Source: Modestobacter sp. VKM Ac-2985
GTDB taxonomy: Bacteria > Actinomycetota > Actinomycetes > Mycobacteriales > Geodermatophilaceae
Length of the DNA stretch: 64,000 nucleotides
Assembly (NCBI RefSeq): GCF_026967925.1
Contig: NZ_JAPVBI010000001.1
Coordinates: 620,001 to 684,000 of the forward strand
Direction: 5' to 3'
Below are positions 1-64,000 of this stretch, piece after piece; within the stretch, counting starts at the first letter, position 1, and every line of letters begins with the position of its first letter. The translations under genes and the position numbers were made by a program. The notes under the pieces were generated by a model that had not been told where the DNA came from, ran no database searches, and worked only from the letters and a program-made list of their open reading frames with translations.

Positions 1-517
1 CGTGCTCGGCGGCCGAGGTCCAGTAGGCGTCCACGGCGGCGACGTGCCGCGGGTCGGGCTCGCCGCGCCAGCGGACCATGAACCGCTCGACGATGGTCGA
101 GGCCTCGTCGATCCGCTTCTGCGGCACGGCCGGGATGCCGATCCCGCGGGCGGACTGCGCCACGTAGGACAGCGCCATGACCGCGGCGCGGGCCAGCTCG
201 TCGCGGGCCTCCTGGGCGGAGATGTCCAGCAGCGGGCGGTAGCCCCAGATCGGGGTCAGCATCGCCAGCGCGGCCTGCACGTCGACCCGGACGTCGCCGG
301 TGTGCACCGGGATCGGGAACGGCTCGGCCGGGGGCAGGCCGGGGCCGAACTCCCCGTCGACCAGCAGCGCCCAGACGTTGCCGAAGGTGACCTTCCCGAC
401 CAGGTCCTCGATGTCGACGCCGCGGTAGCGCAGCGCCCCACCGTCCTTGTCCGGCTCCGCGATGGTGGTCTCGAAGGCGATGACGCCCTCCAGGCCGGGT
501 ACGAAGTCGTCGGCCAT
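1..517 (-). CDS. citA: Citrate synthase 2 (N-terminal part, cut by window edge)
   Basis: The first 172 residues are visible and the gene runs off the left edge. The protein condenses oxaloacetate and acetyl-CoA at entry to the TCA cycle. The opening MADDFVPGLEGV, then KDGGALRYRGVDIEDLVG and MLTPIWGYRPLLDI, match the actinobacterial CitA type as I remember the mycobacterial protein. The ATG at 517 has AGGAG eight bases upstream; the nearby ATG at 524 is out of frame. It is divergent from pdxH across 143 bp, a common actinobacterial pairing. The catalytic His and Asp region lies outside the window, so activity cannot be judged from here. Confidence 0.93.
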   Translation of the reverse strand, partial: MADDFVPGLEGVIAFETTIAEPDKDGGALRYRGVDIEDLVGKVTFGNVWALLVDGEFGPGLPPAEPFPIPVHTGDVRVDVQAALAMLTPIWGYRPLLDISAQEARDELARAAVMALSYVAQSARGIGIPAVPQKRIDEASTIVERFMVRWRGEPDPRHVAAVDAYWTSAAEH

Positions 518-660
518 CTCGCATGCTCCTCTGCGCGCGGGTGGGGACGGACGCTGGTCAGCGCACGACGAGCCTCAACCTAGGGGCTGGCCGGCCCCGA
601 GGTGCACCCCGGCTCCCGGCCAGCGGGCGGTGCGCGCTGCAACGGTGACAGCATGGGCCG

Positions 661-1308
661 GTGGCCGACCTGATCCGCATGCGCAGGGACTACGACGACA
701 GCGGCTTCGGCGAGGAGGGCCTCGCGGCCACCTGGGTCGAGCAGTTCGACCGCTGGTTCGCCGACGCCGTCACCGCCGAGCTCCCCGAGCCCAACGCCAT
801 GGTGGTGGCCACTGCCGACGCCGACGGCATGCCCGATGCCCGCGTCGTGCTGATGAAGGGCTACGACGTCGACGGCTTCGTCTTCGGCACCAACTACGCC
901 TCGGCCAAGGCCGCCCAGCTCGCCGTCAACCCCCGGGCGGCGCTGGTCTTCCCCTGGCACGCCCAGCAGCGGCAGGTCCGGGTCTCCGGTGCCGTCGAGC
1001 GGATCGGGCCGACCGCCTCGGACCTGCTGTGGGACCCGCGGCCCCGCGGCTCGCAGCTGGCCGCCGCCGCCTCGATCCAGTCGACCGTGGTGGAGTCCCG
1101 CGAGCTGCTGCGCACCCGGGTGGCCGAGCTGGACGCCCAGACCCCGCCCGGGCAGCTGCCGCGCCCGGAGAACTGGGGCGGCTACCGGGTGCTGCCCGAG
1201 CGGGTGGAGTTCTGGCAGGGCGGCCATGACCGCCTGCACGACCGGCTGGTGTTCGTGCGCGATGACGAGGAAGGCGGCGGCTGGGTCGTGCAGCGCCTCG
1301 CCCCGTGA
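661..1308 (+). CDS. pdxH: Pyridoxamine 5'-phosphate oxidase
   Basis: PdxH is an FMN enzyme that oxidises pyridoxine or pyridoxamine 5'-phosphate to PLP, the last step of the B6 salvage and DXP-dependent routes. The 215-residue protein has the usual length. It shows the FMN-binding ARVVLMKGYDVDGFVF segment, the LVFPWHAQQRQVRVSGAVERI strand region and the C-terminal EFWQGGHDRLHDR substrate motif. The start is GTG 661; the ATG at 653 is out of frame. It overlaps the next gene by four bases (GTGA), suggesting translational coupling to the transporter. Confidence 0.95.
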   Translation: MADLIRMRRDYDDSGFGEEGLAATWVEQFDRWFADAVTAELPEPNAMVVATADADGMPDARVVLMKGYDVDGFVFGTNYASAKAAQLAVNPRAALVFPWHAQQRQVRVSGAVERIGPTASDLLWDPRPRGSQLAAAASIQSTVVESRELLRTRVAELDAQTPPGQLPRPENWGGYRVLPERVEFWQGGHDRLHDRLVFVRDDEEGGGWVVQRLAP

Positions 1309-2708
1309 CGGACCCGCACCACGCTGACCACCACAATGGCCATTTCGGTGGCTCGGTGGACCCGGTGGACCCGGTGGACCCGGTCGAGGGCGGGCTGCCG
1401 GTGGAGCAGCCGCAGCCGGTGACCCGCCGGCGCGGCTGGGCGCTGGACACCACGCCGCTGCGCAACCGCGCCTTCCGCCGGGTCTTCGGTGGCGTCGCGG
1501 TCACGATGCTGGGCCAGCAGATGACGCTGGTCGCCGTCCCGTACCAGGTCTACGAGCTGACCGGCTCCTCGCTGATGGTCGGGCTCACCTCGGTGGTCGC
1601 GCTGGTGCCGCTGGTCGTCTTCGGCCTGCTCGGCGGGGCGATCGCCGACGCCATGGACCGCCGCGTGCTCATGTTGATCAGCTCCACGGGTGCCGCGGTC
1701 ACCAGTGCGCTGCTCGCCCTGCAGGCGCTGCTGCCCGGGGACGGGCACATCAGCGTGCTGTGGCTGCTGGTCGCCGCCGTCTCCGGGTTCGCCGCGGTCA
1801 ACCAACCCGCTCGCAGTGCGGTGATCCCGGCGCTGGTGGGGCGGGACCAGGTCGCGGCGGCGAACGCGCTGGCGATGACGGTGCGTCAGGCGGGCGTGGT
1901 CGTCGGGCCGCTGCTGGCCGGTCTGCTGATCGGCCTGGGCGACCTCTCGGTCGTCTACACGATCGACGCCATCGGCTTCGTCGTCGCCGTCCTGCTGCTG
2001 CGCGGGCTGCCGGCGCTGCCGCCGGAGGGCGTCTCCGGCCCGCTGCGGCTCGGCGCGGCCGTGCGCGGGGTGGGGGAGGGCTTCGCCTTCCTGCGCACCC
2101 AGCCGGTGCTGCTGATGACCTTCGTCGTCGACCTGATCGCGATGCTGTTCGCCTGGCCGCAGGCGGTCTTCCCCGAGCTGTCCCAGACCGTCTACCGCGG
2201 CGACGCGAACAGCCTGGGCTGGCTGTTCGCCGGGGTGTCGATCGGCTCGCTGCTGATGGGGCTGACCTCGGGGTGGGTGAGCCGGGTCGACCGGCAGGGT
2301 GCCGTCGTGCTGGCCGCCATCGCCGTGTGGGGGGTGGCGATCATCGGTTTCGGGCTCGCCTCGACGCTCTGGCTGGCCGTCCTCTGCCTCGCCGTCGCCG
2401 GCGCCGGCGACATGGTCAGCGCGGTGCTGCGCTCGGCGATGCTGCAGACAGCGGCGCCGGACGAGATGCGCGGCCGGATGCAGGGCGTGTTCATCGTGGT
2501 CGTGGCCGGCGGGCCTCGGCTGGGTGACCTGCGCGCCGGCCTGATGGCCAGCAGCGTCGGGGTCACCGCGGCGATGGTCTCCGGCGGTGTGGTGATCGTG
2601 GTCGTGATGGCCGTGGTCGCCGTCGCGGTGCCGTCGTTCTGGCTGTTCCGGGCATCGCGGGCCGACGAGGTCGCCCGGGACGCCCGGCGCCGGCTGGCGG
2701 CCGACTGA
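1305..2708 (+). CDS. MFS exporter (MFS_3 / enterobactin-exporter-like)
   Basis: This is a major facilitator with about twelve hydrophobic segments over 467 residues. Two MFS_3 signatures are visible: RNRAFRRVFGGVAVTMLGQQM at the first membrane segment and GGPRLGDLRAG near residue 400. Family members export small molecules or siderophores by proton antiport; the substrate here is unknown. The GTG at 1305 overlaps the pdxH stop. The first 30 codons run through a dispersed palindrome (family D) and a DPV-DPV-DPV nine-base tandem repeat, so the true start may be one of the in-frame GTG codons after 1350. Confidence 0.8.
   Translation: MTDPHHADHHNGHFGGSVDPVDPVDPVEGGLPVEQPQPVTRRRGWALDTTPLRNRAFRRVFGGVAVTMLGQQMTLVAVPYQVYELTGSSLMVGLTSVVALVPLVVFGLLGGAIADAMDRRVLMLISSTGAAVTSALLALQALLPGDGHISVLWLLVAAVSGFAAVNQPARSAVIPALVGRDQVAAANALAMTVRQAGVVVGPLLAGLLIGLGDLSVVYTIDAIGFVVAVLLLRGLPALPPEGVSGPLRLGAAVRGVGEGFAFLRTQPVLLMTFVVDLIAMLFAWPQAVFPELSQTVYRGDANSLGWLFAGVSIGSLLMGLTSGWVSRVDRQGAVVLAAIAVWGVAIIGFGLASTLWLAVLCLAVAGAGDMVSAVLRSAMLQTAAPDEMRGRMQGVFIVVVAGGPRLGDLRAGLMASSVGVTAAMVSGGVVIVVVMAVVAVAVPSFWLFRASRADEVARDARRRLAAD
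1328..1351. repeat. Dispersed palindrome family D, copy 1
   Basis: A 24-bp inverted repeat has CCACC/GGTGG ends around an AATGGCCATT centre. It closely matches the copy at 59093-59116 and shares its core with 14895-14930. It sits at the 5' end of the MFS gene, where it would read as HHNGHFGG if translated. Confidence 0.75.
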
Positions 2709-2719
2709 CCTCCGCCATC

Positions 2720-2766
2720 GGTCACGAACCGCTGCCTCAGCCGTGGCGAGGCAGCGCTGGGTGACC
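2720..2766. terminator. Bipartite hairpin between MFS gene and glgC
   Basis: GCTGCCTC (2731-2738) pairs perfectly with GAGGCAGC (2748-2755). An outer stem GGTCAC (2720-2725) pairs with GTGACC (2761-2766). No T-run follows, so it is either a T-less terminator for the transporter or a leader structure for glgC. Confidence 0.5.
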
Positions 2767-2816
2767 AACGGCGTGTGTCGGGCGTGAGCCGGGCTCCGGC
2801 GGGTAGCTGTGCGGGC

Positions 2817-3998
2817 ATGGCACTCCCGCGGGTCCTCGCCCTCGTCCTCGCTGGTGGCAAGGGCAGCCGGCTGGAACTGCTGACCGAGACCCGGGCCAAG
2901 CCCGCCGTCCCGTTCGCCGGGGTCTACCGGCTCATCGACTTCCCGCTGTCCAACTGCGAGCACTCCCAGATCCCCGACGTGTGGGTGTCGGAGCAGTACC
3001 AGCCGCAGTCGGTGAACGAGCACCTGGCCGGCGGCCGCCCCTGGGACCTGGACCGCACCACCGGCGGGCTGATGATGCTGCCGCCGTTCCAGGGCAGCGA
3101 GCGCGGCGGCTTCACCGCGGGCACCGCCGACGGGTTGTGGCGGCAGGCCGAGCTGATCCGGCAGTTCGCCGCCGACGCGCTCGTGGTGGTCAGCTCCGAC
3201 GCCGTCTACAAGCTCGACTACCGCGCCGTCGTCGACGCCCACCTGGGTTCCGGCGCCGAGGTCACGATGGTGACCACCGAGGTCGACCCGGACGACGCCG
3301 CCCGCTACGGCATCGTCCAGACCGCGGACGGCGGGAAGGTCACCGACTACGCCTACAAGCCCGACGAACCGGCGACGACGACCGCCACCAACGAGGTCTT
3401 CGTGTTCTCCCCGGACGAGACCCTCGACCGGCTCGAGGCGATCCAGGACCAGGTCGGCGAGGACGGCCTGGAGGACCTGGGCACCCACCTGCTCCCCGCC
3501 CAGACGAAGGACGGCCTGGCGCGGGCGTACCGGCTGGACGGCTACTGGCGGGACGTCGGCACGGTCGAGTCCTACTGGGAGGCGCACCGGGAGTTCCGCT
3601 GCGAGGAGCCGCCGATCGACCTGGACGAGGCGAGCTGGCCCATCCACACCCGCGGCGGCCGGCGCAGTGCTGCGCGACTGCTGCGCGGCGCGGTGGTCGA
3701 GGACACCCTGGTCTCCGGGGGCACCCGGGTGGCCGGGGAGGTCCGCGGATCGGTGCTGTCACCGGGCGTGATCGTCGAGCCGGGGGCGACCGTCATCGAC
3801 TCGGTGCTGCTGCCCGGTGCCCGGGTGTGCGCCGGGGCCACCGTCACCCGCGCCGTCCTGGACGACGGGGTGACGGTGGGCGAGCGGGCGACCGTCGGCG
3901 GGGACGGCGCGATCACCCTGGTCGGCCGGCGGGTGACGGTCGAGCCCGGCAGCGAGCTCGCGCCCGGGGCCCGCTTCCCGGAGCCCGAGGAGGACTGA
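2817..3998 (+). CDS. glgC: Glucose-1-phosphate adenylyltransferase
   Basis: GlgC makes ADP-glucose from glucose-1-phosphate and ATP for glycogen and maltose-1-phosphate synthesis. The 393-residue protein has the nucleotide-binding loop LAGGKGSRL with the following TETRAKPAVPFAGVYRLIDF, the GYWRDVGTVESYWEAH substrate motif, and a C-terminal left-handed beta-helix of hexapeptide-like repeats. ATG 2817 is chosen because the family begins just before ALVLAGG; a TAGCTG hexamer lies seven bases upstream, compatible with a leaderless message. It converges on udgX across palindrome C. Confidence 0.95.
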   Translation: MALPRVLALVLAGGKGSRLELLTETRAKPAVPFAGVYRLIDFPLSNCEHSQIPDVWVSEQYQPQSVNEHLAGGRPWDLDRTTGGLMMLPPFQGSERGGFTAGTADGLWRQAELIRQFAADALVVVSSDAVYKLDYRAVVDAHLGSGAEVTMVTTEVDPDDAARYGIVQTADGGKVTDYAYKPDEPATTTATNEVFVFSPDETLDRLEAIQDQVGEDGLEDLGTHLLPAQTKDGLARAYRLDGYWRDVGTVESYWEAHREFRCEEPPIDLDEASWPIHTRGGRRSAARLLRGAVVEDTLVSGGTRVAGEVRGSVLSPGVIVEPGATVIDSVLLPGARVCAGATVTRAVLDDGVTVGERATVGGDGAITLVGRRVTVEPGSELAPGARFPEPEED

Positions 3999-4002
3999 TC
4001 CT

Positions 4003-4028
4003 GGGGCCGGGGTCGCGACCTCGGCCCC
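4003..4028. repeat. Dispersed palindrome family C, copy 1 (possible bidirectional terminator)
   Basis: A 26-bp near-perfect palindrome with GGGGCCG/CGGCCCC ends and a GTCGCGAC centre lies between the converging glgC and udgX stops. The second copy is at 32583-32608. Confidence 0.75.
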
Positions 4029-4037
4029 TCTCGGGGA

Positions 4038-4721
4038 TCAGGCGAGGGCGTGGGCGACGACCCGGAGGTCGGTCACGAGTGCGTCGTAGGCGGCGGCGCG
4101 GGCGTCGTCCGGCGTCCGGAGCACGGCCGAGGGGTGCGTCGTGGCCAGCACCCAGGTCTGGTGCGGGGCGTCCTCGTCCTGGTCGGCGTCGGGGAGCGCC
4201 GCCTCCGCCGCGCGGATGCCCGGTGGGGTCCACGGGAGCAGCTGCCCGTGCTCGCGGGTGATCCGGAACGACGGCGAGATCAGCGCCTTGGCCGCCACCG
4301 CGCCCAGGCAGACCACCACCTCCGGCTGGAGGACGGCGAACTCCGCCTCCAGCCACGCGCGGCAGGCCCGCAGGTGCTCGGCACCCGGGGACTGGTGGAT
4401 CCGGCGCTTGGGGGTCGGCGTGAACCGGAAGTGCTTGACCGCGTTCGTCACGTAGGCGTCGCGCCGGTCGATGCCGGCCTCGGTCAGCGCCCGGTCCAGC
4501 AGCTTCCCGGCCGGGCCGACGAACGGCTCGCCGGTGCGGTCCTCCTGGTCGCCCGGCTGCTCACCGACGAAGACGACCCGCGCCGTCTCCGGGCCCTCGC
4601 CGAAGACGGTCTGGGTGGCCGGCTCACCGAGCTCGCACGCCCGGCAGCCGGCCGCCGCCTCCCGCAACCCGGCCAGGCCGACACCGCTGGGCACCTGGGC
4701 GGGGTGGTCACGTTCGCTCAT
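4038..4721 (-). CDS. udgX: UdgX-type uracil-DNA glycosylase
   Basis: The 227-residue protein belongs to the Fe-S uracil-DNA glycosylase superfamily. It has CRACELG (two Fe-S cysteines), the motif A variant GEQPGDQED, the KRRIHQSP loop, further cysteines at LRACRAW and VVCLGAVAAK, and the HPSAVLR motif. The KRRIH loop is diagnostic of UdgX, in which the loop histidine forms a covalent adduct with the uracil-site sugar (known for the mycobacterial enzyme). ATG 4719-4721 is the first start that places the Fe-S motif near the N-terminus. It is divergent from the ABC exporter. Confidence 0.9.
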   Translation of the reverse strand: MSERDHPAQVPSGVGLAGLREAAAGCRACELGEPATQTVFGEGPETARVVFVGEQPGDQEDRTGEPFVGPAGKLLDRALTEAGIDRRDAYVTNAVKHFRFTPTPKRRIHQSPGAEHLRACRAWLEAEFAVLQPEVVVCLGAVAAKALISPSFRITREHGQLLPWTPPGIRAAEAALPDADQDEDAPHQTWVLATTHPSAVLRTPDDARAAAYDALVTDLRVVAHALA

Positions 4722-4775
4722 GCGTCGATGACACCCGACCGGGGGCGCCACCGCAGCCCGAGATCGGCTGTTCAC

Positions 4776-4804
4776 TTGACGATGTGGAAAGTGATGCGAC
4801 AGGC
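4776..4804 (+). promoter_or_regulatory. Possible promoter of the ABC exporter operon
   Basis: A TTGACG -35 hexamer (4776-4781) is followed 17 bases later by a poor -10. An inverted CACTT...AAGTG surrounds the -35. This is weak evidence only. Confidence 0.3.
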
Positions 4805-4860
4805 TCCCAGTCGTTGCGGATGGCAAGGGCTGCTCGCACACGACGGACACCGGAGGAGCA

Positions 4861-5769
4861 GTGCTCGAGTTCGATGGCCTGTACAAGGCCTACGGCAGCA
4901 ACCAGGTGCTCGAGGGGGTGAGCTTCACCGTGGCCCCGGGGCAGATGTTCGGCTTCTGCGGGTCCAACGGGGCGGGGAAGACCACCACGATGCGGATCGC
5001 CATGGGGCTCGCGCGCGCCGACGCCGGGAAGGTGCGCTGGTCGGGCCGGCCGGTCGACGAGATCGTCCGTCGCCGGATCGGCTACATGCCCGAGGAGCGC
5101 GGCCTGTACCCGAAGATGAAGGTCGGCGAGCAGCTGAGCTACTTCGCCCGGCTGCACGGGCTGGACGCCCGCGCCGCCGGACGCGCCGCCGAGCACTGGG
5201 CCGAGCGGCTCGGGCTGGGGGAGCGGCGCGGCGACCGGGTGGAGAAGCTGTCGCTGGGCAACCAGCAGCGGGTGCAGCTGGCGGCGGCGCTGGTCAGCGA
5301 GCCCGACGTGCTGATCCTCGACGAGCCGTTCTCCGGCCTGGACCCGGTGGGCGTCGACTCGCTGGCCGAGGCGCTGCTGGAGCAGTGCCGACGCGGGGTC
5401 CCCGTCGTCTTCTCCAGCCACCAGCTGGACCTGGTGGAGCGGCTGTGCGACGCCGTCGGCATCCTCGCCCGCGGGAGGATCGTGGCCAGCGGGACCGTCG
5501 CCGAGCTGCGGTCCACGACCGTCGGCCGGCAGCTGCGGGTGGTCGCCCCCGACGCATCGCCCGGCTGGGCCAGTGCGGTGCCCGGTGTGCGGGTGGTCTC
5601 CGAGCAGCGCGGTGACACCGTGCTCGAGCTCGCGCCCGGCACAGACGACCAGCAGGTGCTCGCCGCCGCCCTGGCCACCGGCCGGGTCACCCACTTCGCG
5701 TGGCGGGAGCCGACCCTGGTCGAGCTCTTCCGCGACGCCGTCACGACCCCTCAGGAGGTGGCGGCATGA
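4861..5769 (+). CDS. ABC exporter ATP-binding subunit (NatA/DrrA type)
   Basis: This 302-residue ATPase has Walker A GSNGAGKTT near residue 40, signature LSLGNQQRVQLA, Walker B VLILDEPFSGLDP and the H-loop VVFSSHQLD. The C-terminal domain of about 80 residues is typical of exporters with ABC-2 permeases. GTG 4861 follows GGAGGAG. The stop overlaps the permease start (ATGA). The pair resembles sodium-exporting NatAB systems, but the cargo cannot be read from sequence. Confidence 0.88.
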   Translation: MLEFDGLYKAYGSNQVLEGVSFTVAPGQMFGFCGSNGAGKTTTMRIAMGLARADAGKVRWSGRPVDEIVRRRIGYMPEERGLYPKMKVGEQLSYFARLHGLDARAAGRAAEHWAERLGLGERRGDRVEKLSLGNQQRVQLAAALVSEPDVLILDEPFSGLDPVGVDSLAEALLEQCRRGVPVVFSSHQLDLVERLCDAVGILARGRIVASGTVAELRSTTVGRQLRVVAPDASPGWASAVPGVRVVSEQRGDTVLELAPGTDDQQVLAAALATGRVTHFAWREPTLVELFRDAVTTPQEVAA

Positions 5770-6998
5770 CCGCGACCGCACACCGCGACGTCCGCACGCC
5801 TGCGCCGGCACACTCCGACGTGAAGCCGCACAGCCCCGCACAACTGGTCCGCCTCGTGGCCGGCCGGGAGATCTCCACCCGGATCCGGGACAAGGGCTTC
5901 CTGGTCAGCTCCGCGGTGCTGATCCTGCTGATCATCGGCCTGATGGTCTTCCAGGTGGTCATCGGCGGCGGGGAGTCCACCAGCCGGATCGGCCTGGTCG
6001 GCGGCGACCAGGCCGTCGAGCAGGTGCTGCGGCAGCAGGGCCAGGCGCTGGACACCGAGGTGACCGTGGTCCAGCTGGCCGACGAGGACGCCGCCCGCAC
6101 CGCCGTGGCCGAGGAGGACGTCGAGGCCGCGCTGCTGGACCCGACCGGCAGCCGCCCCGAGCTCCTGGTGCAGACCGCGGGCGGGAGCGCCGAGGACCTC
6201 GTGCAGAGCGCCCTGGCCGCCCTCTCCGTGGCCGACCAGCTCAGCGAGGCCGGGGTGCAGCTCGAGCCCGCCCCGGAGGTCGACGTCGTCGCCCTGGAGG
6301 GAGCCGAGGACGATCGTTCGCAGGCCACGATCGTCGCCCTGCTCGGGGTGGGGCTGCTGTACTTCCTCTTCATCCTCTTCGGGCAGTTCGTCGCGCAGGG
6401 CGTCGTCGAGGAGAAGTCGAGCCGGGTGGTCGAGCTGCTGCTGGCCACCATGCGCCCGTGGCAGCTGCTCGCCGGCAAGATCATCGGCCTGGGGGCGCTC
6501 GGGCTGATGCAGATCGCGGTGATCGCCGTGGTCGGGGTCGCCGGCGCGCTGGCCTTCGACGTCGTCGACCTGCCGGGGCAGCTGATCGGCACCGTGCTAA
6601 CGGTGCTGGCCTGGTTCGTGATCGGCTACGCCTTCTACGCCGCGGTGTTCGCGGTGGCCGCCTCGCTGGTCAGCCGGCAGGAGGACCTGGGCAGCGTGCT
6701 GACGCCGACGACCATCCTGCTGGTGGTCGGGTTCGTCATCGCCCTGCAGGCCGCCCAGGACCCGAGCAGCACGATGGCCACGGTGACCTCCTACGTCCCG
6801 GGTCTGTCGCCGATGGTGATGCCGGTGCGGCAGGCCGCCGGCGAGGCCGCGTGGTGGGAGGTCGGGCTCGCCGTCCTGCTGATGGTCCTGGCGATCGCCG
6901 TCATCGTCCGGATCGGTGGACGGATCTACGCCGGTGCACTGCTCCGCACCGGTGGCCGGCTCAAGCTGCGCGAGGCCCTGGCGGCCGAGAAGTCCTGA
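5766..6998 (+). CDS. ABC-2 family permease (NatB-like)
   Basis: The 410-residue permease has one membrane segment near residue 45 (LVSSAVLILLIIGLMVFQVV), a soluble extracytoplasmic domain of about 120 residues, and a C-terminal cluster of five or six membrane helices with EEKSSRVVELLLATMRPWQLL, the conserved ABC2_membrane_3 motif. It is coupled to the upstream ATPase by a four-base overlap and probably forms the membrane part of the same exporter. Confidence 0.85.
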   Translation: MTATAHRDVRTPAPAHSDVKPHSPAQLVRLVAGREISTRIRDKGFLVSSAVLILLIIGLMVFQVVIGGGESTSRIGLVGGDQAVEQVLRQQGQALDTEVTVVQLADEDAARTAVAEEDVEAALLDPTGSRPELLVQTAGGSAEDLVQSALAALSVADQLSEAGVQLEPAPEVDVVALEGAEDDRSQATIVALLGVGLLYFLFILFGQFVAQGVVEEKSSRVVELLLATMRPWQLLAGKIIGLGALGLMQIAVIAVVGVAGALAFDVVDLPGQLIGTVLTVLAWFVIGYAFYAAVFAVAASLVSRQEDLGSVLTPTTILLVVGFVIALQAAQDPSSTMATVTSYVPGLSPMVMPVRQAAGEAAWWEVGLAVLLMVLAIAVIVRIGGRIYAGALLRTGGRLKLREALAAEKS

Positions 6999-7011
6999 CC
7001 CCGAGCCGCCC

Positions 7012-7095
7012 GGTGATCAGGTCACCTGGTCGTGTGGGGACCTACCTGGTGGTCTGCCGCCAGGTAGGTCCCCCTCGGATCAGGCCACCTGATCC
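7012..7095. repeat. Palindrome family B, copy 1, around a 14-bp terminator-like hairpin
   Basis: A perfect 14-bp stem (7036-7049 with 7060-7073, GGGGACCTACCTGG) has a ten-base loop. It is flanked by two near-palindromes, GATCAGGTCACCTGGTC (7015-7031) and GATCAGGCCACCTGATC (7078-7094). The region separates the converging permease and SMP-30 genes, so bidirectional termination is likely. A related near-palindrome adjoins another 14-bp hairpin at 40919-40994. Confidence 0.7.
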
Positions 7096-7112
7096 CAGGC
7101 GGACGACGGTGG

Positions 7113-8030
7113 TCAGCGCTGGCGCAGGCCGCTGAGCGGGCCGCGGTAGGCGTGCGCCGGCGGGCCGCTCACCCCGGGCCGCGCGGTGAACAGCCGGCCG
7201 GCGTCGGGCTGGGCGGCCCGGGTGGCGTCGTCCATCCCGTGCACCGACGTGCTGATCACCAGCAGGTCGCCGGCGAACGCGCAGCTGGTGGTGTTCTGGG
7301 CGTCGACCTCGACGACCGCGAGCAGCTCACCGTCGGGGGACCAGCGCCGCACCTGGGCGCCGCCCCACAGCGCCGTCCAGAGACAGCCCTCGTCGTCGAC
7401 GGTGAGGCCGTCGGCGACGCCGTCGGGGTCCTCGCTGAAGTCCAGCAGCACCCGGCGTCGCCCGAACGCGCCGGTGTCCAGGTCGTAGTCGAAGGCCCAG
7501 ACCACCTGCTGCCCGGAGTCGGAGAGGTACACGGTGCGGTCGTCGGGGGACCAGCCCAGCCCGTTGGAGATGGTGAGGCCGTCGAGCACGGTGCTGACCG
7601 TGCCGTCGAGGTCGAGCCGGTAGAGGCGGCCGGCCCCGGGCTGCTCGTCGAAGGCCATGGTGCCGGCGAAGAACCGGCCGGCCCGGTCGCAGGCGCCGTC
7701 GTTCATCCGGGTGCCGCCCGCGGACTCCGAGCCACCCTCCCCGGCGAGTTCGATCAGCACCTCCGCCGTGCCGTCGGCGGCCAGCCGGGTGATGCCCGCC
7801 CCGGCGCCCAGCAGCCAGCCGCCGGCGGCCGCCGGGGCGACGAAGCCCACCGTCTCACCGCCGCGGTGCTCGGCCACCGGGAGGACGTCGTCCCCGCTGA
7901 CCGTGCCGCGCCGGACCAGCCCGGCGGTGATGTCCACCCAGAGCAGCTCCTGCGCGGCGGCGTCCCAGATCGGGCCCTCTCCGTGCTCGGCCGGGACGGG
8001 GCTGGTGGGTGTCGCCTGCAGTCGGATCAC
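7113..8030 (-). CDS. SMP-30/gluconolactonase/LRE-family protein
   Basis: This 305-residue single-domain six-bladed propeller has the conserved EGPIWD at the N-terminus, [18 protein letters not shown], the [18 protein letters not shown] metal-site strand and [15 protein letters not shown]. Family members are metal-dependent lactonases acting on sugar lactones. GTG 8030 is chosen because the family begins just before the EGPIWD strand. It is divergent from ppc with about 55 bp between starts. The exact substrate is unknown. Confidence 0.85.
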
Positions 8031-8085
8031 CCGCCCATCCTCCCCGGGACACCGGGCCGTCACACCGGTTGCGGATACTGCCCCC

Positions 8086-10890
8086 GTGTCCGAAGCCACC
8101 GTCGACGTTGCCGACCTGCGCCCTTCCGGGGGTCCCACCGACCCGGACGACCGCACCGACGAGCCCTTGCGGGCCGACATCCGACTGCTGGGCCGGGTCC
8201 TCGGGGAGGTGATCGGCGAGCAGGCCGGCACCGACGTGCTGGAGCTGGTCGAGGCCACCCGGGTCGAGGCGTTCCGGATCCGCCGCTCCGAGGTCGGCCG
8301 CTCCGAGCTCGCCGACCGGCTGGCCCAGCTCGACCTGCGCGAGGCCAACCACGTCGTCCGGGCGTTCAGCCACTTCTCGTTGCTGGCCAACATCGCCGAG
8401 GACGTGCACCACGAGCGCCGCCGCCGGCACCACCGCCGCGAGGGCTCGCCCCCGCAGAAGGGGAGCCTGGCGGCGTCGCTGGACCTGCTGGACGAGGCCG
8501 GCCTGGACGGCGACACCGTGGCCCGTGAGCTGGCGGGCGCGCTCGTCGTCCCGGTGGTCACCGCGCACCCGACCGAGGTGCGCCGCCGGACGATCTCCCA
8601 GGTGCAGCAGCAGGTCACCGACCTGATCCGGCAGCGCGACGACGCCGGGCCGTACGGGATCGACGAGCGGGCCTGGGCCGCGCACCTGTCCCGCGAGGTG
8701 CTCACCCTCTGGCAGACGGCGCTGCTGCGACTGTCCCGGCTGCGGCTGGCCGACGAGATCGACGAGGCGCTGCGCTACTACGACCTGTCGCTGTTCGAGG
8801 TCGTCCCGGCGATCAACACCGAGCTCCGCCAGGCCCTGCGCGAGCGCTGGCCGGACGCCGACCTGCTCGCCACCCCGATGCTGCAGCCGGGCTCCTGGAT
8901 CGGCGGTGACCGGGACGGCAACCCGTTCGTCACCGCCGACGCGGTCCGCCGGGCCACCACCCGGCAGGCCGAGACGGCGCTGCGGCACCACCTCGCCGAG
9001 CTGATCTGCCTGGCCGACGAGCTGTCGATGTCCGACCGGCTGGTGACGCCCACCGACGCGCTCTACGCCCTGGCCGAGGCCTCCGGGGACGACTCGCCGT
9101 TCCGCGGCGACGAGCCCTACCGGCGCGCGCTGCGCGGGGTCTACCGGCGGCTGGCCGCGACCGCGCGTCGGGTGCTCGGCGCGGTGCCGGGGGAGGAGTC
9201 GGACGTCGACCTGCTGCCCTACGCCCTCCCCGAGGAGCTGATCGCCGACCTCGCGACGGTCGACGCCTCGCTGCGCAGCCACGGGGCGGGTGCGCTGGCC
9301 GACGACCGGCTGGCCCGGCTGCGCGACGCGGTGGAGGTCTTCGGCTTCCACCTGTGCGGGCTGGACATGCGGCAGAACTCCGCGGTGCACGAGGAGGTGC
9401 TGGGCGAGCTGCTGGCCTGGGCCGGGGTGTGCGAGGACTACGCCGCACTCGACGAGGCGGCCCGGGTCGAGCTGCTCACCGGGGAGCTGCGGCTGCGCCG
9501 GCCGCTGGTGCGCCCGGGCGCCGAGCTCTCCGAGCTGGCCCGTGGCGAACTGGACCTGCTGGTGGCGGCCGCCGAGCAGGTGGCGCTGCTCGGCCCGCGC
9601 GCGATCCCGAACTACGTGATCAGCATGTGCGAGTCGGTCAGCGACGTGCTGGAGGTCGCCGTCCTGCTCAAGGAGGTCGGGCTGCTCGACCCGGGCGCCG
9701 AGGGAGGCCCGCGCTGCTCGGTGGGCATCTCCCCGCTGTTCGAGACGATCGGCGACCTGCAGGCCGCCGGCACGATCCTGGCCGCGATGCTGGACCAGCC
9801 GCTGTACCGGGCGCTGGTGGCCAACCGCGGCGACGACCAGGAGGTGATGCTCGGCTACAGCGACAGCAACAAGGACGGCGGCTACCTGGCCGCCAACTGG
9901 GCGCTGTACCGGGCCGAGCTGGCGCTGGTCGAGGTCGCCCGCGCCAACGGCATCCGGCTGCGGCTGTTCCACGGCCGCGGCGGCACCGTCGGCCGGGGCG
10001 GCGGCCCCAGCTACGAGGCGATCCGGGCGCAGCCGCCGGGTTCGGTGGCCGGGGCGCTGCGGATCACCGAGCAGGGCGAGGTGATCGCGGCCAAGTACGC
10101 CTCACCCGACCTGGCCCGCCGCAACCTGGAGGCGCTGGTCGCGGCCACGCTGGAGTCGACGCTGCTGGACATCGAGGGCCTGGGCGCGGACGCCGAGGAG
10201 GTCTACGCGCTGCTGGACGACCTGGCGGCGCGGGCCCAGGGCGCCTACCGGGCGCTGGTGCACGAGACGCCGGGCTTCGTCGAGTGGTTCCGCGCCGCGA
10301 CCCCGATCCGGGAGCTGGCTGAGCTGAACATCGGCAGCCGGCCGCCGTCCCGCAAGGCCGGGGACAAGATCGCCGACCTGCGGGCTATCCCGTGGGTGTT
10401 CAGTTGGTCGCAGGCCCGGATCATGCTGCCCGGCTGGTACGGCACCGGGACGGCGCTGGAGTCCTGGGTCGACGGCTCACCGGAGCGGCTCGCCCAGTTG
10501 CGGGACCTGCACCGGCGGTGGCCGTTCTTCCGCACCGTGCTGTCCAACATGGGGATGGTGCTGGCCAAGACCGACCTGGAGCTGGCCGCCCGGTACGCCG
10601 AGCTGGTGCCCGACCCCGAGCTGCGCGACCGGGTGTTCAGCCAGATCACCGCCGAGCACGAGCGGACGGTGCGGATGCTGCTGGCGGTCACCGGCGACGA
10701 GCAGCTGCTGGCCGACAACCCGTCGCTGGCCCGGTCGATCCGCAACCGGTTCCCCTACCTGGAGCCGCTGCACCACCTGCAGGTGGAGATGCTGCGCCGC
10801 CGCCGCGAGGGGGACGACGACGAGCTGGTGCGCCGCTGCATCCAGCTGTCGGTCAACGGCGTCGCCACCGCCCTGCGCAACAGCGGCTGA
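8086..10890 (+). CDS. ppc: Phosphoenolpyruvate carboxylase
   Basis: PEPC adds bicarbonate to PEP to replenish oxaloacetate. The 934-residue protein is full length. It shows the catalytic [12 protein letters not shown] segment, [28 protein letters not shown], the glycine loop [24 protein letters not shown] and the family C-terminus [16 protein letters not shown] 8086 has GATACT six bases upstream, which fits a leaderless transcript. An upstream open frame shares its reading frame but is the antisense of the SMP-30 gene. Confidence 0.96.
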
Positions 10891-10902
10891 GGTGGTCCGG
10901 GC

Positions 10903-10945
10903 ACGCTTGTGCTCTGCTCACTGGTGGTGAGCAGAGCACAAGCGT
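10903..10945. terminator. 19-bp perfect hairpin between converging genes
   Basis: ACGCTTGTGCTCTGCTCAC (10903-10921) pairs perfectly with 10927-10945 around a five-base TGGTG loop. It lies between the ppc and aminotransferase stops and can act in both directions. No T-run is present. Confidence 0.75.
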
Positions 10946-10985
10946 CCCGACCGGGGCAGGCCCGCGCCGAGGGGTGCGGGCCCGC

Positions 10986-12116
10986 TCAGCTGCGGGCGGC
11001 CTCGATGGCGGCGGCCAGCCGGCGCACGCCCTCGTCGACGTCGCCGGGCTGTACCGCCGAGTAGGCCAGCCGGAAGCTGGTGTGCCCGCCCTCGAGCAGG
11101 AAGTCGGTGCCGGGCACGATCGCGACCCCGCGGGCAGCGGCCTCGGTGGTGATCCGGGTGACGTCGTGGCCCTCGCCCTCGGGCAGGGACACCCACAGGA
11201 AGTAACCGCCCTCGGGACGGCGGAAGGTCGCCTGCGGCAGGTGCGTGCGCAGCGCGTCGTCCAGCAGCCCGACCCGCTCGGCCAGCGCCGACTTCACCCG
11301 CTCCAGCGCGGCCGGGAACCGGTCGCCCTGCAGGTAGGCGTGCACGGTGCCCTGGGCGACCATGTTCGGTGCGATGTAGGTGTTGGTGGCCCGCACCCGG
11401 ATCTTCTCGATGATCGCCGGCGGCCCGACCAGGTAGCCCACCCGGATGCCCGGGCAGACGGTCTTGGAGAACGACGAGGCGTAGACGACGTGCTCGCTGG
11501 CCGCGCCGCCGTCCAGCTCCAGCATCCGCGGCAGCGGCTCCCCGCTGAACCGGATGTCGACGTACGGGTCGTCCTCGAACAGCACGAACCCGTGCTCGCG
11601 GGCCAGCTCCAGCAGCCGCTCGCGCTTGGCCAGCGAGAGCGTGTAGCCGGCCGGGTTCTGGAAGTTGGGGATGACGTGCGCCAGCGTCGGCCGCAGCCCA
11701 CCGTCCAGCAGGGCGGCGAGCTCGTCGACGGAGATGCCGTCCTCCTCCAGCGTCACCAGGTGCACGTCGGCGCCGCGCGAGCGCAGCCCGAGCAGGGTGC
11801 GGTCGTAGGTCGGTCGCTCGGTGATCACCGCAGCGCCCGGGGTGGCCAGCTCGTCGAAGAGGAAGGCGTCGGCCTGCATCGAGCCGTTGGTCACCAGCAC
11901 GTGCTCGACCGGGACGCCGTGCTTCTCGGCGATCCACTTTCGCAGCGGCACGTAGCCGACCGCCGTCCCGTAGCCGGTCATCCCGGCCGGGTCGGAGTCG
12001 AACGCGGCGACCGCGGCCTGCTTGAGGCCCTCGACGTCGACGATGTCGGTCGACGGGGCCCCGCGGGCGAAGGAGATCATCGTGGTGGCGGGCGAGGTCT
12101 GTGCTGAGCCGGTCAC
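10986..12116 (-). CDS. PLP-dependent class I/II aminotransferase (2-aminoadipate-transaminase-like)
   Basis: This fold-type I aminotransferase of 376 residues has the PLP lysine in SSFSKTVCPGIRVGY, the NPAGYTLS loop, FEDDPYVDI and a C-terminal SFRLAYS arginine. The fold matches the catalytic half of MocR-type proteins, but the DNA-binding domain is absent, so it acts as a plain enzyme (aromatic amino acid or 2-aminoadipate transaminase group). GTG 12116 is preferred over the start nine codons upstream because conserved sequence begins at FARGAPS. The precise substrate is not decidable. Confidence 0.82.
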   Translation of the reverse strand: MTGSAQTSPATTMISFARGAPSTDIVDVEGLKQAAVAAFDSDPAGMTGYGTAVGYVPLRKWIAEKHGVPVEHVLVTNGSMQADAFLFDELATPGAAVITERPTYDRTLLGLRSRGADVHLVTLEEDGISVDELAALLDGGLRPTLAHVIPNFQNPAGYTLSLAKRERLLELAREHGFVLFEDDPYVDIRFSGEPLPRMLELDGGAASEHVVYASSFSKTVCPGIRVGYLVGPPAIIEKIRVRATNTYIAPNMVAQGTVHAYLQGDRFPAALERVKSALAERVGLLDDALRTHLPQATFRRPEGGYFLWVSLPEGEGHDVTRITTEAAARGVAIVPGTDFLLEGGHTSFRLAYSAVQPGDVDEGVRRLAAAIEAARS

Positions 12117-12150
12117 GCGACCGAGTCTGCCGTACCGCGCCACCCCCGGC

Positions 12151-13548
12151 TCAGCCCTCCTGCGCCGCTGCGGCGGCTCGGACGGCGTCCAGCAGCTGCT
12201 GCCGGTCGTGGAGGGTGGTGCGGGCCCGGCCGTGCACCGCGCCGAGGGCGATCTCGGCGGCGTCGATGGCCCGCCAGTCGGAGAGCAGCACGGGGTGCCC
12301 GCCGCGGGCGAGCAGGGTGTCGACCCAGTCGTCGTCCCCGCCGGGCGCCAGCACCCCGGCGGCCACGTCGGCCAGCAGCGAGGCGACGGTCTCCCGGGCG
12401 TCGTGCTTGTTGGTGCCGACGACGCCGGTCGGCCCCCGCTTGATCCACCCGGCCACGTACTCGCCCCGGCTCACCCCGCCGTCGCGGAGCACCCGGCCGG
12501 CGTCGTGCGGCACCGTGCCGCCGTCCAGCGGCAGCCCCGGCAGCGCGTGCCCGCGGTAGCCGACCGAGCGCACCACCAGGTCGGCCGGGACGACGTCGAG
12601 CTCCCCGGTGCCGACCGCGCGGCCGTCGGTGTCGACCCGGGTGCGCTCCACCTCCACCCCGATGACCCGGTCGGTGCCGAGCAGCCGGACCGGGCGGGCG
12701 TGGAAGCGCAGCCGGACGCTGACCGTGCCGGGGGCGGCTTCGTGTCCGGCGTAGTCGGCGAGTGCGGCGAGGTTGCGGGCGACGTGCCGGTCCTCGGCGG
12801 CCAGCGCCGCGTCCCCGGCGTCGGTGAGGTCGGCCGGGTCGACCAGCACCGTCGCGGCGGCCAGGTGGCCCAGCTCGCGCAGCTCCTGGGTGGTGAAGCT
12901 GGCCTGTGCCGGGCCGCGGCGGCCGAGCACGGTGATCCGCTCGACCGGGGCGTCGGCCAGCGTGTCCAGCACGTGGTGCGGCATGTCGGTGGGGTGCAGC
13001 TCGGCGGCGGAGCGGGCGAGCACGCGGGCCACGTCGAGGGCCACGTTGCCCACGCCGACCACCACGACGTCCCGGGCCCGGGACACCAGCTCCTCGACCC
13101 GCGCCCGGTCGGCGTCGGGGTGCCCGCAGTACCAGGCGACGACGTCGGTGGCGGCCAGGCTGCCGGGCAGCTCCTCGCCGGGGATGCCCAGCGCGCGGTC
13201 ACCGGCCGCGCCGTAGGTGTAGACGACGGCGTCGACGTGCCGGCGCAGCTCGTCCAGGGCGAGGTCGGTGCCGATCTCCACGTTGCCGACGAAGCGCACC
13301 CGCTCGTGGTCCAGCGTGTGGTGCAGCGTCTCCCGCAGCGCCCGCATCTTCAGGTGGTCGGGGGCGATGCCGTGCCGCACCAGGCCGAACGGGGTGGGCA
13401 GCCGGTCGATCAGGTCGACGGCGACCGGGACGTCGTCCTGCCCGGCGAGGGCGTCGGCGGCATAGATGCCCGCCGGCCCGGCGCCGACGACGGCGACGCG
13501 CAGCGGGCGTCCGGGCAGCGATCGGTCGGGCACAGTGGGTTGGGCCAC
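12151..13548 (-). CDS. fprA: Ferredoxin/adrenodoxin-type NADP+ reductase
   Basis: The 465-residue flavoprotein passes electrons from NADPH to ferredoxins, for example for P450s. The FAD dinucleotide motif is VVGAGPAGIYAADAL, the NADP motif GVGNVALDVARVLA, and the C-terminal FAD contact GWIKRGPTGVVGTNK. Architecture and length match mycobacterial FprA, without an added ferredoxin domain. GTG 13548 places the Rossmann motif near residue 20. It is divergent from the monooxygenase gene across 82 bp. Confidence 0.9.
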   Translation of the reverse strand: MAQPTVPDRSLPGRPLRVAVVGAGPAGIYAADALAGQDDVPVAVDLIDRLPTPFGLVRHGIAPDHLKMRALRETLHHTLDHERVRFVGNVEIGTDLALDELRRHVDAVVYTYGAAGDRALGIPGEELPGSLAATDVVAWYCGHPDADRARVEELVSRARDVVVVGVGNVALDVARVLARSAAELHPTDMPHHVLDTLADAPVERITVLGRRGPAQASFTTQELRELGHLAAATVLVDPADLTDAGDAALAAEDRHVARNLAALADYAGHEAAPGTVSVRLRFHARPVRLLGTDRVIGVEVERTRVDTDGRAVGTGELDVVPADLVVRSVGYRGHALPGLPLDGGTVPHDAGRVLRDGGVSRGEYVAGWIKRGPTGVVGTNKHDARETVASLLADVAAGVLAPGGDDDWVDTLLARGGHPVLLSDWRAIDAAEIALGAVHGRARTTLHDRQQLLDAVRAAAAAQEG

Positions 13549-13630
13549 GCCCGCATCGTCGTCCCGATGACGGGTAGGCGCCAGGGTGAACCCCGGGCAG
13601 TCGAGCCCGACCACCGCTGAGGAGTCCTGC

Positions 13631-13942
13631 GTGTCCATCACGATCGTCGCCACCATCTCGCCCAAGCCCGGCCGCGCCGATGCCGTCCGGGAGGCGTTCA
13701 CCGCCGCCATCCCGAAGGTGCACGAGGAGTCCGGCTGCGAGCTGTACGCCCTGCACGAGGACGGCTACGGCTTCGTGATGATCGAGCGCTGGGCCACCCA
13801 GGACGACGTCAAGGCCCACGGGGCGGGGGACACGTTCAACCAGCTCACCGAGAGCGTCAAGGACGACCTGACCGAGCCGATCGGCGTCCGGCTGCTGCAG
13901 GCCGTCCCGGCGGGCGACGAAGCCAAGGGCGCCCTCCGCTGA
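13631..13942 (+). CDS. Antibiotic biosynthesis monooxygenase (ABM)-domain protein
   Basis: The 103-residue protein is a single ABM ferredoxin-like domain (VSITIVATISPKPGRADAV, then GCELYALHEDGYGFVMIERWA). Relatives such as YgiN act as small quinol monooxygenases or heme-degrading dimers; no specific substrate can be named. GTG 13631 has GGAG at good spacing. It ends six bases before palindrome A1 and converges on nei1. Confidence 0.8.
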   Translation: MSITIVATISPKPGRADAVREAFTAAIPKVHEESGCELYALHEDGYGFVMIERWATQDDVKAHGAGDTFNQLTESVKDDLTEPIGVRLLQAVPAGDEAKGALR

Positions 13943-13947
13943 AGGGG

Positions 13948-14005
13948 GCATAGGAGGCTCTCCACCCGGTATGGCGCCGTAGACCGGGTGGAAAGCCTCC
14001 TATGC
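13948..14005. repeat. Dispersed palindrome family A, copy 1
   Basis: Two 23-bp arms (13948-13970 and 13983-14005), differing at one pair, enclose a 12-bp loop. The arm begins GCATAGGAGGCT and ends CCACCCGGT. The same arm design recurs at 54128-54185 and 55210-55267. This copy lies between converging genes and may terminate both. Confidence 0.85.
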
Positions 14006-14013
14006 CTCGGCCC

Positions 14014-14823
14014 TCAGACCGCTTGGCAGGTGGGGCACCAGAAGAGGTTGCGGCCGACCATGAGCTCGGTGCGCACCTCGGTGCCGCAGATGCGGCAGGG
14101 CAGCCCGGAGCGCCGGTAGACGTAGTGCGCGTCCTCGCGCAGCGCCGGGCCGCGCCGGCGTTCGCGGTCCTCGCGCTCGGTGGTGACGATCCGGCCGGCC
14201 TTGACCCCGGCCTTCATCAGCGTCACGAGGTCGGCCCACATCGCGTCCCAGGTGGCGGCGTCGACGTCCCGGCCGAGCCGGAAGGGGCTCAGCCGCTGCC
14301 GGAACAGCACCTCGGCCCGGTAGACGTTCCCGACGCCGGCCAGCACGGCCTGGTCCATCAGCAGCGCGCCGATGGTGGTCCGGCTGCGGGAGATGCGGGT
14401 GAACGCCTTCGCCGGGTCCGACCGCCGGCGCAGCGGGTCCGGGCCCAGCCGGTCGAGGATCAACTGCACCTCGCCGTCGGTGATCAGGTCGCAGGCGGTG
14501 GCGCCGCGCAGGTCGGTCCACACGCCCTCGCCGTCCTCGCCCGGTCCCTCCCAGCGCATCCGCAGGGCACCACGGGGCGCGGGCGGCAGGCCGGTGCCGG
14601 AGGTGAACTTCCCGTAGAGGCCCAGGTGGACGTGGACGACGTCTGGGCCGAAGAAGGCGAACAGGTGCTTGCCGTAGGAGGTCACCTCGTCGAGCACCCG
14701 GCCGTCGAGCAGCTCGGCCGGACCGGCGAAACGGCCCTGCGGGCTGGTCACGTGCACCTCGCGGCCGGCGAACGCGGCCTGCTGCTCGCGGGCCAGTCGG
14801 AACAGGGTGTGGCCCTCAGGCAC
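14014..14823 (-). CDS. nei1: Fpg/Nei-family DNA glycosylase (endonuclease VIII 1)
   Basis: This base-excision enzyme of 269 residues removes oxidised pyrimidines and has AP-lyase activity. The processed N-terminus PEGHT supplies catalytic Pro and Glu. The conserved Lys is in SYGKHLF, the H2TH region is LMDQAVLAGVGNVYRAEVLF, and the C-terminal zinc finger has CRICG...CPTC. PEGHT rather than PELPE marks Nei over Fpg, and length and motifs closely match mycobacterial Nei1. It sits next to the photolyase, forming a small DNA-repair neighbourhood. Confidence 0.93.
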   Translation of the reverse strand: MPEGHTLFRLAREQQAAFAGREVHVTSPQGRFAGPAELLDGRVLDEVTSYGKHLFAFFGPDVVHVHLGLYGKFTSGTGLPPAPRGALRMRWEGPGEDGEGVWTDLRGATACDLITDGEVQLILDRLGPDPLRRRSDPAKAFTRISRSRTTIGALLMDQAVLAGVGNVYRAEVLFRQRLSPFRLGRDVDAATWDAMWADLVTLMKAGVKAGRIVTTEREDRERRRGPALREDAHYVYRRSGLPCRICGTEVRTELMVGRNLFWCPTCQAV

Positions 14824-14894
14824 GGACGATCACGCCGTCCAGCTTCACCCGCGCCGGCCGCCTCCGCCACGACGGCCCCCGTGACCCACCCGAC

Positions 14895-14930
14895 ACCCGA
14901 GGGCAGAAATGGCCATTTCTGCCCTCGGGT
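14895..14930. repeat. 36-bp perfect palindrome (family D core)
   Basis: The two 18-bp arms (ACCCGAGGGCAGAAATGG and its exact complement) meet without a loop. The AAATGGCCATTT centre is shared with the family D copies at 1328 and 59093, but the flanks differ. It lies between nei1 and phr, ending at the phr stop codon, and can fold as a terminator hairpin. Confidence 0.8.
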
Positions 14931-16297
14931 CAACGGGCGCGGACGGCGGCGTAGCGGTCCAGGGACACCTGCCGCTCGTGGGCGTGGTCGACGACCGGCT
15001 CGGGGTAGCCGGCCGGGACGCCGCCGGGCGCCGTCCACGGCTCGTGCACGTGCTTCGGGTCCAGGTCGCGCAGCTCGGGCACCCAGCGCTTCACGTAGGC
15101 GCCGTCCGGGTCGAACTTCTTGCCCTGGGTGATCGGGTTGAACACCCGGTAGTACGGCGAGGCGTCGGTGCCGGTGCCGGCGACCCACTGCCAGCCGTGG
15201 TTGTTGCTGGCCAGGTCACCGTCGACCAGGTGCTGCATGAACCACCGCGCGCCGCGGGTCCACTCCTGGTGCAGGTCCTTGACCAGGAACGAGGCGACGA
15301 TCATCCGCACCCGGTTGTGCACGTAGGCCTCACCGAGCAGCTGCCGCATTCCGGCGTCGACGATCGGGAAACCGGTGCGGCCGGTCTCCCAGGCGCGCAC
15401 CAGCTCCTCGGCGTCCGGCCCGGAGTCGTAGCCCATGCCCTGCAGCTGCGGGTTGAGGTACTCCCGGGCGGAGTCGGGCCGGTGCCACAGGACGTCGGCG
15501 TAGAAGTCGCGCCAGGCCAGCTCGTCGGTGTAGCGGCGCACCGACTCCGAGCCCTGCTCGGCGGCCAGGTCGGCGAGCAGCGTCCGCGGGTGGATGCAGC
15601 CGTACTTCAGGTACGCCGACAGCCGGCTGGTCCCGTTGGTGCCGGGGCGGTCGCGGCCCTCGTCGTACCCGAGCAGCCGTTCGTCCCGGAACCGGTGCCA
15701 GGCCTCCCGGGCCGCGGCCTCGCCGGCCGGAGGGAGCTGGACGTCGTCCAGGTCGGGCCGCGGCGGGGGCTCGTCGGAGCGCACGTCGTGCTGCCACGGG
15801 ACCGGGTCGGGGCGGACGGCGGGGGAGTGCCAGCCGTGCTCCCGCCAGGCGCGGGCGAACGGGGTGAAGACCCGGAACGGCGTCCCGTCCCGCTTGACCA
15901 CCCGGCCGGGCGCCACCGCGTACGGCGAGCCGGTGCGCACCAGCGGGACGTCGCCCAGCGCCCGCTCCACCGCCTGGTCGCGCCGCCGTCCGTACGGGCC
16001 GGCGTCGGCGGTGACGTGCACGCTCACCGCCTCCAGCTCGGCGACCAGCCGGGGGAGGACGGCGGCCGGGTCGCCGGTGCGCGTGACCAGGGCGCCGCCG
16101 GTCGAGGCGCCGAGCTCGGCCAGGCAGTCGAGCAGGAACCGCCGGCGCGGCTCGCCGGAGGGGCCGTAGAGCCGGTCGTCGAAGACGAAGACCGGGACGA
16201 CGGCGCCCCCGGGCCCGGCGGCGTCGACGGCGGCGAGGAGGGCCGGGTGGTCGTCCAGACGCAGGTCGCGGCGGAACCAGAGCAGGGCGGTGGGCAC
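14930..16297 (-). CDS. phr: Deoxyribodipyrimidine photolyase (CPD photolyase, class I)
   Basis: The 455-residue flavoprotein reverses UV cyclobutane dimers using blue light. An N-terminal Rossmann antenna domain (LLWFRRDLRLDDHPAL) precedes the FAD-binding helical domain with the GRTGFPIVDAGMRQL and RMIVASFLVKDLHQEW motifs and ASNNHGWQWVAGTGTDA. GTG 16297 is the natural start. A light-repair gene fits a sun-exposed stone or soil actinobacterium. Confidence 0.95.
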   Translation of the reverse strand: MPTALLWFRRDLRLDDHPALLAAVDAAGPGGAVVPVFVFDDRLYGPSGEPRRRFLLDCLAELGASTGGALVTRTGDPAAVLPRLVAELEAVSVHVTADAGPYGRRRDQAVERALGDVPLVRTGSPYAVAPGRVVKRDGTPFRVFTPFARAWREHGWHSPAVRPDPVPWQHDVRSDEPPPRPDLDDVQLPPAGEAAAREAWHRFRDERLLGYDEGRDRPGTNGTSRLSAYLKYGCIHPRTLLADLAAEQGSESVRRYTDELAWRDFYADVLWHRPDSAREYLNPQLQGMGYDSGPDAEELVRAWETGRTGFPIVDAGMRQLLGEAYVHNRVRMIVASFLVKDLHQEWTRGARWFMQHLVDGDLASNNHGWQWVAGTGTDASPYYRVFNPITQGKKFDPDGAYVKRWVPELRDLDPKHVHEPWTAPGGVPAGYPEPVVDHAHERQVSLDRYAAVRAR

Positions 16298-16339
16298 CCG
16301 GCTGAGCCTAGGAAGACCCCGCCGGTGCCGCTGGGTGGA

Positions 16340-16660
16340 TCAGCTGTGGGCGGGGGCGAGGCCGAAGGTGGGCCGGTCGGCCTCGGCCACGAGGTCCAGC
16401 TGCTCGGGGTGGTCGACCAGGTACTTCCGGATGAACGAGCAGTAGGGGAGCACGTGCAGGCCGCGCTCGCGCGCGGCGGTGAGGACGGTGCCGACCAGCT
16501 GCGTCCCGAGGCCTCTGCCGCCCATCGCCGGGTCGATCTCGGTGTGCGGCAGGGTCATCAGGCCCTGGTCGACGTGGTAGCTGGCCAGGCCGACGACGCG
16601 CTCGCCGTCCCGGATCTCGAAGCGGCCCCGCTCGGGGACGTCGACGACCGTGATCTCCAT
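16340..16660 (-). CDS. Small GNAT-fold N-acetyltransferase (YidJ-like)
   Basis: This 106-residue protein is a minimal GNAT domain of the Acetyltransf_CG type. ATG 16660 starts MEITVVD, followed by GLASYHVDQGLMTLPHTEID, the acetyl-CoA loop GGRGLGTQLVGTVL and LPYCSFIRKYLVDHPE. The last motif is typical of this short family, whose substrates are generally unknown. It ends about 40 bp before the phr start and could share a message with it. Confidence 0.82.
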   Translation of the reverse strand: MEITVVDVPERGRFEIRDGERVVGLASYHVDQGLMTLPHTEIDPAMGGRGLGTQLVGTVLTAARERGLHVLPYCSFIRKYLVDHPEQLDLVAEADRPTFGLAPAHS

Positions 16661-17341
16661 CTGTGCTCTCCACCTCCCGCGCCTCCGGCGCCGTTGCCGG
16701 GGCTCGTACGTGCTGACACAAGGTAACGGTTGCGACACGGTGCCGCCCGCATCTCCTTCCACGCGTCGGCCACCCCGGAGGTTCCCCGACCCGCGCCCAT
16801 CGCGGTCGTCGATTCGGCGATCGACCGGGCTGGAATTGCTGTCCAGTTGTGCCACATGGAGATCTGATGACGATTCCATGACGACGCGGCAACACATTTT
16901 TCGGTTGCCCTCACGGCATGATCCACACCTGATACCCCCAGCTCAGATCGGCAACACCTGCCCGACGGAACCGATCTCGACCGCGCCATGGATTTGTCAT
17001 TGTGGTCTTCGACACCCCCATGTGCGTCACGACCGCATAACGGATTTCCCCGATAGGTGGAAAGCGCCATTTGCATTCGCCATTTGCTGTTAGCGTCCTG
17101 TTCCGAGATGGGGCGGGCCCTGCCTGCCCCACCCCGGCTCTCTGACCGGCGCACCGAGACGTGCGCGCCGACGCCACCGGCGTCGTGGCCGGCGAGCCGC
17201 ACCCGCGCCTCACGGCGCCCACCCGAGGGGTGGTGCGCCGGGTGGCACGACACGGGCAGATGACGAGCGCTCCGCGGAGCTGCGCGCCCCTGCTGGTCGG
17301 GCCGCCGGGCCGGGGTCCTGTCCGCAGACGAGAGGTTGCCC
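16661..17341. other. 680-bp gene-free region: AT-richer segment and structured proV leader
   Basis: I find no convincing gene. A hand count of 16861-17100 gives about 56% G+C, far below the flanks. A tandem CGCCATTTGC occurs twice at 17065-17086, just before a sharp return to high G+C. From 17109 to 17275 several hairpins are possible: TGGGGCGGG/CCTGCCCCA (17109-17131), GACGCC/GGCGTC (17169-17183) and CCACCC/GGGTGG (17219-17233). I read it as the proVWX promoter region with a long structured 5' leader. I do not see a known riboswitch consensus. Confidence 0.5.
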
Positions 17342-18601
17342 GTGCCCGCAGTACATGCCGAGGGGTTGTTCAAGGTCTTCGGCCGGCGGACCGCCGAGGC
17401 GGTCGACCGGCTCCGGGACGGCGCCTCCGTGGCCGACGTGCGGGAGCGTGGCGCGACCCCGGCCGTCATCGACGTCAGCTTCACCGTCGAGCCGGGCGAG
17501 ATCTTCGTGGTCATGGGGCTGTCCGGCTCGGGCAAGTCGACGCTGCTGCGGATGCTCAACGGGCTGCTGGAGGTCACTGCCGGCACCGTGCACGTGGGTG
17601 AGGCCGAGCTGACCGCGCTGGACGAGAAGGCGCTGCGCCGGCTCCGGCAGGAGCAGATGAGCATGGTGTTCCAGCACTTCGCCCTCTTCCCGCACCGCAG
17701 TGTGCTGGACAACGCCGCCTATGCCCTCGAGGTGCGCGGCGTCGACCGCGCCACCCGCCGGGCCAGGGCGCAGGAGGCCCTCGCACTCGTCGGGCTCGAC
17801 CAGTGGGCAGACCAGAAGCCGGGGCAGCTCTCCGGCGGCATGAAGCAGCGGGTCGGCCTGGCCCGCGCGCTCGCCGCCGACACCGACCTGCTGCTGATGG
17901 ACGAGGCGTTCAGCGCGCTGGACCCGTTGATCCGCCGCGAGATGCAAGACCAGCTGCTGGAGCTGCAGGCCTCGCTGGGCAAGACGATCGTCTTCATCAC
18001 CCACGACCTGAACGAGGCCATGCGCCTCGGTGACCGGATCGCGATCATGCGCGACGGCCGGGTCGTGCAGATCGGCACGCCGGACCAGATCCTCGAGACC
18101 CCGGCCGACGACTACGTCAAGCAGTTCCTCGCCGACGTCGACCGTGGGCGGGTGTTCACCGCGCGGCACGTGATGGTGGAGGCGCCCACCCTGGTCGCGC
18201 CGGCGGCCGCGCCCGCACACGTGCTCCGGACGATGCAGGAGCACCGCTCCGGTTCCGTGCTCGTGGGTGACGGCGACGGCCGGGTGGCCGGGGTGGCCAC
18301 CGAGGACGCCGTCCGGGCCGCCGTCGCGACCGGCGCACCGTCGCTGGCCGGCCTCGCCCTGCTGCCCCCGGTCGACGTCCGGGCGACCACCACGCTGAGC
18401 GACCTGCTCGCCCCGGCCGCCCAGGACGAGGTGCCGGTGACCGTCGTGGACGACGACGGCCGGCTGCTGGGGGTCGTGCCCCGCGGGGCGGTCCTGGCTG
18501 CCCTCGGGGGCGTCCCGCGCCCCGCGCCGTCCGCCGCGCCGGCATCGGCCGACCCGGTGGGCGCCACCGCCATGGCGACGAAGGAGACCACCCGTGGCTG
18601 A
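17342..18601 (+). CDS. proV: Glycine betaine/proline ABC transporter ATP-binding protein with CBS domains
   Basis: The 419-residue ATPase energises osmoprotectant uptake. Walker A is GLSGSGKST, the signature LSGGMKQRVGLARAL and Walker B LLLMDEAFSALDP. Two CBS domains follow at roughly residues 275-405; in OpuA-type transporters these sense ionic strength or c-di-AMP. The insert LRDGASVADVRERGATPAVIDV after strand one is typical of ProV/OpuAA. GTG 17342 follows AGAGG; the in-frame TTG two codons upstream is less likely. It overlaps proW by eight bases. Confidence 0.92.
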   Translation: MPAVHAEGLFKVFGRRTAEAVDRLRDGASVADVRERGATPAVIDVSFTVEPGEIFVVMGLSGSGKSTLLRMLNGLLEVTAGTVHVGEAELTALDEKALRRLRQEQMSMVFQHFALFPHRSVLDNAAYALEVRGVDRATRRARAQEALALVGLDQWADQKPGQLSGGMKQRVGLARALAADTDLLLMDEAFSALDPLIRREMQDQLLELQASLGKTIVFITHDLNEAMRLGDRIAIMRDGRVVQIGTPDQILETPADDYVKQFLADVDRGRVFTARHVMVEAPTLVAPAAAPAHVLRTMQEHRSGSVLVGDGDGRVAGVATEDAVRAAVATGAPSLAGLALLPPVDVRATTTLSDLLAPAAQDEVPVTVVDDDGRLLGVVPRGAVLAALGGVPRPAPSAAPASADPVGATAMATKETTRG

Positions 18602-19592
18602 CACCGTGTTCCGGGCCGCCGAGGACGGCGCCCTGCCGCAGATCCCGGTGGGCGACTGGATCGACACCGGCTTCGACTGGGTGACCGAGAACTTCTCCCC
18701 GGTCTTCGACGTGATCAGCGACGTCACCGAGGCCGGTGTGGAGGGGCTGCGCGACGCGTTGCTGTTCCCCCCGTCGATCCTGCTGGCCGTCCTGCTGGCC
18801 GTGCTCGGCGGCGTGGTGCGATCGGTGCGCTTCGGCGTCGTCTCGCTGCTGGGCCTGCTGCTGCTCATCAGCATGCGGATGTGGGAGCCGGCCATGGCCA
18901 CGCTGGCCCTGGTCCTGGTGTCCGCGTTGATCGCGGTGGCGATCGGCATCCCGATCGGGATCGCGGCGGCCAAGAGCGACCGGGTCAGCTCCGCTCTCCG
19001 GCCGGTTCTCGACTTCATGCAGACCATGCCGGCCTTCGTCTACCTCGTGCCCGCGGTGACGTTCTTCGGGATCGGTCTCGTCCCCGGGGTGGTCACCACG
19101 ATCATCTTCGCCATGCCGCCCGGCGTCCGGCTGACCGAGCTGGGCATCCGGCAGGTCGACCAGGAGCTGGTGGAGGCCGGGCACGCCTTCGGCAGCCCGC
19201 CGGGCCGGATCCTGCGCGGCATCCAGCTGCCGCTGGCCCTGCCGACGATCATGGCCGGGGTCAACCAGGTGATCATGCTGGCGCTCTCCATGGCGGTCAT
19301 CGCCGGGCTGATCGGCGCGGCCGGCCTGGGTGGCGTCGTGGTCACCAGCATCTCCCGGCTCGACATCGGACTCGGCTTCGAGGGCGGCCTCTCGGTGGTC
19401 ATCCTCGCCATCTACCTCGACCGGTTGACCAGCGCGTTCGGCCAGCAGCGCGGTCGCCTCGGCGCGATCCCGAGCTTCCTCAGCCGCGGTGGCTCGGTCG
19501 GCAAGGGCGGCCTCGCCGCCAGCAGCCGGTCCGCCGATGCGGTCACGCCCGTCGGGACCGACCAGAACTCACCGAACCGACCTGCCCGGTAG
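18594..19592 (+). CDS. proW: Glycine betaine/proline ABC transporter permease
   Basis: The 332-residue BPD_transp_1 permease has an N-terminal soluble segment, about seven membrane helices and the coupling EAA loop (ELVEAGHAFGSPPGRILRGIQLP). ADFMQTMPAFVYLVP-type sequence (LDFMQTMPAFVYLVPAVTFF) is characteristic of ProW/OpuAB. The last 45 residues are a hydrophilic tail. The eight-base overlap with proV indicates coupled translation. Confidence 0.92.
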   Translation: MADTVFRAAEDGALPQIPVGDWIDTGFDWVTENFSPVFDVISDVTEAGVEGLRDALLFPPSILLAVLLAVLGGVVRSVRFGVVSLLGLLLLISMRMWEPAMATLALVLVSALIAVAIGIPIGIAAAKSDRVSSALRPVLDFMQTMPAFVYLVPAVTFFGIGLVPGVVTTIIFAMPPGVRLTELGIRQVDQELVEAGHAFGSPPGRILRGIQLPLALPTIMAGVNQVIMLALSMAVIAGLIGAAGLGGVVVTSISRLDIGLGFEGGLSVVILAIYLDRLTSAFGQQRGRLGAIPSFLSRGGSVGKGGLAASSRSADAVTPVGTDQNSPNRPAR

Positions 19593-19691
19593 CCGACCGG
19601 CGCGGCCCTCCCGGGCCGTCGCCGCGGAGCCGGAGCACCAACGGTGCGCGGGGCAGTCGACCGCCACCAGATGTAGGAGAGGAACGACCGC

Positions 19692-20618
19692 ATGAACAAG
19701 CACCTGACCACCCGAGGCGCACGCCTGGCCGCCGGCCTCGCCGCCGTCGCACTCACCGCCACCGCCTGCGGTGGGGACGCCGAGGAGGACACCACCGCCG
19801 CCGGCGGGACGTCGTCCGGCAGCGACTGCGAGACCGTCAACCTGGGCTTCATCCCGTCCTGGACCGACGGCCTGAGCATGGCCCACCTGTGGGACGGCGT
19901 CCTCGGCGAGCAGGGCATCGAGGTCGAGATGACCGAGATCTCCGAGGCGGCTCCGCTGTACGCCGGCCTGGCCGGGGGCGACGTCGACGTCTACCCGTCC
20001 GCCTGGTCCGAGGTCACCCACGCGGCCTACATGGAGGAGTACGGCGACCAGCTCGAGGACCTCGGTGCGTGGTACGAGGGCGCCAAGCTGACCTTCGCCG
20101 TCCCGGAGTACACCGACATCGAGTCGATCGCCGACCTGGCTGGCAACGCCGAGATGTTCGACGGCCGGATCGTCGGGATCGAGCCGGGTGCGGGCCTCAC
20201 CGCCACCACCAAGGACAGCGTCATGCCGACCTACGGGCTGGAGGGGGACTACACGCTGGTCGAGTCCTCCACGACCGCGATGCTGGCCGAGCTGCAGGCG
20301 GCGACCGACGCCAACGAGGACATCGTCGTCACCCTGTGGCGCCCGTTCTGGGCCAACAGCGAGTTCCCGGTCAAGGACCTCGCCGACCCGGAAGGCGCCC
20401 TGGGCGACGCCGAGGGCCTGCACACGCTCGCGCGTGAGGGCTTCGCGGCCGACTGTGCCGACGTGGCTGCGATGATGGAGAACGCGACCCTCACCGACGA
20501 GCAGTACGGCTCGCTGGAGAACCTGGTCGTCAACGAGTACGGCGAGGGCCGGTACGCCGAGGCCGTCGAGGCCTGGCTCGAGGAGAACCCGGACTTCATG
20601 GAGTCCCTGCAGGCCTGA
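19692..20618 (+). CDS. proX: Glycine betaine-binding lipoprotein
   Basis: The 308-residue OpuAC-type substrate-binding protein starts with a lipoprotein signal: basic MNKHLTTRGAR, a hydrophobic stretch and lipobox LTATAC, so it should be tethered outside the membrane. The mature part shows VNLGFIPSWTDGLSMAHLW and GDVDVYPSAWSEVTHAAY, with Trp and Tyr residues usual for the quaternary-amine aromatic cage. It follows proW by 99 bp and is closed by a strong hairpin at 20661. Confidence 0.92.
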   Translation: MNKHLTTRGARLAAGLAAVALTATACGGDAEEDTTAAGGTSSGSDCETVNLGFIPSWTDGLSMAHLWDGVLGEQGIEVEMTEISEAAPLYAGLAGGDVDVYPSAWSEVTHAAYMEEYGDQLEDLGAWYEGAKLTFAVPEYTDIESIADLAGNAEMFDGRIVGIEPGAGLTATTKDSVMPTYGLEGDYTLVESSTTAMLAELQAATDANEDIVVTLWRPFWANSEFPVKDLADPEGALGDAEGLHTLAREGFAADCADVAAMMENATLTDEQYGSLENLVVNEYGEGRYAEAVEAWLEENPDFMESLQA

Positions 20619-20660
20619 TCCACGGTGCCGCCGCCTCCCGGGCGCCGGCACGCAGGACGC

Positions 20661-20694
20661 GAGGGGCCCGACGGCGCATGCCGTCGGGCCCCTC
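20661..20694 (+). terminator. 15-bp perfect hairpin after proX
   Basis: GAGGGGCCCGACGGC pairs perfectly with GCCGTCGGGCCCCTC around a GCAT loop. It closes the proVWX operon ahead of tRNA-Arg. Confidence 0.8.
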
Positions 20695-20768
20695 GGCCGT
20701 CCGATACCCTCTCGTCGGCAACCGGGTCCGCGCCCAGCGGCTCGGTGGTGGTGCGCCGCACCGCCGCA

Positions 20769-20844
20769 GCCCCCGTAGCTCAGGGGATAGAGCATCGGTT
20801 TCCTAAACCGTGTGCCGCAGGTTCGAATCCTGCCGGGGGCACCA
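20769..20844 (+). tRNA. tRNA-Arg (anticodon CCT)
   Basis: The acceptor stem is GCCCCCG/CGGGGGC, the D-arm contains TAGCTCAGGGGATAGAGC, the anticodon loop TTCCTAA gives CCT, and the T-arm is CAGGTTCGAATCCTG. CCA is encoded at 20842-20844. It reads AGG codons. The part from the anticodon through the T-arm is duplicated at 21534-21568, marking this tRNA as an integration site. Confidence 0.95.
20802..20836. repeat. attL-like repeat inside tRNA-Arg
   Basis: These 35 bases, from the anticodon to the 3' side of the T-stem, recur at 21534-21568 with two mismatches and an exact 732-bp offset. This is the usual position of tyrosine-integrase crossover sites. Confidence 0.85.
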
Positions 20845-20866
20845 AGAAACACCAGCTCAGGCCTGT

Positions 20867-21010
20867 TGTCGATACCGAGTGATCGGGACGAGAGTCGGAT
20901 CTGGGCACGCGATGGACACGGGCGGCGGCATCGATGCGGTCGGCGTCCAGCTCGTCTCCGAAGAAGGTGCTCGTACAGGTCGAGCGTCATCGCCGCCGAA
21001 GCCCGGGCTG
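20867..21010 (-). pseudogene. Tyrosine integrase, decayed C-terminal fragment
   Basis: Reading leftward, one frame gives ARASAAMTLDLYEHL (MTLD starts at 20990). After a one-base shift the next frame gives FFGDELDADRIDAAARVHR. Together these match the C-terminal end of actinobacterial phage-type integrases (the A-MTLD-Y-HLF-DELDA pattern just after the catalytic tyrosine). The upstream catalytic core is missing and no proper stop follows the shifted tail before the tRNA. Its orientation toward the att site is as expected. Confidence 0.75.
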
Positions 21011-21020
21011 GGTCCGCCGT

Positions 21021-21353
21021 ATGGACGTCGCCCTTCTCTACTTCGACGGCTGCCCCAACTGGGAGGTGGCGGACGCGCGCCTCCGCGACGCACTCGCGGA
21101 GATCGGATGCGGCGATGTCCGGGTCGAGCACCGCGCCGTCAGCACGCCCGAAGAAGCGGAAGCGGCGGAGTTCCGAGGCTCTCCGACCGTGCTGGTGAAC
21201 GGGCAGGATCCCTTCCTGGACCAGGACAGCCCCGTGGGGCTGTCCTGCCGGGTGTACCGGACAGCGGACGGCCTCGCTGGCTCACCGACCGTCCGCCAAC
21301 TGATCGGAGTGCTCCGTGAAGCTGCTGGGCCGTCGCTCGACTCCCGCGACTGA
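21021..21353 (+). CDS. Thioredoxin-like small protein (DF/(seleno)protein-type)
   Basis: The 110-residue protein opens MDVALLYFDGCPNWEVADARL. The YF-GCP-W motif places a single redox cysteine at the thioredoxin-fold position, and GSPTVLVNGQDPF is the cis-proline-like strand. Related proteins often accompany metal-resistance genes; this is from memory and not shown here. It is cargo of the tRNA-Arg element remnant. Its last 38 bases overlap the next gene. Confidence 0.65.
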   Translation: MDVALLYFDGCPNWEVADARLRDALAEIGCGDVRVEHRAVSTPEEAEAAEFRGSPTVLVNGQDPFLDQDSPVGLSCRVYRTADGLAGSPTVRQLIGVLREAAGPSLDSRD

Positions 21354-21501
21354 CGAAACGGTGACCTGCGGCTGCTGTGAACGGGAGCGCCCGTCGAGGG
21401 CAGCCCATGAGCTCGGTGGCACGCCCGGTGTGTACATCTGCCGGACCTGCGCGGCTTGGGTCGTCGGGAGGACGCTGCGCGTTAGGCGGACGCTCCGCTA
21501 G
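21316..21501 (+). CDS. Small zinc-ribbon protein
   Basis: This 61-residue protein starts at GTG 21316, with GGAG seven bases upstream. Four cysteines in CGCCERE and YICRTCAAW form a likely treble-clef zinc ribbon, similar in spacing to the ClpX N-terminal zinc-binding domain. The tail is basic. Function is unknown. Overlap with the preceding gene and the location inside the att repeats suggest shared ancestry as island cargo. Confidence 0.55.
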   Translation: MKLLGRRSTPATDETVTCGCCERERPSRAAHELGGTPGVYICRTCAAWVVGRTLRVRRTLR

Positions 21502-21533
21502 CCGCTTCTGCTCGGTGGCGACTCCCCCGGGGG

Positions 21534-21568
21534 CCTCAACCGTGTGCCGCAGGTTCGGATCCTGCCGG
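21534..21568. repeat. attR-like partial tRNA-Arg copy
   Basis: This is the second copy of the 20802-20836 sequence, with mismatches at the bases matching 20805 and 20826. It lacks the acceptor stem and 5' half and cannot be a functional tRNA. A CCCCCGGGGG palindrome lies just upstream at 21523-21532. Confidence 0.85.
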
Positions 21569-21582
21569 CACCCACCCGGTGG

Positions 21583-22245
21583 TCACTGCAGTTCGACGAA
21601 GCGCTCCACGTGGGCCGGCCGGCCGGCGATGACGATCTCCGCGCCGTACGTGAGCACGGTGTCGTAGTCGGCGTGGGTGTAGCTCGCCGTGTTCTCCGGC
21701 TTCACGGACACCACCGTGACGTGGTGCCGCTTCCGCAGACCGGTCTGGCCCAGCGGGACGCCGACGATCTCCCGCGGCGGCTTGGTCTTGGCGAACACCC
21801 ACTGCGGGTCCAGCTCCACCCAGTCCAGCAGGCGGCCGGCGACCAGGTGCGCGATCCGCTCGCCCATCTCCTGCTCGGGGAAGACCACGTGATGGGCGCC
21901 GATGCGGCTCAGGATGGTCGCCTGCTGTCGGGTGACGGCCTTGGCCCAGATGGTGGGGATCTCGAGCTCGGACAGCAGCGCGGTGGTGAGGATGCTCGCC
22001 TCGAGGTGGCCGCCGATGGCCACGACGACGCGGCTGAAGTCGGCGATGCCGATCTCGGTCAGCGCGTCCGCGTCGGTGGTGTCGGCGATGACGACCTGGC
22101 CCAGCTGCCCCGACAGCCGCTGGACGATGTCGGGCCGGTTGTCCACGGCGAGCACCTCGGTGCCGCCTCGGGCCAGCTCCAGGGCGAGTGCGGTGCCGAA
22201 CCGGCCCAGGCCGAGCACGGCGACGGGGTCCTTGTGGCTAGCCAA
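21583..22245 (-). CDS. ktrA: Potassium uptake regulatory subunit (RCK domain)
   Basis: The 220-residue cytosolic ring protein gates KtrB. The N-terminal Rossmann RCK_N domain has VLGLGRFGTALALEL and the acidic VDNRPD after strand two, binding ATP/ADP or NAD(H). RCK_C follows from about residue 140 and binds c-di-AMP in characterised homologues. It starts inside the end of ktrB (eight-base overlap), so the two form one operon. Confidence 0.92.
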   Translation of the reverse strand: MASHKDPVAVLGLGRFGTALALELARGGTEVLAVDNRPDIVQRLSGQLGQVVIADTTDADALTEIGIADFSRVVVAIGGHLEASILTTALLSELEIPTIWAKAVTRQQATILSRIGAHHVVFPEQEMGERIAHLVAGRLLDWVELDPQWVFAKTKPPREIVGVPLGQTGLRKRHHVTVVSVKPENTASYTHADYDTVLTYGAEIVIAGRPAHVERFVELQ

Positions 22246-23608
22246 CGATGGTCCTCTCCTCGGGGAGTTGGTGCCGGCGGGCGCGGTCGCGGAGCGCGAG
22301 CCCGGAGGCCAGGGTGAGCGGCCCGATCCGGCCGACGTACATGAGCAGCACGAGCAGGAGCTGCCCGGCTGCGGGGACGTCGGCGGTGATGCCGGTGGAC
22401 AGGCCGACGGTGGAGAACGCGGAGACGACCTCGAACAGCACCTGGTCGAAGGTGAAGTCGGTCAGCGCCTCCAGCACGAAGGTGGAGACGGCCACCACGC
22501 CGATGCCGAGCAGTGCGATCGCCAGCGCCTGGCGCTGGTTGGTGCTCGGCACCCGGCGACGGCCCACCTCGACATCAGGGTCACCGCGCATCTCCGCCCA
22601 GAGGACGTAGGCCAGCAGGCCGAAGGTGGTCACCTTGATGCCGCCGGCCGTGCCGGCGCTGCCGCCGCCGATGAACATCAGCGCGTCGGTGAGCAGCAGC
22701 GTCTCGGGCTGGTAGGCGGCGATGTCGAGGTTGTTGAACCCGGCCGTGCGCGGCATCACCGCCGCGGTGAACGCAGCCAGCACGGTCGCCCCGGCGCTCA
22801 GCGGGCCCAGGGTGCCCGGGTTGTCGGCCTCGGCGAGCAGGAACAGCAGGGTCCCGCCGACGAGCAGGACGACGGTGACGATGACGGTGATCCGGGTGAG
22901 CACCGACCAGTTCTTCGGCGTCCGCCACTCGCGGACCAGCTCGAAGACCACCGGGAAGCCCAGGCCGCCGGTGATGACGGCGACGCAGATCGTCACGCTG
23001 ATCCACGGGTCGGCCACGTACGGGATCAGGTTGGCGGGGTGGAGCCCGAACCCGGCGTTGTTGAACGCCGAGATGGCGTGGAACACGCCCTGGTAGGCGG
23101 CCGTCGCCGGCGGCTGGTCGTAGCCGGTCGCGAACCGGATCCCGAGCACGACGGCGACCACGGCCTCGATGCCGAGGCTGAAGAGCACCACCCGGCGGAT
23201 GACCCGGCGGACGTCCGCGGCGGACAGCGCCTTGGTCTCCGCCTGGGCGATCAGCCGGGCCCGCAGCCCCAGCCGGCGCGACAGCACGAGCGCGACCAGG
23301 GTGGCCAGCGTCATGATCCCGAGCCCGCCGGCCTGGATGAGCAGCAGGATCACGCCCTGGCCGAAGCCGGACCAGTACGTGCCGGTGTCCACGGTGACCA
23401 GCCCGGTGACGCAGACCGCGGACGTGGCGTGGAAGAGCGCGGTGAGGAGGTCGGCGCGCCCGGGGCCGGCGACGGCGACGGGCAGCGACAGCAGCGCGGT
23501 GCCGATGGCGACCGCCACGGCGAAGGCGCCGGCGATCACCCGCCCCGGGTGGTGGAATCCGCGAGCGGGGGTCGAGGGGCCGGCCGGGTTGCGGATTCCC
23601 TGTGTCAT
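22238..23608 (-). CDS. ktrB: Potassium transporter membrane subunit
   Basis: The 456-residue TrkH/KtrB protein has four membrane-pore-membrane units. The pore signatures are SAVCVTGLVTVDT, SAFNNAGFGLHP, RTAGFNNLD and STVGLSTGIT, each with the filter glycine. A gating-loop region with glycines is visible near FIGGGSAGTAGGIKV. ATG 23608 is the only sensible start ahead of the first helix. With KtrA it imports K+; proximity to proVWX suggests an osmoadaptation neighbourhood, though it is not one operon. Confidence 0.92.
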   Translation of the reverse strand: MTQGIRNPAGPSTPARGFHHPGRVIAGAFAVAVAIGTALLSLPVAVAGPGRADLLTALFHATSAVCVTGLVTVDTGTYWSGFGQGVILLLIQAGGLGIMTLATLVALVLSRRLGLRARLIAQAETKALSAADVRRVIRRVVLFSLGIEAVVAVVLGIRFATGYDQPPATAAYQGVFHAISAFNNAGFGLHPANLIPYVADPWISVTICVAVITGGLGFPVVFELVREWRTPKNWSVLTRITVIVTVVLLVGGTLLFLLAEADNPGTLGPLSAGATVLAAFTAAVMPRTAGFNNLDIAAYQPETLLLTDALMFIGGGSAGTAGGIKVTTFGLLAYVLWAEMRGDPDVEVGRRRVPSTNQRQALAIALLGIGVVAVSTFVLEALTDFTFDQVLFEVVSAFSTVGLSTGITADVPAAGQLLLVLLMYVGRIGPLTLASGLALRDRARRHQLPEERTIVG

Positions 23609-23750
23609 CGCAGGCCCGTCGGGCGGACGCAGGCGCGGGCGGGCACCGCGACACCGTGCCACACCCCGCCGTCCCGGCAGCCCCGTACCGCGCGGCCACG
23701 CCGACCCGCCGGTCGCATCGCTCGCCACGGCACCGGCGACACTGGGGAGC

Positions 23751-24194
23751 ATGACCGCTGCTGATCCCGGGCCGCGGGCCGGCCAGAGCCCCAGGCCCCT
23801 GAGCGACGACGCGCGGGACCTGCTCGACGCGCTGCTCGCCCACGACTTCCTCGGCGTCGCCGAGCTGCGCGCCCAGGTGCCGCGGGCTGCCGCCACGACA
23901 GGCTGCCGCTGCGGGTGCGGGACCCTCGACCTGCACGTGCCCGACGACGTCCCGGCCGCGCCGGCGAGCGGGCCGGCACCGGTCGAGGGGACGGTCGTCG
24001 GCGCCGACGGGGCGCCCGTGGGCGGAGTCCTGCTGTTCGTCGAGGACGGTCGGCTGAGCCGCCTGGACGTCACCTCCCACGGTGACCCGCTCCCGCTGCC
24101 CTCCCCGGACCGGGTCACCTGGGGCCCCACCCGCTGGGCGGGTGCGGACACGGTGCGCCGGCCCGCCCGGTTCCGGCGGGGCCGATCGGACTGA
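23751..24194 (+). CDS. Conserved hypothetical protein
   Basis: The protein is 147 residues from ATG 23751. It has a helical N-terminus (DDARDLLDALLAHDFLGVAELRAQV), a cysteine cluster GCRCGCGTLDLHV and a beta-rich C-terminus ending in basic residues. No signal peptide or membrane segment is present. I do not recognise the function. It is divergent from ktrB across 142 bp. Confidence 0.6.
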   Translation: MTAADPGPRAGQSPRPLSDDARDLLDALLAHDFLGVAELRAQVPRAAATTGCRCGCGTLDLHVPDDVPAAPASGPAPVEGTVVGADGAPVGGVLLFVEDGRLSRLDVTSHGDPLPLPSPDRVTWGPTRWAGADTVRRPARFRRGRSD

Positions 24195-24248
24195 GGACAC
24201 GGCGGCCCGGCCGCATCCGACCGCACCCCGGCGGGTACCACGCGGTGG

Positions 24249-24545
24249 GTGTCAGCACGCAGCGCGGCGGTCGCCGCCTCCGACCAGTGGACCGACCCCG
24301 ACGACGCCGTCCGGTACCCGGCCGGGGAGGTGCACGCCTGGACGCCGGGGCGCAACGAGACGGTCTGCGGCCTGTCGCTGAGCCGGTCGCGGCTGACCCG
24401 GTTCCCGCACGTCACCTGGGCCGACGTGCAGCCCGAGTCCGGTCGGCACGCGGAGGGCGTGCAGACCGTCTGCCGGCGCTGCCGCGCGGCCCAGGGCGCG
24501 CGCCGGGACGATCGCGGCTGGACCCGGACCGACCCCCGTCCCTGA
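24249..24545 (+). CDS. Hypothetical protein with CxxC pair
   Basis: The 98-residue protein starts at GTG 24249. The middle has HAWTPGRNETVCGLSLSRSRLTRFPHVTW and the end VCRRCRAA, so two or three cysteines could bind metal. The pattern is seen in uncharacterised actinobacterial proteins. Function is unknown. It ends just before the ArsR promoter. Confidence 0.6.
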   Translation: MSARSAAVAASDQWTDPDDAVRYPAGEVHAWTPGRNETVCGLSLSRSRLTRFPHVTWADVQPESGRHAEGVQTVCRRCRAAQGARRDDRGWTRTDPRP

Positions 24546-24554
24546 GCGGAGGCC

Positions 24555-24586
24555 TTGACCGAGCCGACCGTAAGTCCTAGCTTACG
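24555..24586 (+). promoter_or_regulatory. Promoter with ArsR operator
   Basis: TTGACC (24555-24560) and TAGCTT (24578-24583) are 17 bases apart. The inverted repeat CGTAAG (24569-24574)/CTTACG (24581-24586) covers the -10, a good place for autorepression by the adjacent ArsR protein. The GTG start lies six bases after the -10, so the transcript is probably leaderless. Confidence 0.7.
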
Positions 24587-24589
24587 TTC

Positions 24590-24928
24590 GTGGTCACTTA
24601 CCAAGGACGCGACGGGTGGGAGGCGCTGGGGGACCCCACCCGGCGCGCCATCGTCGCCTCGCTGGCCGAGCGACCGCAGGCCGTGGGGGAGCTCGCCGAC
24701 GAGCTGCCGATCAGCCGTCCGGCGGTCTCCCAGCACCTGAAGGTCCTCAAGGACGCCGGACTCGTCATCGACCGCGCCGCCGGCACGCGCCGGGTCTACC
24801 GGCTCAGCCCCGAGGGCCTCGGCGCCCTGCGGGACCAGCTCGACACGTTCTGGCGCCGCGCACTGGACGGCTATCAGGACGTCGTCGTGCACGACCCCGA
24901 TGGACACCCGACACAGGAGGACTCATGA
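24590..24928 (+). CDS. ArsR-family transcriptional regulator
   Basis: The 112-residue winged-helix repressor has WEALGDPTRRAIVASLAERPQAVGELADELPISRPAVSQHLKVLKDAGLV, the classic ArsR helix-turn-helix. No metal-binding cysteines are present, as in the subgroup paired with SRPBCC proteins. It overlaps the next gene by four bases. It probably represses its own two-gene operon through the CGTAAG/CTTACG operator. Confidence 0.9.
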   Translation: MVTYQGRDGWEALGDPTRRAIVASLAERPQAVGELADELPISRPAVSQHLKVLKDAGLVIDRAAGTRRVYRLSPEGLGALRDQLDTFWRRALDGYQDVVVHDPDGHPTQEDS

Positions 24929-25407
24929 CCGAGACAGCCGCCCTCGTGGTCCGCAGGCAGATCGTCGTCCAGGCCCCGATCGACCGGGCCTTCGCGACGT
25001 TCACCGAGCGGCTCGGCGACTTCAAGCCACCAGAGCACAACCTGCTCGGCGTCCCGATCGCCGAGACCGTGTTCGACCCGGTCGTCGGTGGCCACGTCAC
25101 CGACCGGGGCATCGACGGCAGCGAGTGCAGCTGGGCGCGCGTCCTGGCCTTCGAGCCACCCGACCGGGTCGTCTTCAGCTGGGACATCAGCCCGCAGTGG
25201 CAGGTGGAGACGGATCCCGAGCACACCAGCGAGGTGGAGGTCCGTTTCCTCGCCGAGGGCCCGGAGCGCACGCGGGTGGAGCTGGAGCACCGCCACCTCG
25301 ATCGCCACGGCGACGGCTGGGAGGCCGTCCGTGACGGGGTCGCCGACGACGCCGGCTGGCCGCTGTACCTGGCGAGGTACGCCGACCTGGTCTCCCGGGG
25401 GAGCTGA
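24925..25407 (+). CDS. SRPBCC (AHSA1-like) domain protein
   Basis: The 160-residue START-fold protein has VRRQIVVQAPIDRAFATFTERLGDF, GGHVTDRG-SECSWARVLAFEPPDRVVFSWDI and TRVELEHRHLDRHGDGW. It is translationally coupled to the ArsR gene, an arrangement common in actinobacteria where the partner may bind a hydrophobic ligand. Specific function is unknown. Confidence 0.88.
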   Translation: MTETAALVVRRQIVVQAPIDRAFATFTERLGDFKPPEHNLLGVPIAETVFDPVVGGHVTDRGIDGSECSWARVLAFEPPDRVVFSWDISPQWQVETDPEHTSEVEVRFLAEGPERTRVELEHRHLDRHGDGWEAVRDGVADDAGWPLYLARYADLVSRGS

Positions 25408-25440
25408 CGAGCCGGGTCCAGGGCTCCGATGGGTCGCAGG

Positions 25441-25459
25441 TAGCTTAGGCAAGCCTCAG
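25441..25459 (+). promoter_or_regulatory. Candidate IdeR/DtxR iron box
   Basis: TAGCTTAGGCAAGCCTCAG resembles the actinobacterial iron-regulator box, whose core I recall as TTAGGCTAACCTAA. Seven-base arms CTTAGGC and GCCTCAG flank AA with one mismatch. It lies about 85 bp before the ABC importer operon, consistent with iron repression. Confidence 0.6.
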
Positions 25460-25541
25460 CACGCCTCCGGTGCGTGCCCGGCCTCCTGACGCCACGTCAG
25501 GCAGGGCCGCGCACCCGGACCCATCGACAGGGACCTCCAGC

Positions 25542-26591
25542 ATGCGCACGTCCTCCGGCCGGGTGGGCCGCACCGCCACCGCCATCGCCGCTGTCCTGGC
25601 CCTCGCCGCCTGCGGTGCCTCCGAGTCGGTCCCCGAGGCCGAGGCGGCGAGCGGGGGCGAGAGCGCCACCGACTACCCGCTGGTGGTCGACAACTGCGGC
25701 GAGTCGATGACCTTCGAGGCCGCTCCGCAGCGGGTCCTCTCGCTCGACCAGGGTTCGACGGAGATCCTCCTCGCGCTCGGCCTGGGCGACCGGGTGGTCG
25801 GCACCGCGTCCTGGACCGACCCGGTCCTGCCCGAGCTCGCCGACGCCAACGCCTCGGTGCCACGGCTGGCCGACAACGCCCCCAGCTACGAGGCCGTCCT
25901 GGGCGCCGACCCGGACTTCGTCACCGCCTCCTTCGGCCGGCACTTCCGGCAGGGCGGCGTCGTCGAGCGGCCTCGGCTGGCCGAGACCGGGATCGCCTCC
26001 TACCTGTCGCCGACCGACTGCGAGGGCGACCTGGTCATCAACGGCGGCGGCACCCGCACCACTCCGCTGGAGGTCGACTCCCTGTACCGGGAGATCCGGG
26101 AGCTGGCCGAGGTCTTCGACGTCTCCTCCCGTGGGGAAGAGCTCATCACGCAGCTGCAGGAGCGGGCCGACGCCGCGACCGACCGGATCGAGGCCAGTGA
26201 CCTCACGATGGCCTTCTGGTTCGCCGACACGAAGACCCCCTACGTGGCCGGCGGCCTCGGCTCGGCGAACCTGCTGGCGACCACCGTGGGCGCGGAGAAC
26301 GTCTTCGCCGACCTCGACGACGACTGGCCGGCGGTGGGCTGGGAGACCGTGGTCGAGCGGGACCCGGACGTGCTGGTCCTGGGCGACCTGCAGCGCGACC
26401 GGTTCCCCGGCGACCGGCTGGCGGACAAGGAGGCCTTCCTGGCCGCCGACCCGCTGACCAGCACGATGCGGGCGGTCCAGGACGAGGCCTACGTCGCGCT
26501 GCACGGTGCCGAGATGAACCCCTCGATCCGCTTCGTGGACGCGCTGGAGAAGCTGGCCGACGGCCTGGACGAGATCGGGCAGGCACCCTGA
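25542..26591 (+). CDS. Fe-siderophore-type ABC transporter substrate-binding lipoprotein
   Basis: The 349-residue FecB/BtuF-like protein has a lipoprotein signal ending LALAAC. The mature domain shows PQRVLSLDQGSTEILLALGLGDRVVG, the usual TroA-fold start, and a long interdomain helix around ELAEVFDVSSRGEELITQLQERAD. With its permease and ATPase neighbours it makes a complete importer. The iron box supports an iron-siderophore substrate; cobalamin- or F420-precursor-type relatives cannot be excluded. Confidence 0.85.
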   Translation: MRTSSGRVGRTATAIAAVLALAACGASESVPEAEAASGGESATDYPLVVDNCGESMTFEAAPQRVLSLDQGSTEILLALGLGDRVVGTASWTDPVLPELADANASVPRLADNAPSYEAVLGADPDFVTASFGRHFRQGGVVERPRLAETGIASYLSPTDCEGDLVINGGGTRTTPLEVDSLYREIRELAEVFDVSSRGEELITQLQERADAATDRIEASDLTMAFWFADTKTPYVAGGLGSANLLATTVGAENVFADLDDDWPAVGWETVVERDPDVLVLGDLQRDRFPGDRLADKEAFLAADPLTSTMRAVQDEAYVALHGAEMNPSIRFVDALEKLADGLDEIGQAP

Positions 26592-26665
26592 CCACCGCGA
26601 CCACCCCCGTCACGGAGGGGCTCGGGAGCGAGTCCGGGACGTCGCGCCGGAGCGCGCTCCGGGCG

Positions 26666-27664
26666 GTGCTGCTGCTCGCCGGCGGGATCGTCGCGGTGGC
26701 CCTCTCGGTGGGTGCCGCGATCACGCTCGGGCCGGCGGACGTCTCGTTGGTGAACGTCCGCGACGTGCTGCTCAACCACCTCGGGCTGGCCGACATCCCG
26801 GTCCGGGTGGTGAAGGACGCGATCGTCTGGGAGGAGCGGCTGCCCCGGGCGCTCACCGCGGCGGCGGCCGGCGCCGGCCTGGGGATCTGCGGTGCGGTGA
26901 TGCAGTCCCTGCTGCGCAACCCGCTGGCCGACCCGTTCCTGCTGGGGATCTCCTCCGGCGCCTCCACCGGCGCGGTGGTGATCGGCGTCCTGGGGGTCGG
27001 CGGGTCCGTGCTCGGCCTCTCCGGCGGGGCCTTCATCGGCGCGCTCCTGGCCTTCGCCCTGGTCATGCTGCTGGCCCGGCTGGCCGGCGGCGGCACCGAC
27101 CGGGTGATCCTGGCGGGGGTGGCGAGCACCCAGCTGTTCTCCGCGCTGACCTCGTTCGTGATCTTCGCCTTCGCCGACGCCGACGAGACCCGCGGCGTGA
27201 TGTTCTGGCTGCTGGGCTCGCTGGAGGGCGTGCGCTGGGACGACGTGGCGCTGTGCGCCGTCGTCGTCGGCGTGGGCATCGCGCTGTGCCTGACCTACGC
27301 CCACGCGCTGGACGCCTTCTCCTTCGGCGACGAGATCGCCGCCTCGCTGGGCATCGCCGTGTCCCGGGTGCGGCTGGGCCTGCTGGTGCTCACCGCGCTG
27401 ATCACCGCGACGCTGGTGAGCGTGACCGGCGCCATCGGCTTCGTCGGCCTGGTGCTCCCGCACGCCGCCCGGTTCCTCTTCGGACCCCGGCACGCCGCGC
27501 TGATCCCGGCCACGGCGCTGATCGGCGCCGTCTTCATGGTGTGGGTCGACGCCGTCTCGCGGGTGGCGTTCCAGCCGACGCCGCTGCCGGTCGGGGTGGG
27601 GACGGCGCTGGTCGGGGTGCCGGCCTTCGTGCTGATCCTGGTGCGGAAGCGGCGGGCGGCGTGA
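26666..27664 (+). CDS. FecCD-family ABC permease
   Basis: The protein has 332 residues from GTG 26666 and about ten membrane helices. Family hallmarks are WEERLPRALTAAAAGAGLGICGAVMQ, RNPLADPFLLGISSGAS and the coupling region SVTGAIGFVGLVLPHAARFL. The reading frame stays open to the end of the upstream gene without ATG, GTG or TTG; a CTG at 26588 overlapping the upstream stop could add 26 hydrophilic residues. The stop overlaps the ATPase start. Confidence 0.88.
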   Translation: MLLLAGGIVAVALSVGAAITLGPADVSLVNVRDVLLNHLGLADIPVRVVKDAIVWEERLPRALTAAAAGAGLGICGAVMQSLLRNPLADPFLLGISSGASTGAVVIGVLGVGGSVLGLSGGAFIGALLAFALVMLLARLAGGGTDRVILAGVASTQLFSALTSFVIFAFADADETRGVMFWLLGSLEGVRWDDVALCAVVVGVGIALCLTYAHALDAFSFGDEIAASLGIAVSRVRLGLLVLTALITATLVSVTGAIGFVGLVLPHAARFLFGPRHAALIPATALIGAVFMVWVDAVSRVAFQPTPLPVGVGTALVGVPAFVLILVRKRRAA

Positions 27665-28476
27665 CGCTGGAGGCCGACCGGGTCGTGTGGCACCGCGGTG
27701 GGGCGCTCGTCGTCGACCAGGTGACCCTGCGCCCGGCCCCCGGGACGACGATCGGCCTGCTGGGGCCGAACGGCTCGGGGAAGTCCTCGCTGCTGCGGCT
27801 GCTGGGCGGCACCGCCAAGCCGGACTCCGGGGTGGTCACCCTCGACGGCGCCGAGCTCCGCTCCCTCACCCGGCGCGACATCGCCCGGGCCGTGGCCGTG
27901 GTGAGCCAGCACGCCGACACCGACGTCGACATCCGCGTGCGGGACGTCGTGCGGCTCGGCCGGATCCCGCACCGCGGCTCCTTCGGCACCGCCTCCGCGA
28001 CCCGCGACGAGGAGGCCGTCGCCGACGCGTTGCGGCACGCCGGGCTGACCGACAAGGCCGACCAGCGTTGGGACACCCTCTCCGGGGGAGAGCGTCAGCG
28101 CGCCCACATCGCCCGTGCGCTGGCGCAGGAGCCCCGCGAGCTGCTGCTGGACGAGCCGACCAACCACCTGGACATCCGCCACCAGCTCGAGCTGCTATCG
28201 CTGGTCTCGCGGCTGCCGGTCACCAGCGTGATCGCCCTGCACGACCTCAACCTGGCGGCCACCTTCTGCGACGAGGTGATCGTCCTGGAGCGTGGCCGGG
28301 CGGTGGCCGGCGGGACGCCGAGGGAGGTGCTCACCGCGGAGCTCATCGCCCGGGTGTACGGCGTGCGCGCCCGGGTGGGCGTGGACGAGCGGGGTCGGCT
28401 CACCGTGCTGTTCGAGCCCGGCCCGCTCGACGAGTCGGCCGAGCTGACCCCGGAGGACGCGCCCCGGCCCTGGTGA
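27661..28476 (+). CDS. Fe-siderophore-type ABC transporter ATP-binding protein
   Basis: The 271-residue FecE-like ATPase has Walker A GPNGSGKSS, signature LSGGERQRAHIARAL, Walker B LLLDEPTNHLD and H-loop IALHDLNLAATFCD. GTG 27661 overlaps the permease stop, giving a tightly coupled substrate-binding/permease/ATPase operon under the predicted iron box. Confidence 0.9.
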   Translation: MTLEADRVVWHRGGALVVDQVTLRPAPGTTIGLLGPNGSGKSSLLRLLGGTAKPDSGVVTLDGAELRSLTRRDIARAVAVVSQHADTDVDIRVRDVVRLGRIPHRGSFGTASATRDEEAVADALRHAGLTDKADQRWDTLSGGERQRAHIARALAQEPRELLLDEPTNHLDIRHQLELLSLVSRLPVTSVIALHDLNLAATFCDEVIVLERGRAVAGGTPREVLTAELIARVYGVRARVGVDERGRLTVLFEPGPLDESAELTPEDAPRPW

Positions 28477-28515
28477 CCCCGCGTCACCGCCCGGGAAGTC
28501 TCCTCTGCAGAAGTG

Positions 28516-28541
28516 CTCAAGCAGTCCGTTCACCCGGTCGA
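28516..28541 (+). promoter_or_regulatory. Possible FliA/WhiG-like promoter of the LuxR gene
   Basis: CTCA (28516-28519), 16 bases, then GGTCGA (28536-28541) resembles the flagellar-sigma consensus recalled for motile actinobacteria (CTCA, 15-17 bases, GCCGAA). The match is imperfect and the element is tentative. Confidence 0.3.
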
Positions 28542-28586
28542 TCTACTGCTCGTCAGTCGATGACCCACAGTGAGCGGAGACCGAAC

Positions 28587-29297
28587 GTGTCCACCCCGAT
28601 GGCCAGCACCCCCCGCGGCGTCACCCGCGTCCTGATCCTCGCCGACGCCCCGGTCCTGCGCCGTGGGCTGGTCGGCATGATCAACGAGACCGCCGGCATG
28701 CAGGCGGTGGGCACCCCGGGGGAGCCGCGTCGTGCGCTGACCCTGGCGGAGTCCGCCCGCCCCGATGCCGTGGTGGTGGAGCTGGGCACCGGCCGGGCGG
28801 CCACCCTGAACGCGGTGCGGGACCTGCGTCGCCGGTTCCCGCAGCTGGCCGTCGTCGCCCTGGCCACGTCGGAGGACCCGGGTGTGGTGAACGAGGCGCT
28901 GGCCGCCGGGGTGCGCAGCTACCTGCTGATGAACACCTCCCCGACCCTGCTGGGCTGGGCGGTGCTCGCTGCCCGGGCCGGGCGCACCGTGGTGGACCCG
29001 CAGATCCGTCGTGGTGAGGGGGCCGAGGTGCCGGTGTCGCGGGAGCTGACCCCGGAGGTGCCGTTGACCCGCCGGGAGTCCGACGTGCTCGACGAGCTGA
29101 TCCAGGGGCAGTCGAACCGGGCGATCGGGAAGAACCTGTTCATCTCCGAGGACACGGTGAAGTCCCACGTGAAGGCGATCCTGCGCAAGCTGGGTGCCCG
29201 CGACCGGGCGCACGCGGTCTCCCTGGTGCTGTCGGCGCGCAACCCCGGCTGCTCCTGCGGGGCCCACCGGCTCACCGAGGCCACCGCCGAGGTTTGA
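28587..29297 (+). CDS. LuxR/NarL-family regulator with degenerate receiver domain
   Basis: The 236-residue protein has an N-terminal receiver-like fold (residues about 10-130) and a C-terminal NarL-type helix-turn-helix (LTRRESDVLDELIQGQSNRAIGKNLFISEDTVKSHVKAILRKLG in shorter form). The receiver lacks key residues: LADAPV replaces the acidic pair, VVVELGTG has Glu where phospho-Asp is expected, and LLMNTS has Met in place of Lys. It is probably phosphorylation-independent. GTG 28587 has GGAG upstream; ATG 28560 is an in-frame alternative. No kinase is adjacent. Confidence 0.82.
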   Translation: MSTPMASTPRGVTRVLILADAPVLRRGLVGMINETAGMQAVGTPGEPRRALTLAESARPDAVVVELGTGRAATLNAVRDLRRRFPQLAVVALATSEDPGVVNEALAAGVRSYLLMNTSPTLLGWAVLAARAGRTVVDPQIRRGEGAEVPVSRELTPEVPLTRRESDVLDELIQGQSNRAIGKNLFISEDTVKSHVKAILRKLGARDRAHAVSLVLSARNPGCSCGAHRLTEATAEV

Positions 29298-29382
29298 CCG
29301 CAGTCGCGCGACGGGTCGGGCAGCGGCCGGGCACCGTCCGCGGAGCCCGGCCGGCGGGCGGATCCGGGACTACCGTTGCGGC

Positions 29383-29763
29383 ATGGTCGGGATCCTGGCG
29401 GCTGTGCTGCTGGTCCTCGTGCTGGCCGGGCTCGTGGCCTGGGCGATGTCGGTGCCGCAGACCGCGGTGACCGGCCCGGACGGCTGGCGGCTGCCCGTGC
29501 GCGACCGGGCACGCCAGCAGACGGCGATCGCCGCAGCGCGCTGGACGGCCGGCCACGACGAGGTCGACGGTGTCACCCGCGTGCTCCTGCAACGCACCTG
29601 CATCGGCCTGGACGGCCGGCCGGACGTGCTGGAGGAACGGCTGTTCGACAGCTTCCCGGCCCACGACCCGCTGTGGGAGGCGCGCTTCACCGAGGCGATG
29701 GCCAACGCCCGGTTCCGCTGCCGCTACCTCAACGCCGAGGAGGGGCACCCGGAGCAGCCGTAG
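29383..29763 (+). CDS. Single-pass membrane hypothetical protein
   Basis: The 126-residue protein has one N-terminal helix (MVGILAAVLLVLVLAGLVAWAM) and a soluble domain with RQQTAIAAARWTAGHDEVDGVTRVLLQR. TACCGT lies six bases before the ATG, suggesting a leaderless message. I do not recognise a family. It is 23 bp upstream of the SRPBCC gene. Confidence 0.65.
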   Translation: MVGILAAVLLVLVLAGLVAWAMSVPQTAVTGPDGWRLPVRDRARQQTAIAAARWTAGHDEVDGVTRVLLQRTCIGLDGRPDVLEERLFDSFPAHDPLWEARFTEAMANARFRCRYLNAEEGHPEQP

Positions 29764-29786
29764 CGCCCGGGGCGGAGGATGGGGTC

Positions 29787-30233
29787 ATGGGTCAGGTCGT
29801 CGCCACCGCAGAGCACGTCGTACACGCACCGGCGGACGTCGTCCGCGCGGCGCTCGCCGACTACGAGGTCACCCGGCCGAAGGTGCTGCCGGAGCAGTTC
29901 AGCCAGTACCGCGTCGACGCCGGCGGGCAGGGTGCCGGCACCAAGGTGCACTGGCGCCTGCAGGCCACCTCCAAGCGGGTGCGCGAGCAGGACGTCGTCG
30001 TCACCGCCGGGCCCGACGGCGCCCTGGTGGAGAGCGACACGAACTCCTCCATGGTCACCACCTGGACCGTGCACCCGGACGACGCCGGCGCGAGCACCGT
30101 GCGAGCCCGCACCACCTGGACCGGCGCGAGCGGCATCGGCGGCTTCTTCGAGCGCACCTTCGCGCCGAAGGGGCTGGCCCGCATCCAGGGCGCGATGCTG
30201 GAGCGGCTGGAGCAGGAGCTCGCCGCCCGCTGA
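29787..30233 (+). CDS. SRPBCC family protein (polyketide_cyc2-like)
   Basis: The 148-residue START-like domain has VVATAEHVVHAPADVVRAALADYEVTRPKVLP and TKVHWRLQATSKRVREQDVVV, ending in an amphipathic helix after FFERTFAPKGLARIQGAML. ATG 29787 is preceded by GGAGGATGGGG. It is probably a lipid- or small-ligand-binding protein with no assigned role. Confidence 0.85.
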   Translation: MGQVVATAEHVVHAPADVVRAALADYEVTRPKVLPEQFSQYRVDAGGQGAGTKVHWRLQATSKRVREQDVVVTAGPDGALVESDTNSSMVTTWTVHPDDAGASTVRARTTWTGASGIGGFFERTFAPKGLARIQGAMLERLEQELAAR

Positions 30234-30246
30234 GCAGCCGGCGGCC

Positions 30247-31254
30247 TCAGGCCGAGCGCGTGCCGGGCCAGTCGTAGCTGGCCGCCGCGATCCGCCGGGA
30301 CAGCTCGTCGCGCAGCTCGGCGCACGCCCCGGTCTGCTCGGCGAGCTGCGCCGCGTCCACCGCCAGGCCCTGTCGACCGGTCTCGCCGGCCTCCAGCTCC
30401 GGCGCCGGCGGAGCCTGCTCACCCCCGGCCGTGGGGGCGTGGGTCACGTACTGCTGCACGGCGGACAGCACCGATCGGCGCACCCCGGACGGCAGCCGGT
30501 CGGCCGGGTCGGCCGCCGACGACAGCACCAGCACCGCGTCGAGCAGCACGGCGACCGCGGGTGCGGTGCCGAGCTCGGGTGTCTGTGGCCGGTAGGCGTG
30601 CAGCAGGGGATAGGCCCGGTGCTGCTGCCCCAACGTCGTGAGAGCCGAGGAGAGCGACGACAGCGACACCACGGCCGGGACCGTGGTCCCCGGCGCGGCC
30701 AGGCCCGCGGCCATCTCGGCGCCGGTGCTGCCGAAGCCGGTGACCTGGGAGGCGAAGCTCCGCTTGGCGACCACCGCGGAGATCACCGAGGTCAGGTAGG
30801 AGACCCCCAGGGTGATCAGCAGCATCCCGCTGAGCGCGGCGGCCACGGTGACCAGCTGGAAGCCCGCACCGGACGGCTGGTACGCACCGTTTCCCAGGGT
30901 CACGATGCTGTACCCGGCGAAGTAGAACCGCTCCCAGACCGAGGCCGGTGCGCCACTGGACGAGCTGACCACCGCCTCCTCGTCGCCGAGGAGGACCAGC
31001 GACCAGCCCAACCAGAGCAGGGCGAACCAGGCACTGACGGTCGCGGCGACGAGCACCACGCCGGGGCCGCCCACCACGCGCACCGGCGCGGAGTCCGCCA
31101 CGGCGGGCCGCCGGGCGATCCGCCACATCGCCCGGGTGATCAGCCGGGTCAGCGGGCCGGGACCGCTGGCCACCGCCAGCGTGGTCCGCGCCTCGTCGAC
31201 CACGGCGAACGCGACGATGGTCAGGCCGATGACGTCCCACCACCACCCGGTCAC
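30247..31254 (-). CDS. Two-TM ion channel family protein with atypical filter
   Basis: The 335-residue protein has an N-terminal membrane helix, then an Ion_trans_2 unit: helix VVLVAATVSAWFALLWLGWSLVLL, pore FYFAGYSIVTLGNGAY and helix LVTVAAALSGMLLITLGVSYLTSVISA. The filter reads TLGNG, not the TVGYG of potassium channels, so selectivity is uncertain. The C-terminal 170 residues are cytosolic and not a recognisable RCK domain. GTG 31254 is used. Confidence 0.8.
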   Translation of the reverse strand: MTGWWWDVIGLTIVAFAVVDEARTTLAVASGPGPLTRLITRAMWRIARRPAVADSAPVRVVGGPGVVLVAATVSAWFALLWLGWSLVLLGDEEAVVSSSSGAPASVWERFYFAGYSIVTLGNGAYQPSGAGFQLVTVAAALSGMLLITLGVSYLTSVISAVVAKRSFASQVTGFGSTGAEMAAGLAAPGTTVPAVVSLSSLSSALTTLGQQHRAYPLLHAYRPQTPELGTAPAVAVLLDAVLVLSSAADPADRLPSGVRRSVLSAVQQYVTHAPTAGGEQAPPAPELEAGETGRQGLAVDAAQLAEQTGACAELRDELSRRIAAASYDWPGTRSA

Positions 31255-31440
31255 CAGGGACCCGGCCGACGGTCGTTGGCGCGGTCGTGAAGGGGAGCCA
31301 GGACGGTCGCCTCCTCGGACGGGCCCGTGGGGGCAGCGGACGGGTGTGCCACTGGGGGTGACCTCGCAGGTCGCCGGCTACACACGGGAGCGTTCCGCGG
31401 GCTGACGGCGCAACCGCCGTCGGGCAGGGACGATGGAGCA

Positions 31441-32286
31441 GTGACCGCAGCGACCCCCACCGTCGAGGGCCTCTCCGAGCTCGCCGACCTGCTCACCGAC
31501 GGTGGCGCCGTCGTCCTCTCCGGCGCCGGGCTGTCCACCGACTCCGGCATCCCCGACTACCGCGGCGCCACCGGCTCGCTGCGCCGGCACACGCCGATGA
31601 CCTACCAGACCTTCACCCGTGACCCCCGCGGCCGGCACCGCTACTGGGCGCGCAGCTACGTCGGCTGGCGGCAGATCGAGCAGGCCCGGCCGAACGCCGG
31701 GCACCGCGCCGTCGCCGCGCTGCAGCAGGCCGGGGCGGTCGGCGAGGTGATCACCCAGAACGTCGACGGGCTGCACCAGGCCGGTGGCGCCCGCGAGGTC
31801 CTGGAGCTGCACGGCGGGCTGGACCGCACCGTCTGCCTGGCCTGCGGTGACGTGGCCTCCCGTGCCGACCTCGACGTCCGGCTGCGGGCGGTCAACCCCG
31901 GGTTCCGGCCCGAGCCGACCGACGAGGTCAACCCCGACGGCGACGTGGAGCTCCCCGAGGAGGAGCTCGACGGGTTCGTGATGGTCGACTGCCTGGCCTG
32001 CGGCGGGGGGCCGCTCAAGCCCGACGTGGTCTTCTTCGGCGAGACCGTGCCCCGCGACCGCGTCGACACCTGCTTCGCACTGGTGGACGCCGCCCGGGCG
32101 CTGCTCGTGCTGGGCTCGTCGTTGACCGTGATGAGCGGCTACCGGTTCGTCATCCATGCGGCCAAGCGCGGCATCCCGGTCGCCATCGTCAACTCCGGGT
32201 CCACCCGCGGCGACGCGAAGGCCTCGCTCAAGGTCGACGCCCCGCTGGGTGCGGTGCTGCCCGAACTGGCCCGCCGGCTGGCATGA
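31441..32286 (+). CDS. Sir2-family NAD-dependent protein deacetylase
   Basis: The 281-residue sirtuin removes acyl groups from lysines using NAD+. The NAD-binding GAGLSTDSGIPDYRG, the TQNVDGLH motif, catalytic His in ELHGGLDR, two zinc cysteine pairs (CLACGD and CLACGG), VVFFGE and GSSLTVMSGYR are all present. It lacks a nuclease or sensor fusion, so it is a housekeeping sirtuin rather than an anti-phage effector. GTG 31441 is used. The stop overlaps the next gene. Confidence 0.93.
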   Translation: MTAATPTVEGLSELADLLTDGGAVVLSGAGLSTDSGIPDYRGATGSLRRHTPMTYQTFTRDPRGRHRYWARSYVGWRQIEQARPNAGHRAVAALQQAGAVGEVITQNVDGLHQAGGAREVLELHGGLDRTVCLACGDVASRADLDVRLRAVNPGFRPEPTDEVNPDGDVELPEEELDGFVMVDCLACGGGPLKPDVVFFGETVPRDRVDTCFALVDAARALLVLGSSLTVMSGYRFVIHAAKRGIPVAIVNSGSTRGDAKASLKVDAPLGAVLPELARRLA

Positions 32287-32582
32287 CCCGCGAGGTCGAG
32301 CACACCGAGGACGGCCGCTGGATCGTCGTCGACGGCCGTCGTTGGCGGACCGCGGACCCCACGCTGCCGGACGACGTCCGGGCCCGCCTGCTGCACCACC
32401 TCGGGGTGGCCCGCTCGGCGGTGCGCACCCACCGGGGCGACGACGACGCGGTGGCCGCGGCCCGCGCCCGGGTGCAGCTGGCCAAGACCGGCCTGGGCGA
32501 GCGCGGCACGGCCTGGTGGGACCAGGACGACGCCGAACGCCGAGCCCGCTGGGAGTCCGCCCTGGCGGCGCTCGGACCCTGA
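32283..32582 (+). CDS. Conserved hypothetical protein downstream of sirtuin
   Basis: The 99-residue protein starts within the sirtuin stop (ATGA). It opens with a short beta region (DGRWIVVDGRRWRTADPTLP), then helical repeats ending GTAWWDQDDAERRARWESAL. I remember this as a common uncharacterised actinobacterial family. Overlap implies co-translation with the sirtuin. No function can be assigned. Confidence 0.75.
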   Translation: MTREVEHTEDGRWIVVDGRRWRTADPTLPDDVRARLLHHLGVARSAVRTHRGDDDAVAAARARVQLAKTGLGERGTAWWDQDDAERRARWESALAALGP

Positions 32583-32608
32583 GGGGCCGACGTCGCGACT
32601 TCGGCCCC
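32583..32608. repeat. Dispersed palindrome family C, copy 2
   Basis: A 26-bp palindrome with GGGGCCG/CGGCCCC ends and a GTCGCGAC centre has one mismatched pair and begins directly at the stop of the preceding gene. It matches 4003-4028 in length, ends and centre. It may terminate the sirtuin operon. Confidence 0.75.
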
Positions 32609-32660
32609 TGGAGCTGCCCGGGCGGTTGACCGTTCGGCGGTGCGGGCAGGAAGCCCGGCG

Positions 32661-33611
32661 ATGCAGACGTTCCTGCCGGTCGCCGACTTCACCGAGGCCG
32701 CCCGGCTCCTGGACAACCCCCGGCTGGGCAAGCAGCGGGTCGAGTGCCTGCAGGTGCTGCGCGCCCTCGAGCTCCCCGACTACGGCTGGGCCAACCACCC
32801 GGTGGTCACGATGTGGCGCGGGCACACCGCCGGGCTGGTCGTCTACTCGCTGGCGATGGTGCGGGTCTGGCGCGAGCGCGGGTTCGCCGACAGCACCGAG
32901 ACGCTGATCAGCGAGTTCGCCCCGGACGCGGCCCGGCTGACCCAGGCCGAGGCGGCCGACGCCGGCCTGCTGCCCAGCTGGGTGGGGGACGAGGAGCTGC
33001 ACCGCTCGCACCGGTCGAACCTGCTGGCCAAGGACCCGGCGTTCTACCGGTCGCGGTTCCCCGGCGACCCCGACGACCTGCCCTACGTCTGGCCCGGGGC
33101 TGACGACGTCCGCCGGGCGCCCGAGCCCGAGGGGGTGCCGGTCTGGGTGGTGCGGCCCCGGGCGCACCCCGAGCTCGGCGCGGCGCTGGCCACCGGCGTG
33201 GTCGGGCTGGGCACCCAGTCCGGCATCGACGTCGACGCGACCGGACAGTCGCCGGCCGAGTTGCGGGCGCTCTCCAAGGAGCTCTCCGGACGCCGTCCGG
33301 CGAAGGACCTGCGCCAGCTGTCCACCTTCCTGGACGAGGTGGCGCCGGGCGACCTGGTCGGCCTGCCGATCGAGCACGGCGCGGGACTGCTGCTCGGCGA
33401 GGTGGTGGGCGATTACGCGTTCGCCGGACGGGAACTGCTGCCGCACCGCCGTCCGGCGCGGTTCGAGTCGGTGGTGCCGCGGACGGCGGCCCGGCCGCCG
33501 GCGACCCTGCAGGACCCGCGGGCGCTCTTCCGTGTCGTGCTCGATCCGGACGCGGTGCCGGCGGGGCTCCGGCGCGACAACCCGTTGACAGGCAAGTCGC
33601 TGCTTGCCTAA
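32661..33611 (+). CDS. MSMEG_6728-type (pyrimidine-dimer-glycosylase-like) protein fused to a PUA/EVE-like domain
   Basis: The protein has 316 residues from ATG 32661, with AGGA eight bases upstream. The first 155 residues match the MSMEG_6728 family related to T4 pyrimidine-dimer glycosylase (MQTFLPVADFTEAARLLDNPRLGKQRVECLQVLRAL, HPVVTMWRGH). The C-terminal half has a different fold signature: PVWVVRPRAHPELG, GVVGLGTQSGIDVD, LRQLSTFLDEVAPGDLVGLP, LLGEVVGDYAF and LPHRRPARFES. This resembles the PUA/EVE-like modules found on modification-dependent restriction proteins. Activity is unproven. Confidence 0.7.
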   Translation: MQTFLPVADFTEAARLLDNPRLGKQRVECLQVLRALELPDYGWANHPVVTMWRGHTAGLVVYSLAMVRVWRERGFADSTETLISEFAPDAARLTQAEAADAGLLPSWVGDEELHRSHRSNLLAKDPAFYRSRFPGDPDDLPYVWPGADDVRRAPEPEGVPVWVVRPRAHPELGAALATGVVGLGTQSGIDVDATGQSPAELRALSKELSGRRPAKDLRQLSTFLDEVAPGDLVGLPIEHGAGLLLGEVVGDYAFAGRELLPHRRPARFESVVPRTAARPPATLQDPRALFRVVLDPDAVPAGLRRDNPLTGKSLLA

Positions 33612-33614
33612 CGT
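33585..33614 (+). promoter_or_regulatory. Strong promoter with embedded operator for the second ArsR operon
   Basis: TTGACA (33585-33590) and TAACGT (33609-33614) are 18 bases apart. The perfect inverted repeat AGGCAAG (33590-33596)/CTTGCCT (33603-33609) fills the spacer, so a bound repressor would block polymerase. It overlaps the last codons of the upstream gene. GTG 33623 is eight bases after the -10 (leaderless). Confidence 0.75.
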
Positions 33615-33622
33615 CTCACCCC

Positions 33623-33906
33623 GTGGGTGACGTGTTCAAGGCGATCGCCGATCCCACCCGAAGGGCGATCCTCGACGAGCTCACGGACCGGGACGGGCAG
33701 ACGCTGTTCGAGCTCTGCTCCCGGCTGGCCACGAAGCACGGCATGGGATCGAGCAGGCAGGCGGTCTCCCAGCACGTGGACGTCCTCGAGTCCGCCGGGC
33801 TCGTGCGCCGGCGCCGGGAGGGCCGCTACACGTTCCACCACCTCGACACCGCGCCACTGGGCGAGATCGCTCGCCGGTGGTCGGTCCCGGACCCGGAGGA
33901 GGACCC

Positions 33907-33910
<4 letters not shown>
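33623..33910 (+). CDS. ArsR-family transcriptional regulator
   Basis: This 95-residue winged-helix protein has FKAIADPTRRAILDELTDRDGQTLFELC and SRQAVSQHVDVLESAGLVRRRREGRYTFHHLD. No metal-site cysteines are evident in the recognition region. Its promoter contains an AGGCAAG/CTTGCCT operator, consistent with autoregulation. It overlaps the VOC gene by four bases. Confidence 0.9.
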
Positions 33911-34296
<386 letters not shown>

Positions 34297-34304
34297 CCCG
34301 GGCG

Positions 34305-35177
34305 TCACCGCAGACCGGTGCCGACCTCCTCGACCGCGGCGGCCAGCCGCTGTCGCGCCTCGGGCAGGTCGGTCGGCTCCCGCGCCGCGTGCACGAACCA
34401 CCAGGCGCTCGCGTAGAGCCGCCGCAGCCAGACGAACGGCGCCAGCTCGGCATCGCTCACGGGATCGGGCATCGCGTCCAGCGCCGCCCGGCCGTCGAGG
34501 CGCGCGGAGGTGCGCAGGCTGGCCAGGTCCCAGTGCCGCGGGCCCCGGCTGGTGTCCTCGAGGTCGGTCCAGCGCAGCCCGTCGCTGGTGACCAGGATGT
34601 TGCCGGGGTGGGTGTCGCCGTGCAGCGTCATCGCGGGACCGGCGAGCCGTGGCCGCAGGGTGGTCACCAGCTCGCCGACCTCGTGGAGCAGCGCGGGGTC
34701 CGCGCCCAGCCGGGTGCCGGAGGCGACGAAGACCGCCAGGTCCTGCAGCGGCCGGTCCAGCGGTGAGCCGGTCCACAACGGCGGGAGCGTGTCGAGCGCC
34801 TCGTGCAGCTCGGCCAGCGACCGGCCGGCCTGCGCCGCGGTCGGTCGATCCGGCGACACGTCGACATGTCGCCAGAACGACACGGTGAGCCCGTCGTGCT
34901 CGTGCGGACCGGGCGGCAGCAGGTCCGTCGGCGGCACGACCGCCGCCCCGGCCGCGGTCAGCGCCGCGGCGAGCGCGACCTCCCGGGTGAACGGCCGGCC
35001 GATCTCCGGGCGGAGCAGCGGCGTGAAGACGGCCACCCGGGCCACCACCGGTGCCGGGCACAGGTGCACCACGGCGTTGACGCCCCAGGACAGCAGCGCC
35101 GGGTCGTCGACGGGGAGGCCGTGTTGCCGGGCGAGGGCGACCGCGGCGGCGACCGCCTGCTCGACCGTCGCGGTCAC
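34305..35177 (-). CDS. Aminoglycoside phosphotransferase (APH)-family protein
   Basis: The 290-residue kinase-like protein has the catalytic loop MTLHGDTHPGNILVT and the metal-binding WTDLEDTSRGPRHWDLASL, both intact. The N-lobe lacks a clear glycine-rich loop, as is common in small-molecule kinases of this family. It need not confer drug resistance; many such proteins phosphorylate metabolites. GTG 35177 overlaps the thioesterase stop. Confidence 0.85.
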   Translation of the reverse strand: MTATVEQAVAAAVALARQHGLPVDDPALLSWGVNAVVHLCPAPVVARVAVFTPLLRPEIGRPFTREVALAAALTAAGAAVVPPTDLLPPGPHEHDGLTVSFWRHVDVSPDRPTAAQAGRSLAELHEALDTLPPLWTGSPLDRPLQDLAVFVASGTRLGADPALLHEVGELVTTLRPRLAGPAMTLHGDTHPGNILVTSDGLRWTDLEDTSRGPRHWDLASLRTSARLDGRAALDAMPDPVSDAELAPFVWLRRLYASAWWFVHAAREPTDLPEARQRLAAAVEEVGTGLR

Positions 35178-35575
35178 TGCGCGGGCAGCGGCACGTTCTG
35201 CAGGCGAACCTGCCCGCGGGCGACGATCTTGCCGTCCTCGCGGGTGAGGGTGACCAGCCACAGCTGCAGCGTCTTCCCCTGCTGCACCGGCTCGGCGAGC
35301 ACGTCGAGCCGGCCGGCGGTCATCGGGCGCAGGAAGTCGGTGTTGTTGTTCACCCCCACTGCGAACTGGCCGCGCTCGGCGACCGCTGCGCTCGCCCCGA
35401 CGCTGGCGGCGCCCTCGACGATGGTGCAGTAGACGCCGCCGTGCACGACACCCCAGGGCGTGTGGTGCGCCGGCCCGACCTCGACGTGCCCGGTGACCCG
35501 GGTGCCGGTGACCTCGGCCAGCTCGAACCCGGTGGCTGCGACGAACGCGCTGGCGGCCGTCAGGTCCGAGGTCAC
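35174..35575 (-). CDS. PaaI-family hotdog thioesterase
   Basis: The 133-residue hotdog-fold protein contains HHTPWGVVHGGVYCTIVEGAASVGA, in which HGG and the following Glu form the expected active-site region, and NNTDFLRPMTAGRLDVLAEPV. It hydrolyses an acyl-CoA of unknown type. GTG 35575 overlaps the upstream VOC stop, and its own stop overlaps the APH start, so three genes form a compact operon. Confidence 0.88.
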   Translation of the reverse strand: MTSDLTAASAFVAATGFELAEVTGTRVTGHVEVGPAHHTPWGVVHGGVYCTIVEGAASVGASAAVAERGQFAVGVNNNTDFLRPMTAGRLDVLAEPVQQGKTLQLWLVTLTREDGKIVARGQVRLQNVPLPAQ

Positions 35576-35931
35576 GCGGCGTCCCAGACGAGGCAGAACG
35601 GGTGCCCGACCGGGTCGGCGTAGACCCGGAAGTCCCCACCGCCGCCGGGCAGCCGGCGGGCGCCCAGCTCGAGCACCTGCGGCTCGGCGGCGTCGACGTC
35701 GGCGACCCGGATGTCGAGGTGGAACTGCTGGGGCCGAGAGGGGTCCGGCCAGTTGGGTGGCTGCAGGTCGGGGGCCTGTTGGAAGGCGATCCGGTAGCCG
35801 GCGCCGGTGGCGACGACCCAGTCGTCGCCGGGCTCGCCGTTCACCTCCATGCCGAGCAGGCCGGCGTAGAACGTCGCCAGGGCGTGCGCGTCAGGGGCGT
35901 CGATGACCACGGAGTGCAGCTGACCGATCAT
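35572..35931 (-). CDS. VOC family protein
   Basis: The 119-residue protein has MIGQLHSVVIDAPDAHALATFYAGLLGMEVN, YRIAFQQAPDLQPPNWPDPSRPQQFHLDI and PVGHPFCLV, a full VOC domain with His at expected strand positions. Two in-frame ATGs (35931 and 35940) are possible; the inner one gives the family-typical start. It is the first gene of a VOC/thioesterase/APH operon. Confidence 0.85.
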   Translation of the reverse strand: MIGQLHSVVIDAPDAHALATFYAGLLGMEVNGEPGDDWVVATGAGYRIAFQQAPDLQPPNWPDPSRPQQFHLDIRVADVDAAEPQVLELGARRLPGGGGDFRVYADPVGHPFCLVWDAA

Positions 35932-36034
35932 GGCGGCCATCCTCTCCCGCCTCCGCCGCACCTCACCAGCAGGCCTCCGGCGCAGCCGACCCCCGCGCGG
36001 TGGCCGGCCTCGAGCGTGTCGCACGATCACGGGC

Positions 36035-36592
36035 ATGGCCGCACCCGACTCCGCCCCGCAGCTCGGCACGTTGACCTGGCTCCCCGCCGCTGACCACCCG
36101 GAGCTGCTCGGGCAGCCGGTGGCCGCGGCGCTGCCCTCGCTGACCGGGCCGGCCTGGGTGGCGGCGATCGACGAGGACGCCGCCGACACCGCGGCGTTCA
36201 ACGACGTCTACGCCGTCCCGGCGGCCGCCTCGGCCAACTGCGTGGTGGTCGCCGCACGCCGGTCCGGGGAGACGACGCTGGCCGCCTGCCTGGTGCTGGC
36301 GACCACCCGCGCCGACGTCAACGGCCTGGTCCGGCGGCACCTGGGGGCACGGAAGGCCTCGTTCGCCCCGCAGGACGTCGCGGTCGCCGAGAGCGGGATG
36401 GCCTACGGCGGGATCACCCCGGTCGGGCTGCCGGCGTCCTGGCCGGTGCTGGTCGACGCCGCGGTGGCCGCCAGCGAGCTCGTGGTCATCGGCTCGGGCA
36501 CCCGGGGGAGCAAGCTCGCCGTCCCCGGTTCGGTGCTCGCCGGGCTGCCGGGCGCGGAGGTGCTCGAGGGGCTGGGCCAGCCGATCGGCTGA
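36035..36592 (+). CDS. YbaK/ProX-family aminoacyl-tRNA deacylase-like protein
   Basis: The 185-residue YbaK-domain protein has VYAVPAAASANCVVVAARRSGETTLAACLVL, DVNGLVRRHLGARKASFAPQDVAV and SGMAYGGITPVGLP, the region holding the hydrolytic pocket in relatives. It is a free-standing trans-editing candidate; the tRNA it clears is unknown. ATG 36035 lies 95 bp from the divergent VOC start. Confidence 0.85.
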   Translation: MAAPDSAPQLGTLTWLPAADHPELLGQPVAAALPSLTGPAWVAAIDEDAADTAAFNDVYAVPAAASANCVVVAARRSGETTLAACLVLATTRADVNGLVRRHLGARKASFAPQDVAVAESGMAYGGITPVGLPASWPVLVDAAVAASELVVIGSGTRGSKLAVPGSVLAGLPGAEVLEGLGQPIG

Positions 36593-36612
36593 CCCTGCCT
36601 ACCCTCGGTGGC

Positions 36613-36762
36613 GTGTCAGAGCACGAACAGCCACCCGCCGCACCGCGCCGTGAGCGGGCACCCGACGACAGCGATGTCGGCTGGGGGGACCGGTCGACCG
36701 ACCCGGACGACGACGACCGCCGCTACCTGGAGGACCGCCCGCCGCACTGGGGCAGCGACTGA
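36613..36762 (+). CDS. Small acidic conserved protein (49 aa)
   Basis: This 49-residue protein starts at GTG 36613, with TACCCT seven bases upstream (leaderless signature). It opens MSEHEQPPAAPRRERAPDD, has a run of aspartates and ends RRYLEDRPPHWGSD. The C-terminal RRYLEDRPPHW motif looks conserved in actinobacterial small proteins as I recall them. It fits between ybaK-like and mscL without overlap. Function is unknown. Confidence 0.65.
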   Translation: MSEHEQPPAAPRRERAPDDSDVGWGDRSTDPDDDDRRYLEDRPPHWGSD

Positions 36763-36769
36763 CCGCTGC

Positions 36770-37198
36770 TCAGGCGCGGTGCCGGGCCTCGGAGTCGGCC
36801 GTCGGCGGCTGGCCGTGCTGGGCCTGCAGGAGGTCGCGGATCTCGACGAGGAGCTCGGTCTGGGTGGGCAGCACCGGCCCGGTCTGCTCGCCGCGCTCGC
36901 GGCGCTCGAACAGCGCCTTCATCGGCAGCACGACCACGAAGTAGATGACCGCCGCGGTCAGCACGAAGGTGATCAGCTGGTTGACGAAGTCGCCCCAGGC
37001 GAAGGTCTGCCCGTTGACCTCGAACGTCCCGCCCTGCACGCCACCGCCCCCGACCAGGCCGATCAGCGGGCGCAGGAACGCCTCGGTGAACGAGCTGACC
37101 ACGGCGGTGAACGCGGCCCCGATGACCACCGCCACCGCGAGGTCGATGACGTTCCCGCGGAGCAGGAAGTCCTTGAAGCCCTTGAGCACGAACGGCAC
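36770..37198 (-). CDS. mscL: Large-conductance mechanosensitive channel
   Basis: The 142-residue MscL opens under membrane tension to release solutes in hypo-osmotic shock. FKDFLLRGNVIDLAVAVVIGAAFTAVV forms the S1/TM1 pore helix; TM2 is QLITFVLTAAVIYFVVVLPMKAL. A glycine-rich periplasmic loop and a C-terminal bundle helix (TELLVEIRDLLQAQ) are present. GTG 37198 begins V-PFVLKGFKDF. Confidence 0.95.
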   Translation of the reverse strand: MPFVLKGFKDFLLRGNVIDLAVAVVIGAAFTAVVSSFTEAFLRPLIGLVGGGGVQGGTFEVNGQTFAWGDFVNQLITFVLTAAVIYFVVVLPMKALFERRERGEQTGPVLPTQTELLVEIRDLLQAQHGQPPTADSEARHRA

Positions 37199-37235
37199 CT
37201 CTCGGTCGCGGGGCGCACCCGGGGTGGCCCCATGA

Positions 37236-37892
37236 TCACGGCCGGCCGAGCGTAACGGTGAGCGTCGCGGTCGCCGCGGCAGCGGCCAGCCGGGCCGCGG
37301 TGTCGGGGGAGACGGCCAGCACCAGCAGCCCGCCGCCGGCCGGGGCACCCGCGGCCGGGCCGTCGGGGACCGCCGGCGTGGGGGCGGTGAGCACCAGTGC
37401 GCTGGTGGCGACCACCTCGACCGCCGGCGATGGGGTCGGGCCGGCCACGCCGGCGGCCAGCACGTCGACCCGGTCACCGGCGCGCAGCAGCGTCGCCACC
37501 GCGAGGTCGGCCAACCGCACCGGTGCCGCGACCTGGCCGTCGGGGACCGCGGACCACAGCCCCGGCCCGACCAGCCGGACGTCGGTCACCGGTTCCCCGG
37601 CTCGCACCGGCGCGGCCAGCAGCCGGCCGGTCAACCCCTCGGCGTCGGCCGTGCCGCCGGACGGGAGCAGGTCGGTCGGCAGCTCGGCCGCGGCCAGGTC
37701 GCCGGCGGTGAGCACCGTGCCGGCCGGGAGGTCAGCCGCAGCGACGACGACCGGGGTGGTCGCCGCGACCGGCCCGGCCGGGCCCGGCGGCGGGGGACGC
37801 AGCGCGAGGACCAGCGCCAGGCACACGAGCACCGCCGCGGCCACCTGACGCAGCAGGAGCACGGGCGAGCGCGGACGGCGGAGTCGGGGCAC
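37236..37892 (-). CDS. SAF-domain protein (CpaB/RcpC-like)
   Basis: The 218-residue protein has an N-terminal membrane anchor (LLLRQVAAAVLVCLALVLAL) and a SAF domain (about residues 47-110: VVVAAADLPAGTVLTAGDLAAAELP, then PVRAGEPVTDVRLV), followed by an RcpC-like region (GDRVDVLAA). Such proteins assist assembly of Flp/Tad pili, but no other tad genes are adjacent, so the role is inferred. Confidence 0.8.
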   Translation of the reverse strand: MPRLRRPRSPVLLLRQVAAAVLVCLALVLALRPPPPGPAGPVAATTPVVVAAADLPAGTVLTAGDLAAAELPTDLLPSGGTADAEGLTGRLLAAPVRAGEPVTDVRLVGPGLWSAVPDGQVAAPVRLADLAVATLLRAGDRVDVLAAGVAGPTPSPAVEVVATSALVLTAPTPAVPDGPAAGAPAGGGLLVLAVSPDTAARLAAAAATATLTVTLGRP

Positions 37893-38002
37893 ACGGCGAC
37901 GCTAGGAGCGGCGGGGGCGCCGGTCCTGTCGCGGCGGAGAGCTGTGGACCGCGGACCCGGTTGTGGACCGGCGGCAGCGCGCCGCCGCCGTCCGTGCGCC
38001 GG

Positions 38003-38401
38003 TCAGTTCGCGGCCTTGCCCCCGCTGCCACTGGACGACGAGTTGCTCGACGACGACGCCGTGCTGCTGGCCTTGCTGCCGGAGTCCTTGCTGCCGGAGT
38101 CCTTGCTGCCGGAGTCCTTGCTCCCACCGGACTCCTTGCTGCCGGAGTCCTTCTTGCTGCTGGACTCCTTGGTCCCGCCGGACTCCTTGGCGCCGGAGCT
38201 GGTGGACGCACCCTCGCTCTTGCGGCTGTCGGTCCGGTAGAAGCCCGAGCCCTTGAAGACCACGCCGACCGAGCCGTAGACCTTGCGGACCGGCGCCTCG
38301 CACTCGGTGCAGGTGGCGACGGCGGGGTCGGTGAACGACTGCACGACCTCGAACTCGTGCTTGACCTCGGGGTTGGTGCAGACGTACTGGTAGGTGGGCA
38401 C
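38003..38401 (-). CDS. FmdB-family zinc-ribbon protein with low-complexity tail
   Basis: The first 60 residues form the FmdB zinc ribbon ([48 protein letters not shown]). Canonical CxxC pairs are partly changed: the first pair is reduced to a single Cys, while CTEC is intact. The remaining 70 residues are Ser/Gly/Lys repeats ([17 protein letters not shown]), encoded by 15-bp tandem repeats prone to slippage. GTG 38401. Function is unknown. Confidence 0.85.
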
Positions 38402-38578
38402 GGTGCTGGAGCTCCTCGTCCGATCCGAGCCGGGCTGGCACTCGGCCCCGGCGACTGCCAATGATGCGCCGTCGGCCTGCTCGCCGTCCACGCCGGTCGG
38501 CCGGTGTCCGGGTGTCGCGTGACGAGCGTCTCCCTCCGCGCCCGGGTGGCGCCTGCGCGGCCGGTACCGTGGCCCGGC

Positions 38579-39061
38579 GTGTCCTCCCCGTGGCTCGACG
38601 AGCAGCAGCAGCGCACCTGGCGGGCGTGGCTGGCGGTCGCGGAGCTGCTGCCCCGCACCCTCGACTCCCAGCTCCAGCGGGACGCCGGCCTCACCCATGC
38701 GGCCTACGTGGTGCTGGCGATGCTGTCCGAGGCGCCGGGCGGGAGCCGCCGGATGAGCGACCTGGCCCGCACCGCCAACCAGTCGCAGAGCCGGCTCTCG
38801 CACACCGTGGCCCGGCTGGAGGAACGAGGGTGGGTCCGCCGCGAGAAGGCCGCCGAGGACCGCCGCGGGAACCTCGCCGTGCTCACCGATGCAGGCCGCG
38901 AGGTCGTGGAGCGGGTCGCACCCGGGCACGTGTCCGCCGTCCGGGAGGGGCTGTTCGCCGCGCTGACCCCAGCGCAGACGCAGGCGCTCGGCGAGGCGCT
39001 CACCGCCGTCCTCGACCGGCTCGACCCCGACGCCACGCTCCGGGTGCCCGGGTCCGGCTGA
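38579..39061 (+). CDS. MarR-family transcriptional regulator
   Basis: The 160-residue winged-helix dimer has [69 protein letters not shown], the complete MarR core. TACCGT lies eight bases before GTG 38579, so the message is probably leaderless. It stands 42 bp before a flavin-dependent oxidoreductase gene that may be its target. Confidence 0.88.
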
Positions 39062-39103
39062 CCGTCGGGAAGCCCGCCCGCCGGGGCGGTGTTGGCCGCA
39101 GTG

Positions 39104-40132
39104 ATGTCCGAGACCCCGCTGCCCCTGTCCGTGCTCGAGCTGGCCACCGTCGGGTCCGGGCAGACCACCGCCGACGCGCTGGCGCACACCGTCGCCGTCG
39201 CCCAGGCCGCCGACCGGCTCGGCTACCGGCGGCTGTGGGTGGCCGAGCACCACAACATGCCGGCGGTGGCCAGCACCAACCCGCCGGTGCTCATGGCGCA
39301 CCTGGCCGCGGTGACCGACCGGATCGTGATCGGCTCCGGCGGGGTGATGCTGCCCAACCACGCGCCGCTGGTGGTGGCCGAGCAGTTCGCCCTGCTCGAG
39401 GCGCTGCACCCCGGGCGGATCGACCTGGGGATCGGCCGCGCCCCGGGCACCGACCAGCACACCGCGCTCGCGCTGCGCCGCGACCCGGCGCTGCTGTCGG
39501 CCGAGCAGTTCCCGCAGGACCTGCTCGACCTGCTCGGGCTGTTCGGCGACCGGCGGGCCGAGGGCGGGCTGGCCGAGCGGTTCACCGCCACCCCGGCCGC
39601 CGTCTCCGCGCCCCGGGTCGTGCTGCTGGGCTCCAGCAGCTTCTCCGCGCAGCTGGCCGGGCAGCTCGGGCTGCCGTTCACCTTCGCCCACCACTTCGGC
39701 AGCCCGCACGCCGTCGCGGCGCTGGAGCTCTACCGGGAGGCCTTCCGGCCCTCGGACGCGCTGCCCCGGCCCTACGCCGTCGTCACCGCGAACACCCTGG
39801 TCGCCGAGTCCGACGAGGAGGCCCGGCGGCTGGCGCTGCCGGGTCAGCTGATGCGGCTGTCGATCCGCACCAACCGGCTGCGCCCGGTGCCGAGCCTCGC
39901 CGAGGCGGCGACCGACCCGGAACGCGCCGCCGCCGAGGGGATGCCGAGCAACGCGATCATCGGCGGGCCGGAGCGGGCGGTCGCCGAGCTGCGGCAGCTG
40001 GCCGCCGACACCGGCGCCGACGAGCTGATGGTCACCGCCTCCACCCATGGCGTGGCCGAGCGGCTGCGGAGCCTGGAACTGCTCGCCGACGCCTGGGGGA
40101 TCACCCCGGCCGGGCGGGCCACCGCGGCTTGA
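39104..40132 (+). CDS. LLM-class flavin-dependent oxidoreductase (luciferase-like)
   Basis: The 342-residue TIM-barrel protein has [82 protein letters not shown] and [11 protein letters not shown], typical of the MsnO8-like group. It would use reduced flavin to oxidise an unknown substrate. ATG 39104 and GTG 39101 are adjacent alternatives. Confidence 0.88.
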
Positions 40133-40156
40133 CTCGCCGGCCGGCGCCCTGGTCGG

Positions 40157-40879
40157 TCAGCGCAAGTGGCGGAGGTAGCCGGCCGGGTCGGTGAGGAACT
40201 GCCGCCAGTTGACGGTGAGCTCCAGCTCGTCCCAGCGCGCCGGCCGCAGACCCCAGTCACCGACCTCCACCAGCTGGGCCCCCGGCAGCGCAGCGACGAC
40301 GGGGGAGTGGGTGGCGACGACGACCTGCGCACCGGACGCCACCAGGTCCAGCAGCACCGTGACCAGTGCCAGGCTGCCGCCGAAGGACAGCGCCGCGTCG
40401 GGCTCGTCGAGCAGGTAGGTGCCGCCCCCGCCGCCGGCCCGCCGGGTCAGGACCTCGAGGAACGCCTCCCCGTGCGAGAGCTCGTGGTACTCCGGGTCGG
40501 GTCCGCCGATCTGCTCCAGGTGGCTGTACAGGCCGTGCAGGGTCTCGTCGCGGAGGAAGCAGCCCCACCGGGACGCGCCGGGGCTGCGCTCGACGACCAG
40601 CCCGAGCGACTCCGGCTCGCTGGGCCGCGTGCTGAAGCGGGTGTTCACCGTGCCGCCCTCCGGGTTCAGGCCCAGCGTGACGGCGAGCAGCTCCATCACC
40701 GTCGACTTGCCCGACCCGTTCTCCCCGACCAGCACCAGGGCGCCGTCCGGCAGCTCGAGGCCGGTGTCGAGCAGCTGGGCGACGGCGGGCACGGTCAGCG
40801 GCCACCGTGCGCGCTCGTCGTCGGTCGGTGCGGGCCGGCCGGGATCAGGCCGGAAACGGCGGATGGGGCGGCTGTCCAC
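40157..40879 (-). CDS. AAA/ABC-type ATPase (SMC-like, single domain)
   Basis: The 240-residue ATPase has Walker [21 protein letters not shown] as signature, Walker [13 protein letters not shown] and H-loop [10 protein letters not shown]. No membrane partner is near, so it is not a transporter subunit; similar AAA_15/AAA_21 proteins are stand-alone or work with nucleases. Starting at GTG 40879 excludes residues read through palindrome B2. Confidence 0.82.
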
Positions 40880-40918
40880 GCCGACATCGTGGCCCGGGGG
40901 TACGACGCTCCGGACGGC

Positions 40919-40994
40919 GTCCCCCTGCACCAACGGCTGTCCCCCCGCACCGACGCTGGTGCAGGGGGACCGTCGGTGATCAGGTGACCTGGTC
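40919..40994. repeat. Palindrome family B, copy 2, beside a 14-bp hairpin
   Basis: GTCCCCCTGCACCA (40919-40932) pairs perfectly with 40957-40970. Directly after comes GATCAGGTGACCTGGTC (40978-40994), nearly identical to 7015-7031. Gene orientation here is tandem (carboxyltransferase end, then ATPase start on the minus strand). Confidence 0.65.
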
Positions 40995-41017
40995 CACGGT
41001 GGGCGACGACAGCGGCG

Positions 41018-42535
41018 TCAGCGGCCCAGGTGGCGCCAGCGGCGGGTGCGGGAGCGCATCCGCTCGACGTCGTCCCGGCCCAGCAGCCCGGCCAGCTCCT
41101 CGGCGAGCACCCGGCCCAGCCGCTGGCAGAACTCCACCGGCTCGTCGGCGGCGTCGGGCCGCTCGGGCACCACCCGGTCGACGATGCCGGCCCGCCAGAG
41201 GTCGGTGGCCCGCACGCCCTGCGAGGCGGCGAGCTCGTCGGCCCGGTCGACGGTGCGGTGCACGATCGCCGAGGCGCCCTCCGGGGGCAGCGGGCCCAGC
41301 CAGCCGTTGGCGGCGGCCAGCACCCGGTCGGCCGGCACGAGGGCCAGCGCGCCGCCGCCGGTGCCCTGCCCCATCAGCACGGCCAGGGTCGGTGCCTTCA
41401 GTACCACCATGTCCTGCAGGCAGCGGGCGATCTCCCCGGCCAGCCCGCCCTCCTCGGCGTCGACCGAGAGCGCTGCCCCGGGGGTGTCGATCAGCGTGAG
41501 CAGCGGCAACCGCAGCTCCGCGGCGAGCCGCATGCCGCGCCGGGCCTCGCGCAGGGCGCCCGGGCCCAGCGGTGCCGAGAGCGACTGCCCGCGCCGGTCC
41601 TGGCCCAGCACGACGCAGGGGGCGCCACCGAAGCGGGCCAGCGCCAGCAGCAGCCCCGGGTCGGACTCGCCGGCGCCGGTGCCGTTGAGCGTGACGACGT
41701 CGGTCGCCGCCGTCCGCAGCAGCTGGCGGGCCCCCGGGCGTGCCGTCCGCCGGGACGCGGTGACCACGTCCCAGGCGCTGCGGCCGTCCTCCGGGTCGTC
41801 GGCCTGCGTGCCGTCGCCGGGGACCGGGCCCTCGACCGAGGCGGCCCGGTGCCACGTCTCCCGGGCGGCCAGCACCCGCAGTGCCCGGTCGGCGACGTCG
41901 GCCAGCTCGTCGACCGGGACGACGCCGTCGATCAGCCCGCGGGAGGCCATGTTCTCCGACGTCTGGACCCCCGGCGGGAAGGGCTCGCCGTACAGCGCCT
42001 CGTACACCCGGGGGCCGAGGAAGCCGATCGCGGCGCCCGGCTCGGCGATCGTCACGTGCCCCAGCGAGCCCCAGGAGGCCAGCACCCCACCGAACGTCGG
42101 GCCGCGCAGGTAGACCAGGTAGGGCAGCCCGGCGTCCTTGTGCCGGGCGATCGCCGCGGTGATCCCGATCATCTGCAGGAAGGCGACGGTGCCCTCCTGC
42201 ATCCGGGTTCCCCCGGACACCGGGGCGGCCAGCAGCGGCAGCCCCTCGTCGGTGGCCCGCTCGACCGCCGACATCAGCCGTTCCGCGGTGGCGACGCCGA
42301 TCGACCCGGCCAGGAAGCCGAACTCCCCGGCCACGACGGCCACCCGCCGGCCGCGCAGCGTGCCCTCGCCGGTGACGACCGCCTCGTCCTGGCCGCTCTT
42401 CTCCGCCGCGCGGGCCAGCTCTCGGGCGTAGGCGTCGTCGACCTCGCGCGGGGGCACGCTGGAGTCCCAGGACCGCCAGGACCCCGGGTCGAGCACGATG
42501 TCCCGCAGTGCCCGGGCGTCCAGCCGGGAGCTCAC
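41018..42535 (-). CDS. accD3: Acyl-CoA carboxylase carboxyltransferase, fused beta/alpha (AccD3-like)
   Basis: The 505-residue protein joins the two crotonase-fold halves of acetyl-CoA carboxyltransferase: an N-terminal beta half (VAVVAGEFGFLAGSIGVATAERL, PVSGGTRMQEGTVAFLQM) and a C-terminal alpha half (LPLLTLIDTPGAALSVDAEEGG, MGQGTGGGALAL). The zinc finger of AccD is absent, as in mycobacterial AccD3. It needs a biotin carboxylase/BCCP subunit encoded elsewhere. It overlaps the CoA-transferase gene by four bases. Confidence 0.85.
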   Translation of the reverse strand: MSSRLDARALRDIVLDPGSWRSWDSSVPPREVDDAYARELARAAEKSGQDEAVVTGEGTLRGRRVAVVAGEFGFLAGSIGVATAERLMSAVERATDEGLPLLAAPVSGGTRMQEGTVAFLQMIGITAAIARHKDAGLPYLVYLRGPTFGGVLASWGSLGHVTIAEPGAAIGFLGPRVYEALYGEPFPPGVQTSENMASRGLIDGVVPVDELADVADRALRVLAARETWHRAASVEGPVPGDGTQADDPEDGRSAWDVVTASRRTARPGARQLLRTAATDVVTLNGTGAGESDPGLLLALARFGGAPCVVLGQDRRGQSLSAPLGPGALREARRGMRLAAELRLPLLTLIDTPGAALSVDAEEGGLAGEIARCLQDMVVLKAPTLAVLMGQGTGGGALALVPADRVLAAANGWLGPLPPEGASAIVHRTVDRADELAASQGVRATDLWRAGIVDRVVPERPDAADEPVEFCQRLGRVLAEELAGLLGRDDVERMRSRTRRWRHLGR

Positions 42536-43773
42536 GTGGCGTGCCCGTCCTCGACGTCGGCGCCCTCGCCCGCCGGCTGCGGCACGCCTTCGGCCGGGCC
42601 GGACAGCCAGGCCCGGATCGCCTCGCCGTCGGCGCCCAGCACCGGGGGCGGGGTGTGGTCGCGGCGGGTCGTCTCGGTCTCGCCCTCGGTGCCCGGGGCG
42701 AAGAAGCGCAGCGGCGGGCCGGGCAGGGTGAGCGGCCCGGCGGTCGGGTGGTCGACGGAGATCGCCAGCCCCTGGGAGAGCGTCTGCTCCCAGGCGTAGA
42801 CCTCGTCCAGGGTGCGCACCTTGCCGGCCGGCACGCCCGCGGCGGCCAGCCGGGCCAGCAGCTCCTCGGCCGGGATCTCGGCGAACGCGCCCTCCAGCAG
42901 CTCGATCACCCGCTCGCGGTTGCCCACCCGCTCGCCGTTGGTGGCCAGGCCGGGTGCGTCGGCGTCGAAGCCGAACTCGGTGCAGAGCCGGCGCCACAGC
43001 CCCTCGCTGCCGCAGGAGAGCTGGACGCTCCCGCCGGCGCAGCGGAACAGGCCGTAGGGGGCGATCGAGGGGTGGTGGTTGCCCTGCCCGCGGTTGACCT
43101 TCCCCGCCACGGTGTACGCCGTCCCCTGGAAGGCGTGCACGCCGACGACGGCGGCCAGCAGCGAGGTGCGCACCACCTGGCCCTGTCCGGTGCGCTCGCG
43201 CTCCAGGAGCGCGGCGAGCACCCCGTAGGCGCCGTACATGCCGGCCAGCAGGTCACCGATCGGGACGCCGACCTTCTGCGGGTCCTCCGGGCCGGAGCCG
43301 GTGAGCGACATCAGCCCGGCCTCGCCCTGGGCGATCTGGTCGTAGCCGGCGCGCTGCCCCTCGGGGCCGTCGTGGCCGAAGCCGCTGATCGACAGCTGGA
43401 CCAGCCGGGGGTTGAGCTCGGCGAGCACGTCCGTGCCGAAGCCGAGGCGGGCCAGCGTGCCGGGCCGGAAGTTCTCCAGCAGCACGTCGGCGCGGCGCAC
43501 CAGCTCCGTCAGCACCGCCTTGTCCGCGTCGTCCTTGAGGTCGAGGGTGATCGACTCCTTGTTGCGGTTGGCGGAGAAGAAGTACGTCGACTCCCGACCG
43601 GCGCCCTCGGGCTGCACGAACGGCGGGCCCCAGCCGCGGCTGTCGTCACCGCTGCCCGGGCTCTCCACCTTGATCACCCGGGCGCCGAGGTCGCCGAGCA
43701 TCATGCCGGCGTGCGGTCCGGCCAGGGCGCGGGTCAGGTCGACGACGAGGACGCCGTCCAGGGGGCCACTCAC
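42532..43773 (-). CDS. CaiB/BaiF family CoA transferase
   Basis: The 413-residue family III CoA transferase has LDGVLVVDLTRALAGPHAGMMLGDLGARVIKVE, ANRNKESITLDLK, the catalytic Asp in AGYDQIAQGEAGLMSLTG, and GRGQ-like loops. It moves CoA between carboxylic acids without forming a covalent enzyme-CoA chain. GTG 43773. It is translationally coupled to the AccD3-like gene, hinting at one acyl-CoA pathway; the substrate is unknown. Confidence 0.88.
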   Translation of the reverse strand: MSGPLDGVLVVDLTRALAGPHAGMMLGDLGARVIKVESPGSGDDSRGWGPPFVQPEGAGRESTYFFSANRNKESITLDLKDDADKAVLTELVRRADVLLENFRPGTLARLGFGTDVLAELNPRLVQLSISGFGHDGPEGQRAGYDQIAQGEAGLMSLTGSGPEDPQKVGVPIGDLLAGMYGAYGVLAALLERERTGQGQVVRTSLLAAVVGVHAFQGTAYTVAGKVNRGQGNHHPSIAPYGLFRCAGGSVQLSCGSEGLWRRLCTEFGFDADAPGLATNGERVGNRERVIELLEGAFAEIPAEELLARLAAAGVPAGKVRTLDEVYAWEQTLSQGLAISVDHPTAGPLTLPGPPLRFFAPGTEGETETTRRDHTPPPVLGADGEAIRAWLSGPAEGVPQPAGEGADVEDGHAT

Positions 43774-43841
43774 GAGGGGGTAGGTCCTTCCAACGAGACG
43801 ACGGAGACGTCGGTCACCCTCTCACCGGTCCGTCTGGCGCG

Positions 43842-44417
43842 TCAGTCGAGCTGCCACCAGCCGGCAGACGGGGTGACGACGGCGGTCACCCGGCGGTCGT
43901 GCGGCCCGGCCGGCAGCTCGGCCACCAGCTCTTCGTCGAACACCACGGCCACGATCGTCGCGCCGGGGCGGGCGTGCGCCAGCGCGCGGTCGTAGTACCC
44001 GCCGCCCCGCCCCAGCCGGGTGCCGTCGGCGGCCACGGCCAGCGCCGGGACGACGACCACGTCGGCCGCGGCCAGCGCACCGGGCGGCAGGCGCGGGCCG
44101 GTCGGCTCGAGCAGCCCGAAGCGGCCGGGGACCAGCCCGCCCTCGTGCTCCGCCCAGGACAGCTCCCGCCCACGCGCCGGCACCACCGGGAGCAGCAGCC
44201 GGCCGGGCAGCGCGTCGGGCAGCCGGCCGGCGCCGGGCTCCTCGGCCGCGGGCACGTAGGCGGCGGTCACGGGGGTCCCGGCGAGCCGGCCGGCGAGCGC
44301 CTCGGCGAGGGCGTCGGCGGCCGCGGCGCGGGCCGCGGGGGAGCGGTCCGCACGCCCGGCCAGCAGGGTCGCGCGCAGCGTCGCCTTCGCGCTCACCACC
44401 TCGGGGGAGTCCGCCAT
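43842..44417 (-). CDS. fthC: 5-formyltetrahydrofolate cyclo-ligase
   Basis: The 191-residue enzyme converts 5-formyl-THF to 5,10-methenyl-THF with ATP. VSAKATLRATLLAGRADRSP gives the basic N-terminal helix, and the ATP site is in GTRLGRGGGYYDRAL. The ATG at 44417 is only 27 bp from the divergent galU ATG, so both promoters must overlap; this head-to-head pair is common in actinobacteria. Confidence 0.92.
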   Translation of the reverse strand: MADSPEVVSAKATLRATLLAGRADRSPAARAAAADALAEALAGRLAGTPVTAAYVPAAEEPGAGRLPDALPGRLLLPVVPARGRELSWAEHEGGLVPGRFGLLEPTGPRLPPGALAAADVVVVPALAVAADGTRLGRGGGYYDRALAHARPGATIVAVVFDEELVAELPAGPHDRRVTAVVTPSAGWWQLD

Positions 44418-44444
44418 GTCGGCAGGCTAGCTACGCTGCCCGGC

Positions 44445-45389
44445 ATGTCGACTCCGTCCGCCCCGAGTCCGCGCCCGGCCAGGAAGTCCGTCATCCCGGT
44501 CGCCGGGATGGGCACCCGCTTCCTCCCCGCGACCAAGGCCGTCCCCAAGGAGCTGCTGCCGGTCGTCGACCGGCCGGCCCTGCAGTACATCGTCGAGGAG
44601 GCCGCCCGGGCCGGCGTCGGCGAGGTGCTGATGGTCACCGGGCGCAACAAGGGGAGCATCGAGGACTTCTTCGACCGCACGCCGGAGCTGGAGACCGCCC
44701 TGGAGGCCAAGGGCGACCAGAGCCGGCTCGACGCGGTGCACGAGTCCACCGACGTCGCGCAGGTCTTCTTCGTGCGCCAGGGCGAGGCGAAGGGCCTGGG
44801 CCACGCCGTCCTGCAGGCCGCGGCCTTCGTCGGGGACGAGCCGTTCGCGGTGCTCCTCGGTGACGACATCATCGATGCCCGCGACCACCTGCTCGAGCAG
44901 ATGCTGGCCGTGCAGGCCGAGCACGGCGGCGCGGTGGTCGCGCTGCTCGACGTGGGTGCCGACAACATCTCCAAGTACGGCGCCGTCGCCGTCGAGGAGG
45001 CCAAGGTCTCCGGGGACGCCGCCGGCGACGAGGTCTTCCGGGTCACCGGCATGGTGGAGAAGCCCCCGGCCGACGAGGCCCCCAGCACGCTGGCGATCAT
45101 CGGCCGCTACGTGCTGCCCCCGGAGGTCTTCGCGGCCATCCGGGACACCCCGCCCGGCCGTGGCGGGGAGATCCAGCTGACCGACGCGCTGCTCAAGCTG
45201 GTCCAGGACGGCATGCCCGTGCACGGCGTCGTCTTCTCCGGCCGCCGGTACGACACCGGCGACAAGCTGGACTACCTCAAGGCCGTCGTCCAGCTGGCCG
45301 TCGAGCGCGAGGACCTCGGCCCCACGTTCGGGCCGTGGCTGCGTGACTTCGTCGCCGACCTGCCCGCCGAGGGCGCGTCGCCCGCCTGA
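44445..45389 (+). CDS. galU: UTP-glucose-1-phosphate uridylyltransferase
   Basis: The 314-residue enzyme makes UDP-glucose for cell-wall sugars. VIPVAGMGTRFLPATKAVPKELLPVVDRPALQYIVEEA is the nucleotide-binding region, followed by FFVRQGEAKGLGHAV and LLGDDI. TACGCT lies seven bases before ATG 44445 (leaderless signature). It begins the galU-glp-rimJ-sepX block. Confidence 0.95.
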   Translation: MSTPSAPSPRPARKSVIPVAGMGTRFLPATKAVPKELLPVVDRPALQYIVEEAARAGVGEVLMVTGRNKGSIEDFFDRTPELETALEAKGDQSRLDAVHESTDVAQVFFVRQGEAKGLGHAVLQAAAFVGDEPFAVLLGDDIIDARDHLLEQMLAVQAEHGGAVVALLDVGADNISKYGAVAVEEAKVSGDAAGDEVFRVTGMVEKPPADEAPSTLAIIGRYVLPPEVFAAIRDTPPGRGGEIQLTDALLKLVQDGMPVHGVVFSGRRYDTGDKLDYLKAVVQLAVEREDLGPTFGPWLRDFVADLPAEGASPA

Positions 45390-45495
45390 GCGGACCCTGC
45401 AGAGGGCACCATCGGGCCCAGGTCCGTCATCGGCGGCCGTGGCCGGCGACCCGGGCACGGGGGAGGCCCGAGGACGGGGGACGACGGTGGTGGGG

Positions 45496-46983
45496 ATGAG
45501 CGACGACAGCACACGCGGGTGGATGTCCGGCGGAGGTCGGGACACGACGCAGCTGGACCTGGCGAGCGGCGGGCTGGTCCCGTCTCCACGGGACAACCAG
45601 CTGCTCTCCGGGCCGACGCCGGTGGTCACCCACGACACCGTGCAGGTCGACCGGTCGGTGTTCTCCTCCGACCGGGTGCCCTCCCCGGCCATCGCCACCG
45701 GCGACCGGTCGCCGGACCCGATGGCCGACACCGGCTCGGTCGACGTGTCCGGGGTCCGGCTGCGCCCGGTCGAGCACCACCTGGACGAGATCCTCGGCGC
45801 CGTCCCCCAGCCCGACCCGATCGAGCTCGCGGTGCTCGACGCCCAGGGGCTGCTCTGCGCCGAGCTGGTCACCAGCCAGCGCTCGCTGCCCGCCTTCGAC
45901 CAGGCCGGCCTCGACGGGTACGCCGTCCGCTCGGAGGACATCGCCACCGCGACCGTGGAGCAGCCCGTCGACCTCGCCGTCGTCGGGGAGACGGTCGCCG
46001 GTGCGGCGGAGCAGGCCACGATCAGCGCCGGGCTCGCGCAGAAGGTCGCCGTGGGCGCGATGCTGCCGGCCGGCGCCGACGTCGTCGTCCCGGCTGCCTG
46101 GACCGACCAGGGCGCCGCCCGGGTGCAGGTCTTCGCCGCGCTCGCGCCCGGCAGCTACGTCCGCCGGATCGGCGACGACGTCGCGACCGGCGACACCGCG
46201 GTCGAGATCGGCACCCCGATCGGGCCGGCCCAGATCAGCCTGCTGGCCGCCGTCGGGCGGGAGCGCGTGGCCGTGCGGCCGCGCCCGCGGATCACGGTGC
46301 TGTGCGCCGGCAACGAGCTCGTCGACGTCGGGGCGGTGGCCGGCCCCGGCCAGCAGGTCGACGTGAACAGCTACGCACTCGCCGCCGCGGCGCGGGACGC
46401 CGGCGCCGAGGCGTACCGGGCGGGGATCATGCCCAACGACCGGCGGCGGATGGTGGAGCTGCTGGAGGGTCAGATGCTCCGCAGCGACGTCGTCCTGGTC
46501 GCCGGCACCTTCGCCAACGGCGGGCACGACCTGCTCCAGGAGGCGCTGGACGAGCTGGGTGGGCTGACCTTCACCCAGGTGGCCATGCACCCCGGCCCGG
46601 TGCACGCCTTCGGCAAGCTCGGCCCCGACGCGGTCCCGGTGATCTGCGTGCCCGGTGAGCCGGTCGCCGCCCTGGTCGCCTTCGAGGTGTTCGTCCGTCC
46701 GGCGATCCGGCTGATGCTCGGCAAGCGCCAGCTCTTCCGGCGCACCGTGCAGGCGGTCTCCGCCCAGCAGCTCCTCTCGCCGCTGGGGTACCGGCAGTAC
46801 CTGCACGGCCAGGTCATGCGCCACCCCGACGGCGGCTACGTCGTCGAGCCGATCGGCGACGGCGACCAGGCCATGCTCGCCCGGATGGCCCGCGCCAACT
46901 GCCTGATCGTGGTGGACGAGGACGTCACCGAGGTCTCCGCCGGTGGGCTGGTGACGGTCATGCCGATGCTCCTCGGGGGCTGA
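45496..46983 (+). CDS. glp: MoeA/gephyrin-like protein, probable Glp of the divisome
   Basis: The 495-residue protein has an unusual disordered N-terminal extension of about 85 residues before MoeA domains (EHHLDEILGAVPQPDP; AFDQAGLDGYAVR; LCAGNELVDVG; MHPGPVHAFGKLG). The MoeA core has lost canonical residues: the GGVSVGD loop is replaced by GTFANGGHD, GDEL is GNEL and PGNP is PGEP. The actinobacterial galU-glp-rimJ-glpR/sepX order is linked in published corynebacterial work to an FtsZ-binding gephyrin-like Glp. Molybdenum-cofactor activity is therefore doubtful. Confidence 0.82.
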   Translation: MSDDSTRGWMSGGGRDTTQLDLASGGLVPSPRDNQLLSGPTPVVTHDTVQVDRSVFSSDRVPSPAIATGDRSPDPMADTGSVDVSGVRLRPVEHHLDEILGAVPQPDPIELAVLDAQGLLCAELVTSQRSLPAFDQAGLDGYAVRSEDIATATVEQPVDLAVVGETVAGAAEQATISAGLAQKVAVGAMLPAGADVVVPAAWTDQGAARVQVFAALAPGSYVRRIGDDVATGDTAVEIGTPIGPAQISLLAAVGRERVAVRPRPRITVLCAGNELVDVGAVAGPGQQVDVNSYALAAAARDAGAEAYRAGIMPNDRRRMVELLEGQMLRSDVVLVAGTFANGGHDLLQEALDELGGLTFTQVAMHPGPVHAFGKLGPDAVPVICVPGEPVAALVAFEVFVRPAIRLMLGKRQLFRRTVQAVSAQQLLSPLGYRQYLHGQVMRHPDGGYVVEPIGDGDQAMLARMARANCLIVVDEDVTEVSAGGLVTVMPMLLGG

Positions 46984-46984
46984 G

Positions 46985-47602
46985 CTGGACCCGGCACCGC
47001 ACCCGGGCTGGCCGGCACGGCTGGCGTGGGGGCCGGTCGAACTGCACCCGCTGCGCCGCGAGGACGCCCGCGAGTGGTCCCGGCTGCGCACCGAGAACGA
47101 GTCCTGGCTGCTGCCCTGGGAGCCCTCCACCGGGTTGAGCTGGTCGGCGCGGCACTCCCCGGCGGCCTACCGGGCGATGCGCCGGGCGGCGTCCCGGCGG
47201 GCCCGGGTCGGGATGTCGCTGCCCTTCGCCCTCCGGTACGAGGGGCGGCTGGCCGGCCAGGTGACCGTCGACAACGTCGTCCGCGGGGCGCTGCGCTCCG
47301 GGAGCCTGGGCTACTGGGTCGACCAGGGCGTGGCGGGGCGGGGGGTGGCCTCGCTGGCGGTGGCGCTGGTCTGCGACCACGCCTTCGGCCCGGTGGGGCT
47401 GCACCGGCTGCAGGCCGACATCCGGCCGGAGAACCGGTCGAGCCGGCGACTGGTCGAGCGGCTGGGCTTCCGGGAGGAGGCGCTCTTCCGGGACTACCTG
47501 GACATCGACGGGGCCTGGCGGGACCACCTCGGGTACGCGCTGCTGGCCGGGGAGTCCCCTGGCGGGGTGCTGGCCCGCTGGCGGGCCTGCGCGCCTCGCT
47601 GA
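46985..47602 (+). CDS. rimJ: RimJ-like GNAT N-acetyltransferase
   Basis: This GNAT protein has VELHPLRREDAREWSRLR, LLPWEPS, GYWVDQGVAGRGVASLAVALVCDHAF and ENRSSRRLVERLGFREE, matching the ribosomal-protein alanine acetyltransferase group found in this locus. The frame is open from 46955 but has no ATG, GTG or TTG before TTG 47135, which would remove the conserved N-terminus. A CTG at 46985, just after the glp stop and five bases from GGGGG, is the best candidate start. Confidence 0.8.
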   Translation: MDPAPHPGWPARLAWGPVELHPLRREDAREWSRLRTENESWLLPWEPSTGLSWSARHSPAAYRAMRRAASRRARVGMSLPFALRYEGRLAGQVTVDNVVRGALRSGSLGYWVDQGVAGRGVASLAVALVCDHAFGPVGLHRLQADIRPENRSSRRLVERLGFREEALFRDYLDIDGAWRDHLGYALLAGESPGGVLARWRACAPR

Positions 47603-47781
47603 ACCGACAGGTGGGGACGCCGACACGCCGATGTGCCGGCGACGCGCGCCGACACACCGGGAGACGTCCCGGGTATCGGCAGTCCGCGCCCTTACCTTGA
47701 CTCCCGAGTGACGGATGTGACTCGTGTGGCCCCAGGGATGGGGTCGTTCCGCTGGGCCAGGGATGGATCGGGGTGTTCGAG

Positions 47782-48486
47782 ATGGGATCGGGCGTACTGC
47801 TGGCCGCTCTCGTCGTGCTGTGGTTCGTGGTCCTGGTGCCGATGGTGGTCACCCGGGGCGACACGCACACGGGGAACGGTGCAGCCAACTCAGGACGGAC
47901 CCTGCAACGACGGCGGCCGGTGGACCCGGTGGTGCACGCCGAGACCGAGCGGGTGAGCATCGACCGGGCACAGCTGCGCAGCAGCGGTGAACTGCAGGTC
48001 GACGTGCACGCGCGGCGCCGCCGCACGCTGGCCGGGCTCGTCGCCCTGGCCGTGCTGGCGCTGGTCGGTGCGCTGGCCTACCGGTCGTGGCTGTGGGCTC
48101 CGCAGGTGCTGCTGGACGTCGCCGTCGTCGGTTACCTGATGGTGACCGCTGCTGCGGCCAAGCGGGAGCGGCGGACCGCCGCCCGCCGTGCGGCCCGGGC
48201 TGCCCAGCGTCCGCCGAGGCGGGCGCCGCAGGCTCGCCCGGTGCAGCCGCGCCCGGCGGTTGTCGACCCGGCGCCTGCGCCGGTCCCGGTGGCGGCCGAG
48301 ACCGGCCCGGTGCACCCGAGCCTGCCGCTGGCCCCGGTGCACCCGCTGCGCCCCGGCCGGGTGGTCGCGGCCCGCACGCCGGCCCCGGCCGGCTGGCAGC
48401 AGAGCGCCGTGGTCGGGCTGGACGACGACGACATCGGCTTCGCCGACATCGACGTCTACGCCCCGAAGCGCGTCGTCAACGGCTGA
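47782..48486 (+). CDS. sepX: SepX/GlpR-like divisome membrane protein
   Basis: The 234-residue protein has an N-terminal membrane helix with the SepX-like end GSGVLLAALVVLWFVVLVPMVV, a hydrophilic linker, two further helices (TLAGLVALAVLALVGALAYR; VLLDVAVVGYLMVTAAA), an Arg/Pro/Ala-rich disordered region and an acidic end DDDDIGFADIDVYAP. Position after glp and rimJ matches SepX of Streptomyces and GlpR of Corynebacterium, membrane partners of FtsZ-associated proteins. GTG 47773 is an alternative start. Confidence 0.78.
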   Translation: MGSGVLLAALVVLWFVVLVPMVVTRGDTHTGNGAANSGRTLQRRRPVDPVVHAETERVSIDRAQLRSSGELQVDVHARRRRTLAGLVALAVLALVGALAYRSWLWAPQVLLDVAVVGYLMVTAAAAKRERRTAARRAARAAQRPPRRAPQARPVQPRPAVVDPAPAPVPVAAETGPVHPSLPLAPVHPLRPGRVVAARTPAPAGWQQSAVVGLDDDDIGFADIDVYAPKRVVNG

Positions 48487-48491
48487 GCGAG

Positions 48492-48511
48492 GGCCCTCCT
48501 GCAGGAGGGCC
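48492..48511 (+). terminator. 20-bp perfect palindrome after sepX
   Basis: GGCCCTCCTGCAGGAGGGCC is fully self-complementary and begins six bases after the sepX stop. It can form a terminator hairpin for the galU-glp-rimJ-sepX block. Confidence 0.7.
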
Positions 48512-48560
48512 ACCCCCGTGGCTGCACCGGTGCAGGCAGACGGTAAAGTCGTGGGGGCAA

Positions 48561-48634
48561 GGGGCTGTGGCGCAGTCCGGTAGCGCACCTCGTTCGCATC
48601 GAGGGGGTCAGGGGTTCAATTCCCCTCAGCTCCA
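48561..48634 (+). tRNA. tRNA-Ala (anticodon CGC)
   Basis: The acceptor stem is GGGGCTG/CAGCTCC. The anticodon stem CCTCG/CGAGG holds loop TTCGCAT, giving CGC, and the T-arm is AGGGGTTCAATTCCCCT. CCA is not encoded. A TAAAGT -10-like hexamer lies at 48543-48548. It reads GCG codons. Confidence 0.94.
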
Positions 48635-48639
48635 CCCCG

Positions 48640-48671
48640 GTCAGGCCGGGCCCACCAGGGCCCGGCCTGAC
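48640..48671 (+). terminator. 14-bp perfect hairpin after tRNA-Ala
   Basis: GTCAGGCCGGGCCC pairs with GGGCCCGGCCTGAC around ACCA, followed by a short T-containing tract. Confidence 0.85.
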
Positions 48672-48683
48672 GCATTTCCTGGC

Positions 48684-48753
48684 AGCTGATCAGCTCTCCG
48701 TGAGCGGCCGTCGTACGCAGCTGATCAGCTCTCCGTGAGCGGCCGTCGTACGC
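48684..48753. repeat. Perfect tandem duplication of a 35-bp unit with internal palindrome
   Basis: Two identical 35-bp units (48684-48718 and 48719-48753) lie head to tail. Each starts with the perfect palindrome AGCTGATCAGCT and ends CGTCGTACGC. They lie between the tRNA-Ala terminator and the secreted-protein gene, and could be paired operators or a recent duplication. Confidence 0.9.
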
Positions 48754-48836
48754 ACCGTGGTGGACTCTCGGCAGGTCGTCGCTGCAGCACCGTGGGACCC
48801 CCTGTCCCGCCGGACCTCTCTGGTACGCCTCTCGGC

Positions 48837-51653
48837 GTGGACGCTGAGCGCAGCGGTGCGGAGCCCCGGTGGTCGGCCCGGTGGGCCAGGAGCTCGGGCC
48901 GCGCCCTGCTGGTGCTGGTGCTGCTCGTGGCCGGGACGCTGGCGGGCCTCCCCGGGCGGGCGGCGGCGGCCACGCTGCCGCCGGGGTTCGTCGTCCTCGA
49001 CTTGCCGAGCGGCCAGGACGAGGCGCTGACCGACTTCGCCTTCGCGCCGGACGGCAGCTGGTTCACCACTGGCAAGAACGGCAGGGTCGCCTGGGTGTCG
49101 GCCGACGGGCGGCCGCGTACCCTGGCGGAGCTCCCGGTCGTCACCGTGCAGGACCTGGGCCTGACCGGGCTGGCGGTCCCGGCCGACTACGCCACCAGCC
49201 GGCGGATCTTCACCGCGCGCACGCTGCTGGTCGACGACCGGTGGACGATGCGGTTGAGCTCGTGGGCGGTCACCGGTGCCCCGGAGCCGACCGGGCTGGC
49301 CGACGAGCGGGTCATCTGGGATCTCGAGACCTGGGCCGACGTGCACACCATGACGGCGCTCGTCCCGGATCCGGACGGCTCCCTCTGGGTCAGCATCGGA
49401 GACGCCGCCGACTTCCGGTACGTCGACGAGCGGGCGCTGGTCGCCCTGGACGTCGACGACGGCCGCGGCAAGGTGCTGCACGTCCTCCCGGACGGCCGGG
49501 GGGTGGCCAGCAACCCCTACTACGACCCGGCCGACCCGTACTCGTGGCGCAGCCGCGTCTACGCCAGCGGCTTCCGCAGCCCCTTCCGGATGAGCCTGGA
49601 CCCGACCAGCGGGGCGCCGGTCCTCGGCGACGTCGGCTGGTACACCTGGGAGGAGGTCGACCTGGTCCGCCCGGGGGCGAGCTACGGGTGGCCCTGCTGG
49701 GAGGGGGAGTCCCCCACGCCCGGGTACGCCGACCTGGCCGCGTGCCAGGGGGTGACCCAGTCCTCGCCGCTGTACACCTACGAGCACGGCCCGGCCGGCA
49801 CGAGCATCAGCGGGGGCATCGTCTACACCGGCGAGAGCTACCCCGAGGCCTACCGTGGGGCCTACTTCTTCGGTGACTACGCGTCCGGGCGGGTCTACAC
49901 GCTGCGCTACGACGCCCAGGGCGACCTGGTCCGCGCGCCGGAGACCGACGGCTTCGGGGTCGACAACGGCCTGCCGGTCGCCTTCCAGGCCGGGCCCAAC
50001 GGGGACGTCGTGTACGCCGACATCGGCGGCAGTGTGCTCAAGCGGCTGGTCTACGTGCCGGGCAACCGTGCCCCCACGGCTTCGGCGACGCTCAGCACCG
50101 ACCCGGCCACCGGGACGGTGACCTTCGACGGCACGGCCTCCAGCGACCTCGACGGTGAGGAGCTGACCCACGACTGGGAGTTCGGTGACGGCACCCGGGC
50201 CACCGGGGCCCGGGTGGTGCACACCTATCCGCCGGGGGAGGGGACCTACACCGCCCGGCTCACCGTCACCGACCCGCTGGGCGCGACCGGGACGAGGACG
50301 ATGCAGGTCGTGCCGTCCAACGGCGCCCCGGTCGTCAGTCTCACCGCGCCCCCGGCGGACCGGCTGTTCGCGGTCGGGGAGACCGTCTCCGCCACGGCGA
50401 CCGCGACCGACAGGGAGGACGGCGCCCTGCCCGTCACCTGGAGCGTGGTGCTGGTGCACTGCAGCGGCGGGTACTGCCACGACCACCCCGGTGAGTCCTC
50501 CACCGGCGGCTCGTTCTCCCGGCCGTTCGACGACCACGGTGACCAGACCCAGGTGCAGATCGTCGCCAGCGCGCAGGACTCCTCGGGAGTGCGCGTCCAG
50601 CAGACGTTCGTGGCCGAACCCCGACTCCGGACGCTGACGGTGGAGGCCAGCACGCCCAGCGCGATCACCGTCAACGGTGTCGCCCGCGCCAGCGTCCCGA
50701 TCACCGCAGGGGCGACGGTCTCGGTGATCGCGCCGACGGTCGCCACCGACGGCGTGGCCACCTTCGAACGGTGGTCCGACGGAGCGGCCCGGGCGCGCAC
50801 CCTGACCATGCCCGACCAGGACCTGGTCCTCGGCGCCGACTACCTGACCCCGATCGGCCGCCGGTACGCCACTGACCCGCGGGTGCGGGCAGTGCTGGGA
50901 TCGCCCCTCTCCCCGGAGGCAGGGGACGCCGAGCTCCGCCACCAGGTGTACAGCGGAGGCCGGATGTACTGGTCGCCGCGGGCCGGCGCGCACGAGGTGC
51001 ACGGCGCCGTCCTCGGCACCTACCTGGCCGAGGGCGGCGCGCTCCGGCACGGCGAGCCGCTGACCGACGAGCTGACGGCCCCGGACGGCATCGGCCGCTA
51101 CAACCACTTCGCCGGGGGTACGTCGGTGTACTGGTCGCCGGCGACCGGCGCCCATCAGGTCGGCGGTGCGATCCGGGGGGTCTGGTCCGGGATGGGCTGG
51201 GAGCGCAGCATCCACGGCTATCCCCGTGGCTCGGAGCGGAGCACGCCGAACGGGCGTGGGCGCTACAACGACTTCCAGGACGGCGGGGTCTACTGGCTGC
51301 CCGGCGTCGGGGCGCGCAGCGTCCACGGCGCGATCTACCTGACCTGGGCCCGCTTCGGCTGGGAGGCCGGCCGGCTGGGCTTCCCGATCACCGACGAGAA
51401 CGGCACGCCGGACGGCGTGGGCAGGTACAACCACTTCGAGGGCGGATCGGTCTACTGGACGCCGGGCACCGGGGCACAGCAGGTCGAGGGCGCGATCCGG
51501 GCGCGGTGGGCGGCCCTCGGTTGGGAGACCTCCTACCTCGGCTACCCGACGAGCGACGAGTACCCGGTCCCGGGCGGGCGGCGCTCGGACTTCCAGGGCG
51601 GTTCGATCACCTGGGACGCGGCCACCGGCCGGGTGACGGAGTCCCGTGGCTGA
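48837..51653 (+). CDS. Secreted multidomain protein: sugar-dehydrogenase-like propeller, PKD, Ig-like region and LGFP repeats
   Basis: The 938-residue protein has a signal peptide (about residues 18-42, ending GRAAAA). A GSDH/sorbosone-dehydrogenase-type propeller follows (residues 45-400; GFRSPFRMSLDP, GASYGWPCWEG, YRGAYFFGDYASGRVY). Then come a PKD domain (RAPTASATLSTDP, DWEFGDGT), further beta-sandwich segments, and at least four LGFP repeats (GRYNHF-GG-VYW, LGFPITDE, LGYPTSDE). LGFP modules bind actinobacterial cell wall, so it is likely a wall-associated carbohydrate-active protein. GTG 48837 is used. Confidence 0.85.
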   Translation: MDAERSGAEPRWSARWARSSGRALLVLVLLVAGTLAGLPGRAAAATLPPGFVVLDLPSGQDEALTDFAFAPDGSWFTTGKNGRVAWVSADGRPRTLAELPVVTVQDLGLTGLAVPADYATSRRIFTARTLLVDDRWTMRLSSWAVTGAPEPTGLADERVIWDLETWADVHTMTALVPDPDGSLWVSIGDAADFRYVDERALVALDVDDGRGKVLHVLPDGRGVASNPYYDPADPYSWRSRVYASGFRSPFRMSLDPTSGAPVLGDVGWYTWEEVDLVRPGASYGWPCWEGESPTPGYADLAACQGVTQSSPLYTYEHGPAGTSISGGIVYTGESYPEAYRGAYFFGDYASGRVYTLRYDAQGDLVRAPETDGFGVDNGLPVAFQAGPNGDVVYADIGGSVLKRLVYVPGNRAPTASATLSTDPATGTVTFDGTASSDLDGEELTHDWEFGDGTRATGARVVHTYPPGEGTYTARLTVTDPLGATGTRTMQVVPSNGAPVVSLTAPPADRLFAVGETVSATATATDREDGALPVTWSVVLVHCSGGYCHDHPGESSTGGSFSRPFDDHGDQTQVQIVASAQDSSGVRVQQTFVAEPRLRTLTVEASTPSAITVNGVARASVPITAGATVSVIAPTVATDGVATFERWSDGAARARTLTMPDQDLVLGADYLTPIGRRYATDPRVRAVLGSPLSPEAGDAELRHQVYSGGRMYWSPRAGAHEVHGAVLGTYLAEGGALRHGEPLTDELTAPDGIGRYNHFAGGTSVYWSPATGAHQVGGAIRGVWSGMGWERSIHGYPRGSERSTPNGRGRYNDFQDGGVYWLPGVGARSVHGAIYLTWARFGWEAGRLGFPITDENGTPDGVGRYNHFEGGSVYWTPGTGAQQVEGAIRARWAALGWETSYLGYPTSDEYPVPGGRRSDFQGGSITWDAATGRVTESRG

Positions 51654-51669
51654 CCGCCGCCGGCGGCGG
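51654..51669. terminator. 16-bp palindrome between converging genes
   Basis: CCGCCGCCGGCGGCGG is perfectly self-complementary and lies just after the secreted-protein stop, 15 bp before the pmt stop on the other strand. Confidence 0.5.
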
Positions 51670-51683
51670 CGCGGGGTGAGGTC

Positions 51684-53207
51684 TCAGAACCAGGAGGGGA
51701 ACCACATGCGCTGCAGCCACTCCGCGTGCGACAGCGGCTGCCCGCTGAGCACCGGGTGGAAGAAGACGAAGGTCAGCACCACGACCGCCACGTACAGGCA
51801 GACGACGGCCAGCCCGACCTGACGGCGCAGCGCGGAGGCGGTCGGTGGGCCCAGCACGTCCTGCAGCACGAGCACGACCGCCAGCACGAAGAACGGCAGC
51901 GCCGGGGCCATGTAGAAGAGGAACATCGTCCGGTCCAGGTTGATGAACCAGGTGCCCCAGCCGGCGGCGATCGCGGTCGCGGCGACGAGGGCCGCGGGGT
52001 CGCGGCGGGCCACGATCCGCCAGCCCAGCCACAGCAGCGCCGGGACGAAGAGGAACCACAGCGTCGGCGTGCCGAGCATGATCATGTACCGGACGACCTG
52101 GTCGCCCGCGGCATCGGTGAGGTCCTGCGGGTTCCACAGCAGGATCGGCCGGCCGGTCACCAGCCACGACCACGGCCCGGACTCCCACGGGTGCGGGCTG
52201 GACAGCCCGCTGTGGAACTCCAGCCACTCCCCGTGCATGTGCCACAGCGACCGCAACGCATCGGGCACGAATCCGAAGGAGGTGTCCGGGTTCTCCGACG
52301 CCCAGTGCCGGCCCTGGGCGTTCTCCCCGCGGAACCAGCCGGTGAACGAGGCCAGGTAGGTCAGCACCGGGACGACGGCGAGCGCCCAGGTCGCCCCGGG
52401 CAGGCCGCGGCGCACCGTCGTCCAGGTGGGCCGGGCGACCCCCGCCTCCCGCCAGGCAGCCCGGTCCCAGAAGAGCGAGAGCACCGCGAAGGCGGCCAGG
52501 AACCAGACCCCGCTCCACTTCACCGCGCAGGCGCAGCCGAACAGCACACCGGCGGCGATCCGCCAGCCCCGCGGGCCGAGCCGGAACCCGGCCGCGGTGA
52601 CCTGGTCGGCACCGTCCCGCACACGTTGTCGCACCCGGTCCCGATCGACCACCAGGCAGGCGACCGCGCTGATGACGAAGGCCTGCAGGAAGACGTCCAG
52701 CAGCCCGATCCGGCCGAGGGTGAAGGAGAACCCGTCCACCGCCAGGAGCAGGCCGGCGAGCAGGCCCAGCAGCGTCGAGCCGGTCAGCCGGCGCGTCAGC
52801 CGGGTGAGGACGACGACCGCCACCGTCCCGGCCACCGCGCTCGGCACCCGCCAGCCCAGGGGCCCGTACCCGAACAGCTGCACGCCCGCCGCGATCAGCC
52901 ACTTGCCCAGCGGGGGGTGGACGATGAAGGTGTAGCCGCGGTTGTACTCGTAGCCGAGCTCCACCAGCTCGGCCCCCTCGGGCGGGTAGTACGCCTCGTC
53001 GAACACCAGCTCGGTCGGGTAGCCGATGTCCCAGAGCCGGGCCGCCAGGGTCACCAGGCCGAGCACGGCGGTGAGCACCGCGGCCAGCACCCGGTCGGTC
53101 GGCAGCGGCGGGGTGCCCTGCCGGCGGCGCGGCGGGAGCGGCGGGAACCGGCGGGGAGGGGGTGCCTGGACTCCCGACCCCGTGCGTTCGGGGACCAGCA
53201 CCGCCAT
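51684..53207 (-). CDS. pmt: Dolichyl-phosphate-mannose-protein mannosyltransferase (GT39)
   Basis: The 507-residue polytopic membrane enzyme transfers mannose from polyprenyl-phosphate mannose to secreted proteins. The catalytic first loop has LVFDEAYYPPEGAELVELGYEYN and FIVHPPLGKWLI. About ten membrane helices follow, with the conserved periplasmic loop FHSGLSSPHPWESGPWSW. It is divergent from rsmI with 54 bp between starts, standard in actinobacteria. It may glycosylate the adjacent secreted protein; this is an inference. Confidence 0.94.
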   Translation of the reverse strand: MAVLVPERTGSGVQAPPPRRFPPLPPRRRQGTPPLPTDRVLAAVLTAVLGLVTLAARLWDIGYPTELVFDEAYYPPEGAELVELGYEYNRGYTFIVHPPLGKWLIAAGVQLFGYGPLGWRVPSAVAGTVAVVVLTRLTRRLTGSTLLGLLAGLLLAVDGFSFTLGRIGLLDVFLQAFVISAVACLVVDRDRVRQRVRDGADQVTAAGFRLGPRGWRIAAGVLFGCACAVKWSGVWFLAAFAVLSLFWDRAAWREAGVARPTWTTVRRGLPGATWALAVVPVLTYLASFTGWFRGENAQGRHWASENPDTSFGFVPDALRSLWHMHGEWLEFHSGLSSPHPWESGPWSWLVTGRPILLWNPQDLTDAAGDQVVRYMIMLGTPTLWFLFVPALLWLGWRIVARRDPAALVAATAIAAGWGTWFINLDRTMFLFYMAPALPFFVLAVVLVLQDVLGPPTASALRRQVGLAVVCLYVAVVVLTFVFFHPVLSGQPLSHAEWLQRMWFPSWF

Positions 53208-53261
53208 GCCGGTCAGGGTATGTGGCGGAGCTGGCAGGCCCGGCGTGACAGGCTCGGCCGC

Positions 53262-54101
53262 ATGACCGGACGACTCGTGCTGGGCGGCGCGCCGCTGGGA
53301 CAACCCGGCGACGTCGGCCCGCGGCTGCGGCAGGCGATGGCCGACGCCGACGTCCTGGCGGTGGAGGACACCCGGCGGCTGCACCGGCTGGCGAAGGACC
53401 TCGAGGTCACCCTCACCGGCAAGGTGGTCACCTTCCACGAGACCGTCGAGCGGTCGCGGCTGCCCGGGCTGGTCGCGGCGATGACCGAGGGCCGCACCGT
53501 GCTGCTGATCACCGACGCGGGCATGCCGTCGGTGTCCGACCCCGGCTACACGCTGGTGCGGGCGGCGATCGAGGCGGGCATCGAGGTGACCTCGGTGCCC
53601 GGGCCGTCCGCCGTCGTCACGGCGCTGGCCGTCTCCGGTCTGCCGTGCGACCGGTTCACCTTCGAGGGGTTCCTGCCGCGCAAGGGCGGGGAGCGGCGGT
53701 CGGCGCTCGCGGCGCTGGCGGCCGAGCCGCGCACGATGGTGTTCTACGAGTCGCCGCACCGGTTGGCCGACGCCCTGACCGACGCGGCCGGGGCCCTCGG
53801 CGCCGACCGGCCCGCCGCGGTCTGCCGGGAGCTGACCAAGACCCACGAGGAGGTCCGCCGCGGTTCTCTGGCCTCGCTGGCCGAGTGGGCTGCCGAAGGG
53901 GTGCGCGGCGAGATCACCCTGGTCGTCGCCGGCGCCGTCGCCGGCCCGGCCACCCTGACGCCGTCCGAGCTGGCCGCCGACGTCGCCGCCGAGGAGGCCG
54001 CCGGCGCCGACCGCAAGGAGGCGATCCGCACCGTCGTGGCCCGAACCGGCCTCCCGAGAAGACAGGTCTACGACGCCGTGGTGGCCGCCAAGACCCCCTG
54101 A
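53262..54101 (+). CDS. rsmI: 16S rRNA (cytidine(1402)-2'-O)-methyltransferase
   Basis: The 279-residue SPOUT-unrelated tetrapyrrole-methylase-fold enzyme methylates C1402 in the decoding centre. Signatures are RLVLGGAPLGQPGDVGPRL, AVEDTRRLHRL, LITDAGMPSVSDPGY, SVPGPSAVVTAL and FEGFLPRKGGER. The N-terminal GGAPLGQPGD differs slightly from the usual ATPIGN. The C-terminal helix pair RKEAIRTVVARTGLPRRQVYDAVV is present. It converges on palindrome A2. Confidence 0.94.
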   Translation: MTGRLVLGGAPLGQPGDVGPRLRQAMADADVLAVEDTRRLHRLAKDLEVTLTGKVVTFHETVERSRLPGLVAAMTEGRTVLLITDAGMPSVSDPGYTLVRAAIEAGIEVTSVPGPSAVVTALAVSGLPCDRFTFEGFLPRKGGERRSALAALAAEPRTMVFYESPHRLADALTDAAGALGADRPAAVCRELTKTHEEVRRGSLASLAEWAAEGVRGEITLVVAGAVAGPATLTPSELAADVAAEEAAGADRKEAIRTVVARTGLPRRQVYDAVVAAKTP

Positions 54102-54127
54102 CCCCCTGCCGTTGCGCTAGCGGACAG

Positions 54128-54185
54128 GCATAGGAAGCTTTTCACCCGGTTGGCGACACGAGACCGGGTGAAGAGGTTCCTTTGC
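54128..54185. repeat. Dispersed palindrome family A, copy 2
   Basis: Arms 54128-54150 and 54163-54185 (23 bp, three mismatched pairs) enclose a 12-bp loop. This is the most diverged copy. It lies just downstream of both rsmI and the DUF559 gene, which converge here. Confidence 0.85.
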
Positions 54186-54209
54186 TTGGGCAGCTGCGCC
54201 GAGGGGGCG

Positions 54210-55124
54210 CTACCGGAGCTGCGCGGAACGCGTGGCGTACACGGCCAGAACTCGGGCCCGGACGCCGGCTGGATCGCGCAGGACGTCGGCGTAGGTGAAG
54301 CGGAGGACGACCCAGCCCATGCCGGCCAACATCGCGTCCCGCGCGAGGTCTCGGCGGCGGGCGTCCGGATCGGTGTGGAAGCGCGCGCCGTCCAACTCGA
54401 CGGCGACCTTGACCTCGGGCCACGCGCGGTCCAGGCGGAGACGTCGTCCCCCCACCAGGACGGGGAACTGACCGACACTGGGCGGCAGTGACCGGTGTCG
54501 GAAGACCGACAGGACGCCCATCGCCTCGAGTTCGCTCTGGCAGCCGTCGTCCGCCAGGTCGATCGCCTGCGCCAGGAGTCGGTGGCCCCCCACGTTTGGG
54601 CGCTCGGCAAGGGCGCCGCGGACGTCATGCGCCGCGATGGACCCCGCGCGCACCAGGTCCAGCAGCCGCGGACGGCGGCTGGCCACAGGCAGGAGTGGCC
54701 AGGCGTCGACCAATGACCGCGGCAGCGCGGTCACTCGAAGACCACGGATCTCGGTGGTGTGCTCCTCGATCCGGAAGCCGTTCCGCCGGTGGACCACCAG
54801 ACCCTGGGTGCCAGCTCGCCTGCGCTGCTGGTCGATCGTGACGTGCAGGGGATGGACCAGCGGATGTGCTCCCCAGATGTGCAGCGCGGTCAGGTGGCTC
54901 AGGGCAGAGGCATCGCCGACGTGCATCAGAGCCGCGCGCAGCAGGGTCGGTCCGCTCGTGGTCGGACCCCGTCGGGCGTAGACGTGGGGGAAGACACGCT
55001 GGAGCTGTCCTCGGCCCACCTGCCCGTCGAGGACCGTCGCAGGGACCGAGCGCAGGAGCTGGGCGCGGGTGGCGACCCCACCGGTCGACCTGAGTTCCTG
55101 ATCGATCACCGCTGTCCAGCCCAT
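54210..55124 (-). CDS. AbiEi-like winged helix plus DUF559 (Vsr-like endonuclease fold) protein
   Basis: The 304-residue protein starts with an AbiEi_4-type winged helix (GGVATRAQLLRSVPATVLDGQVGRGQLQRVFPHVY). A central linker follows, with SHLTALHIWG and LRVTALPRSLVDAWPLLP. It ends in a DUF559 domain where RAWPEVKVAVELDGARFHTD and RRRDLARDAMLAGMGWVVLRFTY show the Glu/Asp and basic residues of Vsr-like nucleases. The biological role is unproven; such genes are often multicopy in actinobacteria. It is bracketed by palindromes A2 and A3. Confidence 0.78.
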   Translation of the reverse strand: MGWTAVIDQELRSTGGVATRAQLLRSVPATVLDGQVGRGQLQRVFPHVYARRGPTTSGPTLLRAALMHVGDASALSHLTALHIWGAHPLVHPLHVTIDQQRRRAGTQGLVVHRRNGFRIEEHTTEIRGLRVTALPRSLVDAWPLLPVASRRPRLLDLVRAGSIAAHDVRGALAERPNVGGHRLLAQAIDLADDGCQSELEAMGVLSVFRHRSLPPSVGQFPVLVGGRRLRLDRAWPEVKVAVELDGARFHTDPDARRRDLARDAMLAGMGWVVLRFTYADVLRDPAGVRARVLAVYATRSAQLR

Positions 55125-55209
55125 GGTGGAGAGGCTGCCGAGCAACGGCGCCGGACAACTGCGCTGACCGGGATCTGTGGACTCGCCGTCCTCACCCACA
55201 TGCCGCCAG

Positions 55210-55267
55210 GCATAGGAAGCTGTCCACCCGGTATGGACGGGCAAACCGGGTGGATAGCTTCCTATGC
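55210..55267. repeat. Dispersed palindrome family A, copy 3
   Basis: Arms 55210-55232 and 55245-55267 (23 bp, one mismatched pair) enclose a 12-bp loop. The outer sequence GCATAGGAAGCT is identical to copy 2. It lies 85 bp upstream of the DUF559 start and 41 bp downstream of the corA stop. Confidence 0.88.
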
Positions 55268-55308
55268 CTGGGCGGGGGCGGGACCAACGGCGGAGCGGGG
55301 CAGCGGGG

Positions 55309-56418
55309 CTACAGCCAGCCGGTGCGCTTGAAGCCGCGGAACAAGGCGACGCAGGAGCCTCCCATCAGCAGCAGGGCGGCGGGGTAGGCCCAGGGCTCGT
55401 CCAGCTCGGGCATGTACTCGAAGTTCATCCCGTAGATCCCCGCGATGGCGGTGGGCAGCGCGATGATGCCGGCCCACGCCGAGATCTTGCGCATGTCCTC
55501 GTTGTCGGCCAGCGAGGTGCGGGCCAGCGAGGCCTGCAGGATCGAGGTCAGCAGCTCGTCCAGGCCGGTCACCTGGTCACGCACCCGCAGCGCGTGGTCC
55601 TGGACGTCCCGGAAGTAGGAGCGCATCGCCTCGGGCACCAGCTCGTTGGGCCGGTCGACCAGCGTGGCCAGGGGGAGCTCCAGCGGCAGCACCGCCCGGC
55701 GCAGCTGCATCAGCTCCCGCTTGAGCTGGTAGATGCGGCCGCTGTCGTCCGTGCGGCTCGGGCTGAACACCGAGGTCTCCACCTCCTCGACGTCCTGCTC
55801 CACCTCACCGGCGACCTCCAGGAAGTCGTCGACGACGTGGTCGGCGATCGCGTAGAGGACGGCGGAGGGCCCGTGGCACAGCAGGTCCGGCTGCCCCTCC
55901 AGCTGGGTGCGCAGCCGCCCGAGCTCACCGTGCGTGCCGTGCCGGACCGTGATCACGTGGTCGCGGCCGACGAAGACCATGATCTCGCCGGTGATCAGCA
56001 CCTCGCTGGTGGCGGTCAGCTGGTCGTGCTCCAGGTAGCTGGCCGTCTTGAGCACCATGAACATCGCGTCGTCGTAGCGCTCCAGCTTGGGCCGCTGGTG
56101 GGCGTAGACGGCGTCCTCGACGGCGAGCGGGTGCAGGCCGTAGTGCTCCCCGATCGCGGTGAGCTCGGCCTCGGAGGGCTCGTAGAGCCCCAGCCAGACG
56201 AAGCCGCCCTGATCGCGGGCCACCTGCAGCGCCTCCGACGGCGCCACGTCCAGCCGCTCGCCGCGGACGTAGACGGCGCAGTCGACGACCGGGTCGCCGC
56301 TGTCCCGTTCGGGCTGCTTCTCCCGGGGGGCGCCCGCCGGGCGGGGGCGCAGCGTCTGCGGGAGCTCGGCGGGCGTCCCGGGGGCGTGCTTGCTGGTCCT
56401 GCTGTCGGTGTCGGTCAC
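55309..56418 (-). CDS. corA: CorA-family magnesium/cobalt transporter
   Basis: The 369-residue pentameric channel has a large acidic N-terminal domain (GGFVWLGLYEPSEAELTAIGEHYGLHPLAVEDAV), a long stalk helix (IYQLKRELMQLRRAVLPLE) and two C-terminal helices separated by the signature YGMNFEYMPEL. The C-terminal tail is basic. GTG 56418 follows AGGGAGG. The first 40 residues are probably disordered. Confidence 0.93.
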   Translation of the reverse strand: MTDTDSRTSKHAPGTPAELPQTLRPRPAGAPREKQPERDSGDPVVDCAVYVRGERLDVAPSEALQVARDQGGFVWLGLYEPSEAELTAIGEHYGLHPLAVEDAVYAHQRPKLERYDDAMFMVLKTASYLEHDQLTATSEVLITGEIMVFVGRDHVITVRHGTHGELGRLRTQLEGQPDLLCHGPSAVLYAIADHVVDDFLEVAGEVEQDVEEVETSVFSPSRTDDSGRIYQLKRELMQLRRAVLPLELPLATLVDRPNELVPEAMRSYFRDVQDHALRVRDQVTGLDELLTSILQASLARTSLADNEDMRKISAWAGIIALPTAIAGIYGMNFEYMPELDEPWAYPAALLLMGGSCVALFRGFKRTGWL

Positions 56419-56571
56419 CGGTCCTCCCTCGGGTCTGTCGGGGTCCAGCATCCCCGCCCCCTCCGGCGCGGCTCTCACCCTGGCGGGTGAGACCCGGCCG
56501 GCGGCCCCTGCGGCCGGCCGCCGGGACGCCCGACCTGATCAGGGACACCCGTTCCCGGTCAGGAGACCCCC

Positions 56572-57216
56572 GTGCCCAGCGCCGTCCTCGACGCCCCCCG
56601 CACCACCCCCGCCGCTGCCCGCCCGGTGCGGCTGCCGGCGACGGTGGTCGCAGCCGGTGGGCTCTCCGTGCTGGAGGCGCTCGGCCTGCTCGCCTTCGGG
56701 CTGACCAGCCTGGAGGGCGTCTTCGGCTCCGGGGTGCGCCCCTCCGGCTGGCTCGTGGCCGGCACCCTGCTGCTGCTCGCCGGCTGGGTCGTGCTGTGCG
56801 CCGGCGGTGGAGCCGGGCTGGTGGACGGCGCCGGTCGGCTGCTGCTGGTCGCCGTCGCCAGCGGGGAGATCGCCCTGCTCGTCGTGCTGTGCGCGGTCGG
56901 GCTGGTCGGTGCGGACGGCATCTGGCTGGTGGCGATCGGTCCGCTCGGCGGTCTGCCGGTGCCCGCGCTGGCGCTGCTTGCCCTCGCCGTCCCCACCGGG
57001 AAGCTCCTGCTGGCCAGCGCGCCCTCCGCGGTGGCCTGGGTGGCTGCCGGTGGGCGCCCCCGTCCGGCCCGCCGGGTCGCCGTGGTCGAGCACCGCGCGC
57101 TGCGGGGCGTCACCGTGGCCGGCATCGGGCTGGCGCTCACCGCCGTCGCGCTCGTGGGCGTGCCCGCCGGCGACGTCCCCACACCGAGCACGGTCGCGGT
57201 CACCGACGCCCCCTGA
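56572..57216 (+). CDS. Polytopic membrane protein, unknown function
   Basis: The 214-residue protein has about five hydrophobic segments ([95 protein letters not shown]). GTG 56572 follows AGGAG. No family is recognised. It is divergent from corA and 46 bp upstream of metG. Confidence 0.65.
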
Positions 57217-57262
57217 GGACGCGCCGGTCACCCGGGTCGACGCCGGTCACTACCCTCAGGCC

Positions 57263-59083
57263 GTGACAGATCGGCACATCCTCACCGCCGTCGCCTGGCC
57301 CTACGCCAACGGCCCGCGGCACATCGGACACGTCTCCGGGTTCGGCGTCCCCTCCGACGTCTTCAGCCGGTTCCACCGGATGTCCGGCGACCAGGTGCTG
57401 ATGGTGAGCGGCACCGACGAGCACGGGACGCCGATCACGGTCGCCGCCGACGCCGAGGGCATCACCCCGCGGCAGATCGCCGACCGCAACAACCGGGTCA
57501 TCGTCGACGACCTGGCCAGCCTCGGGCTGAGCTACGACCTCTTCACCCGGACGACGACGGCCAACCACCGCGCGGTGAGCCAGGAGATCTTCCTGGGGCT
57601 GCTGAAGAACGGCTACGTCTTCCCGCAGACCACGCTCGGCGCGATCAGCCCCTCGACCGGCCGCACGCTGCCCGACCGCTACATCGAGGGCACCTGCCCG
57701 ATCTGCGGCTACGACGGCGCCCGCGGCGACCAGTGCGACAACTGCGGCAACCAGCTGGACCCGATCGACCTGGTGAACCCGGTCAGCCGGATCAACGGCG
57801 AGACGCCGAAGTTCGTCGAGGAGGAGCACTACTTCCTGGACCTGCCGGCGTTCACCCGGGCGCTCGGCGACTGGCTGGGCACCCGGGGGAACTGGCGGCC
57901 CAACGTCCTGAACTTCAGCGTCAACCTGCTCGCCGACCTCAAGCCGCGCAGCTACACCCGGGACATCGACTGGGGTGTGCCGGTGCCGCTGGACGGCTGG
58001 CGGGACCGGCCGGACAAGCGCATCTACGTATGGTTCGACGCGGTCGTGGGCTACCTGTCGGCGTCGATCGAGTGGGCCCGCCGCTCCGGTGACCCCGAGG
58101 CCTGGCGGCAGTGGTGGCAGACGCCGGACTCCGACGCCTACTACTTCATGGGCAAGGACAACATCGTCTTCCACTCCGAGATCTGGCCCGCCCAGCTGCT
58201 CGGCTACAACGGAGCGGGCGACAAGGGCGGGACGCCGGGCTCCTACGGCCGGCTCAACCTGCCCACCGAGGTGGTGTCGAGCGAGTTCCTGACCATGGAG
58301 GGGCGGAAGTTCTCCTCCTCGCGCAACGTCGTCATCTACGTCCGCGACTTCCTCGCCCGCTACGACCCCGACGCGCTGCGCTACTTCATCGCCGTGGCCG
58401 GCCCGGAGAACCAGGACACCGACTTCACCTGGGCGGAGTTCCTGCGCCGCAACAACGACGAGCTGGTCGCCGGCTGGGGCAACCTGGTCAACCGCACCGT
58501 GTCGATGGCGGCGAAGAACGTCGGCGCCGTCCCGACGGCGGGTGAGCTGACCGACGCCGACCGGGCGCTGCTGGCCACCACGTCGGGCGCGTTCGCCCCG
58601 ATCGGTGACCTGCTGGGGCGCAACCGGCAGAAGGCGGCCGCCACCGAGGCGATGCGGGTCGTCGGCGAGGCGAACAAGTACCTGTCGGACCAGGCGCCGT
58701 GGAAGCTCAAGGAGGACCCGGCCCGCCGGGACACCGTGCTGCACACCGCGCTGCAGGCGATCAAGGACTGCAACGCCCTGCTGACGCCGTTCCTCCCGCA
58801 CTCCTCCCAGCAGGTGCACGAGCTGCTCGGTGGCACCGGCGTCTGGTCGGTCGCCCCGCAGGTCGTCGAGACCGAGGACCTGGACGACGGCTCGCCGTAC
58901 CCGATCATCACCGGCGACTACGCGAGCGGCCAGGCGATCTGGGCGTCCACCCCGCTGCCGCCGTCCGGCACGCCGCTGGCCGCGCCGAAGCCGGTCTTCA
59001 CCAAGCTGGACGAGTCGATCGTGGAGGAGGAGCTGGCCCGGCTGGAGGAGAAGGGGACGAGCGGGTCGGACGGCGAGGCGTGA
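57263..59083 (+). CDS. metG: Methionyl-tRNA synthetase
   Basis: The 606-residue class I synthetase charges tRNA-Met. HIGH appears in [19 protein letters not shown]; the KMSKS equivalent is [12 protein letters not shown] single zinc knuckle has [18 protein letters not shown]. The anticodon-binding domain follows from about residue 400; no C-terminal EMAP domain is present. TACCCT lies six bases before GTG 57263, so it is probably leaderless. It precedes tatD as in mycobacteria. Confidence 0.96.
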
Positions 59084-59092
59084 CCTCCCGGA

Positions 59093-59116
59093 CCACCAAA
59101 ATGGCCATCTCGGTGG
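59093..59116. repeat. Dispersed palindrome family D, copy 2
   Basis: This 24-bp inverted repeat has CCACC/GGTGG ends and an AATGGCCAT core, matching 1328-1351 at most positions. It sits between the metG stop and the tatD start, and its right end supplies part of the tatD ribosome-binding region (GGTGGAGG). Confidence 0.75.
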
Positions 59117-59120
59117 AGGC

Positions 59121-59990
59121 GTGAGCCGGTCGGCGTCCTCGCGGGCCAACCGGCGGGGCGAGCCGCCGCCGTCCCCGGAGCCGCTGCCGTCCCCGGCCGT
59201 CGACAGCCACACGCACTTCGACATCGCCGTCGGTGGTGAGGACCGGGAGCCCACCGACGCGGAGGTCGACGAGGCGATCACGGCCGCCGTCGCCGTCGGC
59301 GTCCCGCGGCTGGTGCAGGTCGGCGTGGACGTGGCGTCCTCGCGTTGGTCGGCCGCGCTCGCCGCCCGGCACCCGAACGTGCTGGCGGCGGTGGCGCTGC
59401 ACCCGAACGAGGCGGGCGCCGGCGCGGCGACCGAGGCGGCGCTGGCGGAGATCGACCGGCTCGCCGCGCTGCCCCGGGTGCGGGCGGTGGGGGAGACCGG
59501 CCTGGACCGCTACCGCACCGGCCCCGAGGGCTGGGCCGCCCAGGAGGCGTCCTTCCGGGCGCACATCGACATCGCCAAGCGGCACGGGATCGCGCTGGTC
59601 ATCCACGATCGCGACGCCCACGACGAGGTGCTCCGCGTGCTGGACGACGAGGGCGCCCCCGAGCACACCGTCTTCCACTGCTTCTCCGGCGACGCCGGGT
59701 TCGCCCGGGCCTGCATCGAGCGCGGCCACACGCTGTCCTTCGCCGGCACGGTGACCTTCTCCAGCGCCGGGGCGCTGCGCGAGGCGGCGGCGCTGACGCC
59801 GCTGGACCAGCTGCTGGTGGAGACCGACGCCCCCTTCCTGACCCCGGTCCCGCTGCGTGGCCGGCCCAACTCCGCCCGGCTGGTGCCGCACACCGTCCGG
59901 GCGCTGGCCGAGGTCACCGGCACCGACCTCGACCAGCTGTGCGGCGTCCTCACCGCCACCGCGGAGCGCGTCTTCGGCCCCTGGGGCTGA
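59121..59990 (+). CDS. tatD: TatD-family metal-dependent DNase
   Basis: The 289-residue TIM-barrel hydrolase has metal-binding DSHTHFD, the Glu in GETGLDRYRTG, IHDRDAHDE, HCFSGD and VETDAPFL. Relatives degrade DNA 3' ends or edit D-aminoacyl-tRNA. GTG 59121 follows GGAGG from palindrome D. The order metG-tatD-rpfB-rsmA-ispE is conserved with mycobacteria, apart from the inserted membrane gene. Confidence 0.93.
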   Translation: MSRSASSRANRRGEPPPSPEPLPSPAVDSHTHFDIAVGGEDREPTDAEVDEAITAAVAVGVPRLVQVGVDVASSRWSAALAARHPNVLAAVALHPNEAGAGAATEAALAEIDRLAALPRVRAVGETGLDRYRTGPEGWAAQEASFRAHIDIAKRHGIALVIHDRDAHDEVLRVLDDEGAPEHTVFHCFSGDAGFARACIERGHTLSFAGTVTFSSAGALREAAALTPLDQLLVETDAPFLTPVPLRGRPNSARLVPHTVRALAEVTGTDLDQLCGVLTATAERVFGPWG

Positions 59991-60077
59991 CCACCCGCCC
60001 GACGCGGGGAGCGACTCACAGGAAGTGGGGGACCGCTCGTGGTGGCGTTGTCGGCGGAGAGGACGACAATCGACTGC

Positions 60078-60911
60078 GTGGGCCGCCTCATCGCCATCGT
60101 CCTCTTCATCGCCTTGATGGTCCCGGCCGCCATGCTGGCCCGGGGCTGGTCTCTGGCGTCCGGTCGCCGGGCCGTCGCCTCCGCCGGTGTCGAGTTCGTC
60201 CCGGCGACGCCCGAGGCGACCGCGCAGCTGGCCCGCCAGGCCACTCATGCCCACCGGGTGCGTCTCCTCGGGCTGCTGCTCGGGGTGGCGCTGGTGGTCA
60301 CCACGGTGGTGCTGTTCGCCGAGGCCTCGGTCTTCCTCTGGGTCCCGGCGCTCGCCGTGGGCCTGCTGGGCGGGGTGCTGCTGGCCGAGGCGACCCGGCC
60401 GCGGCCACGCTGGGCGACGACCAGCCCGCCTCGCCGGCCCCGGCGGAGCGAGCAGATCTCACTCGGGCTGCTGTGGACCATGCGCGCCGCGGTCGCCGGG
60501 GTGCTGCTCACCGCACTGCTGCAGCTCGAGGACCTGACGTCCCCGGTCGTCTCCGTCGCGACGGCGGTGCCGCTGGCCGGCTGGCTGCTGGCCGAGGTGG
60601 CGCTGCTGCGAGTGCTGCTGCGCCCGCTGCCCGCCGCGGGCGCCGACGTGCCGGTCGACGAGGCGCAGCGCACGTGGACGGCGCACCTGGCGGTCGCCGC
60701 GGCCAGCGTGCTGGCACTGCTCCCGCTGGGGGCGCTGCTGCTCCGCGCCGCGATCGACCTCGGTGACCAGGTGAGCTCCGACGGCGCCGGCCTGCTCCCG
60801 GTGGCGCTGGTCGCGGGTGGCTTCTCCGCGATCATCGCGGGGCTGGTGGTGGCCGGCTTCCTGATGACCTGGCTGCGCCCGGTGCGGCAGACCTCGCACG
60901 CCCTGGCCTGA
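60078..60911 (+). CDS. Polytopic membrane protein between tatD and rpfB
   Basis: The 277-residue protein has about seven hydrophobic segments (LIAIVLFIALMVPAAMLARG; LLGLLLGVALVVTTVVLF; FLWVPALAVGLLGGVLLAEA; AAVAGVLLTALLQL; VATAVPLAGWLLAEVALLRVLL; HLAVAAASVLALLPLGALLL; LVAGGFSAIIAGLVVAGFLM). GTG 60078 places the first helix at the N-terminus; GTG 60039 is an alternative. No family is recognised. Confidence 0.68.
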   Translation: MGRLIAIVLFIALMVPAAMLARGWSLASGRRAVASAGVEFVPATPEATAQLARQATHAHRVRLLGLLLGVALVVTTVVLFAEASVFLWVPALAVGLLGGVLLAEATRPRPRWATTSPPRRPRRSEQISLGLLWTMRAAVAGVLLTALLQLEDLTSPVVSVATAVPLAGWLLAEVALLRVLLRPLPAAGADVPVDEAQRTWTAHLAVAAASVLALLPLGALLLRAAIDLGDQVSSDGAGLLPVALVAGGFSAIIAGLVVAGFLMTWLRPVRQTSHALA

Positions 60912-61256
60912 CGGCGTCCGGCCCCGGTGGCCCTGTGTCGTTGCCCACCAGAGCTGAGCGAGCCATCCGCCTGACGCGCGGCGCGTTGTTCACGGACCGT
61001 GTCGGCGCGCCTGCGGAGGGCTGGGTCGACATGGTGATTCTCTGCTCTCGCACCGTTCTCTTCCGTCAGGCGTTCGTTATCGTGCCGTGACCGACAAGCC
61101 GGGGTGGGGAACACCCGGGCGCTCGTTCCAGACCGGGTGAGAGTTCCCGGGCCGGAGCTCGTCGGGCCGCGCGATGACGGACGCCGCCCTCCGGGTGGGG
61201 TCCGTCGGCTGTCGCCCACGTTCCCCTGCCCGGGCCCCGTGACCCGTGGATGTGTT
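60912..61256 (+). promoter_or_regulatory. 345-bp rpfB upstream region with leader hairpins
   Basis: No gene is visible. The strongest hairpin pairs GACGGAC (61176-61182) with GTCCGTC (61200-61206), with an inner CGCCC/GGGTG stem. Weaker CCGGG/CCCGG pairs lie around 61100-61160. A TTATCGTG element at 61077-61084 could be a -10 region. Mycobacterial rpfB is reported to be controlled by leader attenuation, and this region could do the same. I do not see the c-di-AMP riboswitch consensus. Confidence 0.4.
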
Positions 61257-62357
61257 GTGCACCGATCGCTGAAGTCGATTCTCTTCACCCTGGTCCTGCT
61301 GGGCCTGGTGGGCGGTTCTGCTGCCTACTTCGCTGCCCAGAAGACGGTGACCCTGACCGTCGACGGCCAGTCGCGGGAGGTGCGCACCTACGCCGGCACG
61401 GCCGCCGAGGTGCTGGCCGACGAGGGGTTGCGTCCGGCGTCGCAGGACGTCGTCCTGCCCGACCCGGAGGACGCCATCGGTGACGGCGCCACCATCGTGC
61501 TCAACCGCGCCCGGCCGCTGGCCCTGACCGTCGACGGGGTGCGCACCGACGTCTACACGACGGCCCTCTCGGTCGACGACGCGCTCGACGAGCTCGGGTA
61601 CCGCACCGACGGGCTGGTGCTCTCGGCCAGCCGCAGCCAGCGGCTGCCGCTGGACGGCATGGACCTCGCCATCACGACCAACAAGGACGTCACGCTGATC
61701 GCGGACGGCCAGCAGCGCGTGGTGACCACCACCGCGGCCACCGCCGGTGACCTGCTGGCCGAGCAGGGCATCGCCCTGTCGGCCACCGACCGCACCTCGG
61801 TCTACCCGGCGCAGCCCCTGCTGGACGCGATGGTGCTGCGGGTGACCCGGGTCGCCGTCACCGACGTGACCGAGGTGCAGCCGCTGGACCACGCGACGGT
61901 CGAGACCCCGGACCCGAACGCCTTCCAGGGCGAGCGCACCGTCACCCAGCAGGGGGTCGAGGGAGCGCAGACGATCACCTGGCGGGTCACCGTCACCGAC
62001 GGCGTGGAGACCGCGCGCGAACAGCTGGGCGTCGTGGTCAGCACGCCCCCGGTCGACCAGCAGGTGGCGGTCGGCACCAAGGAGAAGCCGGCTGCACCGG
62101 CGGCCGTGGTCAGCGCCGACGGACTGAACTGGGCGGCCCTGGCGGCCTGCGAGTCCGGCGGCCGGCCCACCGCGGTGAGCGGCACCGGCAAGTACCGCGG
62201 CATGTACCAGTTCTCCACGAGCACCTGGGCCGCCGTCGGGGGCAGCGGTGACCCGGCCGCCGCGTCGGCGGAGGAGCAGACCATGCGGGCGCAGATGCTG
62301 TACGCCCGTTCCGGTGCGGGGCAGTGGCCGCACTGCGGCCCCCGCCTGTTCGGCTGA
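61257..62357 (+). CDS. rpfB: Resuscitation-promoting factor RpfB
   Basis: The 366-residue secreted muralytic protein has an N-terminal anchor ([20 protein letters not shown]), three DUF348 domains ([56 protein letters not shown]), a G5 domain (residues about 205-285) and a C-terminal transglycosylase-like RPF domain with catalytic Glu in [11 protein letters not shown]. The RPF domain also has [20 protein letters not shown] 61239 is an alternative start. It reactivates growth by cutting peptidoglycan. Confidence 0.95.
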
Positions 62358-62418
62358 TGGCGGGGGGAGGGCCCCGCCACGCGCAGGCTCGCGGTGGGTC
62401 CCTGCAGCGAGGCCGGAG

Positions 62419-63273
62419 ATGACGGCCCTGCTCGGTGCGTCCGCGATCCGCGAGCTGGCCCAACAGCTCGACCTGCGACCGACCAAGACCCTCGGGCAGA
62501 ACTTCCTGCACGACGCCAACACGATCCGCAAGATCGTCCGGACGGCCGACCTGCGGGACGACGACGTCGTCTGCGAGGTCGGCCCGGGCCTGGGGTCGCT
62601 GACGCTGGGGCTGCTCCCGGCCTGTGCGCACGTCACGGCCGTGGAGATCGATCCCCGGCTCGCCGACCAGCTGCCGGTGACCGTGGCCCAGCGGGCCCCG
62701 GACGTGGCCGATCGGCTCACCGTCGTGACCGCGGACGCCCTGCGGGTGCGGGAGCTGCCCGGGCCGCCGCCCACGGCGCTGGTGGCCAACCTGCCCTACA
62801 ACATCGCCGTCCCCGTGCTGCTGCACCTGCTGGAGCTGGTGCCCACGATCCGCACCTCGCTGGTGCTGGTGCAGGCCGAGGTCGCCGACCGGCTCGCCGC
62901 CGCACCGGGCACCTCCGCCTACGGGGTGCCCAGCGCCAAGGCCGCCTGGTACGCCGACGTCCGCCGGGCCGGCAACGTCCCGCGGCCGGTCTTCTGGCCG
63001 GTCCCCAACGTCGACTCGGGGCTGGTCGCGCTGACCCGCCGTCCGGCCCCGGCCGGGGACCGGGCGGCCACCTTCGCCGTCATCGACGCGGCCTTCGCCA
63101 CCCGGCGCAAGGGCCTGCGTGCCGCGCTGGCCCGCTGGGCCGGCAGCCCCGCCGCCGCCGAGGTCCGGCTGCGCGCGGCCGGCATCGACCCGACCACGCG
63201 GGGGGAGCAGCTGTCGGTCACCGACTTCGCCCGGCTCGCCGCCACCGACCCGGTCGACCCGGAGGGGCGGTAG
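62419..63273 (+). CDS. rsmA: 16S rRNA (adenine(1518)/(1519)-N6)-dimethyltransferase
   Basis: The 284-residue KsgA-type enzyme dimethylates two adjacent adenines in the 3' hairpin of 16S rRNA. It shows [18 protein letters not shown], the SAM motif [14 protein letters not shown], the acidic AVEID and catalytic [18 protein letters not shown] 62419 follows GGAG. It is 61 bp after rpfB and probably co-transcribed. Confidence 0.95.
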
Positions 63274-63340
63274 CGCGCGACGCGCCCGGCAGGCAGGCTG
63301 AGCCGGTGGACGACGGTGGACCGGCGGGCAGGATGACCGG

Positions 63341-64000
63341 GTGAGCAACGCGACCGCAGGCGGCCCCGGCCGGCTCGCCGGCAACGGCGCCGTCACGGCG
63401 CGGGCCCCGGCGAAGGTGAACGTGCACCTCGCGGTCGGGCCGCTGCGGGCCGACGGCTTCCACGAGCTGGAGACCGTCTTCCTCGCCGTGTCGCTGTTCG
63501 ACACGGTCACCGTGCGCCGCGCCGAGGGCCTGTCGCTCACCGTCCGCGGCGAGGGTGCCGGGGACGCCGCCGGCCCGGGGAGCGTGCCCACCGACCAGCG
63601 CAACCTGGTCTGGCAGGCCGCCGAGCTGCTCGCCCGGCACGCCGGGGTACGCCCCGACGCCCACCTGGAGGTCGACAAGTCGATCCCGGCCGCGGCCGGG
63701 CTGGCCGGGGGCAGTGCGGACGCCGCGGCGACGCTGGTCGCGCTCGACGCGTTGTGGGGGACCCGCGCCACCCGTGGCGACCTGGCCACGCTCGCTGCCC
63801 AGCTGGGCAGTGACGTGCCCTTCAGCCTGCTCGGCGGGGTGGCACTGGGCACCGGGCGCGGTGAGCGGCTCTCGCCCGTGCTGGCCCGCCGGCGCTGGGA
63901 CTGGGTGCTCGGCATCGCCGGGGAGGGGCTGTCGACCCCCACGGTGTACGGCGAGCTGGACGCCCAGCGGGCGGCCGGGGTGCTCCCGGACGGCGAACGG
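63341..64000 (+). CDS. ispE: 4-diphosphocytidyl-2-C-methyl-D-erythritol kinase (cut by window edge)
   Basis: The first 220 residues are visible. IspE phosphorylates CDP-methylerythritol in the MEP isoprenoid route. [28 protein letters not shown] is the GHMP-kinase substrate motif, and [21 protein letters not shown] is the ATP glycine loop. [10 protein letters not shown]-type sequence ([20 protein letters not shown]) follows. GTG 63341 is the first start after rsmA. The C-terminal third lies beyond the window. Confidence 0.94.

Follow-up and report, generated by a model that had tools for sequence, protein, structure and literature searches.

The 64-kb stretch of Modestobacter DNA that we analysed, called the window here, contains a tRNA-Arg(CCT) gene followed by a partial copy of itself, with a broken integrase fragment and two small genes between the two copies. 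The features of the region are as follows.

19692 to 20618, plus strand: chromosomal left flank, a gene for an OpuAC glycine-betaine-type binding protein (Pfam OpuAC, synteny).
20769 to 20844, plus strand: tRNA-Arg(CCT), the integration target, whose 3' half is attL (ARAGORN, Rfam RF00005, repeat comparison).
20852 to 20860, plus strand: degenerate copy of the motif GC(A/T)GGTCAG, 7/9, CCAGCTCAG (motif scoring).
20859 to 21010, minus strand: C-terminal stub of a tyrosine integrase, frameshifted and facing the tRNA, limits approximate (integrase profile over about 20924 to 21010; the rest by tblastx to locus L080 only).
21021 to 21353, plus strand: DF-family thioredoxin-like protein of 110 aa, Cys form (CPNW) (NCBIfam NF049942).
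21316 to 21501, plus strand: Cys-rich protein of 61 aa (CGCC...CRTC), overlapping the DF gene (open frame, identity with Modestobacter sp. VKM Ac-2982, dN/dS).
21534 to 21568, plus strand: attR, the downstream repeat, 33/35 identical to the tRNA 3' half (repeat comparison).
21583 to 22245, minus strand: chromosomal right flank, trkA, encoding a TrkA_N/TrkA_C protein (Pfam, synteny, distance).

Bases 34-68 of the tRNA (20802-20836, from the anticodon to the T-stem) matched 21534-21568 at 33 of 35 positions with an offset of 732, which bears out the 35-bp repeat with two mismatches described in an earlier note on this DNA. The runner-up place for this segment on either strand of the window reached 22/35, and the maximum in 100 one-strand shuffles of the window was 23/35. 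The remaining direct repeats in 20700-21700 were 15-17 nt long with 82-88% identity, at chance level. Elsewhere in the source genome the region was matched at two further places, in each by the tRNA part alone and at 76-82% identity, and an Rfam scan detected tRNA as the sole family. The earlier note also held that both att sites were preserved. Both copies are indeed present, but the attR of the window is imperfect and stops short of the tRNA 3' end. In a second genome that carries the same insert, Modestobacter sp. VKM Ac-2982 (G013, insert of 936 bp), attR reaches the tRNA 3' end, past which the sequence continues as it does at an empty site.

Translation of the minus strand from 21010 to the tRNA gave TADPARASAAMTLDLYEHL and, in a second frame, FFGDELDADRIDAAA, so that the peptides previously quoted as a frameshifted integrase C-terminus facing the tRNA are present, each in a different frame. 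Pfam and PHROGs searches of the separate pieces detected no integrase. Plain tblastx of the stub gave an E value of 2e-7, against 1.7e-6 for the best of 200 shuffles, an advantage of only about eight-fold. Several other stretches of the window did far better, with values as low as 3e-28, probably due to conserved flank genes in the loci compared. Because this control was weak, we used a frameshift-tolerant integrase profile instead, built from 16 of the best 20 related integrase loci described below. The window stub scored 88.6, compared with 38.8 for the best of 300 shuffles and a maximum of 33.6 among 398 other stretches of the window. By this score, a tyrosine integrase C-terminal GHASAAMTLDRYGHLF region adjoins the tRNA, as had been proposed; a complete catalytic domain (PF00589) is absent from the stub. 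The G013 stub scored 35.8, slightly above its own 300 shuffles (maximum 29.4). When the 300 bases behind the tRNA were scored in same-genus genomes, G022 reached 140.2 and the remaining 20 were at or below 27.4 (fewer than 300 bases were available in G011).

Related integrases were sought with the C-terminus of the integrase fragment beside tRNA-Arg(CCT) in G022, and this query was matched in 111 of the 112 family genomes. Seventeen of the best 20 loci adjoin tRNA-Arg(CCT), counting L061, the locus from which the query came; because the query was taken from the same site, these loci are not a random sample. The other three comprise one locus at tRNA-Arg(CCG), one at a partial copy and one on a short piece without a tRNA. 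The C-termini resemble GHASAAMTLDRYGHLFGDELDAVADRMDAARAD, and most stop near the tRNA (18 of the best 20 compared). The minus-strand fragment, whose comparison with tyrosine recombinases the earlier note had proposed as a check, matches an integrase family located at tRNA-Arg(CCT). An intact relative, 355 aa long and containing PF00589, was found in G102 between repeats 5.9 kb apart. Among the best 10 of its matches to 515 phage records were integrases of Gordonia, Mycobacterium and Corynebacterium phages at 36-38% identity; two of the 515 records, outside the best 10 listed, match at 60-80%. A viral contig search with the same protein returned one weak viral contig.

We compared the tRNA-Arg(CCT) locus in relatives, and the states that the earlier note expected were found, although the class of the site could not be assigned in every genome of the genus (G003, for example, has no trkA in the stretch examined). 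In G004 and G018, of the same genus, the site is empty and opuC, the tRNA and trkA follow one another unbroken. The tRNA and the trkA stop codon are 5 bp apart in these two genomes; the window has gained a net 733 bp here, making the distance 738 bp. G013 has the short insert in common with the window, and G022 has a full island of 13.3 kb on one contig (locus L050, about 3245-16500 in the tRNA-forward orientation), running from the tRNA to a second copy that matches at 32 of 34 aligned bases. The genes of this island, named by eye as P450-, ferredoxin-, dehydrogenase- and hydrolase-like, are apparently catabolic. Its flanks are partly the same as those of the window, opuC and trkA not being found on the island contig, and its integrase is itself reduced to about 99 codons. 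In G008 the insert is 3.1 kb long, its repeat is worn (31/43) and it contains an apparent two-component system. In G021 (M. caceresii) the tRNA and attR are on separate contigs, and attR adjoins trkA. The genes in G008, G022, G102 and G101 (below), and those neighbouring DF homologues, were called by a simple codon-usage script and no standard gene finder.

Across the 112 family genomes, a 32-bp repeat with at most 2 mismatches occurs at least once in 99 and at least twice in 24, a hand count in which the second copy may be a fragment or a second tRNA gene; by this count tRNA-Arg(CCT) is a busy integration site in the family. Seventeen pairs of repeats lie on the same contig, 0.73-32 kb apart, and the pair in the window is the shortest; this set excludes a pair 597 kb apart in G065, and worn copies such as that of G013 fall below the search pattern. 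Several other sites were seen on the way. In G002 (L024, C90:3649 and 9127), two further repeat copies flank an integrase while the tRNA lies on another contig, a possible tandem accretion. The 3.3-kb island of G101 (L187) encodes an integrase C-terminus together with a small HTH-like protein, and the sequence past its attR is similar to the element end behind the tRNA; this likeness suggests a second, lost neighbouring element. In G112 (L186), the repeats enclose 1.57 kb in which no gene was called, and the first 300 bases behind the tRNA gave no integrase signal; this is another eroded site.

At 17 of the 18 related occupied sites scored (from L061-L080), the 9-bp motif GC(A/T)GGTCAG was found at 8/9 or better, 12-13 nt away from where the terminal CAC begins; over all 18 sites its distance from the tRNA is a nearly fixed 12-14 nt, and it may be an integrase arm site. 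The window and G013 have a 7/9 copy at position 12. The motif is weak evidence for the window because some sites with no detected element also have 7/9 copies, and because both empty sites (G004 and G018) have an 8/9 copy, GCTGGTCAC, at another distance, nearer the tRNA.

Both genes between the stub and attR, which the earlier note did not mention, have open frames in the window genome and in G013. The DF protein is 93% identical in amino acids between the two, with a dN/dS of 0.22 (98 codons), and the Cys-rich protein is 90% identical, with a dN/dS of 0.12 (55 codons). Both values lie inside the range of five flank genes (0.045-0.336), and the excess of synonymous change in the two genes pooled was significant (Fisher p 2e-5, on rounded counts). 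The integrase stub is identical at 95 of 138 positions (68.8%), with indels. The cargo pair is under purifying selection while the integrase stub decays. The earlier note had the element losing its body; it is reduced and its integrase is broken, but it has kept a two-gene cargo under selection. The same note had considered that conserved coding frames in all close relatives, or a fragment unlike integrases, would speak against its reading. One close relative, G013, does have conserved frames; these frames are the cargo, the insert is absent from some relatives and the integrase similarity holds.

The DF protein scored 71.4 bits against NF049942 (curated cutoff 70) and is thus a member of that family of DF (seleno)proteins, but it has Cys at the CPNW site. 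Its AlphaFold2 model had a pLDDT of 93.3, and thioredoxins were matched only weakly in a fold search with the model (best E 0.012, TM 0.47). Matches to other DF loci frequently contained one TGA, and we considered selenocysteine there; the pattern occurred in 18 of 21 loci (L083-L103), and since the TGA stood at the C-terminal end in 17 of the 18, it was read as an ordinary stop codon. A literature search for the DF family found no paper. The Cys-rich protein, which had no Pfam or NCBIfam family above cutoff, is probably zinc-binding.

Homologues of the DF protein were present in 33 of the 112 family genomes, and near tRNA-Arg(CCT) on the same contig only in G013 and the window genome (G000), a count in which broken-up assemblies could hide cases. 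No intact island with DF cargo was seen at tRNA-Arg(CCT) in the 112 genomes. Plasmid records with homologues numbered 102, and in none did the best place reach 60% identity. From 242 related stretches in named genomes we kept the best 80 and listed neighbours for 20, and at 11 of these 20 loci genes for metal P-type ATPases, cadmium transporters or copper-type proteins were close by, as judged by eye. Pfam confirmed the metal genes at three of the 11 (L107, L109 and L130) and ArsR- or MerR-type regulators at L130, L125 and L177; no metal-related neighbours were seen at L119, L120 and L162. Because homologues often neighbour metal-resistance genes, a redox or metal-related role is probable for the cargo.

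Taken together, these data indicate a decayed island at tRNA-Arg(CCT) in which the cargo has survived the loss of the mobility genes, a reading to which we give a probability of about 0.9. An island with a tyrosine integrase would have integrated into the 3' half of tRNA-Arg(CCT) in an ancestor shared by the window genome and G013. Recombination in the segment from the anticodon to the T-stem would have rebuilt the tRNA and displaced the original 3' half downstream, where it became attR. Nearly all sequence between the integrase C-terminus and a point some 10 bp short of the DF gene would then have been deleted, and with the integrase body gone the element would no longer be self-mobile. Left over would be the stub, the DF and Cys-rich cargo and a decaying attR. 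When opuB, opuC, trkA and trkH of six genomes were used to build a tree, G000 and G013 came out as sisters (support 1.0), and G004, G018, G021 and G008 fell outside them. Most simply, a single insertion preceded the divergence of G000 and G013, though the insertion may be older and have been lost cleanly elsewhere; this history and the order of the deletions are our reconstruction. The distance from the second cargo gene to attR is about 250 bp in G013 versus 32 bp in the window, so erosion proceeded separately in the two genomes.

The same region could be read as a non-autonomous miniature element, in which 0.73 kb plus att sites formed a satellite-like mobile unit moved in trans. Both att copies are still there, matching integrases are as common as described above, and the 3.3-kb island of G101 is an existing small element. 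But among the 112 family genomes the DF gene is at tRNA-Arg(CCT) only in two that are sisters in the six-genome tree, their attR copies differ and are both worn, and an integrase pseudogene would be needless in a purpose-built minimal element, so that we regard this reading as very unlikely. Partial copies of tRNA genes also arise by other routes, and the stub is short and frameshifted; hence one might think of a partial duplication of the tRNA 3' half around two native genes, with no mobile element at all. This is almost certainly wrong given the empty sites of G004 and G018, where tRNA and trkA are contiguous, the integrase homology at the expected place and in the expected orientation, and the genomes with two or more repeat copies.

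It is also conceivable that the DF and Cys-rich genes were not original cargo and came into the dead island later by another route. DF homologues do occur at other places and on plasmids, and no DF match lies near other tRNA-Arg(CCT) sites on assembled contigs. However, the scan of 20700-21700 showed no repeats around the cargo besides the tRNA pair and the short chance-like ones, and the sequence joining gene to stub is common to both genomes; we therefore consider a later arrival unlikely.

Returning to the decayed island with surviving cargo, the cargo pair begins 176 bp behind the tRNA and reads in the same direction. A scan of 20600-21700 for terminators and for promoters, the latter of sigma-70 type only, found none. 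A strong GC-rich hairpin is present at 20660-20695, between opuC and the tRNA (z -5.3, 101-nt stretch folded), and was not listed by the terminator scan because it has no T run. Given the common direction and no terminator-like site between, the cargo could be transcribed from the tRNA promoter. It is tempting, though doubtful, to suppose that a dead island was co-opted as a host operon. On this view, the same deletion that inactivated the integrase would have put the DF/Cys-rich pair behind the tRNA promoter, which would now drive it, and selection would keep the pair in the two sisters while the island erodes on both sides.

Loss of mobility with retention of cargo is a known process. In the part of the source available to us, cargo outliving mobility genes has already been described for Streptomyces AICEs, as has accretion at a tRNA-Arg gene (PMC9513070). 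Compared with the decayed elements in that part, the present case is in Modestobacter, is only 0.73 kb long and has had the selection on its cargo measured. None of the hallmarks of an AICE (a traB-type transfer gene, a rep gene and an integrase) was found in the frames of the window insert, whose parent may have been an AICE, a phage or something else. Actinophage VWB also integrates into a tRNA-Arg gene, according to the portion of PMC13346255 that we could consult. It resembles our case in using a tyrosine recombinase at tRNA-Arg with a common segment that is part of the tRNA, but on that portion it is a working phage, unlike the window remnant, and that portion does not state the anticodon of its target. 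A search that reached part of the literature found no paper on the Modestobacter tRNA-Arg(CCT) site.

The islands collected by Islander, as far as the accessible text of PMC4383910 describes them, are like the window insert in having a tRNA gene with a 3' fragment downstream in the same orientation. The window insert differs from them in that its integrase is a frameshifted C-terminal stub without an open reading frame, and the 732 bp between its repeats is below the 2-200 kb that Islander accepts. Because it is short and lacks an integrase frame, Islander would, by that text, reject it, and finders that require an integrase frame and 2 kb would overlook such remnants. The locus is a clear example of an island that is immobile and yet has its cargo kept, with empty, occupied and eroded states within one genus.
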